DNA of 64,000 nt, from NCBI GenBank assembly GCA_026710655.1, contig JAPOQN010000013.1, forward strand, positions 62,001-126,000, written 5' to 3'. Below the pieces are notes generated by a model. That model searched no databases and was not told the DNA's origin. It was given only the letters and a program-made list of their open reading frames with translations. Of this stretch, positions 1-64,000 are shown one piece after another. Position numbers and translations under genes: made by a program. The stretch comes from Chloroflexota bacterium. Its GTDB lineage: Bacteria > Chloroflexota > Dehalococcoidia > Tepidiformales > Tepidiformaceae. The first letter of the stretch is position 1. The number at the start of each line of letters is the position of its first letter.

Positions 1-168
1 GTTGCCCACCAGGAAGTGCTTCTCGGCGGGCTCGGCCAGACGCTCTCCCTGCGCCACGACAGCACCGGCCGCGACTCGTTCATGCCGGGCGTCCTCGCGG
101 CAGTGAAGGCTGTCCGGGAAACCGAGGGCCTCGTCCTCGGCCTCGACGAACTCTTCGGGCTCGACTAG
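1..168 (+). CDS. dapB: 4-hydroxy-tetrahydrodipicolinate reductase, C-terminal fragment
   Basis: Only the last 55 residues are in the window; the 5' part lies upstream. The fragment carries the DapB C-terminal signature: a Gly-rich GGLGQTLSLRHDSTGRDSF stretch followed by MPGVLAAVKAV and a short GLVLGLDELF tail. In DapB this region belongs to the catalytic and tetramerisation domain. The enzyme reduces the dihydrodipicolinate precursor with NAD(P)H in the diaminopimelate/lysine pathway in the cytoplasm. The stop TAG is at 166-168, and the gene converges tail-to-tail with gyrA 7 bases further on. Identification rests on the C-terminal motif alone but that motif is characteristic. Confidence 0.85.
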   Translation, partial: VAHQEVLLGGLGQTLSLRHDSTGRDSFMPGVLAAVKAVRETEGLVLGLDELFGLD

Positions 169-175
169 AGGCCGG

Positions 176-2707
176 CTACTCCGCCGGGGCGCTCCCGTTC
201 GAGCTGCCGTTCAGCGGCAACTCGGCCTGCGCGCGCTCTTCGCTGCGCCGGCGTGAGTCGCCCGGGTCGAAGTTGGCGATGCTGGCCACGCGGTCGGTCT
301 CGCCCACCTTCATCACGGTCACGCCCTGCGTGTTGCGACCGAGCAGGCTGATCGAGTCGACCTTCGTGCGGATGAGGATGCCGTCTTCCGAGACGAGCAT
401 CAGCTCCTGGTTCGGAGCCACCATCCGCACCGCCGCCACGTTCCCGGTCTTGGGCGTGATGTTGAGCGTGCGCACGCCCTGGCCCCCGCGACCCTTCACC
501 GGGTACTGCTCCATCTCCGTGCGCTTGCCGAAGCCTCGCTCCGTGATCACCACCAGTTGTTCCGGTTGGGCGGCCTCGGGGTGAACCGCCTCCGCGCCCA
601 CGACGTAGGCGTCGCCCTTCAGCTTCAGGCCGCGCACGCCGCCGCTCACGCGGCTCGCGCTCCGCAGCTCCCTGACCCCGAAGCGGATCGCCTGCCCGTC
701 GCTCGAAACGAGCACCACATCGCTCGCCTCCGAGGCCAGCCGCGCCGCGATCAGCTCGTCCCCGTCGTCGAGGCGCATCGCGATCTTCCCGTTGCGGCGC
801 ACCTCCTCGAACTCCTTCAGCGGCGTCTTCTTGGCCTGCCCCTGGCGTGTCGCCAGCACCATGAAGTCGTGCTCGTAGTCCTTCACCACCACGATCGTCG
901 TGACCCGCTCCTGCTGGTCCATCTCGACCAGGTTCGTGATGAACGTGCCCCGCGCTTGCTTCTTCGAGTCGGGGATGTCGTAGGCGCGCAGGTGGTAGAC
1001 CTTCCCCTGGTCGGTGAAGAAGAGGATGTTGTCGTGGGTGTCGCCCACGACCAGCTTCATCACCGCGTCCTCGTCGCGAACGGCCGCCCCCCGGCTGCCC
1101 TGCCCGCCCCGCCGCTGCGTGCGGAACTCCTCCAGCTTTGTGCGCTTCACGTAGTTGCGCCGGCTGAGCGTCATCACGCTCTCTTCGTGCGCTACCAGGT
1201 CTTCCTCGCGGAAGCTTTCCGGGTCGCCCTCGACGATCTCCGTCCGGCGACCGTTGCCGTACTCGTCCCGCAACTCCGTCAGGTCGTCCTTGATGAGGAA
1301 GTCGATCTTGCGTGGGTTCGCGAGCAGGTCCTCCAGGTAGGCGATGCGCTCGATCAGCTCCTGGTGCTCGTCCTGCAGCTGCTGCCGTTCGAGCGCGGCC
1401 AGGCGCCGCAGCTGCATGTCGAGGATGGCGCGCGCCTGCACTTCCGAGAACTCGAACGGCTCCGCCTGCAGCAGCCCCAGTGCCGCCGTCGCCGACTCCG
1501 CCCCGCGGATGGTTGCAATGACCTGGTCGAGCAGATCGATGGCCCGCAGCAGACCGGTGAGGATGTGCTCGCGCTCCTGCGCCTTCTGCAGCTGGTGCTC
1601 GCTGCGACGCCGCAGCACCTCGCGGCGGTGGTCGAGGAACAGGTCGAGTGCCCGCTTCAAGCCCACCCGCCGCGGCGCCCCGTCGACGATCGCCATCATG
1701 TTGATCGCGAACGTCGAGCGCATGGCTGTGTGCTTGTAGAGCAGGTTCTTGACCTGCTGCGCCGACCCCTCGCGCTTCAGCTCGATCACGACGCGCATGC
1801 CGTCGCGGTCGCTCTCGTCGCGCAGGTCGGCGATGCCTTCGATCTTCTTCTCGCGCACGAGGTTCGCGATCTTCTCGATCAGCGTGGCCTTGTTCACCTG
1901 GTAGGGCAGCTCCGTGATGATGATCTGCGTCCGCCCCCGGCTCCCCTCCTCCACCGACGTGCGCGCGTGCATCGTGACCCGCCCGTGGCCCTCGCCGTAG
2001 GCGTGCCGGATCTGCTCGCTGTTGTCCCCCACCAGGGCGATGCCCGCCGTTGGGAAGTCCGGCCCCTGCACGAACTCGAGGATGTCGTCGAGCGTTGCCT
2101 GCGGGTTCTCGATCAGCAGCACGGCCGCGTCGACGATCTCCTCCAGGTTGTGCGGCGGGATGTTCGTCGCCATCCCCACCGCGATGCCCGAGGAGCCGTT
2201 CAGCAGCAGGTTCGGTAGACGCGACGGCAGGATCACGGGCTGCGCGTAGCGCCCGTCGTAGTTCGGCTCGAAGTCGACCGTGTCCTGGTCGATATCGGCG
2301 ACCAGCTCTTCCGCGATCGGCGCCAGGCGCGCCTCCGTGTAGCGCATCGCCGCCGCCGGGTCGCCGTCGACGCTGCCGAAGTTCCCCTGTCCGTCGACGA
2401 GCGGGTAGCGCATGGAGAAGTCCTGCGCGAGGCGCACCATCGCCTCGTACACGGGACTGTCGCCGTGGGGGTGGTAGCGACCCATCACGTCGCCCACGAT
2501 GCCCGCCGACTTGCGGTAGGTCGTCCCCGCCCGCGCGCCCCCGTCGAACATGCCCCAGACGATGCGCCGCTGGACCGGCTTGAGGCCGTCGCGCACGTCC
2601 GGCAGGGCCCGCGCCACGATCACGCTCATGGCGTAATCGAGGTAGCTGGTGCGCATCTCCTGCTCGAGGTCGATGGGCCGGATCGTGCTCGTTTCTTCCA
2701 TGCTCAT
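176..2707 (-). CDS. gyrA: DNA gyrase subunit A
   Basis: GyrA is the DNA-cleaving subunit of the gyrase A2B2 complex, which negatively supercoils DNA. The chosen ATG (2707) has GGAG nine bases upstream; a TTG three codons earlier is possible. The 843-residue product has the breakage-reunion domain with active-site Tyr123 in [10 protein letters not shown]. The quinolone-resistance region [15 protein letters not shown] carries Ser84 and Glu88, the residues usual in sensitive bacteria. The C-terminal beta-propeller contains the GyrA box QRRGGQG (about residue 540), which separates gyrase from topoisomerase IV ParC. gyrB is not adjacent. The C-terminal tail is short, Ser/Asn/Gly-rich and probably disordered. 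Confidence 0.97.
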
Positions 2708-2801
2708 CCGCGGCAACTCCGGTCGGGAGCGGTCGTCGAAACCGCTAAGGCAATTGTACCAATTCTGCGGTTACGCGGCGGTCCGGGAGGGGCACAGTCA
2801 A

Positions 2802-4226
2802 TCAAAGGACGTTTTCCACCGATTCCTTCTTGAGCTTAGGTTTGCTGGACAGAACGGACAGGTCTGAACGGCCCCGTGTCAGGGCCACGTACAGCTCCTT
2901 GGCCGAGAGCTCATCGGCATTGGTGACGACGGCGTGATCGAACTCAAGCCCCTTGACCAAGAGTGTAGTAGAGACAATGCGCTTCTCCGGGGTCCTGCCA
3001 TGGCGCCGAGAACGGTCTCGGACTTGCCACGCCGTTTCTCTGAAACTCGCGTTGTCCCCGACGAGATGTGTACCCACTGTGGACTTCATCGCGTTCCAAA
3101 GTTCACGCCGATAGAGCTTGGCGCCGGGTATGCGGTCGAGCGCCCGTGCGGCAGTGATGAGCGCCGATGCTGTTGGCCTTGAGCAAAGCCGGTTCAGGGA
3201 CTCCACAACAGGGCGGTTCCCCTTTAGCCTGCTGGTATCTGGTGTCTTTTTTGCGGCGTAGAGCGACTTGAACGACTTCAGTTTCGTGCCGATGTCCGTG
3301 AAACATATGGATGCGAAATTGAGCAACAGAGAAGCCCACTCATGGCCGTCACCTGTGCTGTCAAGGCCATCGGCAAACTTCATGAGGGCCTCGCAATCGA
3401 GCTCCTCCATGGCACCGAAGTCTCCTCCTAATCTGCTGGCGAGTGCTGGGCAATCCCTGCGCCACTTCCTTATAGCCACAACGGTTCCGTCCACTTTTTC
3501 AGAGGCCCTACGGCAAGCAAGCACATCATTGCCGTGACTAGATGCAAGCCAATCGCCTGGATAGTCTCGAAGAGCGATTCCCTCCCCAGACATCAATGGT
3601 CCTCGGATACTTCCTAGCCATTCCCCTAATGCCGGATTTGTTTGTAGCCAACGGTGGGCTGTAGTTAAGTCATTTAAGCGCTCAAAGTTGGGTGAAACAT
3701 CTCTTTCCCAAACTATGGGATCTTGGCCTTTAAAGTCGAATATGCCCTGCAAGTAGTCCCCTAGGAGGCGGCAAGGCAAGATTTCTGCTAACTCCATCAC
3801 AATTCTATGTTGGTCAAGATTGCAATCTTGGTATTCATCTACATATACGCCAGAGTACGACAGGGACAGAATGTCGCGGGCCACGCGATGGCGTAACAGT
3901 CTCAAGGCTGCCTGGTACACCTCAGGCCACTCGCCACCGGTGGGAGATTGGCTGGTCAGGCCAGAAAGGGTGCGGAAGGACGATGCGTAGCGTAGGCCCA
4001 AACCAGCGATGGTCGCGATGTTGAACTTGGCAGGAGGGACACCGTGTCGGCGGAGGCGCGCACGGAGAGCACTTACGCCAGAGTGTGTGTGAGTGAGGAC
4101 TAGGCTGCGGCCGCTGCTTAGCGCTATCGCCCGAGCAATAAGTTCCGTCTTGCCGCAACCGGCAGGCGCTATCAAGAAAGCTCGTTGAGCGGCCGCCAAC
4201 GTTTGCGGGTCAGTCTCGGTAGGCAA
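2802..4226 (-). CDS. gajB: GajB, UvrD/Rep-like helicase of a Gabija defence system
   Basis: This 474-residue superfamily 1 helicase-like ATPase has Walker A APAGCGKTE (20-28), a Walker B-type DEYQD (130-134), motif III LLGDYLQGIFDFKG, a motif V-like TTLLVKGLEFDHAV and a motif VI-like YVALTRGRSDL near the C terminus. Size and motif order match GajB of Gabija (about 494 residues). It overlaps the end of gajA by 17 bases, implying translational coupling; the start used is TTG at 4226, with another in-frame TTG nine codons on. In known Gabija systems GajB associates with the GajA tetramer and helps sense or process phage DNA. The DNA is clearly less GC-rich than the flanking genes, suggesting transfer. 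Confidence 0.88.
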   Translation of the reverse strand: MPTETDPQTLAAAQRAFLIAPAGCGKTELIARAIALSSGRSLVLTHTHSGVSALRARLRRHGVPPAKFNIATIAGLGLRYASSFRTLSGLTSQSPTGGEWPEVYQAALRLLRHRVARDILSLSYSGVYVDEYQDCNLDQHRIVMELAEILPCRLLGDYLQGIFDFKGQDPIVWERDVSPNFERLNDLTTAHRWLQTNPALGEWLGSIRGPLMSGEGIALRDYPGDWLASSHGNDVLACRRASEKVDGTVVAIRKWRRDCPALASRLGGDFGAMEELDCEALMKFADGLDSTGDGHEWASLLLNFASICFTDIGTKLKSFKSLYAAKKTPDTSRLKGNRPVVESLNRLCSRPTASALITAARALDRIPGAKLYRRELWNAMKSTVGTHLVGDNASFRETAWQVRDRSRRHGRTPEKRIVSTTLLVKGLEFDHAVVTNADELSAKELYVALTRGRSDLSVLSSKPKLKKESVENVL

Positions 4227-5889
4227 AATTGCGCAGCTTGTCTAGCGTCTCGGCAAGGTTAGTGCCTGCTAACTGGGGAAGCGCCTTCACAACCGCCCCG
4301 CCGACAAGCTCTCCGGCTGTGATGGTCTTGTACCACTCCCCATTGGACGCAGCACTACCAAGGGCGGTTCGCAGGGAGTCGAGGGGATATCTGGTTCTCC
4401 ACTCCTCCCAATCCTGTGGTCGGCGTCCAGTGGCTGAGATTGCCGAATAGAGTTGGTCGCAGATGGTCTGGTTGCCCTTTTCGTCGACGGCGATGCCCCA
4501 TAGTTCTTCCAATAGTTGTTCGGTTGCATCCGCCATCAGCCGCTGCTCGGTGTTTGTCTCCCCTCCCCACACGACGGTCTTCACGCCCATGGACTGAAGT
4601 GCTTGGAGTGAGGGGGTGATTGGAACATCGCTGTCAGCCCAGTAGACGCACTCGAATCCCAGCGAGCGGAGGTCAGCGGCCCGCTGAGGTGCTCTGTGCC
4701 CCTCGCCTGGAACGATAACCGTGCCTGTCGTCGCCAACGAGGAGGCCTCTTGGGAGTCCCAATGTCGGACGAACGCTTGGGCCATCCCCGCTTCCGTCTT
4801 TCCCTCGCAAACCACGACCTTGCGACCGAGGATTGCCTCTGGCATCGCACGAACAACACCCTGCAGGTCGTCTGCGGGCTTGGTGACCTCAACCTCCCCG
4901 TTGGCCCCACGCCTGACGATTCCCAGGCCTCTGGTGCCGAGTTCTGCTACGGCGATGGGTGAGTGACTCACTAGCAACGCTTGGTGGCCTGACTCGGCAA
5001 GCTGTCGAATGACGTGCCGGAGTCGATGGGGTTCCAGGCCAGCCTCCACCTCATCAACCAATGAAACCACCGCAGTGCCGACGGCCTGGCGCTGTATAGC
5101 GAGACCCATGAGGCGCCTGCTACCCGTCCCCAGAGCTGACGCCGACACGCCATTGTCTTGGCGAAGGGTGAGAGATCCCGCGCCGATATTGAGACTTCGT
5201 GGTTCCAGCCCCACCCCAAGCGGAAGATCCGCGTACGAACCGTACCGCATGCCCCACTCCCCAGCCTTCTCCGCCGTGGCTGACAGCCCTTCGAAGCTCA
5301 GGTCTTCGACAGCATCCCACGCCCCTTGATGTGCTTCACTCAGGGCTTCCCCGATTTCTTCGGGCGAGTCTGACACCCGGGTCAGCGAAGAGCCTTGGAC
5401 CCACGATAACTGGCGCCCCGTGGCGTCTCCCAGCCGGACCGCTCCGATCGCGGCTCGGTCAGTGGGCCCTATCCTCCGGCCATCAGGGTTTCGACGGTTT
5501 ACTACCCGCCAGTCGGGCTCCAAGGTGTCATCTATCCGCAAACGAACCGTAAGTGCCCATGTGTCTTCGTCTTCGGGTTCGTCTCGAACCGCACCTTCTC
5601 TTGTCCAGCCACGTATCTCTAGGCCAAATTTGTCGTCAGTGTAGAGCCGAGACGGCACTTCGACGGTCGTGACTTGGATGTCGATTGGTTTGGCAGTCTC
5701 GCCTTGGTTGAAGTCAGAATGCGCGAGCTGCACCCGGTTGCGGGGAAGCAGTGCGAGCTCGATGGCGTCAAGGATTGTGGTCTTCCCCGAGTCCCCGCGA
5801 CCTACAAGGCAGGTGACCCCAGGCGGCGGAGACCACTCGAGGGAGCGTATGCCCCTAAAGTTCTTGATGGAGAGATGGACAATCCTCAT
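4210..5889 (-). CDS. gajA: GajA, OLD-family ATPase/TOPRIM nuclease of a Gabija defence system
   Basis: This 559-residue protein has the two-part GajA layout. The N-terminal ABC/RecF-like ATPase has Walker A GRGDSGKTT (30-38), a signature-like SALGTGSRR (251-259), Walker B SLVDEVEAGLEP (276-287) and a switch His in LLVSHSP (305-311). The C-terminal TOPRIM nuclease has Glu362 in VCEGKTE, the acidic pair in YWADSDVP (Asp419, Asp421) and a late EWYK lysine (521). All expected catalytic positions are intact. Known GajA (about 578 residues) is a sequence-specific nicking endonuclease held off by nucleotides and released during phage infection. ATG 5889 is preceded by GGAGGAG. It is first in a two-gene operon with gajB. 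Confidence 0.9.
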   Translation of the reverse strand: MRIVHLSIKNFRGIRSLEWSPPPGVTCLVGRGDSGKTTILDAIELALLPRNRVQLAHSDFNQGETAKPIDIQVTTVEVPSRLYTDDKFGLEIRGWTREGAVRDEPEDEDTWALTVRLRIDDTLEPDWRVVNRRNPDGRRIGPTDRAAIGAVRLGDATGRQLSWVQGSSLTRVSDSPEEIGEALSEAHQGAWDAVEDLSFEGLSATAEKAGEWGMRYGSYADLPLGVGLEPRSLNIGAGSLTLRQDNGVSASALGTGSRRLMGLAIQRQAVGTAVVSLVDEVEAGLEPHRLRHVIRQLAESGHQALLVSHSPIAVAELGTRGLGIVRRGANGEVEVTKPADDLQGVVRAMPEAILGRKVVVCEGKTEAGMAQAFVRHWDSQEASSLATTGTVIVPGEGHRAPQRAADLRSLGFECVYWADSDVPITPSLQALQSMGVKTVVWGGETNTEQRLMADATEQLLEELWGIAVDEKGNQTICDQLYSAISATGRRPQDWEEWRTRYPLDSLRTALGSAASNGEWYKTITAGELVGGAVVKALPQLAGTNLAETLDKLRNFAYRD

Positions 5890-5926
5890 GCAATACCCCC
5901 TGTCTCCTCCTCTAGCTATAGGGGCC

Positions 5927-6277
5927 CTATCCGGATGGCCCTAGCCTGAGACGCCCCCGCAGCCCCTCCCCCGCCGCCAGCTCCCGCAGCAGCGACTCCG
6001 CCCGCTCCAGGCGCTCCAGGATGCCCCACTGGCCGTGGATGTTGAGCGTCATGTTGGCCGCGTTGCCGCGCACGCCCGCCACCCGGCCACCCTCCCCCAC
6101 CTCGCGCTGGTAGCGCGCCACCTCGTCCGACTCCGCCCCGAACGCCGCCGTCAGCACCTCGACCGTGCGCGCGTCCCACTGGTCGTACTCGAACGGGTTG
6201 GGACCGGTGCCGCGCAGGCGCGGGATGAGCGCGATCTGCGCCTCGATGCGGGCTTGGTCGGCAGTGCTCGCGGGCAT
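5927..6277 (-). CDS. Conserved hypothetical protein, 116 aa
   Basis: This small, mostly helical, soluble-looking protein starts at an ATG (6277) without a strong ribosome-binding site. Visible features are an early NPFEYDQWDARTVEVLTAAF segment, a second block around GNAANMTLNIHGQWGILERL, and a charged Glu/Arg-rich C terminus. I do not recognise a family with confidence. It lies directly upstream of the Gabija insert, which seems to begin within 40 bases of this gene's stop, and downstream of the acetyltransferase on the same strand (26-base gap). The codon use matches the high-GC host rather than the defence genes, so it is probably the first native gene beyond the insertion. Confidence 0.6.
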   Translation of the reverse strand: MPASTADQARIEAQIALIPRLRGTGPNPFEYDQWDARTVEVLTAAFGAESDEVARYQREVGEGGRVAGVRGNAANMTLNIHGQWGILERLERAESLLRELAAGEGLRGRLRLGPSG

Positions 6278-6303
6278 GCGCGGGATTCTACCCACGACGG
6301 TCG

Positions 6304-6759
6304 CTAGCCGCCCGCGCCCAGCGCGAGCGTCATGATGACCGCGTCCTCCCCGTCGGGGTAGTAGCGACGCCGCTCCCCCACCTCCTCGAACCCGCACCCC
6401 CGGTAGAGCGCCCGCGCCGCCCCGTTCGAGGCGCGCACCTCGAGCGTCACCGCCTCCGCCCCCAGCGACCCCGACAGCGCCACCAGCGCCGTGACCAGCC
6501 GCCGCCCGTGACCCCGCCGCCGCGCCTCCCCCGCCACCGCCACCGAGCTGATATGCGCGTCGTCGGGCGCCATCCAGAGGCTCCCCACCCCCACGACCTC
6601 GCCCCCCACCTCCAGCACCAGCCCCCGGGTGCGGTCGTCGCCGAGCTCCTCGCGTCGCGCCCCGGGCGAGCGCTGCTGCAGCCCGGACGCGTCCTCGATC
6701 GCAGCCACCGCCGCGATGTCGGCCTCCTCGATCGGGCGCAGGACGAACGGTTCCGACAC
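6304..6759 (-). CDS. GNAT-family N-acetyltransferase, RimI-like
   Basis: The 151-residue GNAT fold starts with an LRPIEEADIAAVAAIE first strand and helix. The acetyl-CoA pyrophosphate-binding motif A is seen as RRGHGR (81-86), followed by a motif B with Asn112 and ARALYRGCGFEEVGERRRYY, the RimI-type end in which the Tyr acts as general acid. RimI enzymes acetylate the N-terminal amine of ribosomal protein S18 and related substrates, but size and motifs do not distinguish RimI from other small GNATs. The gene is divergent from thiN, with starts about 56 bases apart, so the two promoters share this gap. Confidence 0.75.
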   Translation of the reverse strand: MSEPFVLRPIEEADIAAVAAIEDASGLQQRSPGARREELGDDRTRGLVLEVGGEVVGVGSLWMAPDDAHISSVAVAGEARRRGHGRRLVTALVALSGSLGAEAVTLEVRASNGAARALYRGCGFEEVGERRRYYPDGEDAVIMTLALGAGG

Positions 6760-6814
6760 GCGCCCATCCTAGCGCCGCTTTGACAACTGCCCCCGCGACG
6801 GGTTCCCTTTGACC

Positions 6815-7444
6815 ATGCGCGCCCTCGTGATCGCCAACGGCGACCCGCCCTCTGCCGCTCTCCTCGAGGAGCTGCGCGAGGGCGCCGCGCTCGTCGTCGC
6901 CGCCGATGGCGGCGCCCGCAGCGCCCTCGCCCTCGGCCTCATGCCCGACATCGTCACCGGCGACCTCGACTCCATCGGCGACGCCCGCGACGCCATCCCC
7001 GCCGACCGCATCCGCCCCAACGCCGACCCTAACGCCACCGACCTCGAGAAGGCGGTCGCCCTCTGCCTCGACGAGGGCTTCGACGCCGTCGACATCATCG
7101 GCGGCGGCGGTGGGCGCGCCGACCACGCGCTCGGCAACCTGAGCGTGCTCGTCCGCTTCGGGCGCCGCGCGCGCATCCGCATGGTCGACGAGCGATTCGC
7201 CGTCGAGCTCGTCGCTGGCGAGGCCGAGGTCGATGGTCCCGAAGGCACGGTCGTGTCGCTCGTGGCAATCGGACGCTGCGAGGGCGTCACCACGAGCGGC
7301 CTCCGCTGGGAGCTCGAGAATGCTTCGCTCGACTTCAGCGCCTACGGCGTCCACAACGAGATCGCGACCTCCCCCGCCCGCGTCTCCGTGCGTACCGGCG
7401 ACCTCCTGCTCTTCCGCGGCCGCTGGGTCGAGCACCACGCCTGA
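6815..7444 (+). CDS. thiN: Thiamine pyrophosphokinase
   Basis: The enzyme transfers pyrophosphate from ATP to thiamine, giving the cofactor thiamine diphosphate in the cytoplasm. The 209-residue protein (ATG at 6815; a TTG two codons upstream is less likely) shows the family signatures in order: ADGGAR (30-35), the metal/phosphate site GDLDSIGD (49-56), NATDLEKA (73-80) and GGGGGRADHALGN (96-108). These match the N-terminal alpha/beta domain, followed by the beta-rich thiamine-binding domain. No other thiamine genes or THI-box riboswitch are visible nearby, consistent with salvage or last-step use. It precedes an acyl-CoA dehydrogenase by 73 bases. Confidence 0.92.
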   Translation: MRALVIANGDPPSAALLEELREGAALVVAADGGARSALALGLMPDIVTGDLDSIGDARDAIPADRIRPNADPNATDLEKAVALCLDEGFDAVDIIGGGGGRADHALGNLSVLVRFGRRARIRMVDERFAVELVAGEAEVDGPEGTVVSLVAIGRCEGVTTSGLRWELENASLDFSAYGVHNEIATSPARVSVRTGDLLLFRGRWVEHHA

Positions 7445-7517
7445 GCGCCCCGCCGCTCGCGGCCAACCACCGCCGCGCTACACTGCCCCTTCGCCCTCCC
7501 GGGCCGCGAGGAATTGC

Positions 7518-8747
7518 ATGGAAGCCACAACGCTGGCCGTCGCCGACAACCCCACCCTGAGCCCCGAGATCAACGAGATCCGGCAGCGCACCGCCGCCGT
7601 CGTTACCGAGGAGGTCATCCCGAACGAGGACCTCCTCCGCCGCGATGTCGCCCAGTCCGGCGAGCTTCGGGCTCGCATCCAGGAGCGCGTCAAGGCCGAG
7701 GGCCTGTGGGCGCCCCACCTGCCCATCGAGTACGGGGGCATGGGCGTCGGCTTCCTCGGTCACGCCTACATGAACGAAGTGCTCGCCTGGAGCCCCTTCT
7801 CCAACCCCCTCTTCGGCGTCGTCGCCCCCGACTCGGGCAACCAGACCATCCTCATCAAGTACGGCACCGAGGAGCAGAAGAAGCGCTGGCTCGAACCGTC
7901 CATCCGCGGCGAGATCCGCTCCTGCTACTCGATGACCGAGCCCGACCAGCCCGGCTCCGACCCCTACTCCATCCAGACCCGCGCCACCCGCGACGGCGAC
8001 GAGTGGGTCATCAACGGGCGCAAGTGGTTCACCTCCGGCGCCCACCGCGCGGCCTTCGCCATCGTCATGTGCCGCACCGAGGAGGACGACGGCGAGGGCG
8101 GCGTGCGCGACAAGATGACGCAGATCATCGTTCCCACCGATGCCCCCGGCTTCAACATCATCCGCAGCGTCCCCGTCTGGGGTCACGACGGCGATCACTG
8201 CGAGATCGACTACGACAACGTGCGCGTGCCCGTCACCAACCAGCTCGGGCGGACCGGCTCCGGCCACCAGGCCGCCCAGGACCGCCTCGGCGCCGGCCGC
8301 GTCTTCCACTGCATGAACTCCGTCGGCCAGATGTGGCGCGCCTTCGACGTGATGATGCAGCGCGTCATGACCCGTAACGTCCACGGCGGCCCCATGCAGG
8401 ACAAACAGTTCATCCAGGGCTTCATCGCCGACTCCTACATCGACATCCAGTCCGCCCGCCTCATGACCATCCACTGCGCCGAGCGCATCGACGCCGGGGT
8501 GAACGCGCGCACCGACATCTCCGCCATCAAGATCGCCATCCCCGCCGCCTTCGAGCGCGTCGTCGACCGCGCCATCCAGGTGTACGGCGCGAAGGGCGTC
8601 TCCACCGACACTCCGCTGGAGGGGATGTACCGGGGCGCCCGCACCCTCCGCATCCTCGACGGCCCCGACGAGGTGCACCGCATCGTCATCGCCAAGAACA
8701 TCCTCCGCCGTTACCGCGACGGCATGTCCTGGGACTTCGGGGCGTAG
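7518..8747 (+). CDS. Acyl-CoA dehydrogenase family protein
   Basis: The 409-residue flavoprotein starts at ATG 7518 behind GCGAGGAAT. It has the three-part acyl-CoA dehydrogenase layout: an N-terminal helical domain with LPIEYGGMGVGFLGHAYMNE, a central beta domain with the FAD-loop sequence CYSMTEPDQPGSDP (137-150) and INGRKWFTSGA, and a C-terminal helical domain ending in YGAKGVSTDTPLEGMYRGAR and DGPDEVHRIVIAKNILRRY. The family alpha,beta-desaturates acyl-CoA using FAD and passes electrons to electron-transfer flavoprotein. The C-terminal form resembles the ACAD10/11 and long-chain groups; the exact substrate cannot be read from sequence. No fatty-acid operon surrounds it. Confidence 0.88.
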   Translation: MEATTLAVADNPTLSPEINEIRQRTAAVVTEEVIPNEDLLRRDVAQSGELRARIQERVKAEGLWAPHLPIEYGGMGVGFLGHAYMNEVLAWSPFSNPLFGVVAPDSGNQTILIKYGTEEQKKRWLEPSIRGEIRSCYSMTEPDQPGSDPYSIQTRATRDGDEWVINGRKWFTSGAHRAAFAIVMCRTEEDDGEGGVRDKMTQIIVPTDAPGFNIIRSVPVWGHDGDHCEIDYDNVRVPVTNQLGRTGSGHQAAQDRLGAGRVFHCMNSVGQMWRAFDVMMQRVMTRNVHGGPMQDKQFIQGFIADSYIDIQSARLMTIHCAERIDAGVNARTDISAIKIAIPAAFERVVDRAIQVYGAKGVSTDTPLEGMYRGARTLRILDGPDEVHRIVIAKNILRRYRDGMSWDFGA

Positions 8748-8772
8748 GTCGGGCCCCTCCTGCGAGGACACT

Positions 8773-9180
8773 ATGGTGACGGAGTTCGCCGACAAGCACG
8801 CGATTGACGAGTTCGCGAGGAGCGTCGGGAACTGGCTCCTCACGCAGCGCTTCGGCTCGGTCGTGCCCGTTGGCTTTCGGCACTTCCTCTGGGAACCGTC
8901 CCCCGACTGGCGGATCGAACCGCCGCGCGTCGTCATCGAGCTCACCGTGGAGGATCCCCCGCCCCCTCCAGAGAACTGGCGCTCCCTCCCGTTTGAGGAC
9001 CAGGTGCGGGTCTGGCACTGGCCCGAAGCCGACACCGATGCAGCGGAGATGGCGGCCGTCGCCTACGCGCTGACCCGGGAGGTCCCCGCTGGACTCGCTC
9101 CACTCACCCCGGTGAGCGTCAGGTTTTTCGCACGGAGCGAGGCCGAAGGGAACGGACGAGCGGCCGCTAGGCTCGACTAA
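8773..9180 (+). CDS. Unknown protein, first of a tandem paralog pair beside a HEPN-like gene
   Basis: This 135-residue protein is unfamiliar. It shares its core with the next gene: a helical start (AIDEFARSVGNWLLTQRFGS), a FRHFLWEP segment, a hydrophobic beta strand VVIELTVEDPPPPP, then a W-R-SLP block and an Ala-rich helix before a final strand VSVRFFARSE. The proline run after the acidic strand is a striking shared mark. It begins 25 bases after the acyl-CoA dehydrogenase stop and 29 bases before its paralog, so the three downstream genes look like one transcription unit. It could be an antitoxin-like or adaptor partner of the HEPN protein; that is inference. Confidence 0.6.
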   Translation: MVTEFADKHAIDEFARSVGNWLLTQRFGSVVPVGFRHFLWEPSPDWRIEPPRVVIELTVEDPPPPPENWRSLPFEDQVRVWHWPEADTDAAEMAAVAYALTREVPAGLAPLTPVSVRFFARSEAEGNGRAAARLD

Positions 9181-9209
9181 CCCTGTACAATGGTGTCGGG
9201 AAGAAGCAA

Positions 9210-9608
9210 ATGGTTACGCGGGCTCGAGACGAGCAGGCGATTGAAGAATTCGCCCAGGACGTGGGTGAGTGGCTCCTTGCTCAGCGCTTTGGCTCAATTA
9301 GACCGGTTGCCTTCCGCCACTACCTCGGGGAACCGCCGCTCGACTCAACCGATGAGCTGCCGCACCTGGTGATAGAACTCACCGTCGAAGATCCTCCTCC
9401 TCCTCCAGCCGGTTGGCGCTCGCTTCCGATCGAGGAAGCGACGAAATTGCTGCTGTGGCCCGAAAAGGATATGGAGGCTGCCGAGAATGCGGCCATCCAA
9501 CACGCCCACGACCTCGGCCTCCCTGCCGGGATCAGGTCGCGCTGGCCGCTGAGAGTGGTATGCCTGAGACGCTCGGGGCCTGAGAGGCTACGGAGGACGG
9601 CTGATTGA
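9210..9608 (+). CDS. Unknown protein, second of the tandem paralog pair
   Basis: This 132-residue paralog of the preceding gene has the same order of elements: AIEEFAQDVGEWLLAQRFGS, a PVAFRHYLGEP segment, LVIELTVEDPPPPP, GWRSLPIEE and an Ala-rich helix, so the pair arose by duplication and then diverged, mainly in the C-terminal third. Its stop TGA overlaps the ATG of the HEPN-like gene (TGATG at 9606-9610), strong evidence for coupled translation with that gene. No catalytic motif is obvious. The tight coupling suggests a protein that acts in a complex with, or restrains, the downstream product. Confidence 0.62.
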   Translation: MVTRARDEQAIEEFAQDVGEWLLAQRFGSIRPVAFRHYLGEPPLDSTDELPHLVIELTVEDPPPPPAGWRSLPIEEATKLLLWPEKDMEAAENAAIQHAHDLGLPAGIRSRWPLRVVCLRRSGPERLRRTAD

Positions 9609-10222
9609 TGACGGAGCCGCCGGGTGGTCCTCCGCGCCCGTCACCCATATCGCCCGACGACCTGCTTCAGCACGCGAGGACGGCGGCGCTTCACTACCCC
9701 TCCCTGACCTATTCGGGTGACGCCCCGTCCTCTGAAGAGATTGCGCGCGTTCTCGCCGGGTTGCCTTACCCCTCGGAGGCCGACTTTCGGCGCGCCGTCT
9801 CGGCATCCTATTTCGCTCTCTTTCATGCAGTCACTCTGCGCGCCTCAGCCTTTCTGGCGCCCGGAGCGGCTCGCCCCGAGCTCTATCGAAGCGCTCGGCA
9901 GATTGCACACAGGCACATCAGGGGTGTCTCCCTTGCAGTAACCGACGCCGGTACGCCGTCCTTGCCCGAGGATGACCTGGTCGCGCGTGTACGAAGCGAT
10001 CAACGAGTTCGGTTGGTCGCTGAGGCGTTCTGCCGCCTGAGTGACGAGCGCAGAGATGCAGACTACGATCACTTTGCCGAGTTCCACCAGGACCGAGCCC
10101 TGAGGGGTATCAACCTCGCAACCGATGCCGTGGGCGTCACCGAGTCGGCTGCGTTCGCGCGAAGCGAAGCGGCCCAGACCTTCCTGGGCATGATTGCCAA
10201 TCGAGCCAGGGACAGAAACTAG
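9608..10222 (+). CDS. HEPN-like domain protein, possible RNase toxin or RNA-binding factor
   Basis: This 204-residue protein has two marks seen in the UPF0332/HEPN superfamily: a central helix ASYFALFHAVTLRA (66-79, compare the family's YYAMFHA pattern) and a later helix with DERRDADYD (146-154, compare R..ADY). A candidate R-X(4-6)-H set lies at RSARQIAHRH (94-103), though the catalytic arrangement cannot be confirmed by eye. HEPN proteins often serve as RNases in toxin-antitoxin or defence modules, or pair with nucleotidyltransferases. Here the usual MNT partner is absent; the coupled upstream genes are two unfamiliar paralogs. The proline-rich N terminus (first 15 residues) is probably disordered. 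Confidence 0.6.
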   Translation: MTEPPGGPPRPSPISPDDLLQHARTAALHYPSLTYSGDAPSSEEIARVLAGLPYPSEADFRRAVSASYFALFHAVTLRASAFLAPGAARPELYRSARQIAHRHIRGVSLAVTDAGTPSLPEDDLVARVRSDQRVRLVAEAFCRLSDERRDADYDHFAEFHQDRALRGINLATDAVGVTESAAFARSEAAQTFLGMIANRARDRN

Positions 10223-10232
10223 GGGCTCGCCC

Positions 10233-10997
10233 CTACCCCGCGACTTCCTCCGCGAAGGCCGCCAGCTCCTGCGCGAACGACTCCGGCTCCAGCAGCATCT
10301 GCACGTGGCTGGAGCGCAGCTCGCGTACGGCCCACCCCTGCGACCCCGCCGCCTTCGCGGGCCCGTCGTAGGTCTTCGAGAGGTGCAGGTAGCCGACCGG
10401 CGCCTCCGGCCAGCTGGCCGGTACCGGCAGCGGCTCATCCAGCACCGCGATCGGTGTTGGGCGCTTCCCCGCGAACACCGTCGACGCCACGTCCAGCGTG
10501 TTGTCGGGGTTCTGCGTGAGCGCCTCGCTCAAGAGGTCCCCCGGCCACTCGCGCACAACCTCGTCGCTGCGCTGGAGGCCGGGTTGTGGCGTCAGCCGTC
10601 CGCGAGGCGAGTACGGCTGCCCCGCGATGCGACGGAAGTCCTCCACATGTGCGGGATCCTCAAAGAGGTCGAAGCGGCTTGCGCCGTCCCGGGGCAGGTC
10701 CGAGTCCACCAGCACGTACGCTGCGGGACCGTTCTCAAGCTGCTCACCCAGCTTCGGCAGCAGCGGGCCGGCCCCGCTGTGTCCCACCAGAACCGCCTCG
10801 CCGGTGTCCATCGACACGCCCCTGAGCTCCAGGGCGAACTCCTTGCAGTGGTGCTCCCAGAACGTCCCCTGGCGGGCTGCCGGCGAGTTCAGCGCCGGGA
10901 TTATCACCGTCGCGCCCAGCTTGCGCAGCTCGGCTGCCACGGGAACCCACGTAAACGGCCCGATCAGTGGTCCGTGTACCAGGATGAACGGTCTCAT
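10233..10997 (-). CDS. Alpha/beta hydrolase
   Basis: The 254-residue alpha/beta-hydrolase starts at ATG 10997 behind a strong GGAGGT. It opens with a ILVHGPLIGPFTW oxyanion-hole region, has the nucleophile elbow GHSGAG (Ser74) and a C-terminal catalytic His in ELRSSHVQMLLEPE. The acid is probably in the region before this His. This plan resembles plant hydroxynitrile-lyase/methylesterase-like and bacterial small-molecule esterases. It converges on the HEPN cassette with a 10-base gap. The substrate is not evident. Confidence 0.8.
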   Translation of the reverse strand: MRPFILVHGPLIGPFTWVPVAAELRKLGATVIIPALNSPAARQGTFWEHHCKEFALELRGVSMDTGEAVLVGHSGAGPLLPKLGEQLENGPAAYVLVDSDLPRDGASRFDLFEDPAHVEDFRRIAGQPYSPRGRLTPQPGLQRSDEVVREWPGDLLSEALTQNPDNTLDVASTVFAGKRPTPIAVLDEPLPVPASWPEAPVGYLHLSKTYDGPAKAAGSQGWAVRELRSSHVQMLLEPESFAQELAAFAEEVAG

Positions 10998-11064
10998 GGG
11001 GACACCTCCGTCGCGCCAGGGCGGCGCGCGTGATTCTAGCGGGATTCGAGGGCGCGTCGAACGC

Positions 11065-11172
11065 CTAGAGGCCGCGCAACCGCCAGCGTTCGGGCAGGAA
11101 GGCCGAGACTCCCAGCACGATGCCTACTCCCACGAGCGCCCAGCCCGCACAGGCGAATCCGCACAGTTCCAT
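11065..11172 (-). CDS. Small single-pass membrane peptide, 35 aa
   Basis: A 35-residue frame starts 4 bases after the stop of the upstream SDR gene, with AGGAG ideally placed (it spans the SDR stop). The peptide has one hydrophobic helix (about residues 9-25: AGWALVGVGIVLGVSAF) and a basic C-terminal tail (ERWRLRGL). Such a position-plus-membrane-helix pattern is typical of real short genes, but no family is recognised and length makes chance possible. It would be translated from the SDR transcript. Confidence 0.4.
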   Translation of the reverse strand: MELCGFACAGWALVGVGIVLGVSAFLPERWRLRGL

Positions 11173-11176
11173 GTCC

Positions 11177-12079
11177 CTACTCCTGCTTGCTGGCCTCGAA
11201 GGCGGCCCGCGTCTCGCGGACCGACCACCAGACCTCGGCGTTGTCGAGACTCGTGATCTGCTCCCAGTGCGCCTCCACGTCGTCCGCCGTCGCATCCGTG
11301 AGGGCGACCCGCTCATTCTGCACAATCGCGGCCCGTCCGAAGGACCCGCCGCCGGAGTTGATGACCATGCCGCTCGTCGTGCACGAGTCGCTGGCCATGT
11401 AGGTCACGGCCGGAGCTACGCGGTCGGGGCTCATCGCCGCTTCGCGCTCGGGCGTCATCGAGCCTACCGAGACCGTCATGCGCGTCGCCGCCCCCGGATT
11501 CAGGCAGTTGACCATCACGTTGTACTTGTCGCCTTCGATCTTGGCCACGTTCATCAGGCCGATTAGACCCGCTTTCGCGGCGGCGTAGTTCGACTGGCCG
11601 AAGTTGCCCAGGAAGCCCGAGTTCGAGGTTGTCAGCACCACGCGACCGTAGTGCTGCTGGCGGAAGACCGGCCAGGCGTGATGCAGCAGGTTGTAGCCGC
11701 CGTTCAGGTGCACCGCGAGGACCTTCAGCCAGTCCCCCTCGGGCAGGTTGTGCAGCGCGCGGTCCCGCAGGATGCCGGCGTTCGAGACGAGGATGTCGAG
11801 GCGGCCCCACGTGTCGATCGCCTGCTTCACCATCTCGTAGGTGTCCTCGTAGCTGGTGACGTCCCCGGTGTTGGCGACGGCGGTTCCGCCCGCCGCCTCG
11901 ATCTCGCGCACAACGGACTCGGCCACGGAGATGTCTTCGTCCTCGCCGTCGAGGGTGCCCCCGAGGTCGTTGACGATGACTTTCGCCCCGTGGCGGGCGA
12001 GGTCCATGGCGATGCTGCGGCCGACTCCGCGGCCCGCGCCCGTTACCAGGGCGACGCGTTCGAGCAGTGATACTGGCAA
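11177..12079 (-). CDS. SDR oxidoreductase related to (3R)-hydroxyacyl-CoA dehydrogenases
   Basis: The 300-residue short-chain dehydrogenase has the cofactor motif TGAGRGVG (about 14-21), NDLGG after strand 2, the structural NAG (SNAGILRD), a catalytic Ser in LTTSNSGFLGN and the Tyr/Lys pair in NYAAAKAG. The NDLGG plus ILRDRA pattern is that of the dehydrogenase part of the multifunctional enzyme type 2 group (17-beta-HSD4), which oxidises 3-hydroxyacyl-CoAs with NAD. A C-terminal extension beyond the usual 250 residues (about 240-300) is also typical of that group. It is divergent from the SDR at 12195, with the small peptide gene downstream. Confidence 0.85.
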   Translation of the reverse strand: MPVSLLERVALVTGAGRGVGRSIAMDLARHGAKVIVNDLGGTLDGEDEDISVAESVVREIEAAGGTAVANTGDVTSYEDTYEMVKQAIDTWGRLDILVSNAGILRDRALHNLPEGDWLKVLAVHLNGGYNLLHHAWPVFRQQHYGRVVLTTSNSGFLGNFGQSNYAAAKAGLIGLMNVAKIEGDKYNVMVNCLNPGAATRMTVSVGSMTPEREAAMSPDRVAPAVTYMASDSCTTSGMVINSGGGSFGRAAIVQNERVALTDATADDVEAHWEQITSLDNAEVWWSVRETRAAFEASKQE

Positions 12080-12194
12080 GCCAGGCTCCTTATCCTGAAG
12101 AAGGGTTCAGCAGGGAAGGGTGACGCCAACTCGCCGCCCCGTCCAGCGTAAACGCCACTTCCCGCCCTCGGGCGGTCCCAGCGGAGGCCAGCGC

Positions 12195-13010
12195 ATGCCA
12201 GGCAGAGTCGAAGGCAAGGTCGCGATCGTCGTGGGGGCGGGCCAGACGCCCGGCGCCACCATCGGGAACGGACGCGCCACTGCCGTCCTCCTCGCCCGCG
12301 AGGGCGCCACCGTCGTCGTCGCCGACCGCGACCTCGCCTCCGCCGGGGAAACCGTCGCCATGATCGCCGGCGAGGGTGGCACGGCCGCCGCCTGCGAGGT
12401 CGACGCCACCAGTGAGGCGAGCCTCGCTGCCATGGTCGCGGACACGCTCACTCGCTACGGCGGCCTCGACATCCTCCACAACAACGTCGGCGCCAGCGTT
12501 GGCGCGGGCGACGCCTCCCCCATGGAGATGACGGAGGAGGGCTTCGACCGCATCGTCGCCCTCAACCTGAAGAGCCACTGGCTCGCCTCGCGCCAGGCCA
12601 TCCCCGCCATGCGCGAACGCGGCGGCGGCTCCATCGTCAACATCTCCTCGATGGCCGCGCGCCACGCCTACCCCTTCCTCGGCTACAAGGCCACCAAGAC
12701 CGCCCTCCTCGCCCTCACCGAGCAGCTCGCCGCCCAGCACGCCCGCGACAACATCCGCGTGAACGCCATCCTGCCCGGCGCCATGAACACCCCCATGGCC
12801 ATCGAGCCGCGCGTCGCCGCCGGCGCCGACCGCGACGAGCTGGTCGCCCGACGCAACAGCCGCATTCCCCTCGGCGGCAAGATGGGCACCGGCTGGGACG
12901 TCGGCTACGCCGCCCTCTTCCTCCACTCCGACGAGGCCCGCTTCATCTCCGGCGTCTCCCTCCACGTCGACGGCGCCGAGCACGTCAGCGACAACGTCGC
13001 CGGCCAGTAG
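12195..13010 (+). CDS. SDR family oxidoreductase with extended Gly-rich loop
   Basis: The 271-residue protein starts at ATG 12195 behind GGAGG. It has NNVG in place of NNAG, the catalytic Ser in NISSMAA and YKATK for the Tyr-X3-Lys pair, then the NAILPGAMNTPMA segment that closes over the cofactor. The cofactor loop is unusual: VGAGQTPGATIGNGRA is about five residues longer than TGXXXGXG, so the dinucleotide site is altered in shape, though the Gly residues are there. A reaction on an alcohol/ketone substrate with NAD(P) is expected. It is divergently placed to the neighbouring SDR and followed by the ATPase/TOPRIM pair. Confidence 0.85.
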   Translation: MPGRVEGKVAIVVGAGQTPGATIGNGRATAVLLAREGATVVVADRDLASAGETVAMIAGEGGTAAACEVDATSEASLAAMVADTLTRYGGLDILHNNVGASVGAGDASPMEMTEEGFDRIVALNLKSHWLASRQAIPAMRERGGGSIVNISSMAARHAYPFLGYKATKTALLALTEQLAAQHARDNIRVNAILPGAMNTPMAIEPRVAAGADRDELVARRNSRIPLGGKMGTGWDVGYAALFLHSDEARFISGVSLHVDGAEHVSDNVAGQ

Positions 13011-13045
13011 GAGCGGGCTGCCGGCGGTGTACAGTACGAAGCGCC

Positions 13046-14206
13046 ATGCCGTCGTCCTCTTCTCGTTCGGCCATGAGCTTCAGGCGTCTGGGTCTGCAGA
13101 ACTGGCGCAATTTCGTTGCACTCGACGTGGCGCTTCAGCGTCGGGCGTTTCTCGTTGGCTCGAATGCCTCGGGTAAGTCAAACCTACTCGATGTCTTTCG
13201 CTTCTTGCGGGATGTGGCTTCATCGGGCGGTGGTTTCGAAGAGGCGGTGCGCTCCCGTGGCGGCGTCTCGCGCATTCGTAGCCTTGCCGCCAGCCGCGAT
13301 CCCTCTGTCGAGATTCGGGTGGTGGTTGGAGATAGCAGCGACGAGTGGCAGTACCTTCTCCGATTCCGACAGGAGCCACGAGGGCAGCGCCGCGCCTACG
13401 TTGAGGAAGAGAAGGTGTGGCGTGGAGGAGACCTCATCCTTGCTCGTCCGGATGCTGGCGATAAGCAAGACAGGGCACGCTTAACGCAGACCCATCTTGA
13501 GCAGATCACTGCGAACGTCAAATTCCGAGAGCTGGCGGAGTTCTTTGCGACGGTCAGCTACCTGCATGTTGTCCCGCAGTCCATTCGCGAGGGCATCTTG
13601 TCGGCGCGAGAGCACGACCCCTACGGATCCGATCTCATCGAGCGAATCGCTCGAACACCTGCCAGGACGCGGGATGCCCGGCTGAACCGCATCCGCAAGG
13701 CGTTGAAGGTCGCCCTTCCGCAGTTGACCGACCTGGAGCTGTGGCAAGACGAGCGAGGTGTGCCCCACCTTCGTGGCAAGTACGAGAACTGGCGCGACAA
13801 GGGGGTCTGGCAGGGAGAACGCGAATTCTCCGACGGCACGCTCCGCCTTACCGGACTGCTGTGGTCGCTCCTAGAGCCTGGAGGGCCGCTGCTACTCGAA
13901 GAGCCCGAGATATCGCTTCACCCCGGTGTCGTTGAACATGTCCCTCAGGTGCTCGCGCAGATGCAGTTGCGTACTGGGAGGCAGACGCTCATCAGCACTC
14001 ACTCGCCTGATTTGTTACGCGATGCTGGCATCGGGTTGGACGAGGTGCTCGTACTCGAGCCAGGCAGCGAGGGAACGCAGGTCCGGCGAGTGGTTGATAT
14101 CCCCGAACTCCGTGAGCTGGTTGATGGCGGTGTCCCACTGGCCGAAGTGGTGTTGCCCGAGACGCGGCCTGCAGAAGCCAGTCAACTCCCCTTTTACGCC
14201 AGGTAA
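13046..14206 (+). CDS. RecF/OLD-like AAA ATPase of a putative two-gene defence module
   Basis: This 386-residue ABC-type ATPase shows an N-terminal FRRLGLQNWRNF strand, Walker A VGSNASGKSN (37-46), a signature-like FSDGTLRL (261-268), Walker B LLLEEPEISLHP (282-293) and a switch His in ISTHSPDLL (316-324). The middle (about 60-230) is variable, as in OLD/RloA-like sensors. The next gene starts 3 bases after its stop and encodes a TOPRIM-like protein, so the pair looks like an OLD nuclease split in two, as in PARIS (AriA/AriB) or RloA/RloB-type pairs. ATG 13073, where the conserved part begins, is an alternative start; neither has a clear ribosome-binding site. Confidence 0.8.
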   Translation: MPSSSSRSAMSFRRLGLQNWRNFVALDVALQRRAFLVGSNASGKSNLLDVFRFLRDVASSGGGFEEAVRSRGGVSRIRSLAASRDPSVEIRVVVGDSSDEWQYLLRFRQEPRGQRRAYVEEEKVWRGGDLILARPDAGDKQDRARLTQTHLEQITANVKFRELAEFFATVSYLHVVPQSIREGILSAREHDPYGSDLIERIARTPARTRDARLNRIRKALKVALPQLTDLELWQDERGVPHLRGKYENWRDKGVWQGEREFSDGTLRLTGLLWSLLEPGGPLLLEEPEISLHPGVVEHVPQVLAQMQLRTGRQTLISTHSPDLLRDAGIGLDEVLVLEPGSEGTQVRRVVDIPELRELVDGGVPLAEVVLPETRPAEASQLPFYAR

Positions 14207-14209
14207 CCG

Positions 14210-14836
14210 TTGACATCGCACTCGCCGGTGGAGGTACGCGCTGCTGTAGAGGGCAATCTTGACGAGGCCGTTGTTCGTCGACTCGTCCGCCACTGTGGCG
14301 GGCAGCTTGGAACAGTGCGAGGGAAGAGGGGGCGCGACTTCGTCATTCAGCGCCTTGGGGGCTACAACAGTGGCGCTCAGTTTGGCTGGCTCTGGTTCGT
14401 GCTCGTTGACCTCGATCAGGAGCCCGGCTGCGCGCCTACACTCGTTGCGGAAGCGCTCCCTGAGCCTGCCGATGGCATGTGTTTCCGCGTGGCCGTTCAC
14501 GAAGTCGAAGCATGGATTCTTGCTGACAGAGCCGGCTTCGCAAGGTGGGCCGGTGTCGGGAAACGCTTGGTTCCCTCCTCTGTTGAGGCTGTTCTCCATC
14601 CCAAGGAGAGACTCGTTGACATTGTTCGGCAGTCTCGCCGCCACAGGCTGAGGGAGGCGATTGTGCCGTCCCAGGACAGCAAGAGGTCCGAAGGGCCCGC
14701 CTACTCGAGCACGCTTAGCGAATTCGTGGCGGAGCAGTGGGACATTGAAGCGGCCGCCGCCGCCGCCCCCAGCCTCGCCCGCGCCATCCGCTGCCTGAAG
14801 GACAAGATCGCCTCACCCCCCGCCCAGGGCCAGTAG
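14210..14836 (+). CDS. DUF4276-like TOPRIM protein, partner of the upstream ATPase
   Basis: The 208-residue protein has a TOPRIM-like core: AAVEGNLDEAVV (Glu14) at the first strand, FVLVDLDQE (Asp67, Asp69) at the second acidic position and RVAVHEVEAWILADR after it, the last block being typical of DUF4276 proteins. In ATPase-plus-TOPRIM defence pairs this partner is the effector nuclease. The start is TTG at 14210, three bases after the ATPase stop; a GTG six codons on is possible. The C terminus ends in an Ala-rich helix. GC is lower than in neighbours. Family assignment is from motif pattern, not from a search, so treat nuclease function as likely rather than shown. Confidence 0.68.
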   Translation: MTSHSPVEVRAAVEGNLDEAVVRRLVRHCGGQLGTVRGKRGRDFVIQRLGGYNSGAQFGWLWFVLVDLDQEPGCAPTLVAEALPEPADGMCFRVAVHEVEAWILADRAGFARWAGVGKRLVPSSVEAVLHPKERLVDIVRQSRRHRLREAIVPSQDSKRSEGPAYSSTLSEFVAEQWDIEAAAAAAPSLARAIRCLKDKIASPPAQGQ

Positions 14837-14842
14837 TAGCCC

Positions 14843-16132
14843 CTACCCCGGCGCCTCCCCGCCGCTGGACCGCATGCGGCGAAGGTTCGGCTGCGTGACG
14901 AGCACCGCGACCCCGATGGCCACCAGCGAAAGGCCGCAGGCCACGAACCATTCGCGCGACCCCCATACGTCCGACATCAACCCCGCCAGCAGCCCGCCCA
15001 GGGGCATGCCCCCCGCCATGCAGAGTGTGTAGATGCTCATCACGCGGCCCATCACCGCGTGCGGCGTGTTCGCCTGGATCAGGGTCAGGTTGAGGTTGGT
15101 GAAGAAGCCCGCGTTCCAGCCCGTCGTGAACATGATCGCCAGCGACACGACGTACCAGAGCGACAACCCGAACGCCGCGTTGAGCGTTCCCCCGCAGATG
15201 AGCGTCACGATGAACCAGAGGCCCGCCCGGTCGAGCCGCGAGAACGAGGCCAGCAGCAGCGAGCTCATGAGCATGCCCACGCCCATCGCCGTGAAGAACA
15301 TGGACGTCTGGAAGGGACCAACCTCCAGTTCCTCCAGCGAGATCTTGGGCAGCAGCGTCATGAAGGTGCCCGCCATCACCAGCGCCGTCGTCATCAGCAC
15401 GAGCATCAGCGTGCGGATCCCCGGGTGGCCGGCCACGAACGCCAACCCCTCCCGCACCTCCCCGAGCAGGTTGCGCCGCGGCCCGGTGCGGTCGACCGCC
15501 GGCACGCGCAGCGGGAGCAGCGCCAGCAACCCCACCCCCAGCAGCACCGCCTGACCGGCGAAGGCCGCCCCCACCCCGCCCAGCGCCACCATCGCGCCGC
15601 CCATGGCCGGCCCCGCGATCATCGAGACGTTCTGGCTCAGGCTCATCAGCGTCACGGCGTTCAGCAGCTTCGAGGGCTCGACCAGCGAGGGCACGATCGC
15701 GACCCGCACGGGCTGCCCGAACGCGACCGTCGCGCCGAGGGTCATCGCCAGCCCCATCGTGATCGGCGTCGTCATCGCGTCGGCCCAGATCAGCGCCGCT
15801 GTCAGCAGGGTCACGGCGATCCCGCCGACCTGGCTCGCGAAGAGCAGCAGGCGACGGGCGATGCGGTCCGCCAGTGCCCCCGCCGGCAGCCCGAAGATGA
15901 GGATAGGCAGCCCCAGGGCGAAGATGATCAGGCCCAGTGCCTGCCCCGTGTCGAACAGCTCCAGCGCGAGCCACGTGAAGGCGAACTGCCGAAACGACTG
16001 CGAGAGCGCGAACGTCAGGTTGTTCGCCCACAGCAGCGTGAAGTTGCGCGACTGGAACGCGGAGAACGTCTGCAGCGACAGCCGCCGCTCCGAGCGCGGA
16101 GGCGCGGCGTCGGCTCGCGTTACCGTCGCCAC
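14843..16132 (-). CDS. MFS transporter, EntS-like exporter group
   Basis: The 429-residue protein has about twelve hydrophobic helices and the N-half motif A-like loop GLPAGALADRIARRLLL after helix 2, placing it in the major facilitator superfamily, group MFS_3 (EntS and related drug/siderophore exporters). The C-terminal half has TFMTLLPKISLEELEVGP and the GRVMSIYTLCMAGGMPLGGLLAG loop. It probably exports a small molecule by proton antiport across the cytoplasmic membrane; substrate unknown. The gene converges on the ATPase/TOPRIM pair (6-base gap) and lies downstream of the SDR pair on the same strand. Confidence 0.85.
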   Translation of the reverse strand: MATVTRADAAPPRSERRLSLQTFSAFQSRNFTLLWANNLTFALSQSFRQFAFTWLALELFDTGQALGLIIFALGLPILIFGLPAGALADRIARRLLLFASQVGGIAVTLLTAALIWADAMTTPITMGLAMTLGATVAFGQPVRVAIVPSLVEPSKLLNAVTLMSLSQNVSMIAGPAMGGAMVALGGVGAAFAGQAVLLGVGLLALLPLRVPAVDRTGPRRNLLGEVREGLAFVAGHPGIRTLMLVLMTTALVMAGTFMTLLPKISLEELEVGPFQTSMFFTAMGVGMLMSSLLLASFSRLDRAGLWFIVTLICGGTLNAAFGLSLWYVVSLAIMFTTGWNAGFFTNLNLTLIQANTPHAVMGRVMSIYTLCMAGGMPLGGLLAGLMSDVWGSREWFVACGLSLVAIGVAVLVTQPNLRRMRSSGGEAPG

Positions 16133-16207
16133 GAGACCCCGAAGCTGCGTTTATCCCACGTGGCTGCGTTCGTCGTCGTCACTCCGTCTGCCGGGCCCCG
16201 GCGCTCC

Positions 16208-17020
16208 CTACACCACCGGCGACCCGGCGATCGCCTCGTGGGGGGGCTTGGGCGGGCCCAGCTCGACCGGGACGCCGACCCAGGCGCCGACGTTCTCGCC
16301 CGTGCGCCCCTCGGGACCCTCGCGGATGATGTCGAGCGCCAGGCCCGCGATCTGGCGCGGGGTCATCCACGTCGCCACGAAAGCCGGGTCTGGGTCGCCC
16401 CTGGAGAGGTTGCGCAGCATGGGCGCGTCCGTCGCCCCCATGCAGAGCGCGTTCACGCGGATGCCGTGCTCCGCCAGCTTCTGCGACCACGCCTGCGTGA
16501 GCCCGTTCATCGCCCACTTCGAGGAGGCGTAGAGGTCGGTGCCTGCCGGGTTCGTGCCGTTGCTGCGGGCGGGCAGCACGTAGTAGGTGCTGATGTTGAT
16601 GATGTTCCCGCCTCCCCGCGCAATCAGGTGGGGCACACAGGCCCGCCCGAACATCACGACGCCCTTGAAGTTGGTGTCCATGATCAGGTCCCAGTCCGAG
16701 AGGGCCTTCTCCCACTCGTCGGTCACCGGGCTCGATGTCCAGCGGCCGGCGTTGTTCACGAGCAGGTCGAGCCCGCCCCCGACGCCCACCGCCGCCGCGA
16801 CCACGCGCTCCACGTCCTCCCGCCGGGAGACGTCGGCCACGATGGCCTGCGCGTTGCCGCCCTGCTCGCGGATGCCGGCCGCGACCTCCAGCACGGTCTC
16901 CTTCACGTCGCAGAGCGTGACGGTCGCGCCCTCCTCCGCGAGCACCTCCGCGAAGCCCGCGCCGATCCCCTGCGCCGCCCCCGTCACGATCGCCGATTGC
17001 CCGTCCAGCAGCCCGCTCAT
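16208..17020 (-). CDS. SDR family oxidoreductase, second of a coupled pair
   Basis: The 270-residue protein has cofactor motif TGAAQGIG, CDVKE after strand 2 (Asp suggests NAD preference), NNAGRW, catalytic Ser in INISTYY and the pair YASSKWA. Between Ser and Tyr there is a longer stretch than usual (VLPARSNGTNPAGTDL). It begins with an ATGA overlap on the previous SDR stop (17017-17020), so the two are translated together. The pair share about half their residues, including CMGATD and REGPEGRTG segments. The substrate is unknown; paired, closely related SDRs often act on successive or stereo-related alcohols. Confidence 0.87.
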   Translation of the reverse strand: MSGLLDGQSAIVTGAAQGIGAGFAEVLAEEGATVTLCDVKETVLEVAAGIREQGGNAQAIVADVSRREDVERVVAAAVGVGGGLDLLVNNAGRWTSSPVTDEWEKALSDWDLIMDTNFKGVVMFGRACVPHLIARGGGNIINISTYYVLPARSNGTNPAGTDLYASSKWAMNGLTQAWSQKLAEHGIRVNALCMGATDAPMLRNLSRGDPDPAFVATWMTPRQIAGLALDIIREGPEGRTGENVGAWVGVPVELGPPKPPHEAIAGSPVV

Positions 17021-17883
17021 GCCGTCGCCTCCGTGTAGATGTAGGGGGAGCCCGGCGGCGGCAGCTCGATCGGGTGGCCCACGGCGATGTTGATGTTGTT
17101 CCCCGTGCGCCCCTCCGGCCCCTCCGCGATGAGCTCGACCATGAGCGCCGCCACGTCCTCCGCGCGCATGGCGTTGTTGAGGATGCCCGAGCCCGGGTTC
17201 TGCTCGTGGAAGGTGCGCACCATGTGCGAGTCGGTCGCTCCCATGCAGAGGCCGTTCACGCGGATGCGGTGCTCCTTCAACGCCTTCGACCAGGGAATCG
17301 TGAAGCCGTTGATGCCCCACTTCGAGGCGTCGTACAGGTCCATGTCCGGACCCCCGCCGGTGGGGCGTGGCCCCTGGCCCGTGAAGGGGCAGTTGGGCGT
17401 GTCCTCGTGGGGGCGAAGGTACGGCGTGCCGCACGTGCAGACGTGGTCGCTGGCGATATGGACGATGTTGCCGCCCCCGCCCGCGATCATGTGCGGGATC
17501 ACCGCGCGCCCGAACATGAACACGCTCTTCAGGTTCGTGTTCACGACGAAGTCGTAGTCGTCGAGCGTCTTGTCGAGGTCGTCGGTGGCGGTGCTCGCCC
17601 GCCAGACCCCCGCATTGCTTACGAGCACGTCTACCCCGCCGAAGCGCTCGACGTGCCCGTCGACGACTCGCCGCACGTCCTCCGCCACGCCCACGTCCGC
17701 CACGAACGCCTGCGCCGAACCGCCCGCCTCCTCCAGCGCGGGCACGAGGTCGTTGACTTCCTCGCGCACGTCGCAGACGGTCACGTTCGCCCCCTCGGCC
17801 GCCAGCGCCCGGGCGAAGGCGTTGCCCAGCCCCAGCGCCGCCCCCGTCACGATCGCCGATTGCCCCGGTAAAGATGCAGGCAT
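17017..17883 (-). CDS. SDR family oxidoreductase with Cys-containing insertion in the active-site loop
   Basis: The 288-residue SDR has TGAALGLG, CDVREE, SNAGVWR, a catalytic Ser in VHIASDH and the pair YDASKWG. The segment between Ser and Tyr is about 38 residues instead of about 12, and contains CTCG, a later Cys (DTPNCPF) and a Pro/Gly-rich run. This would form an extra lid or a metal-binding loop at the substrate entrance. It heads a two-gene operon with the next SDR (ATGA overlap). A further SDR group (mycofactocin-linked enzymes) is known for loop insertions, but no mycofactocin gene is seen here. Confidence 0.85.
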   Translation of the reverse strand: MPASLPGQSAIVTGAALGLGNAFARALAAEGANVTVCDVREEVNDLVPALEEAGGSAQAFVADVGVAEDVRRVVDGHVERFGGVDVLVSNAGVWRASTATDDLDKTLDDYDFVVNTNLKSVFMFGRAVIPHMIAGGGGNIVHIASDHVCTCGTPYLRPHEDTPNCPFTGQGPRPTGGGPDMDLYDASKWGINGFTIPWSKALKEHRIRVNGLCMGATDSHMVRTFHEQNPGSGILNNAMRAEDVAALMVELIAEGPEGRTGNNINIAVGHPIELPPPGSPYIYTEATA

Positions 17884-17909
17884 GCTTCCTCCCCCCGTGC
17901 GGTTGTACG

Positions 17910-18464
17910 ATGCGCGCCATGATAGCCAGCCCGCAGGCTTTCCGGAGAGGTTCGTTCCGGCTCCCGCCGCTGCGCGAAGCCGTCGCTCGCCTCTTCGCGC
18001 CGCACCTCGTGATCCGGCGCAGCCTGCGCATCGCCGCGCCGAAGGAGGCCGTCTGGGAGGCGCTCATCGACCTCCCCCGCTGGCCCGTGCGCGACCGCTA
18101 TATCCGCTGGGTCCGCCCCATCGGCGAGCCCCCACCCGCCGACGGCCGCTGGTGGGTGGTTGGGCGTCGTTACCGCGAGCAGGTGCGACGAGGCCCCTTC
18201 TTTCCTGTGTTCAATCTCACCGTCGTCCAGGTTGAAGAAGGCCGCCGCGTCGCCTGGAGCGCACGCTATCTCTGGGTCGATGCCGTCCACGCCTGGGAGG
18301 TCGGGCGCGACGGGAACGGCGCCATCCTTACCAGCATCGAGTCGTTTACCGGCCCGAAAGTCATGATGGCCATCGCCCGCACCGTCTTCCGCCTCTTCGA
18401 TGTCGACCGCATGACCGACCGCCAGCTCGAGTTCATGGCCGGTGATGCAGTGGCTAGTGACTAG
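17910..18464 (+). CDS. SRPBCC (START-like) family protein
   Basis: The 184-residue protein starts at ATG 17910 (a second ATG is two codons on), divergent from the SDR pair. It shows the SRPBCC pattern: a first strand LVIRRSLRIAAPKEAVWEALIDLPRWP, a WWVVGRRYREQV segment, paired strands NLTVVQVEEGRRVAWSARY and VHAWEVGRDGNGAILTSIESFTGP, then the long C-terminal helix MMAIARTVFRLFDVDRMTDRQLE. Such proteins form a deep hydrophobic ligand pocket (polyketide cyclases, coenzyme Q-binding, lipid transfer). The last five codons (AVASD, stop) lie in a TAGTGACTAGTG-type repeat, so the natural C terminus may have been altered by repeat insertion. Confidence 0.72.
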   Translation: MRAMIASPQAFRRGSFRLPPLREAVARLFAPHLVIRRSLRIAAPKEAVWEALIDLPRWPVRDRYIRWVRPIGEPPPADGRWWVVGRRYREQVRRGPFFPVFNLTVVQVEEGRRVAWSARYLWVDAVHAWEVGRDGNGAILTSIESFTGPKVMMAIARTVFRLFDVDRMTDRQLEFMAGDAVASD

Positions 18465-18553
18465 TGAATAGTGGCTGGTTACTAGTGGGTAGCGGCTCGC
18501 TTCGCTCGATTGGCTTGGCGGCGGGGGACCAGTCACTGACCACTAGTCACTAG
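18454..18553. repeat. 13-bp perfect inverted repeat (CTAGTGACTAGTG) between convergent genes
   Basis: Left arm CTAGTGACTAGTG at 18454-18466 and right arm CACTAGTCACTAG at 18541-18553 are perfect reverse complements, separated by 74 bases that hold more copies of the ACTAGTG/CACTAGT word (about 18481 and 18530-18545). The unit sits exactly between the SRPBCC stop and the SnoaL-like stop. AT-rich words like this stand out in high-GC DNA. It may be a bidirectional terminator, a small palindromic mobile repeat, or both. Confidence 0.7.
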
Positions 18554-19084
18554 TCACCGCCCGAACGTGTACGCCGGGTCGTCGCGGTCGCGGCGGCCGT
18601 ACTGCGTGTCCGGCGACTTCTCCCCGCTCCCGCCTACGACCGGGTCGTCGCGCGACCAGTCCAGCACGATCTGGCGCGCGGCGATGCGCCACTCCCCGTC
18701 CCGTCGCTCGAAGCGGTCGATGTAGCGCAGGCCGGCCACGCTGTCGTGGTCGGGCGCCCCGTCCTCGCCGGCGATGCGGTGCCACGCCTGGCAGTAGGTC
18801 TCCGTGTGGGCCACGTCCCCCTCGATCTCGACGTGCATGTTGCCGAGGAAGTGCTGTGTCCCCTCGAACCGAGGCAGGACCTCGTTCAGGTAGACGATGA
18901 ACCCCTCGACATCCCCCTTGTAGCCCCCGTGGTCGTCGTAGGCGTCGGCGTGGTAGACCGTCCGCAGGAGGTCCATGTCGAAGCGGTCGATAGCCCGCGT
19001 GTAGCGCGTCAGCACATGCTTGATGGCGCGCTCGTCGGCGGCGTCGCGGATCGCCTGCTCCATGCCGTTCTCGTCCGCAGTCAT
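18554..19084 (-). CDS. SnoaL-like / NTF2-fold protein
   Basis: The 176-residue protein starts at ATG 19084 behind GGGAGG. It has the SnoaL_4-type pattern: helix AIKHVLTRYTRAIDRFDMDLLRTVYHADAYDDHGGYKG with the conserved Asp/His set, then VLPRFEGTQHFLGNMHVEIEGDVAHTETYCQAWHR, then RYIDRFERRDGEWRIAARQIVLDW. This cone-shaped fold is found in ketosteroid isomerases, dehydratases and the small subunits of ring-hydroxylating dioxygenases, and the family is common in catabolic gene sets. Active-site use cannot be told from sequence. A Ser/Asp-rich C-terminal tail follows the fold. Confidence 0.8.
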   Translation of the reverse strand: MTADENGMEQAIRDAADERAIKHVLTRYTRAIDRFDMDLLRTVYHADAYDDHGGYKGDVEGFIVYLNEVLPRFEGTQHFLGNMHVEIEGDVAHTETYCQAWHRIAGEDGAPDHDSVAGLRYIDRFERRDGEWRIAARQIVLDWSRDDPVVGGSGEKSPDTQYGRRDRDDPAYTFGR

Positions 19085-19171
19085 CGAAGCCTCCCGTGGG
19101 GCGGCGATTCTCGCCCCTGGTCCCCCGCCCCACAACCCCGCCCCCCGTGGCGCCCGTAGTACGCTCGCGCG

Positions 19172-19942
19172 ATGGCCGCCGACCCCTACGCCATCGACGC
19201 CCCCTGCTACGACGCCGTCCACGGCGAGGGCGGCGAGGACCTCGACTTCTGGCTGCCGTTCGTCGCCGAGCACGGCGGCCCCGTCCTCGAGGTCGGGGCG
19301 GGCACGGGCCGCATCGCCCTGCCCCTCGCGCGCGCCGGCCACGCCGTCACCGCCCTCGACCCCTCCCCCGCGATGCTCGCCATCGCCCGCGAACGCGCCT
19401 CCACCGAGGGTCTCCCCCTCACCTTCCTCGAAGGCCGCCTCCCCGGCGCCGGGCTTCCTCCCGCCGCGTTCGCCACGGTCATCCTCCCCAACGATGTCCT
19501 CCTTGCCTGCTCCGCCCCTGGCGAACAAGCCGCCGCCCTGCGCGCCGCCGCCACCGCCCTCGCCCCCCACGGACGCCTCGCCCTCGACGTTGCCGGTCCC
19601 GGCCACTGGCTCGACCCCGAGGGCAACGGCGAGTCCATCCTCGCCTTCTCGGGCGAACTCGAAGGCGAGTCCCTGGCCGTGTGGCACACCCGCCACGACG
19701 ACATCCCCGCACAGACCCGCCGCCTTCGTATTCGCTACGAGCTGACCAGCGCGGACGGCGCCCTTCGGACCACCGCGAGCGAGCACGTTCTGCGCTACGT
19801 AACGCGCACCGAGATCGCGTCCATGCTCGACTCCGCCGGCCTGCGTGTTCTCGATGTCTGGGGCGACTACTCGCTCGGAGCATTGACGAATGCCAGCGAG
19901 CGGCTGATGGTTACCGCCGAACTCGCGGAAAGGAGCAGCTAG
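19172..19942 (+). CDS. Class I SAM-dependent methyltransferase
   Basis: The 256-residue protein has motif I VLEVGAGTGRIALPLA (38-53), the acidic motif II end in VTALDPSPAML (64-74) and a motif IV-like ATVILPNDVLLAC, all typical of Rossmann-type S-adenosylmethionine methyltransferases. The N terminus (YDAVHGEGGEDLDFWLPF) is that of the methyltransferase_25 group. The C-terminal part forms beta strands as in family members that methylate small molecules. Substrate unknown. It is divergent from the SnoaL-like gene and 79 bases upstream of plsX. Confidence 0.82.
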   Translation: MAADPYAIDAPCYDAVHGEGGEDLDFWLPFVAEHGGPVLEVGAGTGRIALPLARAGHAVTALDPSPAMLAIARERASTEGLPLTFLEGRLPGAGLPPAAFATVILPNDVLLACSAPGEQAAALRAAATALAPHGRLALDVAGPGHWLDPEGNGESILAFSGELEGESLAVWHTRHDDIPAQTRRLRIRYELTSADGALRTTASEHVLRYVTRTEIASMLDSAGLRVLDVWGDYSLGALTNASERLMVTAELAERSS

Positions 19943-20021
19943 CCGGGGCGTTCGTGAGCTGGGGAGAGCAGGGGAGCGAGCGCGGGAGGATGCGCACGGA
20001 CGATCGGCGGCGCAGAAGAGT

Positions 20022-21086
20022 ATGGCTCCTCGAGTAGCTGTCGACGCAATGGGTGGGGACCACGGCCCGGCCGAGGTCGTGAAGGGCGCGCTGCTCGCCG
20101 CCAGGCGGCTCGATGTAGAGGTTCTGCTCGTTGGCCGGGAGGAGGAGGTGCGGGCCGAGATCGAGGAGATTCCCGGCAACGTGCATCTTGTCGATGCCCG
20201 CGACATCATCGACATGGCCGACAAGATCGACGCGGTCAAGGCCAAGCCCGAGGCCTCCATCAACGTCGGTATGCAGCTCGTCAAGGATGGCGACGCCGAC
20301 GCCTTCGTGACTGCCGGCAACACCGCCGCCGCCCTCGCCGCCGCCCTGCTCCGCCTCGGGCGCATCCCCGGCATCGCTCGTCCCGGGCTCGGCATGGTCG
20401 TCGCCACCAGCGAGAAGGGCCCCACGATGATCCTCGACGTGGGCGCCAACGCCGACTCCCGCCCCGCCCACCTCGTCCAGTACGCGCACATGGGCGCCGC
20501 CGTCATGGAGCTCTCGCACGGCATTCGCTCGCCCCGCATCGGTCTCGTCTCCATCGGCGAGGAGGACTCCAAGGGCAACCAGCTCATCATCGAGGTGAAC
20601 AGCGCCCTCCGTGCCAGCGGCCTCAATTTCGTCGGGAACATCGAGGCCGGCCAGATTCCCCACCACGTCGCCGATGTCGCGGTGATGGACGGCTTCACCG
20701 GCAACATCTTCATCAAGACCGTCGAGGGCGTGGCCGAGCTCTTCTTCGATGAGCTCAAGCGAGCCGTCCAGAAGACGCCCTGGAACCTCATCGCGGGGAT
20801 GCTCCTCAGGCCCGAGCTGCGCAACGCCCAGCGCCGCCTCGACTACGCCGAATACGGAGGCGCCCAGCTGCTCGGCGTCGATGGCGTCGTCTTCATCTCG
20901 CACGGGCGCTCCGACGCGCGCGCCATCCTCGGCGGCATCCGCGCCGCCGGCGAGGCCGTCCAGAGCGGCGTCCTCGCCCAGATGCACGAGATTGCAGAGC
21001 GCGTCCCCGCCCGTGGCCTCATCGATGCCAGCGCGGCCAACGGCAACGGCGACGCCAACGGCGACGACCAGGACTCGAGCGAATGA
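20022..21086 (+). CDS. plsX: Phosphate acyltransferase PlsX
   Basis: PlsX makes acyl-phosphate from acyl-ACP and phosphate, the first step of phosphatidic acid synthesis in the PlsX/PlsY pathway, at the inner face of the membrane. The 354-residue protein has the standard features: VAVDAMGGDHGP at the N terminus, DAFVTAGNTAAAL (catalytic-site loop), TMILDVGANADSRP, GLVSIGEEDSKGN and the late VDGVVFISHGRSDARAI. The C-terminal 20 residues are Asn/Gly/Asp-rich and dispensable in appearance. The usual fabD/acpP neighbours are not present; its stop overlaps the next small gene by ATGA. Confidence 0.95.
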   Translation: MAPRVAVDAMGGDHGPAEVVKGALLAARRLDVEVLLVGREEEVRAEIEEIPGNVHLVDARDIIDMADKIDAVKAKPEASINVGMQLVKDGDADAFVTAGNTAAALAAALLRLGRIPGIARPGLGMVVATSEKGPTMILDVGANADSRPAHLVQYAHMGAAVMELSHGIRSPRIGLVSIGEEDSKGNQLIIEVNSALRASGLNFVGNIEAGQIPHHVADVAVMDGFTGNIFIKTVEGVAELFFDELKRAVQKTPWNLIAGMLLRPELRNAQRRLDYAEYGGAQLLGVDGVVFISHGRSDARAILGGIRAAGEAVQSGVLAQMHEIAERVPARGLIDASAANGNGDANGDDQDSSE

Positions 21087-21292
21087 GGACCGACTTTTTC
21101 GAGGCCGACGAGTTCACCGGCAGCAAGGGCCAGCACTACGCCACCATCGACTCCGACTACCGCTGGGAGAAGGGCGACGAGGTCTGGCTCAACAGCGAGG
21201 GCGGGCGCTTCAAGCTGCGCATCACCTGGGTTGTCGTGGAGGTCGCCGGCGACGGCACCGTCACCCGCGAGCTGCTCGGCCTGCGCCTCTAG
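21083..21292 (+). CDS. Small conserved-looking protein, 69 aa, coupled to plsX
   Basis: The gene starts inside the plsX stop (ATGA), so translation is coupled. The 69-residue product is acidic and beta-rich in appearance: MRTDFFEADEFTGSKGQHYA, then YRWEKGDEVWLNSEGGRFKLRITWVVVEVAGDGTVTREL. The alternating pattern suggests a small barrel or SH3-like fold. I do not recognise a family. Strong coupling and codon use like the host make it a real gene. Confidence 0.6.
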   Translation: MRTDFFEADEFTGSKGQHYATIDSDYRWEKGDEVWLNSEGGRFKLRITWVVVEVAGDGTVTRELLGLRL

Positions 21293-21301
21293 ACCCTGCC
21301 G

Positions 21302-21778
21302 CTACAGGTCGAGGTAGGCCTGCATTTCGCCTTCGTCGTCCACGCCTGTGGGGATGAACCCCAGCTTCAGGTAGAAGCCTTCCGCGCTGCCATCGCCGTG
21401 ATGCCAGCTCGTGCGGAGCTTGCCGTCGTGCGGTCGCGTCCGCGCGTGGTCGATGAGGAGTTGCATGGCTTGCTCGCCCAACCCCATCCCCTGGAAGCGC
21501 TGGTCGACCATCATCCGCCAGAGGAAGACGTAGCCCGGCTCGCGCGGCTCCGCACGCAGGGTCTCGTCGTGCAGCATCACGAACCCGACCGGCTCCTCGT
21601 CCGCGTAGATCGCCCGGAACCAGGCCGATTCCTCGAAGTGGGCCTGCGCGATCGAGCGCTCGTTCGAGGCCACCAGGTGTTCTTGCGAGGCGCGAACCGA
21701 CAGGGCGAAGATGGCCTCGGAGTTCTCGGGCGTGATCTCGCGCAGCGTGACGTCGGCGTCGCGTGAAACTGTAGCCAT
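21302..21778 (-). CDS. GNAT-family acetyltransferase
   Basis: The 158-residue protein shows VTLREITPENSEAIFALSV at the start, GFVMLHDE as the central strands, FLWRMMVDQRFQGMGLGEQAMQLLIDHAR with the Q-X-X-G-X-G/A acetyl-CoA motif (QGMGLG) and SAEGFYLKLGFIPTG at the end. This matches diamine (spermidine/spermine-type) and small-molecule GNATs more than RimI. The substrate amine is not evident. It lies 9 bases after the queG stop on the same strand and converges with the small plsX-coupled gene. Confidence 0.8.
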   Translation of the reverse strand: MATVSRDADVTLREITPENSEAIFALSVRASQEHLVASNERSIAQAHFEESAWFRAIYADEEPVGFVMLHDETLRAEPREPGYVFLWRMMVDQRFQGMGLGEQAMQLLIDHARTRPHDGKLRTSWHHGDGSAEGFYLKLGFIPTGVDDEGEMQAYLDL

Positions 21779-21787
21779 CCCGTAAGC

Positions 21788-22936
21788 CTATCCCGAGTCC
21801 CCGGGCACGACCGCCAGCGCAGCCTCGACCTCCTCCCGCACCCACCCCTCCCGCTCCACCGCCAGACGCGCCGCCAGCGCCTCCGCCACCGCCCCGTCCC
21901 CGCCGTGCCGCCCCGCGATCTCCCCCAGCGCCCAGGCCGCGTGACCCCGCACCAGCGCCGCCCCGTCCCCGAGCGCCTCCCGCAGCGCCCCCGCGTCGTC
22001 CGGCGACCCCACGTTCCCCAGCGCCACGCAGACGTTCCGCAGGAATCCGTCGCGCGTGGCCCGCTGCACGGCCCGCCCGCGGAACCGCTGGCGGAACGCG
22101 TCGTCGTCGAGCGCCAGCAGCTCGGCCAGCGGCGGGAACGCGTCGTCTGGGGTGGTGGGCGCAAGGTCGGGGTGGCTGGCCGCGTTCGCCGACCCCACCG
22201 GACACGAGTCCAGGCAGTCGTCGCACCCGAAGATCCAGTCGCCGAACTTCGGCCGCAGCTCGCGCGGGATCGGCTCGCGGCTCTCGATCGTGTGGTAGCT
22301 GATGCAGAGCCGCGAGTCGAGCACGCCCCCGTCCGGTGCGATCGCGCCTGTGGGGCAGGCCACGATGCAACGCGTGCAGGAGCCGCACGTCTTCCGTAGC
22401 GGCGCATCCGGCGCGATCTCCAGCGTCGTCGCGATCGCCCCCAGCAGCACCCACGGGCCGAAGCCGGGGGCCAGCAGCATCGTCGACTTGCCCAGCCACC
22501 CCAGCCCCGCCCGCGCGGCCAGCGGCCGCTCCAGCAGCGGCCCGTAGTCGACCGTCGCTCGCGCCTCCCCGCCCAGCTCCTCGCGCACGACGCGCGCCAT
22601 CCGCCGCAACTTCGACTCGAACAGGCGGTGGTAGTCGCGGCCCCGCGCGTACCGTGCGACCTGCCCCCGCGCAGGCCCCTCGGGCCGCTCCGGGTCGGGC
22701 GCGTGCCCGGTGATCGCCAGCAGCACGACCGTCTTCGCCCCCGCCAGGAACGCCTCCGGCTCGGTCGCGCGCTCGATCCACTCGTCTGTCATCCAGTGCA
22801 GGTCGGCCAGGCGGCCTTCCGTCCGCGACTCCAGCGCCGCCGCCCGCGCCCCCTCCAGCGTCCCCGTCCCGGCGAAGCGCACGAGGTCGAAGCCGCCTTC
22901 CCCGGCGAGCTCCTCGATCCGCGCCCGTGCATCCAT
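21788..22936 (-). CDS. queG: Epoxyqueuosine reductase
   Basis: QueG reduces epoxyqueuosine to queuosine in tRNA wobble position 34 using cobalamin and two [4Fe-4S] clusters. The 382-residue protein (ATG 22936, behind GGGGG) has the QueG N-terminal domain with catalytic Asp130 in TVDYGPLLER, cluster motifs CGSCTRCIVACP (Cys184, 187, 190, 194) and CDDCLDSCP (Cys238, 241, 245), plus CISYHTIESR (Cys211), and then HEAT-like helical repeats at about 300-380 that bind tRNA. Domain order fits the long form of the enzyme. Other queuosine genes are not seen here. Divergent from lexA. Confidence 0.93.
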   Translation of the reverse strand: MDARARIEELAGEGGFDLVRFAGTGTLEGARAAALESRTEGRLADLHWMTDEWIERATEPEAFLAGAKTVVLLAITGHAPDPERPEGPARGQVARYARGRDYHRLFESKLRRMARVVREELGGEARATVDYGPLLERPLAARAGLGWLGKSTMLLAPGFGPWVLLGAIATTLEIAPDAPLRKTCGSCTRCIVACPTGAIAPDGGVLDSRLCISYHTIESREPIPRELRPKFGDWIFGCDDCLDSCPVGSANAASHPDLAPTTPDDAFPPLAELLALDDDAFRQRFRGRAVQRATRDGFLRNVCVALGNVGSPDDAGALREALGDGAALVRGHAAWALGEIAGRHGGDGAVAEALAARLAVEREGWVREEVEAALAVVPGDSG

Positions 22937-22993
22937 GCCCCCAGCAAACCGTACCCGCCGCCGCGCCACAACCCCGCGGTGTTCCGAACGCCC

Positions 22994-23041
22994 TTGACGA
23001 TAAATCTCCCCTGTTGTTCAATACGGACGAACATCCGTTCG
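22994..23041 (+). promoter_or_regulatory. lexA promoter with SOS box CGAACATCCGTTCG
   Basis: A perfect palindrome CGAAC-ATCC-GTTCG lies at 23028-23041, 11 bases before the lexA start. This matches the Gram-positive SOS-box consensus CGAAC-N4-GTTCG and differs from the E. coli CTGT-N8-ACAG box. A TTGACG element at 22994-22999 is a fair -35 hexamer; the -10 is weak (TCAATA or CAATAC near 23018-23024). The operator would cover the transcription start, so LexA should repress its own gene until RecA-triggered cleavage. Confidence 0.85.
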
Positions 23042-23052
23042 CGAGGCGAGGC

Positions 23053-23688
23053 ATGAGCGAGCTATCGACCAAGCAGAGCCACATCATGGAATACATCCGC
23101 GACTTCATCGAGGAGAAGGACTACCCCCCTTCCATCCGCGATATCCAGTTCGGTTGCGGCATCAGCAGCACCTCCGTCGTCGACTACAACCTGCGGCGGC
23201 TCGAGGAGAAGGGCCTCCTCCGGCGCGACCGTGAGGTTTCCCGCGGGATCGAGCTGCTCGAAGGCCGCCGGCGTCGCGGCACCGTCGATGTGCCCGTGCT
23301 CGGCGCCATCGCCGCCGGCCAGCCCATCCCCGTCCCCACCAGCGACCGCTGGGCCAGCGACGTCGAGGACACCGTCACCGTCACCGAGGAGATGGTGCGC
23401 GGCCATGACAACGTCTTCGCCCTGCGCGTGAAGGGCACCTCGATGATCGAGGACCTGATCGACGATGGCGACATCGTCTTCCTTGAGCCCGCCACCACCG
23501 CCGACGACGGCGAGAAGGTCGCCGTCTGGCTCGAGGATCGCGGCGAGGTGACGCTCAAGCGCCTCTATCGCGAGCAGGACCGCATCCGCCTCCAGCCCGC
23601 CAACTCCACCATGCCCCCTATCTACGTCGACCCCGAGAACGTTAGGATTCAGGGCCGGTTCATCTCATCTATCCGGCCCAGCGGCTAG
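23053..23688 (+). CDS. lexA: LexA repressor
   Basis: LexA is the self-cleaving repressor of the SOS DNA-damage regulon. The 211-residue protein has an N-terminal winged helix (LSTKQSHIMEYIRDFIEEKDYPPSIRDI with recognition helix SSTSVVDYNLRRLEEKGLLRRD), a cleavage site Ala88-Gly89 in GAIAAGQPI, and the Ser/Lys dyad Ser130 (VKGTSMIED) and Lys169 (EVTLKRLYRE). Spacing matches LexA family members. Its own SOS box lies just upstream (23028-23041), so autoregulation is expected. The start ATG 23053 is chosen because the helix-turn-helix begins immediately after it. Confidence 0.96.
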   Translation: MSELSTKQSHIMEYIRDFIEEKDYPPSIRDIQFGCGISSTSVVDYNLRRLEEKGLLRRDREVSRGIELLEGRRRRGTVDVPVLGAIAAGQPIPVPTSDRWASDVEDTVTVTEEMVRGHDNVFALRVKGTSMIEDLIDDGDIVFLEPATTADDGEKVAVWLEDRGEVTLKRLYREQDRIRLQPANSTMPPIYVDPENVRIQGRFISSIRPSG

Positions 23689-23722
23689 CCCTCCGGCAGG
23701 GTCGCGGGCCAGAGTCTTCGCC

Positions 23723-24706
23723 ATGGCCCAGACCCTCGTCAGCATCCGAGACCTCTCCGTCCGCTACCGCTCGCGCGACGAAGCCGCCTACGCCCTCGAC
23801 CAGGTCTCCTTCGATATCGAGCGCGGCCAGGTCTTCGCCCTCGTCGGCGAGTCCGGCTCCGGCAAGACCACCATCGGCATGTCCATCATCAATCTCCTCC
23901 CCGACGAGGCGGACATCCTCGGCGGCGAGGTCTGGTTCGGCGACCAGAACGTCCTCGACCTCGACGAACGCTCGCTCCGCGAGATCCGCGGCCGCCGCGT
24001 CACCATGATCTTCCAGGACCCCGTGGCCGGGCTGAATCCGGTCATCTCCGTGGGCGACCAGGTCGGCGAGATGCTGACCAACCACCTCAACTGGCGGAAG
24101 AAGGAGGCGAGGGAGGCGGCCATCGAGATCCTCGCCGGCGTGGGACTGGCCGACCCCAAGCGCGTGGCCGAGTCGTACCCGTTCCAGCTCTCGGGCGGCA
24201 TGTGCCAGCGCGTCATGATCGGCATCGCCACGGCCCTCAAGCCCGACCTCATCGTCGCCGACGAACCCACCGCCGCCCTCGACGTCACCGTCCAGGCCCA
24301 GATCCTCCACCAGCTCGACACCCTCCGGCGCGAGCAGGGCACCACCATCCTGCTCATCACCCACGACTTCGGCGTCGTCTCCCAGATCGCCGATGAGGTG
24401 GGGGTCATGTACGCGGGCCACCTCGTCGAGACGGGCACGGTCCGGGACGTGCTCTCCGCGCCCCTCCACCCCTACACCCACGGTCTCCTCGCCGCCCGTC
24501 CCCGCCTCGACTCCGTCGGCCAGGAGCTCTACGCCCTCCCCGGCACCACCCCCGACCTCGACAAGCCTGCCGACCACTGCCCCTTCATCCCCCGCTGTCG
24601 CAAGGCCGTGCAGCAGTGCCGCGACGTCCGTCCGCCCCAGCTCACTCCCGTCCCCGGCCAGTCCAGCCGCCGCGTCGCCTGCTACAACCCCCTCTGGCAG
24701 GGTTGA
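23723..24706 (+). CDS. Peptide/nickel-type ABC transporter ATP-binding protein, DppD/OppD-like
   Basis: The 327-residue ATPase has Walker A GESGSGKTT (42-50), signature LSGGMCQRV (about 161-169), Walker B LIVADEPTAALD (about 181-192) and switch His in LITHDFG. The C-terminal oligopeptide-transporter extension is present: CPFIPRCRKAVQQCRD with three Cys plus a late VACYN Cys, as in OppD/DppD and OppF. The protein would energise an inner-membrane permease pair. No permease or second ATPase (DppF) is adjacent; dppB and dppC are 27 kb away, so this may be a shared component. It is 34 bases after lexA. Confidence 0.88.
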   Translation: MAQTLVSIRDLSVRYRSRDEAAYALDQVSFDIERGQVFALVGESGSGKTTIGMSIINLLPDEADILGGEVWFGDQNVLDLDERSLREIRGRRVTMIFQDPVAGLNPVISVGDQVGEMLTNHLNWRKKEAREAAIEILAGVGLADPKRVAESYPFQLSGGMCQRVMIGIATALKPDLIVADEPTAALDVTVQAQILHQLDTLRREQGTTILLITHDFGVVSQIADEVGVMYAGHLVETGTVRDVLSAPLHPYTHGLLAARPRLDSVGQELYALPGTTPDLDKPADHCPFIPRCRKAVQQCRDVRPPQLTPVPGQSSRRVACYNPLWQG

Positions 24707-24709
24707 GGG

Positions 24710-25255
24710 GTGGATGAGGACCAACCCCGCCTGATCATCGTCACAGGCGTTCCCGGCTCCGGTAAGACCTCCGTTGCGAGGGCGCTCGCCGCCCTGTTCC
24801 CGCGCAGCGCCCTCGTCGAGGCCGATGCCCTTCGCGAGACCATCCGCGAGGGCCGCGTGAACCCGGGCGCTGCGCCCGACGACGAGGCGGAACGGCAGCT
24901 CAGCCTGGTCATGCGCATGACCGCCGCCACCGCCAACGAGCTGTTCGCCGAAGGCTTCACGGTGATCCTCGACGATGTCATCGTCACGCGGGGGCGGCTC
25001 CATGACTATCTCGAAGCGCTCCGCGGCTCGCCCCTCCACTACGTCCTGCTCGCGCCCCCTCGCGACGTCGTCCTCGAACGCGACCGCCGCCGACCCGACA
25101 AGACCGTCGCCGACCAGTACCTCTGGCTCTACGACCTGATGGAGCAGGAGTGCCTCGGACTCGGCCTGGACCTCGATACGTCGCAGTGGAACGAGGAAGA
25201 GACCGCACGCGCCATCCACGCCGGCGTCCTCAATGGGCAGGGCCTGATTCGCTAG
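24710..25255 (+). CDS. P-loop kinase, AAA_33 / zeta-toxin-like family
   Basis: The 181-residue protein starts at GTG 24710, overlapping closely with the ABC ATPase gene (3-base gap). It has an N-terminal P-loop VTGVPGSGKTS (11-21) and a Asp/Arg-rich middle (ERDRRRPDKTVADQYLWLYDL) that resembles the lid and adenine-binding regions of small nucleoside or gluconate kinase-like proteins and chloramphenicol phosphotransferases. ILDDVIVTRGR gives the second acidic strand. It probably phosphorylates a small molecule; no antitoxin is nearby, so a toxin role is not supported. Its stop overlaps that of holA on the other strand. Confidence 0.7.
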   Translation: MDEDQPRLIIVTGVPGSGKTSVARALAALFPRSALVEADALRETIREGRVNPGAAPDDEAERQLSLVMRMTAATANELFAEGFTVILDDVIVTRGRLHDYLEALRGSPLHYVLLAPPRDVVLERDRRRPDKTVADQYLWLYDLMEQECLGLGLDLDTSQWNEEETARAIHAGVLNGQGLIR

Positions 25256-26334
25256 GAGGCGCGGCGCCCGGCCCGCGGCGGCGCCAGCGCCAGCAGCCGC
25301 GTGACCGCCACCTCCAGCGCGAGCTCGTCCCGCACCTCCCCCAGCTTCATGCCCCGATCGGCCGCCACCAGCACCTCGTAGGCGCCCTGCACCCCCTCCC
25401 GGCCCAGCCGCCGCGCCCGCTGGATAGCGGCGTCCCGCAGACGCGGCCAGGGGCGCCGGATCGCCTTCCCGATCTCGTCCGGACTCGCCCCTTCCTCCAG
25501 CAGGTCCAGCACCGTCGCGAGGGGGCGGTAGGCCGCCGCCAGCTGGCCCAGCAGGCTGCTCACGCTCTCCCCCCGCGAGAGCAGAAAGCGCAGCGCCTGC
25601 AGCGCCTTCGCCGTGTCCCCGTCCAGCACCCCGTCCACCAGCTCCCAGATCGTCGTCTCGCGCTCGCCCCCGCAGAGCAGGTCGATGTCGTCGACCGTCG
25701 CCTGGCGGCCCATCGTGTACAGCGCCAGCTTCTCCAGCTCCCGCGCCAGCTCCAGCGTGTTCGGGTGGAGCGCGGCCAGCAGCTGCGCCGGGTCGTCTTC
25801 GCGCGGCCGCCGCCACTCCTCGTCCTCTGGTAGGGGCCGCACCGAGCGTCCCCGCTGGAAGTCCACCCCCTGCAACTGCGCCTCCTCCCGCACGAACTGC
25901 ACCAGCTCGCCCCGTTTCAGCTCTGGGAAGTGCTCCACCTCCACCCCGATCTCGTCCAGACGCCGCAGGAGCGGGTTGCGGCCTGCGTTCAGGGCGCCCT
26001 CCACGAACGCCAGCGTCGTCGTCTCCGGGATGCCCCCCGCCAGCCCCTCCAGCAGCGGGCTGAAGGCGTCGACACGCGGCCCGCGACCGCCGCCCCGGGC
26101 CCCGCCGCCCCCCTCGAACCGCCCCAGCAGCCCCTCCACGATCACGAGGCGCCGCGGCGAGAGGAACGGGACCGTCAGCGCCGGCCCGAGGATGTCGTCC
26201 GGCTTCGCGTCGCGTCCGTCGAGCAGGGCCACGTCCGCGCCCGCCGCCCCTGCGTCCCCGCCCGCCTCGACGCGCAGCCCCTCCAGCCGCCGCCGCAGGC
26301 GCAGTTCATCCAGGCCGTGCAGAACGATGATCAC
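25252..26334 (-). CDS. holA: DNA polymerase III delta subunit
   Basis: HolA is the clamp-loader wrench subunit that opens the beta sliding clamp during DNA replication. The 360-residue protein opens with MIIVLHGLDELRLRRRLEGL, then PFLSPRRLVIVEGLLGRF, TTLAFVEGALNAGRN, ALHPNTLELARELEKLALY and LCGGERETTIWELVDGVLDGDTAKALQAL, which match the known order for the AAA-like domains and the C-terminal collar (RPLATVLDLLEEG, IGKAIRRPWPRLRDAA, ALEVAVTRLL). A glycine/arginine-rich insert lies at about residue 70-85. The gene is convergent with the P-loop kinase (overlapping stops). Confidence 0.9.
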   Translation of the reverse strand: MIIVLHGLDELRLRRRLEGLRVEAGGDAGAAGADVALLDGRDAKPDDILGPALTVPFLSPRRLVIVEGLLGRFEGGGGARGGGRGPRVDAFSPLLEGLAGGIPETTTLAFVEGALNAGRNPLLRRLDEIGVEVEHFPELKRGELVQFVREEAQLQGVDFQRGRSVRPLPEDEEWRRPREDDPAQLLAALHPNTLELARELEKLALYTMGRQATVDDIDLLCGGERETTIWELVDGVLDGDTAKALQALRFLLSRGESVSSLLGQLAAAYRPLATVLDLLEEGASPDEIGKAIRRPWPRLRDAAIQRARRLGREGVQGAYEVLVAADRGMKLGEVRDELALEVAVTRLLALAPPRAGRRAS

Positions 26335-26444
26335 CCGCCGCCCTCCGCCGCCCGATGATACCCGCGCGCGCCGCCCCTAGGCCGCCGTCCCCGTACAATC
26401 TCGCCCGGCGCGACGCCCAGTGCGGGTGCGTCTGGAGGTATCGA

Positions 26445-27530
26445 ATGCAAGCGAAGGCAGCCGTACTGCGTGGCTCGGGCACGCCCCTCGAAGTCCAGAC
26501 CGTTACCGTCGACGATCCCGGCCCCGGCCAGGTGCGCGTCAAGCTGACCGCCTGCGGCCTCTGCCACACCGACCTGTCGGTGATGAATTCGGTGCTTCCC
26601 CGCCCCAATCCCGTGGTCCTCGGACACGAGGGCGCGGGCGTCGTGGAGTCGGTCGGCGAAGGTGTCACCTCGCTCGAGCCCGGCGACCACGTCGTGATGA
26701 CCACGACGGCCTTCTGCGGCCGCTGCCCCATGTGCGTCGAGGGCATGTACGCCCAGTGCGAGCAGATGCCCCTCAACATGGGCGGCAACTTCCCCTATCA
26801 CGTCGACGGGCTCGACCTGATGCCCTTCGCCTCCATCGGCGGCCTCTGCGAGTACACCGTCGTCGCCGAGAACACCGCCATCAAGATCGATAAGGACATC
26901 CCCCTGGTGAGCGCGTCCCTGATCGGCTGCGGGGTCATCACCGGGGTCGGGGCCGCCATCAACACGGCCGAGGTGCGCCCCGGCACGAGCTGCGCCATCT
27001 GGGGCTGCGGCGGCGTCGGCCTGAGCGTCCTCCAGGGCTGCCGCATCGCCGGCGCTTCCACGATGATCTCGATCGATGCCAACCCGGCCAAGCTGGAGTA
27101 CGCGAAGAAGCTGGGCGCCACCCACGTCATCGACGCCTCGCAGGAGAACGCCGTCGAGCAGGTGATGGCGATCACCGGCGGCCGTGGCGCCGACTACACC
27201 TTCGAAGCCATCGGCGTCGGAGCCTGCATGGAGCAGGCCTACATGGCCGCCCGTCGCGGCGGTACCGCCACCATCGTCGGCGTTGGCGGCTTCGAGGACA
27301 CCTTCTCGCTCTCCGCCGGTCTCGTCGCCATCATGGAGAAGACCCTCAAGGGCTCTTTCTGCGGCAAGGGCGCCAGCGTGCGCGACTTCCCCCGCCTGAT
27401 CGACTGGTACCGCCAGGGCAAGCTCGACCTCGACTCGCTCGTCACCACCACCTACCCCATCGAGGACGTGGCCCAGGCCTACGAGGACATGGAAGCGGGC
27501 AAGAACGCGCGCGGGGTCGTCGTCTTCTAA
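26445..27530 (+). CDS. Zinc-dependent alcohol dehydrogenase, class III/MDR family
   Basis: The 361-residue medium-chain dehydrogenase starts at ATG 26445 behind TGGAGGT. Catalytic zinc ligands are seen as Cys40 (GLCHTD) and His61 (GHEGAG); structural zinc as CGRCPMCVEGMYAQC (Cys91, 94, 97, 105). The NAD motif is WGCGGVGLSVLQG followed by SIDANPAKL, where Asp suggests NAD rather than NADP. The whole resembles the FDH-like, mycothiol- or S-hydroxymethyl-type alcohol dehydrogenases, but substrate is open. It is divergent from holA, 110 bases apart. Confidence 0.9.
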   Translation: MQAKAAVLRGSGTPLEVQTVTVDDPGPGQVRVKLTACGLCHTDLSVMNSVLPRPNPVVLGHEGAGVVESVGEGVTSLEPGDHVVMTTTAFCGRCPMCVEGMYAQCEQMPLNMGGNFPYHVDGLDLMPFASIGGLCEYTVVAENTAIKIDKDIPLVSASLIGCGVITGVGAAINTAEVRPGTSCAIWGCGGVGLSVLQGCRIAGASTMISIDANPAKLEYAKKLGATHVIDASQENAVEQVMAITGGRGADYTFEAIGVGACMEQAYMAARRGGTATIVGVGGFEDTFSLSAGLVAIMEKTLKGSFCGKGASVRDFPRLIDWYRQGKLDLDSLVTTTYPIEDVAQAYEDMEAGKNARGVVVF

Positions 27531-27547
27531 TCCCCGCGGACGGACGC

Positions 27548-28618
27548 TCAGTCCTGGATGAGGGCGTTCTCCTCGATCCAGCCGTCGACCCGCCGCCACT
27601 GCGCGAGCAGCCAGGTGGTGCGCCCGTCGATGTCCGCCGGCACCTCGCCCCGGGGGATGCGCCAGAAGGCGATGCGCACCTCGCGCCGCAGGATGCCCCC
27701 CGCCAGCAGCGAGCGGTAGCTCCCGCCCTCCAGGCCCGTGTGCGCGCAGAACACCACGTCCGCATCCGGCGCGCGTTCGAGCAGCGCCAGCGCCCCGCCC
27801 AGCTGGGGCGGCAGCACGTGCCGCAGCCCCTCCGCCAGCCGCGCTTCTTCCTCGTCGCCGCTGCGCCGCATGCGCCGCACCGCTCGCGCCAGCCGCATCG
27901 GCGTGAAGAGCGCCCCCTCGGGGAATACGAGCACGCCCTCGCGAGGCTCGAGGTTGTCGCCCAGCGCCGAGACCTTGGCAATCTGGCGCGAGCCCTCGCG
28001 TGAGCCAACCGTCAGGAACGTGCTTCGTAGCCGGTGCCCCACGAAGTCGATGCAGGGGTCGCGTACCAGCCACGAGTTCATGACCCAGCGCAGCCAGAGC
28101 CCGTGCCGCCCCTCCAGGAACACGAGCGGCAGCAGGTTGTCGACCGGCGAGACGTGCCGGCAGAACACGATCACCGGCCCCTCCGCCGCCTCCTCGTCCC
28201 CCTCGACCTCCACGCGCATCTCGAACAGCCGCACGAGGCTCCAGAACACCCAGCGCGCCCACACCCGCGCGAACCAGTGGTGCAGCGCCAGCCGGCGGCG
28301 CTCGCTCCCCTGCCCCAGCACCCAGAGCGGCAGGAACAGGACGATCCCGAAGGTCTCCACCGCCAGGTAGGCCCAGATCGCCAGGATGCAGCGCACGAAG
28401 ATCGTGCCCCGCCCCCTCGCCAGGTCCCCCGTCAGCGCGACCACCAGGAAGATCGGCGCCGCCGCTGTGTTGATCAGGAACGACGCAAGGTAGATGGGCA
28501 CGGTCACGGTGCGCCGCGCGTAGCGCAGCGCCAGCCGCTCGCGCCCGATGTCCCGTTCGCGGGTCAGCCGGTCGAGGAGCGAGGGGGGTCGTGGCGGGGC
28601 CGGTGTCGCGCTGCTCAC
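27548..28618 (-). CDS. PlsC-like acyltransferase, membrane protein
   Basis: The 356-residue protein has two N-terminal hydrophobic helices (about 41-65 and 75-105), then the acyltransferase block I RHVSPVDNLL (His-X4-Asp) and block III-like FPEGALFTP (the E-G motif that holds phosphate). A third motif FCAHTGLEGG follows. It thus resembles 1-acyl-sn-glycerol-3-phosphate acyltransferases and related eukaryote-like LCLAT/LPLAT proteins, which form phosphatidic acid or phospholipids at the membrane. It is larger than bacterial PlsC, so an alternative lipid acceptor is possible. Convergent with the alcohol dehydrogenase gene. Confidence 0.8.
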   Translation of the reverse strand: MSSATPAPPRPPSLLDRLTRERDIGRERLALRYARRTVTVPIYLASFLINTAAAPIFLVVALTGDLARGRGTIFVRCILAIWAYLAVETFGIVLFLPLWVLGQGSERRRLALHHWFARVWARWVFWSLVRLFEMRVEVEGDEEAAEGPVIVFCRHVSPVDNLLPLVFLEGRHGLWLRWVMNSWLVRDPCIDFVGHRLRSTFLTVGSREGSRQIAKVSALGDNLEPREGVLVFPEGALFTPMRLARAVRRMRRSGDEEEARLAEGLRHVLPPQLGGALALLERAPDADVVFCAHTGLEGGSYRSLLAGGILRREVRIAFWRIPRGEVPADIDGRTTWLLAQWRRVDGWIEENALIQD

Positions 28619-28719
28619 CGACCGGAGCTTAGCGAACGCGGCCCCTGTGCGCCTTTCCCGGTGCCCCTGCGCCCACCGTCGCGTAGAGTCACGCCGATCG
28701 ATTCGAGCAGGAGCCGCTC

Positions 28720-29946
28720 GTGACGTTTCTTGATGACATTCGCCGCCGGTTGCAGGCGCAGCCCGCCGACTCCGCCGACCGGGAGCCCGTGCGGCTCCCC
28801 GCCCGCCGCTTCGTCGACCGCTCCTTCTACGAGGCCGAACGCGCTGAGATCTTCGGGAAGGCCTGGCTCCTCGCCGGCCGCCTCGACGAGATCCCCCGCC
28901 CCGGCCTCTACATGACCTGGGAGAAGACGACCGTTCCCCTCCTCATCGTCCACGCCGTCGACGACGTCATCCGCTGCTTCTACAACAGCTGCCGCCACCG
29001 CGGCGCCCCCGTCGTGCGCGTCCCCCGTGGACGCAACCGCGCCCTCCGCTGCCAGTACCACAGCTGGACCTACGACACCTCCGGCAAGCTCGTCTCCGTT
29101 CCCGACGAACGCGACTTCGTCGACCTCCACCGCGAGGAACGCAGCCTCGTACCGGTCGCCTCCGCGATCGCCAACAGCGCGATCTTCGTGAACGAGAATC
29201 CCGAGCAGGACCTGGGGAGTTGGATCGGCGGCGCCGCCGAGGAACTGTCGGTGGAGAGCGAGGGGCTGCACACGCTCGACCAGCGCTCGGTCACCATCCC
29301 GGTCAACTGGAAGCGCATTGTGGGCCGCTTGCTCGTCTCGCCCCCCTCCCCTCCCCGTCCGGGCGCGGGCGCTCCCTCGATCACCGAGCCCGACATCGAG
29401 CTGATCGATGGCGGCCACCTGCGCATCGTCGCCCCCTTCGATGCCGCTGGCGCCTCGGCGCTCGGCCTCTCCGGTCCGCTCGACTGGGCCAACCCCACCG
29501 ACGCAGACCTCCCCACCATCGCGGGCCTCGGCCCCATGCTCAGCTCCACCGCCACCACCTACGTGTTCTTCCCCAACCTCTTCGTCACCTACACGCCCAG
29601 CGGCATCTTCAACTTCAGCGTCTGGCCCGGCGACGAGGAGACGACCCTGCTCGAAGCGACCTGGCTCGCCCCCGACTGGGGCGAGGAGGACGCCCCCGTC
29701 GAGCACCCTGCCTGGAGCGAGCGCATCGAGTGGGCGCAGGCCCAGCTCGACGCCGTGGCCGCGGAGCTCGCCGGCGTCCAGGACGAGATGAAGGAGCCCG
29801 CCCGCCAGGGACTCTCCCTGCAGGACGACTCCGAGGCCGTCCGCCTCTGGAACGAGGCCATCGACGACCGCCTGCGCAACGTCGTCCCGCCCGACACCCT
29901 CACGGGCGCCGCCCCCGGCGAGGTTCGCAGCCCCGTCGCGCGCTAG
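28720..29946 (+). CDS. Rieske-type ring-hydroxylating oxygenase alpha-like protein with a degenerate iron site
   Basis: The 408-residue protein (GTG 28720, AGGAG upstream) has an N-terminal Rieske domain: Cys91 and His93 (CRHRG) and Cys111 and His114 (CQYHSW) form a complete [2Fe-2S] site. The catalytic domain starts with PVNWKRIV (about 194-201), but the next residues, where family members have an EN-X3-E-X-YH-X4-H motif carrying two iron-binding His, are instead Pro-rich (SPPSPPRPGAGAP). A C-terminal FFPNLFVTY and an acidic VQDEMKEP follow as usual. So electron transfer looks possible but the mononuclear iron site seems lost. It may be a non-enzymatic paralog or use a different metal. Confidence 0.8.
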   Translation: MTFLDDIRRRLQAQPADSADREPVRLPARRFVDRSFYEAERAEIFGKAWLLAGRLDEIPRPGLYMTWEKTTVPLLIVHAVDDVIRCFYNSCRHRGAPVVRVPRGRNRALRCQYHSWTYDTSGKLVSVPDERDFVDLHREERSLVPVASAIANSAIFVNENPEQDLGSWIGGAAEELSVESEGLHTLDQRSVTIPVNWKRIVGRLLVSPPSPPRPGAGAPSITEPDIELIDGGHLRIVAPFDAAGASALGLSGPLDWANPTDADLPTIAGLGPMLSSTATTYVFFPNLFVTYTPSGIFNFSVWPGDEETTLLEATWLAPDWGEEDAPVEHPAWSERIEWAQAQLDAVAAELAGVQDEMKEPARQGLSLQDDSEAVRLWNEAIDDRLRNVVPPDTLTGAAPGEVRSPVAR

Positions 29947-31514
29947 GCCAGGTCGGCGGCCATCCACTCGGCGACGCGTTCGCCGAGCATCATGCAGGTG
30001 AAGTTCGTGTTCGCCCGGATGATCGTCGGCATGATCGACCCGTCCACCACCCGCAGCCCTTCGACGCCGTGTACGCGCCCCTCTGTGTCGACGACCGCCC
30101 CTTCCGCGGGGTCCGGGCCCATCGGGCAGGTGCAGGTCGGGTGGGCCATGCTCGTGGCGGTGGCGTGGATCCACTCGTCGAGCTTCTCGTCGTCCTCGAT
30201 CGTTTCCTCGTCGATATCGACCGGCCCCGTATGGAATGTCGCCATCTCCTCCGAGTGCGCCAGCCGCCACGCCAGGCGCGCGCCCTCGCGCAGGCGCACG
30301 CGGTCCGCCTCGTTCTCGTCGAACTGCAGGTCGATGGTGGGGCGCTCCGTGTAGTCGGTACTCGCCAGCGTGACCGACCCGTACGAGTTCGGCAGCTGCA
30401 CGCCCGGCGCGATCCCGAACACCCACTCCGGCTCGGCGTTCTCGTCGCCCGCATCCGGGCGCCAGGCCCCGAAGCGCCCGCCCGGCACCAGCAAGACGTG
30501 TCCCAGCAGGTACACCTGCATGTCGTTGAACTCGCCCGTGGCCGAGGTGTAGCGCAGCAGCGCCTGCAGGAGCGGCTTCTCCGGGTTCACCGTGCCCGGC
30601 GTCGGGCGCAGCAGCATGGGCGTCATCGGGTGGTCCATAAGGTGCTTGCCCACCCCCGGCAGGTCGACCGTCGAGTCGATGCCCAGCTCCGCCAGCTCGC
30701 GGGCGGGCCCGATGCCGCTTCGCAGCAGGATCGCGGGGCTCATGACCGCTCCCGTCGAGAGTACGATCTGCTTGCCCCGCACTTCCTGTAGCTCGCCGTC
30801 GCACTCGACCCGCAGACCCACCGCGCGCCCGTCCTCGACCAGCACCCGGTCGACCAGGCAGCGACCGCGAATCGTGAGGTTGAGCCGGTTCCGCGCCTGC
30901 GAGAGGAACCCGAGATTCGCCGACCAGCGCGTCATCAGGTTCGGACCGCCGCGGTTCATCGCGATGCGCGTGACGCCCGTCGTCTCGGGATCGTTCTGGT
31001 CGCTGTCCGCCTCGAATCCGGAGGCCAGGCAGGCGTCGTAGAACCCCTGCTGCACCGGCTCCAGCTCCCCCCGCTTCCAGCGCCGCACGGGGATCGGGCC
31101 GCCCTGCCCGTGGAAGTCGCCGCCCTCGTCCTGGTCGTCCTCGAGCGCGCGCAGGTATGGCAGGCACTGCTCCCAGCTCCAGCGCTCGTCGCCCGTCAGC
31201 TCCGCCCACGCGTCGTAGTCCCCGGGCGCCCCCCGGATCGCGACCCCGCTGTTGACCGCCGACGAACCCCCCACCAGCTTCCCCCGCGGCAGCGGCGCCA
31301 CCCGGCCCGGTACGAACGTCGCCTTGAAGCCCCAGTCGTGGTTCACCGTCGAGGGCTCGTGGATGCTGTTGATGTCGTCCGGGAGTTGGTCCAGCGTCGC
31401 GTAGTCGGGCCCCGCATCGAGCAGCAGCACCGACCGCGAGCGGTCCTCGCTCAGCCGCGAGGCCATCACCGCGCCCGAAGATCCCGCCCCGACGACGATG
31501 ACGTCGTAGTCCAT
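29943..31514 (-). CDS. GMC family FAD-dependent oxidoreductase
   Basis: The 523-residue protein has the FAD motif DYDVIVVGAGSSGAVMASRL, the GMC signature PRGKLVGGSSAVNSG (compare GGSSAIN), a STGAVMSPAILLRSGIGP block, and the C-terminal catalytic His/Asn region with TCTCPMGPDP, GLRVVDGSIMP and ANTNFTCMMLGERVAEWM. This is the choline dehydrogenase/alcohol oxidase group, oxidising primary alcohols with FAD. The exact substrate is unknown. It overlaps the aldo/keto reductase stop by one base (TGATG) and is last in a minus-strand run folC, metF-like, aldo/keto reductase, GMC. Confidence 0.9.
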   Translation of the reverse strand: MDYDVIVVGAGSSGAVMASRLSEDRSRSVLLLDAGPDYATLDQLPDDINSIHEPSTVNHDWGFKATFVPGRVAPLPRGKLVGGSSAVNSGVAIRGAPGDYDAWAELTGDERWSWEQCLPYLRALEDDQDEGGDFHGQGGPIPVRRWKRGELEPVQQGFYDACLASGFEADSDQNDPETTGVTRIAMNRGGPNLMTRWSANLGFLSQARNRLNLTIRGRCLVDRVLVEDGRAVGLRVECDGELQEVRGKQIVLSTGAVMSPAILLRSGIGPARELAELGIDSTVDLPGVGKHLMDHPMTPMLLRPTPGTVNPEKPLLQALLRYTSATGEFNDMQVYLLGHVLLVPGGRFGAWRPDAGDENAEPEWVFGIAPGVQLPNSYGSVTLASTDYTERPTIDLQFDENEADRVRLREGARLAWRLAHSEEMATFHTGPVDIDEETIEDDEKLDEWIHATATSMAHPTCTCPMGPDPAEGAVVDTEGRVHGVEGLRVVDGSIMPTIIRANTNFTCMMLGERVAEWMAADLA

Positions 31515-32471
31515 CAGCCCTGGCCCCCGGCGACCGACGCGTCGATGCGCGCCATCAGCTCTGCGTCCAGCGGCCCCTTCGCCTCCGCCTCCAGGCACTC
31601 CGCCAGTTCCGCGCGGTTCTTCACCCCCAGGATCACGGTCGCGACCCCCTCCATCGAGAGCGAGTAGCGGTGCGCGAGCGAGGCGGGCGACTCCCCCGCC
31701 TCCCGCGCCAGCGCCCGGAACGGCGCCGCCCGCTCGAAGTCGACGACCTCCGGGTGCTCTCCCGGCAGGTCGCGGTCGATTGCGTCGGTGAGCGCCCCCG
31801 CCTGCACCGCGCGGATGCCCATCACACCGGTGCCGCGGGCCGTCGCCGCCGCGATCAGGTCCCGCGGGCGCGGCTCCTCCTCGTAGGCGCGCATCCCCCC
31901 GGGCGAATCGAGCAGGTTGGCCACGCACTGGACGGCCGCCGGCGCCGGATCCTCCGCCAGCGTCTCCAGCAGGGCGCTGGGCACGCCCACCCCGCTCCCC
32001 CCCCACGCCCCGATCGTGCCGTCCGCCACCATCGCCTCGAAGGCCGGCCGCACCGCCTCCACGAACAGGCTGCGGGGCGGCCCCCCCCCCCCGCACCCCG
32101 TCCGGGCCCACCCCCCGGTGCGGAAAAACCGGGCCCACGCCCCCCACCCGCAGCCGGTCGAGGCTAGCCGCCAGCGCCTGCCGTAGCGCCCCCGCCACCG
32201 CCCCCGCACGCACGTTGCCGAGGTGGTGCTTCGTCGAGATGCGCACCCCCTCCGGCAGCCGCCCCCCATACGCCTCCCCTACGACGCGCTCCGCCTCCCC
32301 GTTGCCGTACCCGGGCGCCACGTCGAGGAAGGTGATGCCGCCGTCGACCGCCGCCCGGACCGTCTCGACCGCCTCCTCCCGCGTCGTCGCCCCCCAGACC
32401 CCGCCGGTGCCCCCTCCCCCCAGCGTGAGGGCGCTGACCGGCCCGAGCGTCCCGAACATTCGTGTTTCCAT
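31514..32471 (-). pseudogene. Aldo/keto reductase interrupted by a frameshift
   Basis: The N-terminal part (from ATG 32471) reads as an aldo/keto reductase: LGGGGTGGVWG, the catalytic region GITFLDVAPGYGNGEAERVVG (Asp and Tyr) and ISTKHH, then SLDRLRVG. The second half, in another frame, gives FVEAVRPAFEAMVADGTIGAWGGSG, GVMGIRAV, HRYSLSMEGVATVILGVKN and a normal C terminus. The frame changes at about 32080-32140, where a run of 12 C (32081-32092) and other C-rich runs are found. Either the gene is broken or the consensus has lost or gained a base in the homopolymer. The surrounding gene order suggests a real, once-functional gene. Confidence 0.75.
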
Positions 32472-32481
32472 GCGCGCGAGT

Positions 32482-33321
32482 CTACCGGTCGGTCGCCGCG
32501 CCCGCCGCCTCCGAGATGCCCGCCCGCCGCAGGGCCTCGACGATGTGCTCGCCCGTCCCCTCGGGCGGATCGGCGCGGTAGGTCATGATCGCCACGGCGT
32601 CGACCATCTCCGTCTCTGCCAGCGCCGCCAGCGTCTCCTCGAAGGCGCGCCAGGCCTCCCCCTCGCCCGCCGCGATTCGCCCCCGCAGTTCTTCCGGCGC
32701 GGGGATGCGTAGCCGTTCGCTGATCGCGTCCAGCGACTCCGACGTTAGCAGGGGCATCGCCATCGCCACCACGTGCGCTCCCGCCCGCTGCGTCTTCACG
32801 AACTCCGCCGCTCGCAGCAGGGGCGCCATCTCGAATACCGGCTGCGTCCAGACGCTGGCCGCGCCCGCGTGCAGCTTTGCCGCCAGCAGCCGGTCGGCGC
32901 GCTCATCCTCGTGGTACTGGTCGAGGGCCGCCCCGATCGCCATCCCCGGCGCCTGCTCGCGCACGATCCCGATCGCGTCAGGCACGCGCGTCCCCGGCGT
33001 CTCCGCGACGTGGTCGCCCCGCAGGCAGAGCACGTGGCCGATCCCGCCCTCCCGCGCCCGCGCCACGTCGGACGCGATGGCGTCCCGCGAGCGACCGCCC
33101 GTGGCCAGGTGCCAGATCGGCTCCAGCCCCTCCCGCCGCAGCGCCAGCGCCGCCTCCAGGCTCGACTGCCGTTCCGGGCGCTGGATCACGTTCACGGTCA
33201 GCGTGCACGCCTCGAGCAGCCGCGCGCGCCGCCGCAGCACCGCCGGTTTCGAGGTGCGCGGCGGCGTGATCTCGAGCGAAACGGGGAACGCCCCGCTCGT
33301 CATCGCTTCCACGAAGGACAT
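32482..33321 (-). CDS. Methylenetetrahydrofolate reductase-like protein
   Basis: The 279-residue protein matches the MetF TIM barrel: FPVSLEITPPR at strand 1 (where Glu is the catalytic acid in the family), TLTVNVIQRPERQSSLEAA, LEPIWHLATGGRSRDAIASD (compare the LTC..R motif), VLCLRGD, LDQYHEDERADRLLAAKLHAGAASVWTQPVFEM (compare FITQ), and a final SESL motif. Conserved residues for FAD and folate are largely present but the canonical cysteine of LTCRDR is replaced. The enzyme would reduce methylene-THF to methyl-THF for methionine synthesis. It follows folC by 41 bases, a sensible folate link. Confidence 0.75.
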   Translation of the reverse strand: MSFVEAMTSGAFPVSLEITPPRTSKPAVLRRRARLLEACTLTVNVIQRPERQSSLEAALALRREGLEPIWHLATGGRSRDAIASDVARAREGGIGHVLCLRGDHVAETPGTRVPDAIGIVREQAPGMAIGAALDQYHEDERADRLLAAKLHAGAASVWTQPVFEMAPLLRAAEFVKTQRAGAHVVAMAMPLLTSESLDAISERLRIPAPEELRGRIAAGEGEAWRAFEETLAALAETEMVDAVAIMTYRADPPEGTGEHIVEALRRAGISEAAGAATDR

Positions 33322-33362
33322 CGAACCAGCCTGTCGCGAAGGCGCGTACGAGTCCAGCGCGG

Positions 33363-34709
33363 TCAGCCCTGCTGACGCGTGACGCTCTCGCCCAGCACCG
33401 CCGACCGCGCCGCCGCGACCGCGTATAGCGACCCCGTGACGCAGATCAGGTCCGCCTCCTCCGCCCGCTGCCGCGCCTGCGCGATCCCTTCCGCCACGCT
33501 CCTCGCCACCTCCACGTGCGGGGTCAGGGGCGCCAGCTCCGCCGCCATCTCGGCGGGGTCGCGCGACCGCCGCGATTTCAGCCGGCAGCACCAGATGCCG
33601 CTCGCCAGCCCCGCCAGCTTGTAGCCGATGCCGCGCAGGTCCTTGCCCCCCATCGCCCCCAGCACGAAGAAGCAGCGCCGCCACTCGAGGTACTCGCGAA
33701 GGCCCTCCGCCAGGGCCGCCGCCGCCGCCGGGTTGTGCGCCCCGTCCGCCACCACCAGCGGACGCTGCCCCATCACCTCCAGCCGCCCCGCGACCCGCGT
33801 CCGCGCGATCCCGCCGCTGATCGCCTCGTCGTCGATGGCCGCGCCCCGCGCGCGCAGCTCGTGCGCCACCGCCACCGCCGTCGCCGCGTTCCCCACCTGG
33901 TGCGAACCCAGGAGCGGCGTCCGCAGCTCCCGCGACCCCTCCGGCCCGTGCAGCAGGAACGACTGCCCGAAGACGTACCGCTCCAGCACGTCCGTGCTCC
34001 ACTCCTCATCGACCAGCCGCAGCTCCGCCCCCACCTCGCGGCAGCGATCCCGCACCACCTGCGTCACGGCCGGGTCGGGCTGGGGCGCCAGCACGCAGGT
34101 GGCGCCCTTCCCGATGATCCCCGCCTTGTCCCGCGCGATCGCGACGGTCGTGTCGCCCAGCACTGCGGTGTGGTCGAGCGCGATCGGCGTGATCACCGCG
34201 ATGTCGGCGCCGCCGTACACGTTCGTCGCGTCGTAGGAGCCGCCCAGCCCCACCTCCACCACCTGCCAGCCGCCCTCGCCCAGCTTCTCCCGCGCCAGCC
34301 AGTGGAAGAGCGCGGTGAGCACACCGAACGTGCTCACCGCGCCCCCCGCCGACTCCTGCTCCGCCTCCACCGCCGGCCGGATGGCGCTCAGCCCCGCCGC
34401 CAGCTCCGCCATCTCCACCGCCTCCCCGTCGATGCGGACGCGTTCCGCGTACGAGTGCAGGTGCGGGCTCGTGAAGAGCGCCGTTCGCTCCCCGCCCGCC
34501 CGCAGGATGCCCTCGACCATCGCTGAGACGCTGCCCTTGCCGTTCGTGCCGGTCACGTGGACCGTTCCCCGCCCCATCTGGGGGTCGCCCAGCCGCCGCA
34601 GCAGCGAGCGCATCGAGGCGAGGCTCATCGGCGGGCTCGCGGACGCCCCCGGATCCCGCTCCATGTCGACGAACGACTCGAGAAACCTGATCGCTTCCCG
34701 CTGGTTCAT
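33363..34709 (-). CDS. folC: Folylpolyglutamate synthase/dihydrofolate synthase
   Basis: FolC adds glutamates to folates (and may make dihydrofolate from dihydropteroate). The 448-residue protein has the Mur-ligase-like ATP site HVTGTNGKGSVSAMVEG, TSPHLHSYAERVRI, the TP(I)ALDHT AVLG loop, GLGGSYDATNV, a central GSHQVGNAATAVA and the C-terminal VADGAHNPAAAAAL. All expected blocks are present. Start ATG 34709 is used; an in-frame ATG 9 codons upstream (34736) is possible and neither has a good ribosome site. Divergent from the DUF4202 gene, with starts about 39 bases apart; heads the folate-like operon. Confidence 0.93.
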   Translation of the reverse strand: MNQREAIRFLESFVDMERDPGASASPPMSLASMRSLLRRLGDPQMGRGTVHVTGTNGKGSVSAMVEGILRAGGERTALFTSPHLHSYAERVRIDGEAVEMAELAAGLSAIRPAVEAEQESAGGAVSTFGVLTALFHWLAREKLGEGGWQVVEVGLGGSYDATNVYGGADIAVITPIALDHTAVLGDTTVAIARDKAGIIGKGATCVLAPQPDPAVTQVVRDRCREVGAELRLVDEEWSTDVLERYVFGQSFLLHGPEGSRELRTPLLGSHQVGNAATAVAVAHELRARGAAIDDEAISGGIARTRVAGRLEVMGQRPLVVADGAHNPAAAAALAEGLREYLEWRRCFFVLGAMGGKDLRGIGYKLAGLASGIWCCRLKSRRSRDPAEMAAELAPLTPHVEVARSVAEGIAQARQRAEEADLICVTGSLYAVAAARSAVLGESVTRQQG

Positions 34710-34748
34710 GGAGTCATTGTAGGTTCGCTGTGCCATGCTGGGCTGGCC

Positions 34749-35357
34749 GTGACTGAGACGGACACCGAGACCGATACCGGCGACCGCTTCGGGCGCACCA
34801 TTGCCCGCATCGACGAGGCGAACGCGGACGACCCGTTCACCATCGAGGTCGACGGCCGCCCCGTGCCCAAGGAGCTCACGCACGCGCGCATGCTCACGGA
34901 GTGGGTCGAGCGCCTCCTGCCCGAACCGGGTGAAGCCCTCCTGCTCGCCGCCCGCGCCCACCACATCCGTCGCTGGGAGTCCCCGCGCGACACCTTCCCC
35001 GCCGGCCGCCGCGGCTACCTCCGCTGGCGCCGCGACCTCCAGCGCCGCCACGCCGCCCACGCGCGCGCCATCCTTGATGAATCCGGCTACGACGAGGACA
35101 CCATCGCCTGCGTCGAGCGCCTCATCCGCAAGGAGACGCCGAAGGGCGACCCCGAGGGTCAGGCCTTCGAGGACGGCCTCACGCTCGTCTTCCTCGAAAC
35201 CCAGCTGCACGACTTCGCCCTCCGCACCGACCCCGACACGATGGCCGGCGTCATCCGCAAGACGTGGAGCAAGATCAGCCCCGCCGCCCGGGACCTGGCG
35301 CTCGCCTCCGACCTCGCCCCAGAGGACCGGGCCCTCATCGAACGCGCCCTCGCCTGA
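34749..35357 (+). CDS. DUF4202 family protein
   Basis: The 202-residue protein starts at GTG 34749. It has the DUF4202 pattern: ARIDEANADDPFTIEVDGRPVPKEL, MLTEWVERLLPEPGEALLLAARAHHIRRWESPRDTFPAGRRGYLRWRRDLQRRHA, YDEDTIACVERLIRKE and LEDGLTLVFLETQLHDFA. The His-His and repeated Asp/His residues suggest a metal-dependent HD-like helical fold. The biochemical function of the family is not established to my knowledge. The N-terminal first dozen residues (TETDTETDTG) are low-complexity and may not be translated if a downstream start is used. It is followed by a methyltransferase-like gene 35 bases on. Confidence 0.85.
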   Translation: MTETDTETDTGDRFGRTIARIDEANADDPFTIEVDGRPVPKELTHARMLTEWVERLLPEPGEALLLAARAHHIRRWESPRDTFPAGRRGYLRWRRDLQRRHAAHARAILDESGYDEDTIACVERLIRKETPKGDPEGQAFEDGLTLVFLETQLHDFALRTDPDTMAGVIRKTWSKISPAARDLALASDLAPEDRALIERALA

Positions 35358-35391
35358 CCCCGCCCGCCTCCCTACCTCCTACAATGCTGGT

Positions 35392-36048
35392 ATGTCCGAC
35401 GGCGAAGACTTCGCACGCGACCTGCTGGAGGCCCAGCCCGACCGCTTCGCCTCCGTGCTCGCCGGCGCCCAAGGCGGCCCCACGCTCCCCGCCGTCGCGA
35501 CCGCCCGCCAGATCGCGACGCTCGTGCGCGCCACCCGCGCCAGCTACGTCCTCCTCGTCGAGGGCGAACCGCCCCCGGACGGCCTCGATGCGACCGCCGC
35601 CCTGGAGCTCGCCACCAGTCTGGCCGCCTACCGCACCCTCCACATCGCCGGCGCCTTCGGCCACACCGGCCAGGTCGAGGTCGTCGAGCGCAACCCGAAG
35701 GTCGCCGCCGGTATCCGGGAGGCCGCCGAGCGCCACGCCTTCGACGAGCACGTGCGCGTCCACTCCGGCAAGCCGCCCGCCGTCGTCCACGCCCTCAACG
35801 GCCCCTACGACCTCATCGTTCTCAGCGGCCGCTGGCGCGAGTACGAGCGCATGGAGGAGGACCTGACCCGCCTGCTCCGTATCGGTGGATCCCTCACGAT
35901 CGTTAACGCCGCCCCCCTCGCCGCCGCCCCCGGGGGCGCCGAGGCCGACGCCCTGCGCCGCTACCTCGCCCTCCTCGCCGCCGACGAGCGCTACCTGCTC
36001 AACCCGGGGCTCGACTTCGCCGGCGTGCTCGCCGCCCGCATCCGCTAG
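35392..36048 (+). CDS. O-methyltransferase-like protein (Rossmann fold)
   Basis: The 218-residue protein starts at ATG 35392. Strand/helix spacing resembles catechol-type O-methyltransferases: ATARQIATLVRATRASYVLLVEG (motif I is degenerate, with VEG instead of GxG), AAYRTLHIAGAFGHTGQVEVVERNPKVAAGIREAAERH (acidic motif II), VHSGKPPAVVHALNGPYDLIVLSGRWREYERMEEDLTRLLRIGGSLTIVNA (motif IV and strand 5). Because the Gly-rich SAM loop is weak, enzymatic activity is uncertain. It precedes a membrane protein by 6 bases and looks like part of an operon with DUF4202 and the uracil-DNA glycosylase-like gene. Confidence 0.65.
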   Translation: MSDGEDFARDLLEAQPDRFASVLAGAQGGPTLPAVATARQIATLVRATRASYVLLVEGEPPPDGLDATAALELATSLAAYRTLHIAGAFGHTGQVEVVERNPKVAAGIREAAERHAFDEHVRVHSGKPPAVVHALNGPYDLIVLSGRWREYERMEEDLTRLLRIGGSLTIVNAAPLAAAPGGAEADALRRYLALLAADERYLLNPGLDFAGVLAARIR

Positions 36049-36054
36049 CCCCGC

Positions 36055-36558
36055 GTGACCGAACCACCCCGCCGCCGCGTCCCCGTCGCCGCCGAGCAGA
36101 GCGTTCGCCAGGAGCGCCGGAGCTTCTTCCGCATGGCCGCCATCCTCGGCGTCATCGTCGGCATCCCCCTCGGCGTCTTCGGCCTCCCCGCCCTCCTCAA
36201 CCTCTTCTTCGATGAACCCACCGTCCCCGTCAACGGCGCTTACAGCGAGGACGGCCTCACCATCTGGGTCAACTCCTACGAGGTCGATGAGGGACCGCCC
36301 CGCGTGGTGACGGTCACCCTCGCCGTGCGCACGTCCGAGCCCTGGAGCCTCGGACCCCAGGATGTCGAGCTTGAGCTGTCGGAGGGCGACCCCGTCTCCG
36401 TCGCTGAAATCGCTGCGCCCGACGTGTTGCAGGTGGGGAAGCAGGGCACGATCGTGTTCCGGTTCGCCCTCGTCGGGGCGGAACGCGACGCCGAACCCCG
36501 AGCCGTCCGCCTCGCCGAGCCAAAGGCCCGCTTCGCCCTCACGGAGGAGGATCATTGA
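36055..36558 (+). CDS. Membrane-anchored protein with an Ig-like extracytoplasmic domain
   Basis: The 167-residue protein starts at GTG 36055. A basic, Arg/Pro-rich cytoplasmic start (RRRVPVAAEQSVRQERRSFFR) leads to one transmembrane helix (about residues 28-51) and then a beta-rich outside domain: YSEDGLTIWVNSYEVDEGPPRVVTVTLAVRTSEPW, VLQVGKQGTIVFRFAL. This resembles DUF4352-type Ig-like folds. No catalytic motif is seen. The end overlaps the next start by four bases (TTGA at 36555-36558), so the two are coupled. Confidence 0.6.
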   Translation: MTEPPRRRVPVAAEQSVRQERRSFFRMAAILGVIVGIPLGVFGLPALLNLFFDEPTVPVNGAYSEDGLTIWVNSYEVDEGPPRVVTVTLAVRTSEPWSLGPQDVELELSEGDPVSVAEIAAPDVLQVGKQGTIVFRFALVGAERDAEPRAVRLAEPKARFALTEEDH

Positions 36559-37121
36559 CGGCGGACCTCGCCACCCTGCCCCACTACCTCCGCCCCGGCC
36601 TCCGCATCGTCTTCATCGGCTACAACCCCGCCGTCTACTCCGCCGAGGCGGGTCATTACTACGCCCGTCGCGCGAACGTCTTCTGGAAGCAGCTCAACGA
36701 GAGCGGCCTCCTCGCCCGCCCCGCCGGCCCCGAGGACGACGCCTCCCTCATGGACGAAGCCGGCATCGGCTTTGTCGATCTCTGTCCCCGCCCCACCGTG
36801 CGCGCCGACGAGCTCACCACGGAGGAAATCGCCGAGGGCGCCCAACGCCTCCTCGGCCAGCTACGGGAGACCAAGCCCGCGTACGCCGTCTTCAGCGGGC
36901 GGGGCATCTACGTCCACTTCGCCCGCCACGCCCTCGACCTCCCCCGCGCCGCCCTCACCGGCCGCCCCGACGGTACCCAGCCCGAACGCATCGGCGACAC
37001 CGTCCCCTACGTCGTGCCCTCCTCCAGCGGACTCGCCAGCCGCTGGCACGGTGAGCGCCTCGCCCTCCTGAAGGCGCTGGCCGAGATCCTCGGACCCCCA
37101 CCCTCCTCCTCGCGCTCGTAG
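36555..37121 (+). CDS. Uracil/thymine-DNA glycosylase-like protein, Mug family
   Basis: The 188-residue protein starts at TTG 36555, overlapping the previous stop. It has the Mug/TDG-type layout: LRIVFIGYNPAVYSAEAGHYYARRANVFWKQL (family motif is close to GINPG..SA..GH.FA...N.FW), a central VDLCPRPTVRADELT, then AVFSGRGIYVHFARHAL and the late VVPSSSGLAS (where families have a PSSS..R motif). These proteins remove uracil or thymine mispaired with guanine, starting base excision repair, important in GC-rich genomes where cytosine deaminates often. The catalytic Asn of GINP is Asn here (GYNP), consistent with activity. Confidence 0.85.
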   Translation: MTADLATLPHYLRPGLRIVFIGYNPAVYSAEAGHYYARRANVFWKQLNESGLLARPAGPEDDASLMDEAGIGFVDLCPRPTVRADELTTEEIAEGAQRLLGQLRETKPAYAVFSGRGIYVHFARHALDLPRAALTGRPDGTQPERIGDTVPYVVPSSSGLASRWHGERLALLKALAEILGPPPSSSRS

Positions 37122-37130
37122 GATCGCCCC

Positions 37131-38130
37131 ATGCGCGCAGCCGTGCTCGAACGCCCCGCCCCTGCGGGTGACGGCCCCCTCGCCGTTACGACCCTCCCCG
37201 ACCCCGTCCCCGCTCCCGGCGAGTTGCTCCTGCGAGTCTCCTCCTGCGCCGTCTGCCGCACCGACCTCCAGATCTGCGAGGGCGACATCGAGGCCCGCCG
37301 CCTCCCCGTTATCCCCGGCCACCAGGCCGTTGGCACCGTCGAGGCGCTTGGCGAGGGCGTCGACGGCTGGCGTACGGGCGACCGCGCGGGCGTCGCCTGG
37401 CTCGCGGGCGCCTGCGGCGACTGCGCTCGCTGCGATGCGGGCCGCGAGAACCTCTGCGAAGCAGCCCGGTTCACCGGCTGGGACCGCGACGGCGGTTATG
37501 CCGAGCGCATCACTGTGCGGGCCGCCTTCGCCCACCCCCTCCCCGCCACCCTCGACCCCGTCGAGGCAGCCCCCCTCCTCTGCGGCGGCATCATCGGCTA
37601 CCGCGCCCTTCGCCTCTCCGGCATCGAGCCGGGCGGGCGGCTCGGTCTGTACGGCTTTGGCGCCTCGGCGCGGCTCGCCCTCCAGGTGGCGACCCACTGG
37701 GGCTGCGAGGTGTTCGTCGCCACCCGCTCCGAGCGCGACCAGGAGCGCGCCCGCGAGCTCGGCGCCGTCTGGGCGGGGCGGCACGGACGACCCCCCGCCC
37801 GCGCCCCTCGACGCAGCCGTCACCTTCGCCCCCGCCGGCGAGGTCGTCGTCGCCGCCCTCAAGGCCGTCGACCGGGGAGGCACGGTCGTTGTCAACGCCA
37901 TCCATCTCGACCGCATCCCCGAGTTCGCTTACGAGCACCTCTGGTGGGAACGCAGCATCCGCAGCGTCGCCAACTTCACCCGGCGGGACGCGCGCGAGTT
38001 CCTCGCCCTCGCCGCCGAGGTCCCCATCCTCACCGAGACCGAGGTCTACCCTCTCGACCACGCCAACCAGGCCCTCGCCGACCTCGCCGCCGGCAGGGTC
38101 GATGGCGCGGCGGTCCTCCGCGTCGGTTGA
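37131..38130 (+). pseudogene. Zinc-dependent alcohol dehydrogenase interrupted by a frameshift
   Basis: The first two thirds from ATG 37131 reads as a medium-chain zinc dehydrogenase: Cys-containing SSCAVCRTDLQICEGDI, PGHQAVGTVEALGEG, structural zinc CGDCARCDAGRENLC and a coenzyme GLYGFGASARLA. After ELGAVWAG the frame becomes nonsense, while the neighbouring frame continues correctly: PAGEVVVAALKAVDRGGTVVVNAIHLDRIPEF, WWERSIRSVANFTRRDAREFL and a normal C terminus to 38130. One base too many is present near 37775-37785 (in GGCGGGGCGGCAC). Either a true frameshift mutation or a consensus error in a G-run. The substrate would be an AdhP-like or alcohol/aldehyde type. Confidence 0.75.
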
Positions 38131-38176
38131 AGGAGCCGGCTCGGCTAGACTCGCGAGCGCAGCAGGAGGCGCCCCC

Positions 38177-38662
38177 ATGTCGTCCGACCCCGACCAACCG
38201 ACGTCCCTCAACGAGGCCCACGCCCGCAACGCCAGCGTGCGCGTGACCCTTGAGGGGATGCTCGCGATCAACGCCAACGTGATCGAGGAGTTCCGCGCGA
38301 ACGGCGGGAAGGTGTCGGGCATGTTCGCGAACGAGCCCCTCCTCCTCCTCACTACCACCGGCGCAAAGAGCGGTCAGAAGCGCACCAACCCGCTCGTCCA
38401 CACAACCGACGGCGACCGCGTGGTCATCATCGCCTCCTTCGGCGGCGCACCGACGCATCCCGCCTGGTTCCTCAACATCCGGGCCAACCCGGAGGTCACG
38501 ATCGAGCTGCCGGGCGAGTCCTTCACCTCGAAGGCCGTCATTCCCGAAGGCGAGGAGCGCCAGCGCATCTACGACCAGCACGCCGCTCAGATGCCACGCT
38601 TCGCCGATTACCAGGCCATGACGGCGCGGGAGATTCCCGTGGTCGTTATCCCGCGGCGGTAG
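38177..38662 (+). CDS. Deazaflavin (F420)-dependent nitroreductase family protein, DDN-like, copy 1
   Basis: The 161-residue protein starts at ATG 38177 behind AGGAGG. It has the DDN split-barrel pattern: ANVIEEFRANGGKVSGMFANEPLLLLTTTGAKSGQKRTNPLVHTTDGDRVVIIASFGGAPTHPAWFLNIRANPEVTIELPGE. The G-(A/G)-K-S-G-x-x-R-x-x-P-L block contacts the F420 or FMN phosphate. Such proteins reduce nitro or quinone compounds using F420H2. Its near-copy follows 135 bases downstream, so it is a duplicated gene. F420 use is family knowledge; the two LLM oxidoreductases at the end of the window support F420 in this genome. Confidence 0.88.
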   Translation: MSSDPDQPTSLNEAHARNASVRVTLEGMLAINANVIEEFRANGGKVSGMFANEPLLLLTTTGAKSGQKRTNPLVHTTDGDRVVIIASFGGAPTHPAWFLNIRANPEVTIELPGESFTSKAVIPEGEERQRIYDQHAAQMPRFADYQAMTAREIPVVVIPRR

Positions 38663-38797
38663 GCGGCGCGGACCGCGCGCAACGGGGGCACGGCTTCTGG
38701 CGCATTCCTCCCCCGCCTTCGCTACAGTCTGCCGGCCCTTCGTTGGCAAACGTCCGTGTCCGCTAGACTTTCCGGACGCAACCGCAGGAGAACCCCG

Positions 38798-39229
38798 ATG
38801 ACTTCAGAAGACCCCATCGCCCAGATGATCTCGTACAACAACCGGCTCATCGAGCAGTTCCGGGCGAACGGAGGGAAGGTCACCGGTCGCTTCGCCGATG
38901 CTCCTCTGCTCCTCCTCACCACCACCGGCGCGAAGAGCGGTGAGAAGCGCACCACCCCGCTCGCCCACAGCACGGACGGCGACGACATCATCATCATCGC
39001 CTCCTACGCCGGGAACCCGAAGCATCCCCAGTGGTACCACAACATCAAGGCGAACCCCGAGGTCACGATCGAACTTCCCGACCAGACCTTCACCACGAAC
39101 GCCATCGTCCCCGAGGGCGAGGAACGCAAGCGGCTCTTCGACCAGCAGGCCGAGAAGATGCCCGCCTTCGCCGAGTACCAGGCCAAGACCACCCGCGAGA
39201 TCCCCGTCATCGTCATCCGCCGCCCGTAA
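38798..39229 (+). CDS. Deazaflavin (F420)-dependent nitroreductase family protein, DDN-like, copy 2
   Basis: The 143-residue paralog of the previous gene starts at ATG 38798 behind GCAGGAG. The core GGKVTGRFADAPLLLLTTTGAKSGEKRTTPLAHSTDGDDIIIIASYAGNPKHPQWYHNIKANPEVTIELPDQTF matches almost residue for residue. Copy 2 lacks the 17-residue N-terminal extension of copy 1 and carries more Lys, Asp and Tyr around the cofactor pocket rim. Two active copies can differ in substrate range or expression. It lies 28 bases before the lipocalin-like gene. Confidence 0.88.
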   Translation: MTSEDPIAQMISYNNRLIEQFRANGGKVTGRFADAPLLLLTTTGAKSGEKRTTPLAHSTDGDDIIIIASYAGNPKHPQWYHNIKANPEVTIELPDQTFTTNAIVPEGEERKRLFDQQAEKMPAFAEYQAKTTREIPVIVIRRP

Positions 39230-39257
39230 CCCCTGTCCGGAACAGAAAGGAACCACC

Positions 39258-40481
39258 ATGCCCAAGCCCCGCGTCCTCACCGAGCTCGACGAGTGGCCCC
39301 GCCACCAGACCATCGACACCTTCAACTCCGTCCAGACCGCCAGCCCCGAGTGGAGCGACGGCTACTGGTTCTGCTTCGGCGACCCCGCCGGTGAGGTCAA
39401 CCTGATCACCGCCATCCGCCTCTACCCCAACACGGACGTGATGGATGCCTACGCCATCGTCAGCCTCGACGATGGCAAGCAGTACAACCTGCGCGCCAGC
39501 CGCCGCCTCCGCCCCCGCATCGACGATCTCCGCGTCGGCCCCTTCTGGCAGGAGATCATCCGCGGGATGCGCACCGTCCGCATCGGCTGCGATGAGAACG
39601 CCCACGGCATCGAGTTCGACATCCTCTGGGAGAGCAAGGCCCCCGCCTACGACGAAGCCCCGGGGGTCCAGTACCGCCTCGATGGCCGCCTCGTCGCCGA
39701 GCGCTCCAATTACATCCAAGCCGCCGACATCTCCGGCTCGATCAAGATCAACGGCCGTGAGTGGAAGTTCGACTTCGGCGATGGCTGGGCGGGCACGCGC
39801 GATCACTCCTGGGGCATCGGCGCGGGCACCGGCACGGGCGCCAAGCCCAACCCCTACGTCGCCCCGCCCCTGACGCCGCCCGAACAGGGCAGCTTCCGCG
39901 CCGACGGCATGCGCCACTGGGCCGTCGTCAACATGCCCGACCGCTGCCTCTACTACGCCTTCCGCCTCGGCGAGGACGGCGTCTACACCGCCTCCGGAAC
40001 GGGCCGCCAGGCCGGGGCCGGTGTCCACTCCTGGGTCGAGTACGCCTACGACTCCGACAAGGAGAGCTTCGCCTACACCGACGTCTCCATCTCCGACCAC
40101 GAGTGGGAGGACGGCTTCCCCCGCTTCAAGCGCGGCAAGATCCACCTCACCCGCCCCGACGGCGGCGTCGACAACTTCCAGCTCGAGGTTGTCAGCGAGC
40201 CCGTCTACATGCTTGCGGGTGGCTACGCCCACGGCTGGAACGACCGCCTCGGCCGGGGCGTCTTCCGCGGCGAGTTGCTCGTCGAGGGCGAGGTCTGGGA
40301 TGTCTCCCACCCCACGAAGGTCTTCGACGCGGATGGCAACGAGATACCGCAGATGAGCGGCGGCGGTTCCTACGCCGAGCTCTCGACCGTCTACACCAAC
40401 ATGGACGACCCCAGCGACACGGGCGTCGGCATCCTCGAGTGCGCCATCATGACCGAGTTCGAGGGCGTCAAGGGCCCGTAG
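39258..40481 (+). CDS. Lipocalin-like (AttH/CrtC-related) protein, uncharacterised
   Basis: The 407-residue protein starts at ATG 39258 behind AGAAAGG. It is soluble, beta-rich and acidic, with repeated Trp/Tyr/Asp motifs: WSDGYWFCFGDPAGEVNLI, GRDHSWGIGAG-type segment (here GTRDHSWGIG), MRHWAVVNMPDRCLYYAFRL, WEDGFPRFKRGKIHLTRPDG and a late GRGVFRGELLVEGEVWDVSHPT. The DHSWG and paired lipocalin-like sheets resemble the AttH/CrtC-like group (DUF7064/7065), which includes carotenoid hydratase relatives. No secretion signal is seen. It may act on a hydrophobic substrate, perhaps a terpenoid or steroid. This call is tentative. Confidence 0.55.
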   Translation: MPKPRVLTELDEWPRHQTIDTFNSVQTASPEWSDGYWFCFGDPAGEVNLITAIRLYPNTDVMDAYAIVSLDDGKQYNLRASRRLRPRIDDLRVGPFWQEIIRGMRTVRIGCDENAHGIEFDILWESKAPAYDEAPGVQYRLDGRLVAERSNYIQAADISGSIKINGREWKFDFGDGWAGTRDHSWGIGAGTGTGAKPNPYVAPPLTPPEQGSFRADGMRHWAVVNMPDRCLYYAFRLGEDGVYTASGTGRQAGAGVHSWVEYAYDSDKESFAYTDVSISDHEWEDGFPRFKRGKIHLTRPDGGVDNFQLEVVSEPVYMLAGGYAHGWNDRLGRGVFRGELLVEGEVWDVSHPTKVFDADGNEIPQMSGGGSYAELSTVYTNMDDPSDTGVGILECAIMTEFEGVKGP

Positions 40482-40527
40482 CCGCTGACCTGCCCGCAGT
40501 GCGGGCGCAAAACCCTGGAGCGAAACC

Positions 40528-40785
40528 GTGTACGTCAGCCATGACGCGCTGGCCGATGCCATGTACGTCAGCTTTCACCTTCCCGAAGGTGGAGATTCCC
40601 ACGCCGACCCCATGGACAGCGGCCCCATCCGCTGCATCGACAAAGCCGGAAACGTGTACGCCTACGAGTTCCTCTTCGTGAGCGCGGGCATCTCGCTGGA
40701 AGGCATCGACCCCGAGGACACGGCCCGCATCCGCGAGGTCGTCCGAACTGCGATCGCCGCACTGGAGCCGCTTTCCGTGGCCTGA
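40528..40785 (+). CDS. DUF2283-like small protein
   Basis: The 85-residue protein starts at GTG 40528. It has the DUF2283 pattern near its start: YVSHDALADAMYVSFHLPEGGDS, then a conserved middle DAGNVYAYEFLFVSAGI-like strand (here KAGNVYAYEFLFVSAGISLEGID) and a C-terminal helix. Members are small, of unknown action and often sit in toxin/antitoxin-like gene pairs. The next gene 51 bases on is HEPN-like, so the two may be such a pair. Confidence is moderate because the family has weak sequence conservation. Confidence 0.6.
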   Translation: MYVSHDALADAMYVSFHLPEGGDSHADPMDSGPIRCIDKAGNVYAYEFLFVSAGISLEGIDPEDTARIREVVRTAIAALEPLSVA

Positions 40786-40836
40786 TCCTGTTGCACTGTT
40801 TGCCTCTAGCATCTATGATGCATGGGAGCAACTGAG

Positions 40837-41289
40837 ATGGTCACCGTCAGCGAGCAGAGCGAAAGCGAAGAGAAGTACGCGGAGTTGAGTCTCCGACTGC
40901 TCCGGCAGGCGCAGGAAGAGTTCGACAAGGGCGATCGCCTCCAGGCGTCGGAGAAGGCGTGGGGCGCGGCCGCGCACGCCATGAAGGCTGCCGCCGAACG
41001 CCGCGGCTGGAACCACAGCAATCACGGGCTCCTCTTCGCCGTCACTAACCAGATCGCGGGTGACACGGGCCATCCGGAATTGCGCACGTTGTTCCGGGAC
41101 GCGAGTTCCCTCCACCAGAACTTCTACGAGGACTGGCAACCCGACATTTCTGTGCAGGAAGGCATCGATAGCGTGAAGCAGTTGGTCGAGCAGATGGAAG
41201 AGCTGCGCGCCCAGCCTGTCCGCCCCTCGGTCGTCACGGACGAGCAGCAGTGGCGCCGCCTCACCGAGCCCCCACGCGTACGGTCCTGA
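40837..41289 (+). CDS. PaREP1/HEPN-like protein
   Basis: The 150-residue all-helical protein starts at ATG 40837, which has GGGAG eight bases upstream; an earlier ATG (40822) has none. The middle ASEKAWGAAAHAMKAAAERRGWNHSNHGLL, plus TLFRDASSLHQNFYEDW, fits the PaREP1/DUF309-like HEPN superfamily pattern (Lys-x-W-x-A-x-x-x-x-x-K, then R-x4-H and a late H-x-NFYE). HEPN proteins are often RNases or toxin/antitoxin partners. It is likely co-transcribed with the DUF2283-like gene. The C-terminal 20 residues are Arg/Pro-rich and look disordered. Confidence 0.62.
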   Translation: MVTVSEQSESEEKYAELSLRLLRQAQEEFDKGDRLQASEKAWGAAAHAMKAAAERRGWNHSNHGLLFAVTNQIAGDTGHPELRTLFRDASSLHQNFYEDWQPDISVQEGIDSVKQLVEQMEELRAQPVRPSVVTDEQQWRRLTEPPRVRS

Positions 41290-41303
41290 TCGGGCTGGCC
41301 CGC

Positions 41304-44291
41304 CTACTCCCCCAGCGCCTCCGCCAGCAACTCCGCGACATGGCGCGGTGTGCGCGACGTGAAGTGCCCGATCTGCTGCCGGCAGGACACCCCCGTGACC
41401 GCCACCGCGACCTCCCCGCCCGCCGCCTCCACCGCTGGGAAGAGCCGGTACGCGCCCATCTGCCGCGAGACCTCGTAGTGCTCCCGCTCGAACCCGAAAG
41501 ACCCCGCCATCCCGCAGCACCCTGAGTCGACCAGTGAGGGCGCGTAGCCCGCGACCTCCAGTGCCCGCAGCGACGGCTCCGCCCCCGCCAGCGCCTTCTG
41601 GTGGCAGTGCCCGTGGACCAGCACGCTGCCCGCGCCGGCGCGAAACAGATCCCCCACGCCCTCATCCTCTGCCGCCACCCGCGCGACCAGTTCATCCAGC
41701 AGGACCGCCTGCGCAGCGACCGCACCCGCGCGCTCGCCCGGCAGCAGGTCGCGGTATTCGTCGCGCAGCGTGAGCAGGCACGAGGGCTCCGTCCCCACGA
41801 TGGGGACGCCCCGCCGCGCGTACGGCTCCAGCCGCGCGAGGTTCGCCTCCGCCCAGCCCCGCGCCAACCCCAGTTGCCCCTTCGAGATCGCCGGCCGCCC
41901 GCAGCACTCCAGGCTCGGCACGACTGTCACCGCGTACCCCAGCGCCTCCAGCACCCGCACCGCCGCGCGCCCCACCTCCGGGTGGAAGTACTCCGTGAAC
42001 GTGTCTACCAGGTAGACGGCCTCCCCCCGCGGCGCCTCCCCCGTCCGCGCCCCCCGCCGCGACCACCACCGCCCGAAGCGCCGCGAGGCGAACGCTGGCA
42101 GCGGCCGCCGCCGGTCGACCCCGCCTACGCGCTCCAGCAACGCTCGCACGGGCCCCAGCCGCGCGACCGCGTTCGCGAGAGGCGCGACCGGGCTCGTCAG
42201 GGCGCTCAGCAGCCGGATGCGGGCGAAAGCGCGATCGCGTAACGGCGCGCCGTGCGCGGCGCTCGCCTGCGCCTGTACCTCGTATTTCAGCTTGGCGAAG
42301 TCGACGCCCGAGGGGCACTCCGTCTTGCAGGCCTTGCACTCGACGCACAGGTCGAGCGCCTCGCGCATCCGGTCGCTGGTCAGGTCTTCCAGTGGCAACG
42401 CGCCGTTTAGCGCCTGCCGCAGCAGGTTCGCCCGACCCCGCGTCGAGTGCTCCTCGTCCCCCGTCACCATGAAGGAGGGGCACATCCCCCCGTCGAGCTT
42501 GCGGCAGGCGCCCTGCCCGTTGCACTGCTCCGCCGCCCGCGCCAGCCCCCCCTCGAACCCGAAGTCGAGCTCCGTGTGCAGTTCCGCATTCACCGTCGCG
42601 GGGCTCAGCCGCAGGTTGTCGGCGAACGGCGGCGTCTCGACGATCTTCCCCGGATTGAGCAGCCCCTGCGGGTCCCAGAGCGCCTTCAGCTCGCGGAAGG
42701 CGCGCGTCAGTTCCGGACCGAACATGCGCTCCGTGAAGACCCCCCGCACGATCCCGTCGCCGTGTTCCCCGCTGAGCGCTCCCCCGAACTCCAGCACGAG
42801 GTCCGCCACCTCCTCCGCCAGCCCCTCCGCCTGCGCCAGCCCCTCCGCGTCCTTCAGGTCCACGATCGGACGGATGTGGAGGCAGCCGACGCTCGCGTGT
42901 CCGTAGTAGGCGGGACGCAGTCCCCGCGCCTTCACCAGCGCATCGAAGCGGGCGACGTATTCCGCCAGCTGCTCCGGCGCGACGGCCGTGTCCTCCACGA
43001 ACGAGGCCGGCTTGGCGTCGCTGCGCAGGCTCATCAGCAGCCCCAGGCCGGCCTCGCGCATGCGCCACATGCGCCGCTGTTCCCCCGCCTCACGCGCGAC
43101 CACCGCCGCGAACGCCCCGTCCTCCCCCACCAGGTCGGCCTTCAGCGCCTCCACCTTGCCCCCCACCTCCTCCGCCCGCTCCCCCGCGAACTCGACCAGC
43201 AGCAGCGCCCCCGGCTCCCCCTCTACGAACTCGACCAGTTGGCGGAACCCCGCGCTCTCGCGGCAGCGCTCGATGATCGTGTCGTCCACCAGCTCGACCG
43301 CCGAGGGGCCGTGCGCATTCGCCCGCACCGTCGCCGCCGCCGCCTCGACCACCGTGCGGAAATGCAGGGCGGTCAGCATCTTCACCGGCGGGATGGGCAC
43401 GACCCGCACCGTCGCCTCGACCACCGTCGCGAGCGTTCCTTCCGACCCCACCACCAGCTTCGCCAGGTTAAGCGGCCCCTCCTCCCCCACCTCGTCGAGG
43501 TTGTAGCCGGAGACGCGCCGCAGGATCTTCGGGAAGCGCTTCTCCACCTCCACCCGATGCTCCCGTGCGATTGCCCGCACCCCCCGGTAGATGTCGCCCT
43601 CGAGCCCCTCGCGCTTCTCCCGCTTCGCCGCCCCGTCCCCGCTCAGCCCCTCCAGCGTCGCCATCGACCCATCCGCCAGCACCACCTCCAGGGCGACCAC
43701 GTTGTCGACCGTCTTGCCGTACACCGCCGAGTGCGCCCCGCACGAGTTGTTCCCGATGCCCCCGCCAATCGTCGCCCGATTCGCCGTCGAAGGGTCGATC
43801 GGGTACTGCAGGCCGTGGGGCCGCAAGGCCTTGTTCAGCTCCGCGAGCACGACACCGGGCTGCACCCGCGCCGTCTGCGCTTCCGTGTCGATCCCCAGCA
43901 CGTTCGCCATGTGCCGGGTGAAGTCGAGGACGATCGCGTGGTTCACGGTCTGTCCGGAGAGGCTCGTGCCACCACCCCGGGGCAGTACAGGCACGCCGTG
44001 CTCCGCCGCCACCCGCATCACGTGTCGCACGTCCTCCGCCGAGCGCGGATAGACCACCGCCACCGGCTCCATCTCGTAGATCGACGCGTCCGTCGCGTAC
44101 AGGAGCCGCCGGTAGCGCTCGACCTCGACATCGCCCGCGCCGCCCGACAGCCCCCCCGCCAGGTCGCGGGCCAGCGGTGTGAGCGCTTCGTCGCCGCCGT
44201 GCAGCAGTTCGCGTGCCCGGGTAACCGTCGCGAACGTGGAGGGCGTTCGTCCCTCTACGGTGCGCCCTGCGGCCGTTGAGGTGGCGGGCAT
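41304..44291 (-). CDS. FAD/Fe-S D-2-hydroxyacid dehydrogenase (YdiJ-like, FAD_binding_4 plus CCG domains)
   Basis: The 995-residue protein has an N-terminal PCMH FAD domain (VYPRSAEDVRHVMRVAAEHGVPVLPRGGGTSLSGQ and TIGGGIGNNSCGAHSAVYG), the FAD-oxidase C domain, a cysteine-rich segment with CNGQGACRKLDGGMCP, a [4Fe-4S] site CVECKACKTECPSG, and two CCG domains near the end (VPSLECCGRPAIS and VDSGCCGMAGSFG). This architecture oxidises D-lactate, D-2-hydroxyglutarate or glycolate-like acids and passes electrons to a quinone or cytochrome. It is a single-chain equivalent of GlcD plus GlcF. It converges with the HEPN-like gene and follows the P450 on the same strand by 4 bases. Confidence 0.93.
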   Translation of the reverse strand: MPATSTAAGRTVEGRTPSTFATVTRARELLHGGDEALTPLARDLAGGLSGGAGDVEVERYRRLLYATDASIYEMEPVAVVYPRSAEDVRHVMRVAAEHGVPVLPRGGGTSLSGQTVNHAIVLDFTRHMANVLGIDTEAQTARVQPGVVLAELNKALRPHGLQYPIDPSTANRATIGGGIGNNSCGAHSAVYGKTVDNVVALEVVLADGSMATLEGLSGDGAAKREKREGLEGDIYRGVRAIAREHRVEVEKRFPKILRRVSGYNLDEVGEEGPLNLAKLVVGSEGTLATVVEATVRVVPIPPVKMLTALHFRTVVEAAAATVRANAHGPSAVELVDDTIIERCRESAGFRQLVEFVEGEPGALLLVEFAGERAEEVGGKVEALKADLVGEDGAFAAVVAREAGEQRRMWRMREAGLGLLMSLRSDAKPASFVEDTAVAPEQLAEYVARFDALVKARGLRPAYYGHASVGCLHIRPIVDLKDAEGLAQAEGLAEEVADLVLEFGGALSGEHGDGIVRGVFTERMFGPELTRAFRELKALWDPQGLLNPGKIVETPPFADNLRLSPATVNAELHTELDFGFEGGLARAAEQCNGQGACRKLDGGMCPSFMVTGDEEHSTRGRANLLRQALNGALPLEDLTSDRMREALDLCVECKACKTECPSGVDFAKLKYEVQAQASAAHGAPLRDRAFARIRLLSALTSPVAPLANAVARLGPVRALLERVGGVDRRRPLPAFASRRFGRWWSRRGARTGEAPRGEAVYLVDTFTEYFHPEVGRAAVRVLEALGYAVTVVPSLECCGRPAISKGQLGLARGWAEANLARLEPYARRGVPIVGTEPSCLLTLRDEYRDLLPGERAGAVAAQAVLLDELVARVAAEDEGVGDLFRAGAGSVLVHGHCHQKALAGAEPSLRALEVAGYAPSLVDSGCCGMAGSFGFEREHYEVSRQMGAYRLFPAVEAAGGEVAVAVTGVSCRQQIGHFTSRTPRHVAELLAEALGE

Positions 44292-44295
44292 GGCG

Positions 44296-45567
44296 CTAGG
44301 CCGGGTCGAACTCGACCAGGAGCTCCCACGGGTGAAGGCTGATCGCGATCGGCTTCGGGTTCGAACCGGGGGCGAAGCGCGGGTTCCGCATCACGTCCAT
44401 CAGCATGCGGCTCCCGATCACCGTCTCCGTCTGCGCCAGCTGGTAGCCCACGCAGAAGTGCTTGCCCAGCCCGAAGCCCAGGTGGCTCGCCTGGCCGTTG
44501 TCGTGGTACCCCGCTCGCAGCGCCTTCCCCACGTAGAGGTCGGGCCGCATGATGTCGAACTTGTCCGGGTTCGCGAACACGCGCTCATCCCGGTTCCCTC
44601 CGTAGATCGAGAGGTTCACGTACGCCCCCTCGGGGATGGTCACGCCGTACTCGGGGAAGGGGATGTCGTGGATCGCGCGCCGCGCCTGGCCGCCCGAGGG
44701 CCCGTGGACACGCATCATCTCCGTGAAGGCGCGGTCCAGCAGCGAGGGGTCGTTGCGCACCAGCTCCCACTGCTCCGGGTTCGCCAGCATCTCGTACCAG
44801 AGGTTTGCGATCGCCTTGTCCGTCGTCTCCGCGCCCGCCACCAGCAGCAGGCTCGCGAACGACTTGATCTCCTGGAACGTCATCCGGTGCCCGTCCACCT
44901 CCGCCACGCAGAGGCGCGAGATAAGGTCGTCCCCGGGGTTCTTGCTGCGCCCCTGCAGGAGCGGCTCCAGGTAGTCGTGGTACTCCTGGTTCGCCTTGAT
45001 CCCCGCCGCGCGGATGTCGGGCGGACCGCCGATCCCGTTCATCATCGCCGGGTACCACTCATGGAACATGTCGTGGGCGTCCTGCGGCAGGTCCAGCACG
45101 TCCAGGATGACGTTCAGGGGCAGGCGCGTGGCGAAGTCGTCCACGATGTCTATCTGCCCCGTCTTCGCCGCCTCCTCGGCCATGCGGCGCGCGTGCTTCT
45201 CCGTGTACTTCTCGATGAGCGCCATCGAGTTGCGCTCGATGATGGGCAGGAGCGCCTCCAGCTTCCTCCCCACGAACTCCGGCGCCACGATGTTGCGCAG
45301 CTTGTTGTGCTGCTCCCCGTCGTACTCCATCAGCGTCGGCCCGAACACCGCCCCGATACCCAGCGCGTTTGGCTGCGCCGAGTAGTTCTCCAGGTCCCGG
45401 AAGGCCGCGCAGACGTCGTCGTAGCGCGAGATCATCCAGTTGTCGCCGATGGGGTTGTAGTAGACCGGGTAGTGGTCGCGCAGCACCTTCAGCGTTGGGT
45501 ACGGGTCGTCGGCGTACTCCTGGCTGAAGAAGATCTCCGGATCGATCTCCGGCTTCGTCATCGTCAT
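44296..45567 (-). CDS. Cytochrome P450, first copy
   Basis: The 423-residue protein starts at ATG 45567 (AGGAG upstream). It has the I-helix oxygen-binding motif AGAETTDKA, the K-helix E-X-X-R in EMMRVHGP region (weak, with ExxR written as FTEMMRV), and the heme-ligand loop LGFGLGKHFCVGYQLAQTE with the thiolate Cys. P450s insert oxygen into organic substrates with electrons from a ferredoxin; no ferredoxin gene is adjacent. It resembles CYP107/CYP125-like bacterial soluble families, so a steroid, terpenoid or fatty-acid substrate is possible. It is 4 bases upstream of the FAD/Fe-S dehydrogenase. Confidence 0.92.
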   Translation of the reverse strand: MTMTKPEIDPEIFFSQEYADDPYPTLKVLRDHYPVYYNPIGDNWMISRYDDVCAAFRDLENYSAQPNALGIGAVFGPTLMEYDGEQHNKLRNIVAPEFVGRKLEALLPIIERNSMALIEKYTEKHARRMAEEAAKTGQIDIVDDFATRLPLNVILDVLDLPQDAHDMFHEWYPAMMNGIGGPPDIRAAGIKANQEYHDYLEPLLQGRSKNPGDDLISRLCVAEVDGHRMTFQEIKSFASLLLVAGAETTDKAIANLWYEMLANPEQWELVRNDPSLLDRAFTEMMRVHGPSGGQARRAIHDIPFPEYGVTIPEGAYVNLSIYGGNRDERVFANPDKFDIMRPDLYVGKALRAGYHDNGQASHLGFGLGKHFCVGYQLAQTETVIGSRMLMDVMRNPRFAPGSNPKPIAISLHPWELLVEFDPA

Positions 45568-45710
45568 CGCACGTACTCCTGCCGCGGCGTCCGGCCGCAA
45601 GCGGATTCGCGCGCCATGGTATCGCGTCGCCGAACAGGTTGGGTGTCGTGAAGCCGCAAGCGGGGCCGTGTCCCTGCTGCCCTTGAGATGTGGTATCCGG
45701 CAGGAGGAGT

Positions 45711-45750
45711 CGCTACTATAATGAGATAGAGTATCGTATTTGACAGGAGC
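45711..45750 (+). promoter_or_regulatory. Candidate promoter for the CuZn-SOD-like gene (TATAAT)
   Basis: A perfect TATAAT sits at 45717-45722, 35 bases before the GTG start at 45757, in an AT-rich stretch that is unusual for this genome. No good -35 is at the ideal distance (TTGAGA at 45683-45688 is too far). A ribosome site AGGAG follows at about 45743-45747. The promoter would face away from the P450. Confidence 0.4.
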
Positions 45751-45756
45751 CGCTTT

Positions 45757-46344
45757 GTGCCTGGCCGGCTGGGGCTCGTCCTTCTTTCCGTGTCGCCAAT
45801 CGTGATAGTCCTGGTGGCAGGCGTGATCCTGCTCGTCCTCCGGTCTGGCGGCGGAGGCGATGAACGCACCCCGGGCCTGACCGCCGAGGCCGCACTGGTC
45901 TCGCCGGCCGGCGATGCCATGGGCGTAATCAGATTCCTTCAGACCGCCGGCGGGGTTCTTGTCATCGCCGAGGTGAACGGGCTGGCCCCGGGTGGCCACG
46001 CCTTCATCATCCACGAGGTCGGAGCCTGTACCCCCGATTTCGCCGCCGCCGGCGACCACTTCGATCCTACTGACGCGGACCACGGGTTCATCCACGGGGC
46101 CTGGCAGGGCGACGACTCCGGTGGAGGACACGGTGGCGACCTGCCCAACATCTACGCCGCCTCCGACGGTTCCGCTCGCGCCGACTTCTTTACCGACGGG
46201 GTCACGCTGGACACGGGCCCGCGTCACTCCCTCTTCGACGATGACGGCTCCGCCATCATCGTGCACGAACGGGCAGACACCTACGGAGAAGGCGAGGCCG
46301 ACACGGGCGAGCGTGTCGCCTGCGGCGTCATCCGGCGCCCATAG
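45757..46344 (+). CDS. CuZn superoxide dismutase-like membrane-anchored protein lacking one copper ligand
   Basis: The 195-residue protein has an N-terminal membrane anchor (about 6-28) followed by a CuZn-SOD barrel: GGHAFIIHEVGAC (Ile84 and His86), AAGDHFDPTDADHG (His101, His109), GGGHGGDLPN (His125, Asp128) and GSAIIVHERADTYG (His160), with disulfide Cys91 and Cys189. The Zn site (His101, His109, His125, Asp128) is complete. Of the copper ligands, His86, His101 and His160 are present, but the first of the canonical HxH pair is Ile84 (codon ATC), so three remain. Such proteins can have lowered activity or act as metal stores. Located outside the membrane. Confidence 0.85.
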   Translation: MPGRLGLVLLSVSPIVIVLVAGVILLVLRSGGGGDERTPGLTAEAALVSPAGDAMGVIRFLQTAGGVLVIAEVNGLAPGGHAFIIHEVGACTPDFAAAGDHFDPTDADHGFIHGAWQGDDSGGGHGGDLPNIYAASDGSARADFFTDGVTLDTGPRHSLFDDDGSAIIVHERADTYGEGEADTGERVACGVIRRP

Positions 46345-46517
46345 ATGTTGCCACCCCGCGACTAGCGCAGGCGGCGGCGCGCGCGTCACCCCTCCGGCGC
46401 CGCTCCGCCCTGCCCTGCGAACGGGCTACAGCCCGGTTGTCGGCTCCCTCAGCTCCATAGCGGTGCGCCACACGCCCCCATCGCGTAGCGTGCGAGAAAC
46501 CGCGCAGGAGCCCCCCG

Positions 46518-48119
46518 ATGCCCGTCGATCCCGACCGCGAGAGCTGGAAGCCCGGCATGCCCTGGGAGCACGCCATCAAGGACATCGAGTACATCCGCGA
46601 GCTCGGTCGCGAGATGGGCGGACCGGAGCGCATCGCCCGCCAGCACGCCGGCGGCCGCTACACCGTCCGCGAGCGCATCGAGAAGATGGTCGACCCCGGC
46701 AGCTTCGTCGAGGCGGGCCCCCTTGTTGGCGCTGCCGAGTACGACGACGCCGGCAACCTCGTCGGCTTTACGCCCGGGGCCTACGTCATGGGCCTGGCCG
46801 AGCTCGACGGCCGTCCCGTCGCCATCGGCGGCGACGACTTCACCATCTCCGGGGGCAGCCCCCACAACGTCCGCAAACACCCCCGCGACTTCATGCAGCC
46901 CCTCGCCCTCCAGTACGGCATCCCCTACGTCCAGCTCGTCGAGGGCGTCGGCCACAGCTCCAAAGCGGACGAGGCCGAAGGCCACATGGGCCTCCCCGCT
47001 GGCGACATGTGGCACCGCGCCATCGAGATGCTGCGAACCGTTCCCGTTGCCGCCGGCATCATGGGCTCCGTGGCGGGCGCGCCCGCCGCCTTCGCCCTCA
47101 TGTCGCACTTCACCGTCATGGTGAAGGGTCAGTCCCAGATCTTCCCCTCCGGACCGCCCGTCGTGCGCCGCGCCATCGGCGAAGACCTCGACAAGGAGGC
47201 CCTCGGCGGCGCCAGGATGCACGTCCACGAGAGCGGCCAGGTCGACAACGAGGCCGAGTCCGAGGAGGACGCCTTCGACCAGATCAAGCGCTTCCTCTCC
47301 TACCTCCCCAACACCACCTCCGAGGTCGCCCCCCGCGTCGAGACCGGCGACCCGCCCGATCGCCGCCCCGAAGAGCTCCTCAACATCATCCCGCCCAACC
47401 GCAAGCGCGGGTATAACGCCCGCACGCTCCTCTCGCACGTGGTCGATAACGGCGAGTTCTTCGAGATGCGCCGCCCCTACGCGGGCGCCCTCATCACCGC
47501 CTTCGCCCGCCTCGATGGCTACCCCGTGGGCGTCCTCGCCAGCGACCCCATGAAGCTCGCCGGCGCCATGGACGGTGACGTGGCCGACAAGTACACCCAC
47601 TTCGTCGACCTCTGCGACACCTTCAACCTGCCCCTCGTCATCTTTCTCGACATGCCCGGCTTCATGCTTGGCTCCCACGCCGAACGCAAGGCGACGATGC
47701 GGCGGGGCGTGCGCGCCCTCATCGCCAGCGCCGAGGCGGACGTCCCCAAGATCGAGTTCAACGTGCGCAAGTCCTACGGCGTCGCCGCCGACGCTCCCAA
47801 CAGCGTGGGCCTCCCCTTCGGACTCAATCTGCGCTTCGGCTGGCCCGCGGGCGAGTGGGGCGGCATCCCCATCGAGGGCGGCGTGGCCGCCGCCTACCGG
47901 CGCGAGATCGAGGCCGCCACCGACCCCGACGCCCACCGCGAGGCCATCGAGGAGCGCCTTCTCCGCCTTCGCTCACCCTTCCGCGCCGCCCACCGCGGCG
48001 ACGTCATCGACCTGATCGACCCGCGCGACACCCGCCGCCTCGCCTGCACCTTCGTCAAGCTCGCGCAGCCCGCGCTGGCGCGTCTCGCCAGCCGCCCCAA
48101 GCGCGCCGTCCGCCCCTAG
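46518..48119 (+). CDS. Acyl-CoA carboxylase beta subunit (propionyl- or acetyl-CoA carboxyltransferase-like)
   Basis: The 533-residue protein has the carboxyltransferase pattern: GGRYTVRERIEKMVDPGSFVE, an AYVMGLAELDGRPVAIGGDDFTISGGS segment, GIMGSVAGAPAAFALMSHFTVMV, SQIFPSGPPVVRRAIGE, and a C-terminal crotonase-like part with GYPVGVLASDP and VIFLDMPGFMLGSHAERKATMRRG (oxyanion loop). It transfers CO2 from carboxybiotin to an acyl-CoA; the biotin carboxylase/carrier subunit is not nearby, so the partner is elsewhere. The type resembles MmdA/PccB, consistent with odd-chain, branched or dicarboxylate metabolism. The start ATG is at 46518. Confidence 0.9.
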   Translation: MPVDPDRESWKPGMPWEHAIKDIEYIRELGREMGGPERIARQHAGGRYTVRERIEKMVDPGSFVEAGPLVGAAEYDDAGNLVGFTPGAYVMGLAELDGRPVAIGGDDFTISGGSPHNVRKHPRDFMQPLALQYGIPYVQLVEGVGHSSKADEAEGHMGLPAGDMWHRAIEMLRTVPVAAGIMGSVAGAPAAFALMSHFTVMVKGQSQIFPSGPPVVRRAIGEDLDKEALGGARMHVHESGQVDNEAESEEDAFDQIKRFLSYLPNTTSEVAPRVETGDPPDRRPEELLNIIPPNRKRGYNARTLLSHVVDNGEFFEMRRPYAGALITAFARLDGYPVGVLASDPMKLAGAMDGDVADKYTHFVDLCDTFNLPLVIFLDMPGFMLGSHAERKATMRRGVRALIASAEADVPKIEFNVRKSYGVAADAPNSVGLPFGLNLRFGWPAGEWGGIPIEGGVAAAYRREIEAATDPDAHREAIEERLLRLRSPFRAAHRGDVIDLIDPRDTRRLACTFVKLAQPALARLASRPKRAVRP

Positions 48120-48134
48120 GTAGGAACTGGCCGC

Positions 48135-49478
48135 CTACCCGACGGCGACGGCCTCCCGCGCCTTCGTGAACTCCAGGTTCAGCTCGTACAGGCCCAGCAT
48201 GATGCCCGGCTGGTGCTTGAAGTCGTTCTTCCCGCTGGCCAGCTTGATTTCGTCCATGCGGTCCAGCATCACGTCCACCGCGATGTTCTGCTCCAGACGC
48301 GAGAGACCCGCTCCCGGACAGCCCCGCGGACGGATCGAGAAGGTCAGGTGCTTCCCCGGGCTCTTGCGGTCGAGCCGGATCTCATCCGGCGCCTCGCACA
48401 GCTCCGGGTCGCGGTTCGCCGCCGCCCAGCGCAGGTGCAGCAGCGACCCCGCCGGGATCTTGACCCCGCGGATCTCCGTGTCACGCGCGACCATGCGGCC
48501 CGAGAGCCCCTGCGTGGGCGCGTGGAGGCGCAGCGCCTCCTCCACGAAGAAGCGAACCTTCGAGCGGTCCGCCCGCAACTCCTCGACGATCTCCGGGTGC
48601 TGCGCCAGTAGCATCGCTTCAGAAGTGAGCGCGTACTGCGTCGTCTCGTTCCCGCCGATGTGCATCCCCGAGACCACGCTGATGATGTCGCCGTCGCTCA
48701 GCGGCTTCCCCTGGAACTCCACGTTCGTGAGGAACGTGATCATGTCCTCTTTCGGGTTGCGCCGCTTCTCGTCGATCTGCTCCTGGATGTAGCGGTTGAA
48801 CGCGACCAGCGCCTTGGCGTTGTCCTCCTCGTCGGGATCCTCCATCTGGCTCTTCGGACCGAACCCGTAGACGAAGCGGCGCACCTGCGCCTCCTCCCAC
48901 TTCTTCGTCATCGGCATGTCCTCGAGCGGGAACCCGAGGATCGTCGAGATCACCGCCTGCGGCAGCGGCGCCGCGAACTCCGTCACGAACTCCACCTCGC
49001 CCTTGTCGATCCAGTTGTCCATCAGGCGGTTGGCGTGCGCCGTGATCATCTCCCCGTGCTGGAGCGCCCCCGAGGCGCCCACCCACGGCTCCGTCAGCTG
49101 CTCGCGGTGGGCCTTGTGCGACTCAATGTCGGGGCGCAGCCGCTCGCGCGCCGACACCACCTCGCCGAAGCCCTCCTCCTCGAAGATCTCGTCGTGGATC
49201 TTGCTCGTGCCCGAGGAGCCCGGGCCCTGGCGCGTGGGGAACAGTTCGGGGTCGCGAACGACCCGCCGGATGTCCTCGTACTTCGTCAGCACGTAGGCGT
49301 CCGCGCCCGGCTCATGGCCCTGGCCGGGAAGGCGCAGCACCGGTTCCTCGTCCTGCAGGAGCTTGTACGAGTCGTACCAGTGCTCCTGCGCACCGGGGGC
49401 GAACAGGTCCACCTCGGCCACGCTCATTGGGCATGCCGCCTGGGGCATCGCTTCGAAGTCTTCGCGGTTCGCGGCCAT
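48135..49478 (-). CDS. Cytochrome P450, second copy
   Basis: The 447-residue protein (ATG 49478, AGAGGA upstream; an earlier in-frame ATG is less likely) has the I-helix motif HIGGNETTQYA, the K-helix ALRLHAPTQGLSGR (E-X-X-R in EEALR), ENRDPELC-like turn and the heme loop LTFSIRPRGCPGAGLSRLE with Cys. The loop differs from the first P450 (PRGCPGA instead of GKHFCVG), so the two are different families rather than recent duplicates. Substrate likely hydrophobic; redox partners not adjacent. It is convergent with the carboxylase gene (15-base gap). Confidence 0.92.
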   Translation of the reverse strand: MAANREDFEAMPQAACPMSVAEVDLFAPGAQEHWYDSYKLLQDEEPVLRLPGQGHEPGADAYVLTKYEDIRRVVRDPELFPTRQGPGSSGTSKIHDEIFEEEGFGEVVSARERLRPDIESHKAHREQLTEPWVGASGALQHGEMITAHANRLMDNWIDKGEVEFVTEFAAPLPQAVISTILGFPLEDMPMTKKWEEAQVRRFVYGFGPKSQMEDPDEEDNAKALVAFNRYIQEQIDEKRRNPKEDMITFLTNVEFQGKPLSDGDIISVVSGMHIGGNETTQYALTSEAMLLAQHPEIVEELRADRSKVRFFVEEALRLHAPTQGLSGRMVARDTEIRGVKIPAGSLLHLRWAAANRDPELCEAPDEIRLDRKSPGKHLTFSIRPRGCPGAGLSRLEQNIAVDVMLDRMDEIKLASGKNDFKHQPGIMLGLYELNLEFTKAREAVAVG

Positions 49479-49577
49479 GGTTGTCCTCTTCCGGCCGGAT
49501 GCGCGCATACCCGCTCCGACAGTCGCTGGAAAGTGCAGGGATTATAGCGACTATGACAGGGCTCCCGCCCCCTCCCG

Positions 49578-50345
49578 CTAGCGCGCCGAGCCCCCCGAAA
49601 CGGTCAGCAGCGCTCCTGTCGTGAAGCTCGATGCCTCCGAGGCGAAATAGAGCGCCGCCCCCACGATCTCCTCCGCCTGCCCGCCCCGCGCCAGCAGGAT
49701 CGTGCTGGCCGCGCGCGCCTCGAACGCTTCCATGTCCCACGCCTTCGAGATGTCCGTCAGGAACGGCCCCGGGATGATGCAGTTCACCCGCACCTTCGGC
49801 GCGAACGTCCGCGCGAACCCGATCGTCAGGTTGTTCAGTCCCGCCTTCGCCGCCCCGTATGCGAGCGCGTTCGGCCCGGGGCTCTGCGAGGCCGTGCTCG
49901 AGACCATGACGACCGAGCCCCCCTCACCCTCCGCCATGCGCGTCGCGACGTTCGCGGTCAGCCGGAACGGACCCTTCAGGTTCACGTCGAGCACCTTGTC
50001 GTAGAGCGCCTCGCTCACGTTGCTCACGTGGTCGTACAGGGGCGACAGGCCGGCGTTGTTCACGAGCACGTCGACCTTGCCGAACTCGGCGTAGGCCGCC
50101 TCCGCCAGCGCATCGACCTGCTCCCACTCGCCCACGTGGCACGCCACGGGCAGCGCCCGCCGCCCCGTCTCCGCCCGAACCTCCTCCGCCAGCGCCTCGC
50201 ACGAGTCCAGCTTGCGGCTCGCGATGACCACGTCCGCACCGGCCCGCGCGAAGCTCCGCACCATGGCCGCCCCCAGGCCCCGGCTCCCGCCCGTCACGAG
50301 CGCCACCTTCCCGCTCAGGTCGAACAACTCCGCCACTTCGCTCAT
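49578..50345 (-). CDS. SDR family oxidoreductase
   Basis: The 255-residue classical SDR has TGGSRGLG (about 18-25), NNAG with SPLYDHVSN after it, catalytic Ser in MVSSTASQ, and YGAAKAG for Tyr/Lys. The late VNCIIPGPFLTDISK and LLTVSGG close the fold. R at the end of strand 2 (SRKL) suggests NADP use. It is on the same strand as the second P450 (99 bases upstream of it) and may act on the product of the P450. Length and motifs are normal. Confidence 0.87.
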   Translation of the reverse strand: MSEVAELFDLSGKVALVTGGSRGLGAAMVRSFARAGADVVIASRKLDSCEALAEEVRAETGRRALPVACHVGEWEQVDALAEAAYAEFGKVDVLVNNAGLSPLYDHVSNVSEALYDKVLDVNLKGPFRLTANVATRMAEGEGGSVVMVSSTASQSPGPNALAYGAAKAGLNNLTIGFARTFAPKVRVNCIIPGPFLTDISKAWDMEAFEARAASTILLARGGQAEEIVGAALYFASEASSFTTGALLTVSGGSAR

Positions 50346-50385
50346 GACGCCTCCTTCCGGCCAGCCGCGATGATACGGCCACTTC

Positions 50386-50631
50386 CTAGCCGTGGTGGGA
50401 CGGCAGATCGCGCCAGGAGACGCGCCGGCGGGGCACCAGCGGACGCACCTCGTCCCAGCGCTGGAACACGGTCACCGCTCCCGCCGTGAACGCCTTCGTC
50501 ACGGCCTCGCGCAAGGCGTCGCCGGTCTCGCCGCCGCGTTGCCGTTCCTGCTCCCAGTAGGCCTCCGCCCACGCCACCACCATCTCCCCGAGCTGATCGC
50601 CCGCTTCGTCGTTTGCGCTTCCCTGAGCCAT
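50386..50631 (-). CDS. Hypothetical protein, 81 aa
   Basis: This 81-residue protein starts at ATG 50631 with GGGAG at the right spacing. It is helical and amphipathic: EAGDQLGEMVVAWAEAYWEQERQR, then ETGDALREAVTKAFTAGAVTVFQRWDEV, and a basic tail. I do not recognise it. It lies 40 bases upstream of the SDR on the same strand and is divergent from dppB, so it may be the first gene of that operon. Codon use fits the host. Confidence 0.5.
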   Translation of the reverse strand: MAQGSANDEAGDQLGEMVVAWAEAYWEQERQRGGETGDALREAVTKAFTAGAVTVFQRWDEVRPLVPRRRVSWRDLPSHHG

Positions 50632-50863
50632 AACGCCTGCTCCCTCGCTGGCCTGCTGCAGAGTGTACGGCGGCGCGAGCCCATCGCCCCGCCGTTCCGT
50701 AAAGGGAAACCCGCGATGGTTGCGATCGCCGAACGGATCGCAGAGAATCCCGTGCATCGCGCGAGAGCGGCCAGTGGGCCGCGCCCGCCAAGGGGGGACG
50801 GCGAGAGGGGCAGGGGCCGATTCCGCGCCGCGGCGCGAAGCCCTGCCGCTCCAGGTCACAGCT

Positions 50864-51814
50864 ATGACCCGTTACATCGTCCGCAGACTCGTTGCCGTCC
50901 CCTTCATGCTGCTGGGCATCTCCTTTTTCCTCTTCATGCTGCTCTACATCCGCCCGGGCAGCGCTGCCTTCGCCGCTATCGGTTCCGTGGGCGACGCCGA
51001 CCCGCGCGCCTTCGAGAACTTCGAGAAACGCTTCGGCCTCGATCGCCCCTGGTACGTGCAGTACGGAGACTGGCTCTGGGGCGCCCTTCAGGGAGACATG
51101 GGCGAACGCCTGACCCCGCCCCATGACGATGTGATGGGGGACATCATCGAGGTGCTCCCCAACACCCTTGAAATCGGCCTGCTGACGATCTTTATCTCTT
51201 CCGTCGTCGGAGTCTCCGTGGGGGTGTTGTCCGCCGTTCGCAGAAACAGCATCCTCGACTACGGCTTCCGAGGGATCACGATCATGGGGCTCTCCATCCC
51301 CAACTTCTGGTTGATGATCCTCGTGATCTACTTACCCGCGCTCTGGTGGGGATGGACGCCCGCCCGCCAATGGGTCGTCTTCACCGACGAGCCCATCTAC
51401 AACCTCTCCCTCGCAATCTGGCCGGCCATGACCCTTGGGCTCGCCAGCTCCGCCGGCATTGCGCGCTTCACCCGCACCTCCATGCTTGAGGTGCTCTTCT
51501 CCGACTACGTACGAACTGCCCGCGCCAAGGGCCTCCGTGATCGCAGGGTCATCTGGGGGCACGTCTTCCGCAACTCGCTCATCCCTGTGATCACGCTCCT
51601 CGGCCTCCAGCTTGGCGGAGTCCTTGGCGGCGTCGTCATCGCCGAGCAGCTCTTCACCGTCCCCGGCCTGGGTCGCCTCGCGCTCGAAGGTGTGACGGAT
51701 CAGGACTACCCGGTCGTGCTGGCCACGATCATGGTCTTCGCCTTCGTCTTCATCATCGTGACCCTCATTGTCGACATCCTGTACACGATCGTTGACCCAA
51801 GGATTCGGTACTAG
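50864..51814 (+). CDS. dppB: Dipeptide/oligopeptide ABC permease, DppB-like
   Basis: The 316-residue inner-membrane protein has about six helices, a typical long extracytoplasmic loop after helix 1 (RPGSAAFAAIGS...RFGLDRPWYVQYGDWLWGALQGDMG) and the EAA loop YVRTARAKGLRDRRVIWGHVFRNSLIPVITLLGLQLGG, which contacts the ATPase. The last PGLGRLALEGVTDQDYPVV and VDILYTIVDPRIRY are signature ends of DppB/OppB. It pairs with dppC two bases downstream. Start ATG 50864 is chosen because the first transmembrane helix begins at once. The matching ATPase gene lies elsewhere (23.7 kb). Confidence 0.92.
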   Translation: MTRYIVRRLVAVPFMLLGISFFLFMLLYIRPGSAAFAAIGSVGDADPRAFENFEKRFGLDRPWYVQYGDWLWGALQGDMGERLTPPHDDVMGDIIEVLPNTLEIGLLTIFISSVVGVSVGVLSAVRRNSILDYGFRGITIMGLSIPNFWLMILVIYLPALWWGWTPARQWVVFTDEPIYNLSLAIWPAMTLGLASSAGIARFTRTSMLEVLFSDYVRTARAKGLRDRRVIWGHVFRNSLIPVITLLGLQLGGVLGGVVIAEQLFTVPGLGRLALEGVTDQDYPVVLATIMVFAFVFIIVTLIVDILYTIVDPRIRY

Positions 51815-51816
51815 CC

Positions 51817-52782
51817 ATGTCACAGGAGCAGACAACCGCCCAGGAAGGCCAGGCCGCCGAAGCAGCCCTCGCGCTTGAGTACGCGATCCCGCCGCGGCAG
51901 CGGTTCAATCCGTTCAAGTGGGCGCGCCGGGAGCCGTTCGGCGCCTTCGGCCTTGTCCTCATCGGCCTCGTCGTCTTCCTTTCCCTGGCGGCGCCGGTGC
52001 TCCGCACCTCGCCCCCCAACGAGTTCGCGGTCGGACCTCCCCTTGCAGGGCCAAACGCCGACAACTGGTTCGGCACCACCGCGCGTGGCAAGGATGTCTG
52101 GTCGCGAGTCCTCTTCGCCGGGCGCATCTCCCTCAAGATCGGCATCGCCACCGTGCTCCTCGGCACGCTGGGCGGTACGCTCATCGCTCTCGTGTCTGCG
52201 TACGCGGGCGGCGCCGTTGACTTTGCCGTCGGCCGTATTGCGGACATGTTTATCTCGATCCCGGGCATCCTCATAGCACTTGTGCTGCACTCGTCCATCA
52301 GCGCCGATCTGCCCGATTTACCAGGACTCCAACGCCAGGAGTTGTACCTCGTCATCGCGATCTCCCTGTTCTTCATGCCCGGTACCTACCGGATCATGCG
52401 AGGCACCGTGCTCGAGTTGCGCGAGGCCACCTACGTCGAGGCGGCCCAGGTCGTCGGCTCGAGCAGTTTCCGCATCATGTGGCGGCACGTCGCCCCCAAC
52501 ATGTTCGGCCTCATGATCGTCATCACGAGCATCTCGCTTCCGGCCGCCATCCTCACCGAGGCCACCCTCAGCTTCCTCGGGCTGGGCGTTCCCATTGGCG
52601 GGCTCGATGCCGTGCCATCCTGGGGCGCCGACCTCTCCGGCAGCTCCCGCCGCTTCTTCAGCGTGGCTCCGTGGCTGGCGATCTTCCCCGGTCTCGCCCT
52701 CGCGATCACGGTCTTCGGCTTCAACATCTTCGGGGACTCGCTCCGCGACACCCTCGACCCACGGCTGAGGGGCCGCATCTAG
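51817..52782 (+). CDS. dppC: Dipeptide/oligopeptide ABC permease, DppC-like
   Basis: The 321-residue protein has a cytoplasmic start, a first helix in FGLVLIGLVVFLSLAAPVL, then the large NWFGTTARGKDVWSRVLFAGRISLKIG region typical of DppC/OppC, and the EAA loop EATYVEAAQVVGSSSFRIMWRHVAPNMFG. The end DSLRDTLDPRLRGRI is the family C terminus. It forms the membrane channel with dppB for peptide-like or other solute uptake. It is followed by a terminator, so the binding proteins downstream are transcribed separately. Confidence 0.92.
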   Translation: MSQEQTTAQEGQAAEAALALEYAIPPRQRFNPFKWARREPFGAFGLVLIGLVVFLSLAAPVLRTSPPNEFAVGPPLAGPNADNWFGTTARGKDVWSRVLFAGRISLKIGIATVLLGTLGGTLIALVSAYAGGAVDFAVGRIADMFISIPGILIALVLHSSISADLPDLPGLQRQELYLVIAISLFFMPGTYRIMRGTVLELREATYVEAAQVVGSSSFRIMWRHVAPNMFGLMIVITSISLPAAILTEATLSFLGLGVPIGGLDAVPSWGADLSGSSRRFFSVAPWLAIFPGLALAITVFGFNIFGDSLRDTLDPRLRGRI

Positions 52783-52813
52783 GCCGGCAGCGTCCTTTCC
52801 CCAGCCATCGAGA

Positions 52814-52841
52814 AGGCCCGCCCGCGAGGGCGGGCCTCTTT
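52814..52841 (+). terminator. Rho-independent terminator after dppC (GNRA-loop hairpin)
   Basis: Ten-pair stem AGGCCCGCCC / GGGCGGGCCT with GCGA loop, followed by CTTTAC. The GCGA loop is a GNRA tetraloop, which stabilises RNA hairpins. This hairpin family recurs after each of the four binding-protein genes. Confidence 0.85.
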
Positions 52842-52859
52842 ACTGTGGCGCTTTGCGCG

Positions 52860-52906
52860 ATTGCGTATACTGCGCGAATCCCAAATCCCGGGAGGGGATG
52901 GCGTTT
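52860..52906 (+). promoter_or_regulatory. Promoter/leader of binding-protein gene 1
   Basis: An extended -10 GCGTATACT (TATACT at 52866-52871) lies 41 bases before the ATG. Downstream, TCCC-AAATCC-CGGGA gives a short inverted repeat that runs into the Shine-Dalgarno GGGAGGGG. The same layout recurs before the other three genes. Confidence 0.75.
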
Positions 52907-54823
52907 ATGCGAGACAACGAGAACTATTGGAAGAGGCTCCGGCGCCGGCCGGTCAGCCGCCGCAGCTTCCTGGTGGGGAGCAGCGTAGCCGCAGTTGGCT
53001 CAGCCGCGATCCTCGCCGGCTGCGGTGACGACGATGACGACGACGACGGTGCAGCTGCCCCTGCGGCCACGCAGGCCGCCGCCCAGGAGCAGGCCGCTGC
53101 CGCCACCGAGGCTGCCGCCGAGGAGCAGGCCGCTGCCGCCACCGAGGCTGCTGCCACGCAGGCCGCCGCCCAGGAGGAGGCCCCCGACAGCAAGCGCGGC
53201 GGTACCCTGCTCAACTGGAAGACGGAAGAGGACGCGGGGCTCGACCCGGGCGTCTTCCACCTGAACAACCGCGAAATCCACAACGGCACGATGACGCAGC
53301 CGTACACCTATCAGGCCACGAAGAACCTCTTCGCCATGGACGGCATGGTTGGCTTCGAGCAGGTCGACCCCACCACCTTCGTGTGGAGCGTTCGCCCGGG
53401 CATGAAGTTCCACAACGGCGACCCCGTGGACGCCGAGGCCGTCGCCTTCAGCTTCGGCCGCCTCGAGAAGCTCTACCGTGCCCTCGACGGCACGCACACC
53501 ACCCGCACCGGCTACGCCTTCGTCGATAGCTTCGAGGCGACCGACGAGCTCACCGTGGCCGAGCACTGGGCCAGGCCCAACGCGGACGCTCCCGTGTACC
53601 GCGCGGCCCACTACTACTCGTTCCTGAACCCGCGCATCGTGGAGGAGCACGGCCACTTCGAGGGCTCCTATGAGGCCGCAGACGGGACGATCGAGGACGT
53701 CACCAGCGTGCAGGAGCTGCCCTTCGGTTCCGGCAGCGGTCCCTACACGATGACCAGGCGCGATGCGACTGGTACGCGCATCGAGCGCTGGCCGGACTAC
53801 CACAAGCACAGCCCCCCCGACGATGGCTTTGTCGAGGATGGGCCCTACATCGACGCGTGGGAGACGCGCGTTATCCCCGATGCGGTGGCAGCCAAGGCGG
53901 CCTTCCTCGCCGGCGACCTCGATGTCTTCACGAACGTCGACCCGCTTGAGGTTCCCGAATTCGAGAACCAGGACCATGTCAACATCGTTGAGATTACCGG
54001 GGACGGCGGGCTCTGCATGCAGGGCATGGACGGCGGCAAGTTCCACGACAAGCGCTCGCGGCAGGCCCTGCAGAAGTCGCTTGACTACGAGGGCTTCATC
54101 GCGGCCATCCGCCCGCTTGGCGGCCAGTACGCCGCCCCTATCTCCGACCTCATTCCGGCCTACCAGAAGCTGAGCCAGCAGGATCTGCAGGAGTGGTATC
54201 GCTTCGATCCCGCCGAGGCGCAGGCCCTCTGGCAGGCGGCGGACTTCGTCCACCCGGTGGAGAACATCAAGATCTTCCAGTCGACGGGCGCGCCCCTGCA
54301 GCACGAGATCAGTGACTTCCTGGCGCAGTCGATCGCGACCGCGCTGGGCCCGATCGGCGTCACGACCGAGGTTGAGGCTGTTGACGGCAACACGTGGGCG
54401 GCCCGTGCGGTCGACCGCAGCACCGACGTGAAGGACTGGGAGATTCTCAGCTACGGCACCGGCGATAGCAGTGGCACGGACGGAATCCCCAACAACGGCT
54501 TCCTCATCAACTACGACCCGCGAGCCTACGGCTTCAACGCGTTCAACCACTACGCCGAGTCGCCGCGACCCGAGATCGCCGAGGGCTCGAACACCATCAT
54601 CGAGATGCTGAACGCCCAGGAAGCCGAGACCGACCCCGAGGCCCGCGCCGTCCTCCTCACGGATGTGCAGCGCTGGATCCTCGACAACCACTGGTGCAAC
54701 TGGCGCCTGCCCGTCAGTTCGGTCTCGTACTTCGGCTTCAGCTCACGGCTCCAGGACCAGGGCGCCGCGGACTGGCTCAACGGATACAGCCTGCGTCGCG
54801 AGGCGATGTGGCTCCAGAGCTAG
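52907..54823 (+). CDS. Family-5 ABC substrate-binding lipoprotein, copy 1
   Basis: The 638-residue protein starts at ATG 52907. It has a Tat signal (SRRSFL at 17-22) followed by a lipobox ILAGC, so Cys39 is lipidated after folded export. A poly-Asp tract and a 12-residue Ala/Glu/Gln/Thr repeat (QAAAATEAAAEE) form a flexible linker, about 50 residues. The binding domain has WSVRPGMKFHNGDPVDAEAVAFSFGRL and GSGPYTMTRRDATG, GLCMQGMDGGKFHDKRSRQALQKSLDYEGF and FLINYDPRAYGFNAFNHYAESPR, the DppA/OppA fold. It binds its ligand outside and delivers it to the DppBC permease or another. It is the first of four tandem copies. Confidence 0.9.
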   Translation: MRDNENYWKRLRRRPVSRRSFLVGSSVAAVGSAAILAGCGDDDDDDDGAAAPAATQAAAQEQAAAATEAAAEEQAAAATEAAATQAAAQEEAPDSKRGGTLLNWKTEEDAGLDPGVFHLNNREIHNGTMTQPYTYQATKNLFAMDGMVGFEQVDPTTFVWSVRPGMKFHNGDPVDAEAVAFSFGRLEKLYRALDGTHTTRTGYAFVDSFEATDELTVAEHWARPNADAPVYRAAHYYSFLNPRIVEEHGHFEGSYEAADGTIEDVTSVQELPFGSGSGPYTMTRRDATGTRIERWPDYHKHSPPDDGFVEDGPYIDAWETRVIPDAVAAKAAFLAGDLDVFTNVDPLEVPEFENQDHVNIVEITGDGGLCMQGMDGGKFHDKRSRQALQKSLDYEGFIAAIRPLGGQYAAPISDLIPAYQKLSQQDLQEWYRFDPAEAQALWQAADFVHPVENIKIFQSTGAPLQHEISDFLAQSIATALGPIGVTTEVEAVDGNTWAARAVDRSTDVKDWEILSYGTGDSSGTDGIPNNGFLINYDPRAYGFNAFNHYAESPRPEIAEGSNTIIEMLNAQEAETDPEARAVLLTDVQRWILDNHWCNWRLPVSSVSYFGFSSRLQDQGAADWLNGYSLRREAMWLQS

Positions 54824-54864
54824 CCTCTCCGAACCCCGGGCGCTCCTAGAGCGCTCGACCAGAC

Positions 54865-54903
54865 AGCGAAGGGCCCGCCCGCGAGGGCGGGCCCTTCGCT
54901 TTT
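54865..54903 (+). terminator. Rho-independent terminator after binding-protein gene 1
   Basis: Sixteen perfect pairs (AGCGAAGGGCCCGCCC / GGGCGGGCCCTTCGCT), GCGA tetraloop, then a T run ending 54903. The strongest of the series; it isolates gene 1 from gene 2. Confidence 0.9.
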
Positions 54904-54911
54904 GCGTGGCC

Positions 54912-54962
54912 CGCAAATCCGTATACTTCGCGGAATGCCAAACTTTGGGAGGGAATTCGCGT
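54912..54962 (+). promoter_or_regulatory. Promoter/leader of binding-protein gene 2
   Basis: CCGTATACT with TATACT at 54922-54927, again 41 bases before the ATG. The leader has CCAAACTTTGG, a near-perfect inverted repeat that ends in the Shine-Dalgarno GGGAGGG. A good -35 is not clear. Confidence 0.75.
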
Positions 54963-56876
54963 ATGCGTGACAACGAAAACTACTGGAAGAGGCTCCGGCG
55001 CCGGCCGGTCAGCCGCCGAAGCTTCCTCGTCGGCAGCGGCGTGGCCGCCGCCGGCTCCGCCGCGATCCTCGCGGGCTGCGGCGATGACGACGATGACGAT
55101 GACACCGCGGCCCCCGCCGCGACCCAGGCGGCTGCACAGGAGCAGGCCGCTGCCGCCACCGAGGCTGCTGCCGACGAGCAAGCCGCCGCTGCCGACGAGG
55201 CCGCCGGCGACGAGCAGGCCGCTGCCGAGGAGGCGCCCGTCGACAGCAAGCGCGGCGGCACCCTGAAGCTCTGGAAGACGGAAGAGGACGCGGGCCTCGA
55301 CCCCGGTGTCTTCCACCTCAACAACACCGAGGTCATCTACTCCACGATGACCCAGCCCTACACCTACCAGCCCACCAAGAATGTGTTCGCCATGGACGGC
55401 ATGGTCGGCTTCGAGCAGGTCGACCCGACGACGTTCGTGTGGAGCATCCGCCCGGGCATGAAGTTCCACAACGGCGACCCCGTGGACGCCGAGGCCGTCG
55501 CCTTCAGCTTCGGCCGCCTGGAGAAGCTCTATCGCGCGCTCGATGGCACGCACACGACTCGCACCGGTTTTGCCTTCGTCGACAGCTTCGATGCGACGGA
55601 CGAGCTGACGGTGACGGAGAACTGGGCGCGCCCCAACGCGGACGCGCCGGTCTACCGCGCGCGCCACTACTACTCCTTCGTGAACCCCCGGATGGTGGAG
55701 GAGCACGGTCACTTCGAGGGCTCCTACGAGCATGCCGACGGCACGGTCGAGGACGTGTACAGCATCCAGGAGCTGCCGGCCGGCTCGGGCAGCGGCCCCT
55801 ACACGATGACCAGGCGGGATGCCACGGGCACGCGCGTCGAGCGCTGGCCCGACTACCACAAGCACACCCCCGCCGATGACGGCTTCGTCGAGGACGGACC
55901 GTACATCGACGCCTGGGAGACGCGCGTGATTCCCGACGCGGTGGCGGCCAAGGCCGCCTTCCTCGCCGGCGACCTCGACGTGTTCGCCTCCATCGACCCG
56001 CTGGAGCTTCCCGAGTTCGAGGGCCTGGACCACGTCAACGTGGTCGAGGTCCCCGCCGGTGGCCGCTCCTCGCAGGGCATGGACGGCGGCAAGTTCCACG
56101 ACAAGCGCTCGCGGCAGGCCCTGCAGAAGGCCTTCGACTACGAGGGCTTCATCGCGGCCATCCGCCCCCTCGGCGGCAAGCTCAACGCCCCTATCACCGA
56201 CCTGTTGCCGGCCTACCAGAAGCTGAGCCAGCAGGAGCTGGCACAGTGGTATCGCTTTGATCCCGCTGAGGCGCAGGCCCTCTGGCAGGCGGCGGACTTC
56301 GTCCACCCGGTGGAGAACATCAAGATCTTCCAGGCCACGGGCGCGCCGCTGCAGCACGAGATCAGCGACTTCATGGCGCAGTCGCTGGCCAAGGCGCTGG
56401 GACCGCTGGGCATCACCACCGAGGTTGAGGCGGTTGACTCGAATTCCTGGGCGGCCCGTGCGGTCGACCGCAGCACCGACGTGAAGGACTGGGAGATTCT
56501 CAGTTACGGCACGGGCGATGCTGGAGGCACGTCCGGCGTCCCCAACGACTCGCACCTCATCCATTACGACCCGCGGGCCTACGGCTTCAACGCGTTCAAC
56601 CACTACGCGGAGTCGCCTCGCCCCGAAATCGCCGCCGGCGCCGCCGAGATCATCGAGTTGCTGAACGCCCAGGAAGCGGAGACGGACCCCGAGGCCCGGG
56701 CCGAGCTCCTCACCGGTGTTCAGACCTGGATCCTCGACAACCACTGGTGCAACTGGGGCCTCCCCATCAGCACCGTGTCCTACTACGGCTTCAGCTCGAG
56801 GCTTCAGGACCAGGGTATCGACAACTGGCTCAACCACTACGACCGGCGCCGCGAGTCCATGTGGCTCCAGAGCTAA
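54963..56876 (+). CDS. Family-5 ABC substrate-binding lipoprotein, copy 2
   Basis: The 637-residue paralog of copy 1 starts at ATG 54963 and has the same Tat motif SRRSFL, lipobox ILAGC and poly-Asp tract. Its linker reads QAAAATEAAADEQAAAADEAAGDEQAAAEEAP, so the 12-residue repeat is diverged. The mature domain is near-identical to copy 1 through most of its length (for example GMKFHNGDPVDAEAVAFSFGRLEKLYRALDGTHTTRTGFAFVDSFDATDELT). Differences cluster in GGRSSQGMDGG and GVPNDSHLIHYDPR, the region around the ligand pocket entrance. Expression is independent. Confidence 0.9.
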   Translation: MRDNENYWKRLRRRPVSRRSFLVGSGVAAAGSAAILAGCGDDDDDDDTAAPAATQAAAQEQAAAATEAAADEQAAAADEAAGDEQAAAEEAPVDSKRGGTLKLWKTEEDAGLDPGVFHLNNTEVIYSTMTQPYTYQPTKNVFAMDGMVGFEQVDPTTFVWSIRPGMKFHNGDPVDAEAVAFSFGRLEKLYRALDGTHTTRTGFAFVDSFDATDELTVTENWARPNADAPVYRARHYYSFVNPRMVEEHGHFEGSYEHADGTVEDVYSIQELPAGSGSGPYTMTRRDATGTRVERWPDYHKHTPADDGFVEDGPYIDAWETRVIPDAVAAKAAFLAGDLDVFASIDPLELPEFEGLDHVNVVEVPAGGRSSQGMDGGKFHDKRSRQALQKAFDYEGFIAAIRPLGGKLNAPITDLLPAYQKLSQQELAQWYRFDPAEAQALWQAADFVHPVENIKIFQATGAPLQHEISDFMAQSLAKALGPLGITTEVEAVDSNSWAARAVDRSTDVKDWEILSYGTGDAGGTSGVPNDSHLIHYDPRAYGFNAFNHYAESPRPEIAAGAAEIIELLNAQEAETDPEARAELLTGVQTWILDNHWCNWGLPISTVSYYGFSSRLQDQGIDNWLNHYDRRRESMWLQS

Positions 56877-56922
56877 CCGTTCCGACCCACGGGCGCTCGT
56901 AGAGCCGCCCGGCCACGCAACG

Positions 56923-56950
56923 AAGGGCCCGCCCGCAAGGGCGGGCCTTT
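56923..56950 (+). terminator. Rho-independent terminator after binding-protein gene 2
   Basis: A 12-pair stem (one G-T) around AAGGGCCCGCCC / GGGCGGGCCTTT with GCAA tetraloop, then TTTG. Same hairpin family as after dppC. Confidence 0.82.
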
Positions 56951-56993
56951 GTGCGTGTCCCTCCTTTACAGGATCGCATTGCCCCCTTGCGCG

Positions 56994-57039
56994 TATGCGT
57001 ATACTGGGCGAATCCCAGAATTGGGGAGGGCTCTCCCGC
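56994..57039 (+). promoter_or_regulatory. Promoter/leader of binding-protein gene 3
   Basis: GCGTATACT with TATACT at 57000-57005, 40 bases before the ATG. The leader has CCCAGAATTGGGG, an inverted repeat (CCCA and TGGG), followed by Shine-Dalgarno GGGAGGG. Confidence 0.75.
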
Positions 57040-58953
57040 ATGCGTGACAACGAGAACTACTGGAAGAGGCTCCGGCGCAGGCCGGTTACCCGCCGCAGTT
57101 TCCTGGTGGGGAGTGGTGTAGCCGCAGCTGGCTCCGCTGCCATCCTCGCAGGCTGCGGCGACGACGATGACGACGACGAGGCAGCGCCCGCCGCCACCCA
57201 GGCCGCGGCCGCGACGGAGGCCGCCGAGGAACAGGCTGCCGCTGCGACCGAGGCCGCCGGCGACGATGAGCAGGCTGCCGCTGCCACCGAGGCTGCGGCC
57301 ACCCAGGCCGCCCAGGCGGACCCCGACGCGGACAAGCGCGGGGGCACCCTGAAGCTGTGGAAGACGGAGGAGGATGCGGGCCTCGACCCGGGCGTCTTCC
57401 ACGTGAACAACACTGAGGTCCTCTACTCCACGATGACCCAGCCCTACACCTACCAGCCGACCAAGAACCTCTTCGCCATGGACGGCATGGTCGGCTTCGA
57501 GCAGGTCGACCCCACCACCTTCGTGTGGAGCATCCGCCCGGGCATGAAGTTCCACAACGGCGACGCGGTGGATTCCGAGGCCGTGGCCTTCAGCTTTGGC
57601 CGCCTCGAGAAGCTCTACCGCGCGCTTGACGGCACGCACACGACGCGTACCGGCTTCGCCTTCGTCGACAGCTTCGAGCCCACCGACCCACTGACGGTGA
57701 CGGAGCACTGGGCGCGCCCGAACGCCGACGCGCCGGTGTACCGCGCCCGCCACTACTACTCCTTCCTCAACCCCCGCATGGTGGAGGAGCACGGCAAGTT
57801 CGAGGGCTCCTACGAGCACCCGGACGGAACTATTGAGGACATCTACAGCGTCCAGGAACTCCCGCACGGCTCCGGCAGCGGCCCCTACACGCTGGCCAAG
57901 CGCGATGCGACCGGAACGCGTGTCGAGCGCTGGCCCGACTACCACAAGCACACCCCGGCTGATGATGGCTTCGTCGAGGATGGACCCTACATCGACGCCT
58001 GGGAGACCCGAGTCATTCCCGACCAGGTCGCGGCCAAGGCCGCCTTCCTCGCGGGCGACCTCGACGTCTTCGCGGCAGTCGACCCGCTGGAGCTTCCCGA
58101 GTTCGAGGGCCTGGACCACGTCTCCGTGGTCGAGGTTCCTGCGGGAGGCTTTGCCGGGCAGGGCATGGATGGCGGCAAGTTCCACGACAAGCGCTCCCGG
58201 CAGGCGTTGCAGAAGGCTGTCGACTACGAGGGCTTTATCGCCGCCCTCCGTCCCTTCGGCGGCCAGTTTGCCGCCCCCATCAGCGACCTCCTGCCCGGAT
58301 ACCAGAAGCTCTCGCAGGAAGAGCTGGCGACCTGGTACCGCTACGACCCGGCGGAAGCTCGGGCCCTCTGGGCGGCCGCCGATTTCGAGGTACCCGTCGA
58401 GAAGATCAAGCTCTTCCAGTCGAGCAGTTCACCGCTGCAGTTCGAGATCAGCGACTACGTGGCCCAGTCCCTGGCGAAGGCGCTCGACATCGAGACCGAG
58501 GTCGAGGCGACTGACGCCAACACCTGGGCCGCTCGTGCGGTCGACCGGAACCAGGACGTGAAGGACTGGGAGCTTCTCAGTTACGGCACGGGCGACTCGG
58601 GCGGTACCAGCGGTGTCCCCAACGACACCCACCTCATCCACTACGACCCGCGGGCGTATGGCTTCAACGCCTTCAACCACTACATCGAGTCCCCTCGCAA
58701 GGAGATCGCCGCGGACGCCCAGGAGATCGCGGACATGCTCAACGCGCAGGAGGCCGAGACCGACGTCGAAGCCCGCGCCGCCCTCCTTACCGAGGTGCAG
58801 ACCTGGATCCTCGATCGTCACTGGTGCAACTGGAAGCTGCCCATCAGCCAGGTCTCCTACTTCGGCTTCAGCTCCCGGCTCCAGGACCAGGGCGTTGCCG
58901 ACTGGCAGAACTTCTACGACCGCCGCCGCGAGTCCATGTGGGTCCAGTCGTAA
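57040..58953 (+). CDS. Family-5 ABC substrate-binding lipoprotein, copy 3
   Basis: The 637-residue copy starts at ATG 57040, with TRRSFL as the Tat motif, ILAGC lipobox and poly-Asp followed by EAAPAATQAAAATEAAEEQ linker. The mature domain follows copies 1 and 2 up to about residue 480, then shows its own residues around KLFQSSSSPLQFEISDYVAQSLAKALDIETEVEATDANTWAARAVDRNQDVKDWEL. Ligand preference may thus differ in the C-terminal lobe. Independent promoter and terminator. Confidence 0.9.
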   Translation: MRDNENYWKRLRRRPVTRRSFLVGSGVAAAGSAAILAGCGDDDDDDEAAPAATQAAAATEAAEEQAAAATEAAGDDEQAAAATEAAATQAAQADPDADKRGGTLKLWKTEEDAGLDPGVFHVNNTEVLYSTMTQPYTYQPTKNLFAMDGMVGFEQVDPTTFVWSIRPGMKFHNGDAVDSEAVAFSFGRLEKLYRALDGTHTTRTGFAFVDSFEPTDPLTVTEHWARPNADAPVYRARHYYSFLNPRMVEEHGKFEGSYEHPDGTIEDIYSVQELPHGSGSGPYTLAKRDATGTRVERWPDYHKHTPADDGFVEDGPYIDAWETRVIPDQVAAKAAFLAGDLDVFAAVDPLELPEFEGLDHVSVVEVPAGGFAGQGMDGGKFHDKRSRQALQKAVDYEGFIAALRPFGGQFAAPISDLLPGYQKLSQEELATWYRYDPAEARALWAAADFEVPVEKIKLFQSSSSPLQFEISDYVAQSLAKALDIETEVEATDANTWAARAVDRNQDVKDWELLSYGTGDSGGTSGVPNDTHLIHYDPRAYGFNAFNHYIESPRKEIAADAQEIADMLNAQEAETDVEARAALLTEVQTWILDRHWCNWKLPISQVSYFGFSSRLQDQGVADWQNFYDRRRESMWVQS

Positions 58954-58997
58954 TCCTTCCGACCCCTGGGCGCCCTGCGCGCCCAACCAGCACAGTG

Positions 58998-59024
58998 AGG
59001 CCCGCCCGCAAGGGCGGGCCTTTT
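58998..59024 (+). terminator. Rho-independent terminator after binding-protein gene 3
   Basis: Ten-pair stem AGGCCCGCCC / GGGCGGGCCT with GCAA tetraloop, then TTTCTT. Fourth member of the hairpin family. Confidence 0.85.
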
Positions 59025-59047
59025 CTTGCCTGTCCTACCCTTATGAG

Positions 59048-59094
59048 CGTGCGTATACTGGGCCAATCCCACATTTGGGAAGGGGTCCGCCTTC
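59048..59094 (+). promoter_or_regulatory. Promoter/leader of binding-protein gene 4
   Basis: GCGTATACT with TATACT at 59054-59059, 41 bases before the ATG. The leader has CCCACATTTGGG, a perfect CCCA/TGGG inverted repeat, followed by GGGAAGGGG. Confidence 0.75.
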
Positions 59095-61002
59095 ATGCGC
59101 GATAACGAGAACTATTGGAAGAGGCTTCGGCGCCGCCCGGTCAGCCGTCGCAGCTTCCTCGTCGGCAGTGGCGTAGCCGCCGCCGGCTCCGCCGCCATCC
59201 TCGCCGGTTGCGGCGATGATGATGACGACGACACGGCTGCCCCCGCCGCGACCCAGGCTGCCGCCCAGGAACAGGCTGCCGCAGCCACCGAGGCCGCTGC
59301 CGAGGAGCAGGCTGCCGCAGCCACTGAGGCCGCCGCTGAGGAACAGGCTGCTGCCCAGGAGCCCGCCCCCGACGCCAAGCGCGGCGGCACGCTGAGGTGG
59401 TGGAAGACGGGCGAGGACGCCGGTCTTGACCCGGGCATCTTCCACGTGCTCAACACCGAAGTGACGCACGCCACGATGACCCAGCCCTACACCTACCAGC
59501 CCACGAAGAACCTCTTCGCGATGGATGGCATGACGGGCTTCGAGCAGGTCGATTCCACCACCCTCGTGTGGAACATCCGCCCTGGCATGCAGTTCCACAA
59601 CGGCGACCCCGTGACCTCGGAGGCGGTGGCCTTTAGCTTTGGTCGCCTCCCCAAGCTGTATCAGGCTCTGGGTGGTACGCACGTCACCAGCTCCGGGTTC
59701 GACTTCGTGGATGAGTTCGAGGCGGCCGACGAGAATACGGTCGTCGAGCACTGGAGCCGCCCCAACGCCGACGCGACCGTCTACCGTGCGCGGCACTACT
59801 ACTCGTTCCTCAACCCCCGCATGGTCGAGGAACACGGGAATTTCGAGAGTGCGGTCGAGCTGGCCGACGGCACGACGGAAGACATGTACAGCATCCACAA
59901 CCTGCCCGACGGCACGACGAGCGGCCCCTACAGGCTTACGAGCCGCACCGCCACGGGCACCCGTCTGGAGCGCTGGCCGGACTACCACAAGCACACCCCC
60001 GCCGACGACGGCTTCGTCGAAGACGGCCCCTACATCGACGCCTGGGAGACGCGCATCATCCCCGACCAGGTGGGAGCGAAGGCCGCGTTCCTCGCCGGCG
60101 ACCTCGACATCTTCGCCTCGGTTGACCCCCTCGAGCTCAGCGAGTTCGAGGGCCAGGACCACGTGAAGGTGTATGAGGTGCCCGCGGGTGGGCGCGCCTC
60201 GCAGGGCATGGACGGGGGCAAGTTCCACGACAAGCGCTCCCGCCAGGCGCTGCAGAAGGCCTTCGACTACGAGGGCTTCATCAACGCCATCCGCCCGCGC
60301 GGTGGCCAGCTGGCCGCTCCCATCTCGGACCTGCTTCCGCACTACCAGAAGCTGAGCCAGCAGGAGCTGGCCACCTGGTACCGCCACGATCCCGTCGAAG
60401 CCCGGGCCCTCTGGGCGGCGGCGGACTTCATCCACCCGGTCGAGAAGATCAAGGTCTTCCAGTACAGCGGCCCGCCTCTCCAGCAGGAGATCAGCGACTA
60501 CATGGCCCAGTCCCTCGCCACCTCGCTCGGCATCGAGACCGAGGTCGAGGCCGTCGACATCAACAGCTGGGCGGCGCGGGCAAACGACCAGAGCGAGGAC
60601 GTGAAGGACTGGGACATCCTCAGCTACGGCACCGGCGATAGCGGCGGTACCACTGGTCTCCCCAACGACAGCCACCTCATCAACTACGACCCCCGCGTCT
60701 ACGGGTACGTCGCCTTCAACCACCGTGCGGACTCACCCCGCAAGGAGATCGCCGAAGACTCGGTGACCCTTATCGGGATGCTGGAGGCACAGGAAGCGGA
60801 GACCGACGTCGAGGCTCGCGCCGAGATCCTGACGGATGTCCAGCGCTGGATCCTCGATAACCACTGGTGCAACTGGGGCCTCCCCATCAGCTCCGTGTCG
60901 TACTACGGCTTCAGCTCGCGCATGCGCGACTTCGGCCTCGAGGACTGGCTCAACTCCTACGCCTTCCGTCGCGAGTCCATGTGGCTCGAAGACGACGCCT
61001 AG
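59095..61002 (+). CDS. Family-5 ABC substrate-binding lipoprotein, copy 4 (diverged)
   Basis: The 635-residue copy starts at ATG 59095 with SRRSFL, ILAGC, poly-Asp and two clean 12-residue linker repeats (QAAAATEAAAEE). The mature domain differs from copies 1-3 at many sites (RWWKTGEDAGLDPGIFHVLN, GMQFHNGDPVTSEAVAFSFGRLPKLYQALGG, IFASVDPLELSEFEGQDH). The C terminus ends in WLEDDA. It is probably an older duplicate with a different ligand. The gene is closed by the 61045-61075 terminator, so the DUF3179 gene starts a new unit. Confidence 0.9.
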   Translation: MRDNENYWKRLRRRPVSRRSFLVGSGVAAAGSAAILAGCGDDDDDDTAAPAATQAAAQEQAAAATEAAAEEQAAAATEAAAEEQAAAQEPAPDAKRGGTLRWWKTGEDAGLDPGIFHVLNTEVTHATMTQPYTYQPTKNLFAMDGMTGFEQVDSTTLVWNIRPGMQFHNGDPVTSEAVAFSFGRLPKLYQALGGTHVTSSGFDFVDEFEAADENTVVEHWSRPNADATVYRARHYYSFLNPRMVEEHGNFESAVELADGTTEDMYSIHNLPDGTTSGPYRLTSRTATGTRLERWPDYHKHTPADDGFVEDGPYIDAWETRIIPDQVGAKAAFLAGDLDIFASVDPLELSEFEGQDHVKVYEVPAGGRASQGMDGGKFHDKRSRQALQKAFDYEGFINAIRPRGGQLAAPISDLLPHYQKLSQQELATWYRHDPVEARALWAAADFIHPVEKIKVFQYSGPPLQQEISDYMAQSLATSLGIETEVEAVDINSWAARANDQSEDVKDWDILSYGTGDSGGTTGLPNDSHLINYDPRVYGYVAFNHRADSPRKEIAEDSVTLIGMLEAQEAETDVEARAEILTDVQRWILDNHWCNWGLPISSVSYYGFSSRMRDFGLEDWLNSYAFRRESMWLEDDA

Positions 61003-61044
61003 CCGCTACGCCCCCTGGGCGCCCCCGGCGCCCATCCAGCACGG

Positions 61045-61075
61045 AAGGCCCGCCCATTGGGCGGGCCTTTCTTTA
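61045..61075 (+). terminator. Rho-independent terminator after binding-protein gene 4
   Basis: Eleven-pair stem AAGGCCCGCCC / GGGCGGGCCTT with ATT loop, then TTCTTT. The loop is not GNRA, unlike the others. Confidence 0.85.
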
Positions 61076-61113
61076 CCTGTCCCGCGTGCACGACTCCGCC
61101 GGGGGGTAGCATC

Positions 61114-62475
61114 GTGCGGGTGAACCGGTTTCTCCCCGCCATCGTCGCCGCCCTCGTGATCCTCGGCGCCGCCTGCGGCGACGACGCGCCCCCACCCCCC
61201 GCCACTCCGCCCGCGGCCACGGAGGCTGCCGCCACCGTGCAGGACACCCCCACGCCCGCAGCCACGCCGCCCCCCGACTCCGCCACCCCCTCCCCGACGC
61301 AGGCCGCTGCCGCCTCCGACGAAGACATCGACGAGTGCCCCTACGCCCACCACACCGACCCCTCCGGCCACATCGACATCGTCCGCCTGCCCCCCGATTT
61401 CTGCCGCGACTGGCCCAACCAGGACTGGTCCCGGCACACCGTGCCCTTCGGCCAGATCATTCGCGGCTGCGGCGGACGCGACTGCATCCTTGCCCTCGAT
61501 ACTCCCGGCGCCGTCTCCACCGAGGGCCACTACGGTGTCGCCCGCTTTGCCCCCGTCGATGCCGTCGACTACGCCGAGAACCTGCCCATCGCCGTCCTCC
61601 GCATCGGGGACGTGGCTCGCGGCTACCCCCTCCACATCCTCACCTTCCACGAGATCGTCAACGACGAGGTCGCGGGTGTGCCCGTCGCCGCCTCCTTCTG
61701 CCCCCTCTGCAACACCGTGCTCGCCTTCGACCGCCGCGTCGAGGGCGCCGTCCTCGACTTCGGCGTCTCCGGCAACCTGCGCCACTCCGACCTCATCATG
61801 TGGGACCGCCAGACCGAGACCTGGTGGCAGCAGGCCACGGGTGAGGCCATCGTCGGGCGTCACGCCGGCGTCTTCCTGCGCACCTTGCCGATGAGCGTCC
61901 TCTCCTTCGGGGACTTCCGGCGCGCCTTCCCCGATGCCGACATTCTTACCGAGGAGACGGGCTTCAGCTTCCTCTACGGCACCAACCCCTTCCCGAACTA
62001 CGACCAGGGAAGCTCTCCCAAGTTCTTCCTCTGGAGGCCCGACGGCCGCCTGCCCGCCCTCGAACGCGTCATCGCGCTCTCGTCCGGCGACGAAAATCTC
62101 GCCATTCCCTTCACGCTCCTCGCCGAGGTCACCCTCGCGACCATCGAGTTGGCCGGGACCAGGGTGGTCGTGCTCTGGGCGCCCGGCACCCTTTCCCCCC
62201 TCGACGACTTCCAGATCGCGGACTCCCGCGACATCGGCAGCGCCGCCGCCTACCTCCCCGAGGTCGATGGCCGCCGCCTCACCCTCGCCCCCGTCCCCGG
62301 TACCCCCGGCCGCTTCCGCGACGAGGAGACCGGCTCCCTCTGGGACGTGACCGGGCTGGCCGTCTCCGGCCCCCTCGCCGGCTCCCGCCTGCCCCCCTTC
62401 GCCCACGGCAGCCCGTTCTGGTTCGCGTGGGCCGCCTTCAATCCCCAGGCCCCCATCTGGGAGCCGCCATCCTGA
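61114..62475 (+). CDS. DUF3179 family lipoprotein
   Basis: The 453-residue protein starts at GTG 61114, with a signal helix FLPAIVAALVILGAACG and lipobox Cys, then a Pro/Thr/Ala-rich linker (TPPAATEAAATVQDTPTPAA). The DUF3179 part has GYPLHILTFHEIVNDEVAGVPVAASFCPLCNTVLAFDRRV, DFGVSGNLRHSDLIMWDRQTETWWQQATGEAI, SFLYGTNPFPNYD and FWFAWAAFNPQAPIW. The FC-PLC-NT motif has Cys pairs that may bind metal. Function of the family is not established; it is common in marine and soil bacteria. It stands outside the membrane. No close relation to the binding proteins besides the linker style. Confidence 0.88.
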   Translation: MRVNRFLPAIVAALVILGAACGDDAPPPPATPPAATEAAATVQDTPTPAATPPPDSATPSPTQAAAASDEDIDECPYAHHTDPSGHIDIVRLPPDFCRDWPNQDWSRHTVPFGQIIRGCGGRDCILALDTPGAVSTEGHYGVARFAPVDAVDYAENLPIAVLRIGDVARGYPLHILTFHEIVNDEVAGVPVAASFCPLCNTVLAFDRRVEGAVLDFGVSGNLRHSDLIMWDRQTETWWQQATGEAIVGRHAGVFLRTLPMSVLSFGDFRRAFPDADILTEETGFSFLYGTNPFPNYDQGSSPKFFLWRPDGRLPALERVIALSSGDENLAIPFTLLAEVTLATIELAGTRVVVLWAPGTLSPLDDFQIADSRDIGSAAAYLPEVDGRRLTLAPVPGTPGRFRDEETGSLWDVTGLAVSGPLAGSRLPPFAHGSPFWFAWAAFNPQAPIWEPPS

Positions 62476-62570
62476 TCCCCGGGCACAGCGTGGGCGGGCG
62501 CGGGTGGGACGGCGAAACGGTAGGCTAGGCGGGCCCCACCCCAGGTGGGGTCCACCAACAGGAGGCCCGC

Positions 62571-63458
62571 ATGGAATTCGGCGTGACCTACTCCCCCACG
62601 CACTACAACGCGAGCGTTGTCAGCGTCGCCCGCGAGGCCGAGCGCTTCGGGTTCGAGTCCCTCTTCATTCCCGAGCATTCGCACATGCCTCTCGCGACCG
62701 ACTTCCCCCTCGCCCCCGAGACCCCCATGGTCTACAAGAGCATGTACGACCCCTTCGTCGCGCTCGCCGCCGCCGCCGCCGTCACGGAGAACCTCAGGGT
62801 CGGCACCTCCATCGCCCTCATCCCCCAGCGCGATCCCATCCACACGGCCAAGGAAGTCGCCACCCTCGACCAGATCTCCAACGGACGCGTCGTCCTCGGC
62901 ATCGGCGCCGGCTGGAACGCCGAGGAGATGGAGGCACACGGCACCGATCCCTCCACCCGCTTCCGCGTCATGCGCGAGAAGGTCGAGGCCATCAAGACCC
63001 TCTGGACGCAGGAGGTCGCCGAGTACCACGGCCGCCACGTCGATATCCCTCCCACCTGGCAGTGGCCCAAGCCCGTGCAGGACCCCCACCCGCCCATCCT
63101 CATGGGTGGCGCCGGACCGAACGTCCTCAACCGGGTCGTCAACTACTGCGACGGCTGGCTGCCCGCCGTGCATATGAACTTCACCGAGGACCTGCGCGGC
63201 CGCTTCACCCCCGTCGAGGAGTTCCCCGACGAGGTCGCGAAGCTCCAGCGCCTCGCCGCCGAGCGTGGCAAGCCCCGGCCCCAGGTCCAGTGCGGCGTCG
63301 ACATGACCAGCCGCATCCCCCTTGAGCAGCTCGAGGAGATGGGCGTCACCCGCCTCATGCTGGGCCTCGGCGGCCCCGCGCTTGAGGGCGTCACCGACGA
63401 CGAGGTCCGCCCCGCCCTCGAGCGCGCACGGGAGCGCGTCGACCAGCTGACCGGCTGA
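62571..63458 (+). CDS. LLM class F420-dependent oxidoreductase, copy 1
   Basis: The 295-residue TIM-barrel protein starts at ATG 62571 behind AGGAGG. It has the LLM F420-dependent pattern: MEFGVTYSPTHYNASVVSVAREAERFGFESLFIPEHSHMP, ENLRVGTSIALIPQRDPIHTAKEVATLDQISNGRVVLGIGAGWNAEEMEAHG, HPPILMGGAGPNVLNRVVNYCDGWLP and a last VTRLMLGLGGPALEGVTDD. The TIGR03619-type signature (IPQRDPIHTAKE...SNGR...GWN.EE) is clear. It probably reduces or oxidises an organic substrate with coenzyme F420. Its paralog follows. Confidence 0.92.
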   Translation: MEFGVTYSPTHYNASVVSVAREAERFGFESLFIPEHSHMPLATDFPLAPETPMVYKSMYDPFVALAAAAAVTENLRVGTSIALIPQRDPIHTAKEVATLDQISNGRVVLGIGAGWNAEEMEAHGTDPSTRFRVMREKVEAIKTLWTQEVAEYHGRHVDIPPTWQWPKPVQDPHPPILMGGAGPNVLNRVVNYCDGWLPAVHMNFTEDLRGRFTPVEEFPDEVAKLQRLAAERGKPRPQVQCGVDMTSRIPLEQLEEMGVTRLMLGLGGPALEGVTDDEVRPALERARERVDQLTG

Positions 63459-63499
63459 CGCCGCCGGGAGACCCGCCACCAACCGCCGGGAGGTCCGTC

Positions 63500-64000
63500 A
63501 TGGAATTCGGCCTGAACTACGCGCCCACGCACTTCAATGCGAGCATCGTCAACGTTGCCCGCGAGGCCGAGCGCGTCGGCTTCGAGTGCCTCGGCGTGCC
63601 CGAGCACTCGCACATGCCCCTCGCGACCGACTTCCCCCTCGCCGCCGAAACGCCCATGGGCTACAAGAGCATGTTCGACCCCTTCGTCTCGCTGGCGGCG
63701 GCCGCCGCCGTCACGGAGAAGATCAAGGTCGTCACCTGCCTCGCCCTCGTCCCCCAGCGCGACACCATCCATACGGCGAAGGAGATCTCCACTCTTGACC
63801 AGATCTCCAACGGGCGTGTCGTGTTCGGCATCGGCGCCGGCTGGAACCACGAGGAGATGGAGGCGCACGGCGTCGACCCCTCGACCCGCTTCCGCCTGAT
63901 GCGAGAGAAGGTCGAGGCCATGAAGGTCCTCTGGACCGAGGAGGTCGCCGAGTACCACGGTCGCCACGTCGACATCCCTCCGACCTGGCAGTGGCCCAAA
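63500..64000 (+). CDS. LLM class F420-dependent oxidoreductase, copy 2, cut by window end
   Basis: A paralog of the preceding gene starts at ATG 63500 behind GGGAGG; only the first 167 residues are in the window. It keeps MEFGLNYAPTHFNASIVNVAREAERVGFECLGVPEHSHMP, the IPQRD-type block (here LVPQRDTIHTAKEISTLDQISNGRVVFGIGAGWNHEEMEAHG) and RHVDIPPTWQWPK. Differences from copy 1 (SV to NV, LF to LG, N to H in GWN[A/H]EE) may shift the substrate. The open frame continues past 64000. Confidence 0.9.
   Translation, partial: MEFGLNYAPTHFNASIVNVAREAERVGFECLGVPEHSHMPLATDFPLAAETPMGYKSMFDPFVSLAAAAAVTEKIKVVTCLALVPQRDTIHTAKEISTLDQISNGRVVFGIGAGWNHEEMEAHGVDPSTRFRLMREKVEAMKVLWTEEVAEYHGRHVDIPPTWQWPK

Follow-up and report, generated by a model that had tools for sequence, protein, structure and literature searches.

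A tandem array of four predicted Tat-exported binding proteins beside a single permease pair in a Chloroflexota bacterium

Gene content of the array

The window, the 64,000-nucleotide stretch of Chloroflexota DNA analysed here, contains a permease gene pair, permB and permC, followed on the same strand by four paralogous binding-protein genes, termed U1 to U4:

50864..51814, + strand: permB, Dpp/Opp-type permease (BPD_transp_1, E 2.2e-40; coupling-region residues)
51817..52782, + strand: permC, Dpp/Opp-type permease (BPD_transp_1, E 1.2e-23)
52907..54823, + strand: U1, predicted Tat-lipoprotein binding protein, class b, 638 aa (open reading frame, Pfam match, tree)
54963..56876, + strand: U2, class c by position and identity, 637 aa (within classes a-c in the tree)
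57040..58953, + strand: U3, class d, 637 aa (open reading frame, tree)
59095..61002, + strand: U4, class e, 635 aa (91-93% identity with the last unit of four relatives)

The units are separated by 139, 163 and 141 bases in the order from U1 to U4. In the family search of the genome all four proteins exceed the cut-off of the Pfam family SBP_bac_5 (PF00496, 32.4 bits); run against Pfam, U1 scores 140.2 bits (E 1.2e-40) and U4 156.5 bits (E 1.3e-45). Every unit encodes a twin-arginine motif, [ST]RRSFL, and a lipobox, LAGC, as well as an acidic run and an alanine-rich linker, and the genome carries one TatC and one Lgt; by the motif, the lipobox cysteine and these two genes, U1 to U4 are predicted Tat-exported lipoproteins. 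The open reading frames, the SBP_bac_5 matches and the export motifs confirm the original prediction of a four-unit tandem array of Tat-signal lipoprotein genes, and a single permease pair (50864-52782) indeed lies upstream of the four paralogues.

Pairwise identity of the mature domains, a check proposed with that prediction, is 85% for U1-U2, 80% for U1-U3 and 85% for U2-U3, and U4 is the most distant copy with 74-77% to the others. An identity of 74-85% excludes an assembly artefact as the source of the copies, and the five-unit array of one relative, which sits on a 924-kb contig, also counts against such an artefact.

As in the multi-receptor BbOpp system of Borrelia burgdorferi, several binding-protein genes stand beside one permease pair, and the array adjoins one and the same linked pair in all nine genomes of the genus. 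Judged from motif and spacing, the coupling region of permB has the residues D, T, K, H and N spaced like the DppB-DppD contacts of E. coli (five of five), and permC matches one of the three DppC contact residues, as far as the contacts are given in the excerpted E. coli source.

Promoter-like elements and terminators

Each unit is flanked by a promoter-like element and a hairpin:

52814..52837, + strand: T-tailed hairpin in the permC-U1 spacer, probable terminator of a unit a since lost (spacer comparison, nine genomes)
52866..52871, + strand: TATACT, proposed -10 element of U1 (comparative)
54867..54898, + strand: predicted U1 terminator hairpin (folding)
54922..54927, + strand: TATACT, proposed -10 element of U2 (comparative)
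56923..56950, + strand: predicted U2 terminator hairpin (folding)
57000..57005, + strand: TATACT, proposed -10 element of U3 (comparative)
58997..59022, + strand: predicted U3 terminator hairpin (folding)
59054..59059, + strand: TATACT, proposed -10 element of U4 (comparative)
61043..61071, + strand: predicted U4 terminator hairpin (folding)

A hairpin of 11-13 pairs is present 3´ of every window unit, and the folding z-scores of the 85 bases past the stop codon are -7.2, -4.9, -4.3 and -4.4 for U1 to U4. Across the genus a long GC-rich hairpin was found 3´ of all 31 units examined, with z-scores between -2.5 and -7.2 in the nine units for which they were computed.

The hexamer TATACT lies 40-41 bases upstream of the start codon in all four window units. 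Over five genomes every one of the 20 class b-e units has it between -39 and -42; in these units the sequence beyond about ten bases upstream of TATACT is mostly unconserved. Class a units have TATAGC at -59 in its place (3 of 3). In a second lineage (G002, G007) the element at -40/-41 reads TTACAYT or TTCACATT in all five units, a pattern picked after reading the sequences. The linked unit of G005 has no such element, and the single unit of G008 has TATACT at -53.

A consensus scan of positions 50400-61400 returned no sigma-70-like site (0.8 +/- 1.1 expected from shuffled sequence) and seven terminator-like sites against 4.0 +/- 2.3 expected, which is no excess. The promoter case thus rests on the comparison across genomes. 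The original prediction of private signals is supported in part, by the hairpin after each unit and the conserved TATACT and not by the consensus scan. We infer from these elements that each unit is probably its own transcription unit with a separately acting promoter, and we propose that dose and timing could in consequence be set per receptor.

Two further candidates did not hold. TATACT-N20-34-GGAGG as the signature of a shared regulon occurs at seven sites in the genome against one in the control, and only one of the seven lies in the array, so that it is not specific. A leader hairpin masking the Shine-Dalgarno sequence was unsupported in the 31 leaders folded (mean z -0.42). The sequence GCGTATACTGNGC has three occurrences in the genome, all inside the array.

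Unit numbers in relatives and history of the array

When 60 genomes were searched with U4, 18 had matches, including all nine of the genus with the window's own counted. The number of units differs between loci: there are five in G003, G004 and G006, four in the window, three in G007, two in G002 and one in G008. G001 has at least four, with a contig break between units d and e, and G005 has one linked unit and an unlinked copy that is 87% identical to it. The permease pair and the binding proteins stay together in the loci fetched from relatives. Where the contig is long enough, most loci are preceded by SDR, P450 and carboxyltransferase genes and followed by DUF3179 and luciferase-like genes; a P450 or carboxylase match was absent from the stretch taken from G005, and a DUF3179 match from that of G008.

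In a tree of the binding proteins with 35 rows, in which 20 of the 31 inner branches are starred, U1 joins the second units of the three five-unit genomes and, from G001, the first unit (100/100), U3 clusters with the fourth units and the third of G001 (82/81), and U4 with the last units (99/100). U2 falls inside the group of classes a, b and c without firm placement next to its proposed counterparts; its closest matches in identity, at 88-90%, are the third units and the second of G001, and the class a and b units of those genomes reach 84-87%. With these assignments, from tree and identity together, the window has no class a. On this evidence the units of the window's lineage correspond across species by array position, and the window array looks like a five-unit array minus its first unit. 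The units of G002 and G007 form a separate tree group and, judged from it, are an independent expansion.

The spacers downstream of permC carry what may be traces of such losses. In G001 an upstream stretch like that of unit a is fused to an apparent unit 3´ end, and in the window a shorter permC spacer is fused to the hairpin at 52814..52837; we read the two scars as the probable result of two separate deletions. No hairpin was found between permC and the first unit in the three five-unit genomes, and the one in the window is best read as the putative left-over terminator of the deleted unit.

The copies might also simply provide a bulk supply of one specificity, the signals having been copied along with the segment and the divergence being drift. 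The signals, length and fold family common to all copies would fit such a dosage effect, and so would the identical tracts that units a and b share in G003 and G004, of 212 and 239 bases as compared with 41-104 in seven orthologue pairs, which suggest gene conversion and some homogenisation. On the other hand, the classes predate the species and stay apart, and there are class-specific blocks, such as those spanning mature residues 24-33 and 266-273. The dN/dS values, rough figures since dS is high and the NG86 method itself rough, are higher in the six window paralogue pairs (0.17-0.29) than in eight window-orthologue pairs (0.09-0.17), as one would expect of copies that took on a new role and were retained in it afterwards. 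Classes common to several species indicate that the units are old, maintained paralogues and not fresh dosage copies; recent dosage duplication was for this reason set aside as the main account, and bulk supply in general we consider rather unlikely.

Fold and possible ligand

Compared with the PDB, the structure model of U2 (pLDDT 89.5) gave 172 matches at E 0.001 or lower; among the 50 listed, with 14-18% identity, it matches binders of peptides, nickel, opines and sialic acid alike. The modelled fold is that of cluster C binding proteins. NCBIfam models for named peptide and nickel receptors (Opp4A, NikA and others) gave at best 49.9 bits across the four units, far below the curated threshold, which is 650 bits for Opp4A.

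For the pocket we used two DppA anchors named in the excerpted source (PMC12136057), the carboxylate-binding R383 (mature R355) and the amine-binding D436 (mature D408), which were placed by hand from a profile alignment in which identity is only about 16%. At the arginine position U1, U2, U3 and U4 have Ala, Ala, Ser and Pro, and an arginine is absent in 34 of the 35 tree rows, the exception being a distant orphan of G007. The aspartate is kept in U1 to U4 and is Thr or Ala in several relatives. The pair of Arg and Asp that marks a DppA-type dipeptide receptor is therefore not found in the four window proteins, and "peptide-binding", as the units had first been described, is to be taken as a family label.

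The class consensuses differ at 200 of 542 positions. That units 1 to 3 differ mainly near the ligand pocket, as had been supposed, was not borne out at the two DppA landmarks, the only ones used: class differences showed no enrichment near them (one-sided Fisher p 0.16-0.36, four window sizes). Differences that are spread along the protein in this way would also fit the bulk-supply account. The genes around the array have a largely oxidative character, with two P450s, an SDR, a carboxyltransferase and luciferase-like oxidoreductases. Taken together, the broad fold likeness, the missing Arg anchor and the oxidative neighbours make a non-peptide solute possible, and the ligand of the array may be peptides or another small solute.

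The ATPase of the transporter

No ATPase linked to the array was found, and none lies within 7 kb of the permBC set, so that the transporter core at the array locus is incomplete. The original prediction of one core served by several binding proteins thus stands for the single permease pair and the receptors kept as distinct classes, and falls short for the core, which has no linked ATPase. This absence had escaped the first reading of the sequence. The window holds one possible candidate partner:

23723..24706, + strand: lone OppD-type ATPase (ABC_tran and oligo_HPY), 27 kb from permB

The same pattern extends through the genome, which has 25 PF00496 matches (24 above the cut-off), 37 BPD_transp_1 matches and three oligo_HPY matches. 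A genome-wide check for dpp permeases, also proposed at the outset, revealed 13 Dpp-type sets in all, with 27 permease genes, and each set has an SBP_bac_5 gene no more than 4 kb away. None of the 13 has an ABC ATPase within 7 kb, although on contigs C30 and C47 the sets are no more than 3 kb from where the contig stops, and a linked ATPase beyond that point is possible; the remaining ten BPD permease genes each have an ATPase within 1.7 kb (10 of 10). The distance test used 36 of 40 ABC_tran matches; of the four weakest, which were dropped, only two are on contigs with Dpp sets, both on C1 and about 140 kb away.

The three oligo_HPY ATPases are an adjacent OppD-OppF pair on contig C68, the only such pair in the genome, and the lone one in the window; none stands beside a permease. 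Among 36 genomes of the family, the number of oligo_HPY matches is exactly three in 24, one or two in six and four to 13 in six, with 5 to 34 SBP_bac_5 matches per genome. In the single-contig genomes G005, G020, G034 and G060 the numbers are 2, 3, 3 and 3 oligo_HPY against 10, 13, 14 and 16 SBP_bac_5 matches, and assembly gaps are thus not the cause of the low counts. By motif and spacing the C68 proteins have all four DppD and both DppF contact residues given in the E. coli excerpts, and the lone OppD two of the four DppD residues. The C68 pair is the most likely motor for permBC; ATPases without oligo_HPY could be alternative partners for Dpp-type sets.

With so many permease sets, some units might deliver in trans to other pairs, or their role might be that of a scavenger or a sensor. 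Besides the 13 sets, four of the 25 SBP_bac_5 matches without a permease within 10 kb and the unlinked copy in G005 speak for this idea. The array's place beside the same permease pair throughout the genus and the SBP_bac_5 gene close to every one of the 13 sets argue against it, and we regard it as improbable.

A probable shared permease with several receptors

The shared permease is the best reading of the array. We think it likely that the locus encodes a multi-receptor ABC importer with permBC as its channel, four receptors with their own promoters and an ATPase acting in trans, likely the C68 pair. PermB and permC would form one channel, to which four (ancestrally five) Tat-exported, lipid-anchored receptors would compete to deliver ligands, and the power would come in trans, most likely from the C68 OppD-OppF, which would serve other Dpp-type sets as well. 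All four units would then use permBC, and their ligand ranges presumably differ.

A wider view, to which we give an even chance, is a family-wide hub-and-spoke organisation in which one unlinked OppD-OppF powers all Dpp-type sets (13 here) with about two dozen receptors, and self-contained receptor units are gained and lost beside a permease. A receptor unit would then comprise promoter, gene and terminator, and the window array would be a plug-in rack with ancestrally five units.

At one and the same syntenic locus, arrays of 1, 2, 3, 4 and 5 units occur whose classes correspond and whose spacers bear scars, and in such a series the duplication, divergence and loss of receptors can be traced while the channel stays. 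The absence of linked ATPases leads to a concrete prediction, namely that many importers are driven by one ATPase pair. According to the excerpts available, the family is prevalent in marine sponges (PMC10284905), and K02035 binding proteins were the most numerous bacterial function in the metaproteome of the sponge Aplysina aerophoba; in those excerpts they are not assigned to the window's lineage (PMC6081418).

Comparison with known systems

In searches of the open-access literature no title or abstract opening among the papers listed described the array, which is weak evidence of absence. The pneumococcal Ami/Ali system has several lipoprotein receptors on one permease, as proposed here, but its extra receptors are located elsewhere in the genome, unlike the array 3´ of the permease genes. 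The array resembles E. coli DppABCDF in the binding-protein fold (1dpp, TM-score 0.73 on the query), the permease family and the DppB coupling residues; as described in the excerpted report, that system differs in that a single binding protein is encoded together with the ATPases in the same operon (PMC12136057), and its carboxylate anchor R383 is not Arg in U1 to U4, whereas the amine anchor D436 is kept as Asp.

The multi-receptor design is already known from Borrelia burgdorferi. The sections of the BbOpp report used here describe five binding proteins, three of them in tandem and each OppA gene with its own promoter, which are independently regulated and share permeases and a single ATPase pair, and for which regulation and peptide uptake were measured (PMC5736914). 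With tandem receptors on shared permeases BbOpp is the closest precedent, whereas the array described here is known from sequence alone. As far as those sections go, the array differs from it in its position 3´ of the permease genes, a hairpin for each unit, Tat-type signals and an ATPase that is not linked, a shortage which here spans 13 permease sets.

Apparently different histories of the transporter cassette and its upstream flank

Two regions of the window were compared:
48135-50345, upstream flank
50864-61002, transporter cassette

In the flank, the SDR genes of two relatives from the same genus, G002 and G007, share 96% identity with that of the window and 83-84% with that of a third relative, G005, whereas within the cassette their permC is 86% identical to that of G005 and 73% identical to that of the window. 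The permease tree also places G002 and G007 with G005 and G008 (support 100/99). The SDR identities on the one side, and the permC identities together with the tree on the other, suggest different histories for flank and cassette. This mismatch may reflect either replacement of the cassette or strong acceleration.

Start regions and leaders of the binding-protein units

52907, 54963, 57040 and 59095, starts of units U1-U4; residues 1-40 of each were used for dN/dS comparison between units
57000-57039, example of a unit leader with the near-palindrome CCCAAA..TGGG just 5' of the start region

Across the units, residues 1-40 hardly vary (dN 0-0.034), and the synonymous sites of the same codons have diverged (dS 0.5-1.0). 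N-termini resembling MRDNENYW are also seen in further binding proteins of this class.

With a loose pattern, chosen after reading the sequences, the near-palindrome was found in 19 of the 23 units of the lineage; its spacing is not constant. RNA folding of the leaders gave no support for it as an RNA structure. It may be an operator.

Other genes in the window and in relatives

23053-25255, lone OppD ATPase and two flanking genes
62571-64000, tandem luciferase-like monooxygenase genes downstream of the array

The lone ATPase is flanked on one side by a CPT/AAA_33-type kinase gene and on the other by an open reading frame which we take to be LexA. In the relative G004, an oligo_HPY match lies 31 kb from that genome's own array on the same contig. 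The first gene of the tandem pair was assigned as luciferase-like by domain match, the second by sequence likeness; in G001, the stretch of the locus taken contains five luciferase-like matches. In G008, about 1.2 kb separate permC from the single binding-protein gene, and this gap 3' of permC contains a short open frame.

A second array

Another array is located on contig C8 (L003:7384-13825), in which three binding-protein genes precede a permease pair and an extra permease gene. Near-identical hairpins (AACGCCGCCC...GGGCGGCGTT) follow the first and second binding-protein genes, and the hairpin 3' of the third differs from these. The arrangement points to more than one origin of self-contained units.
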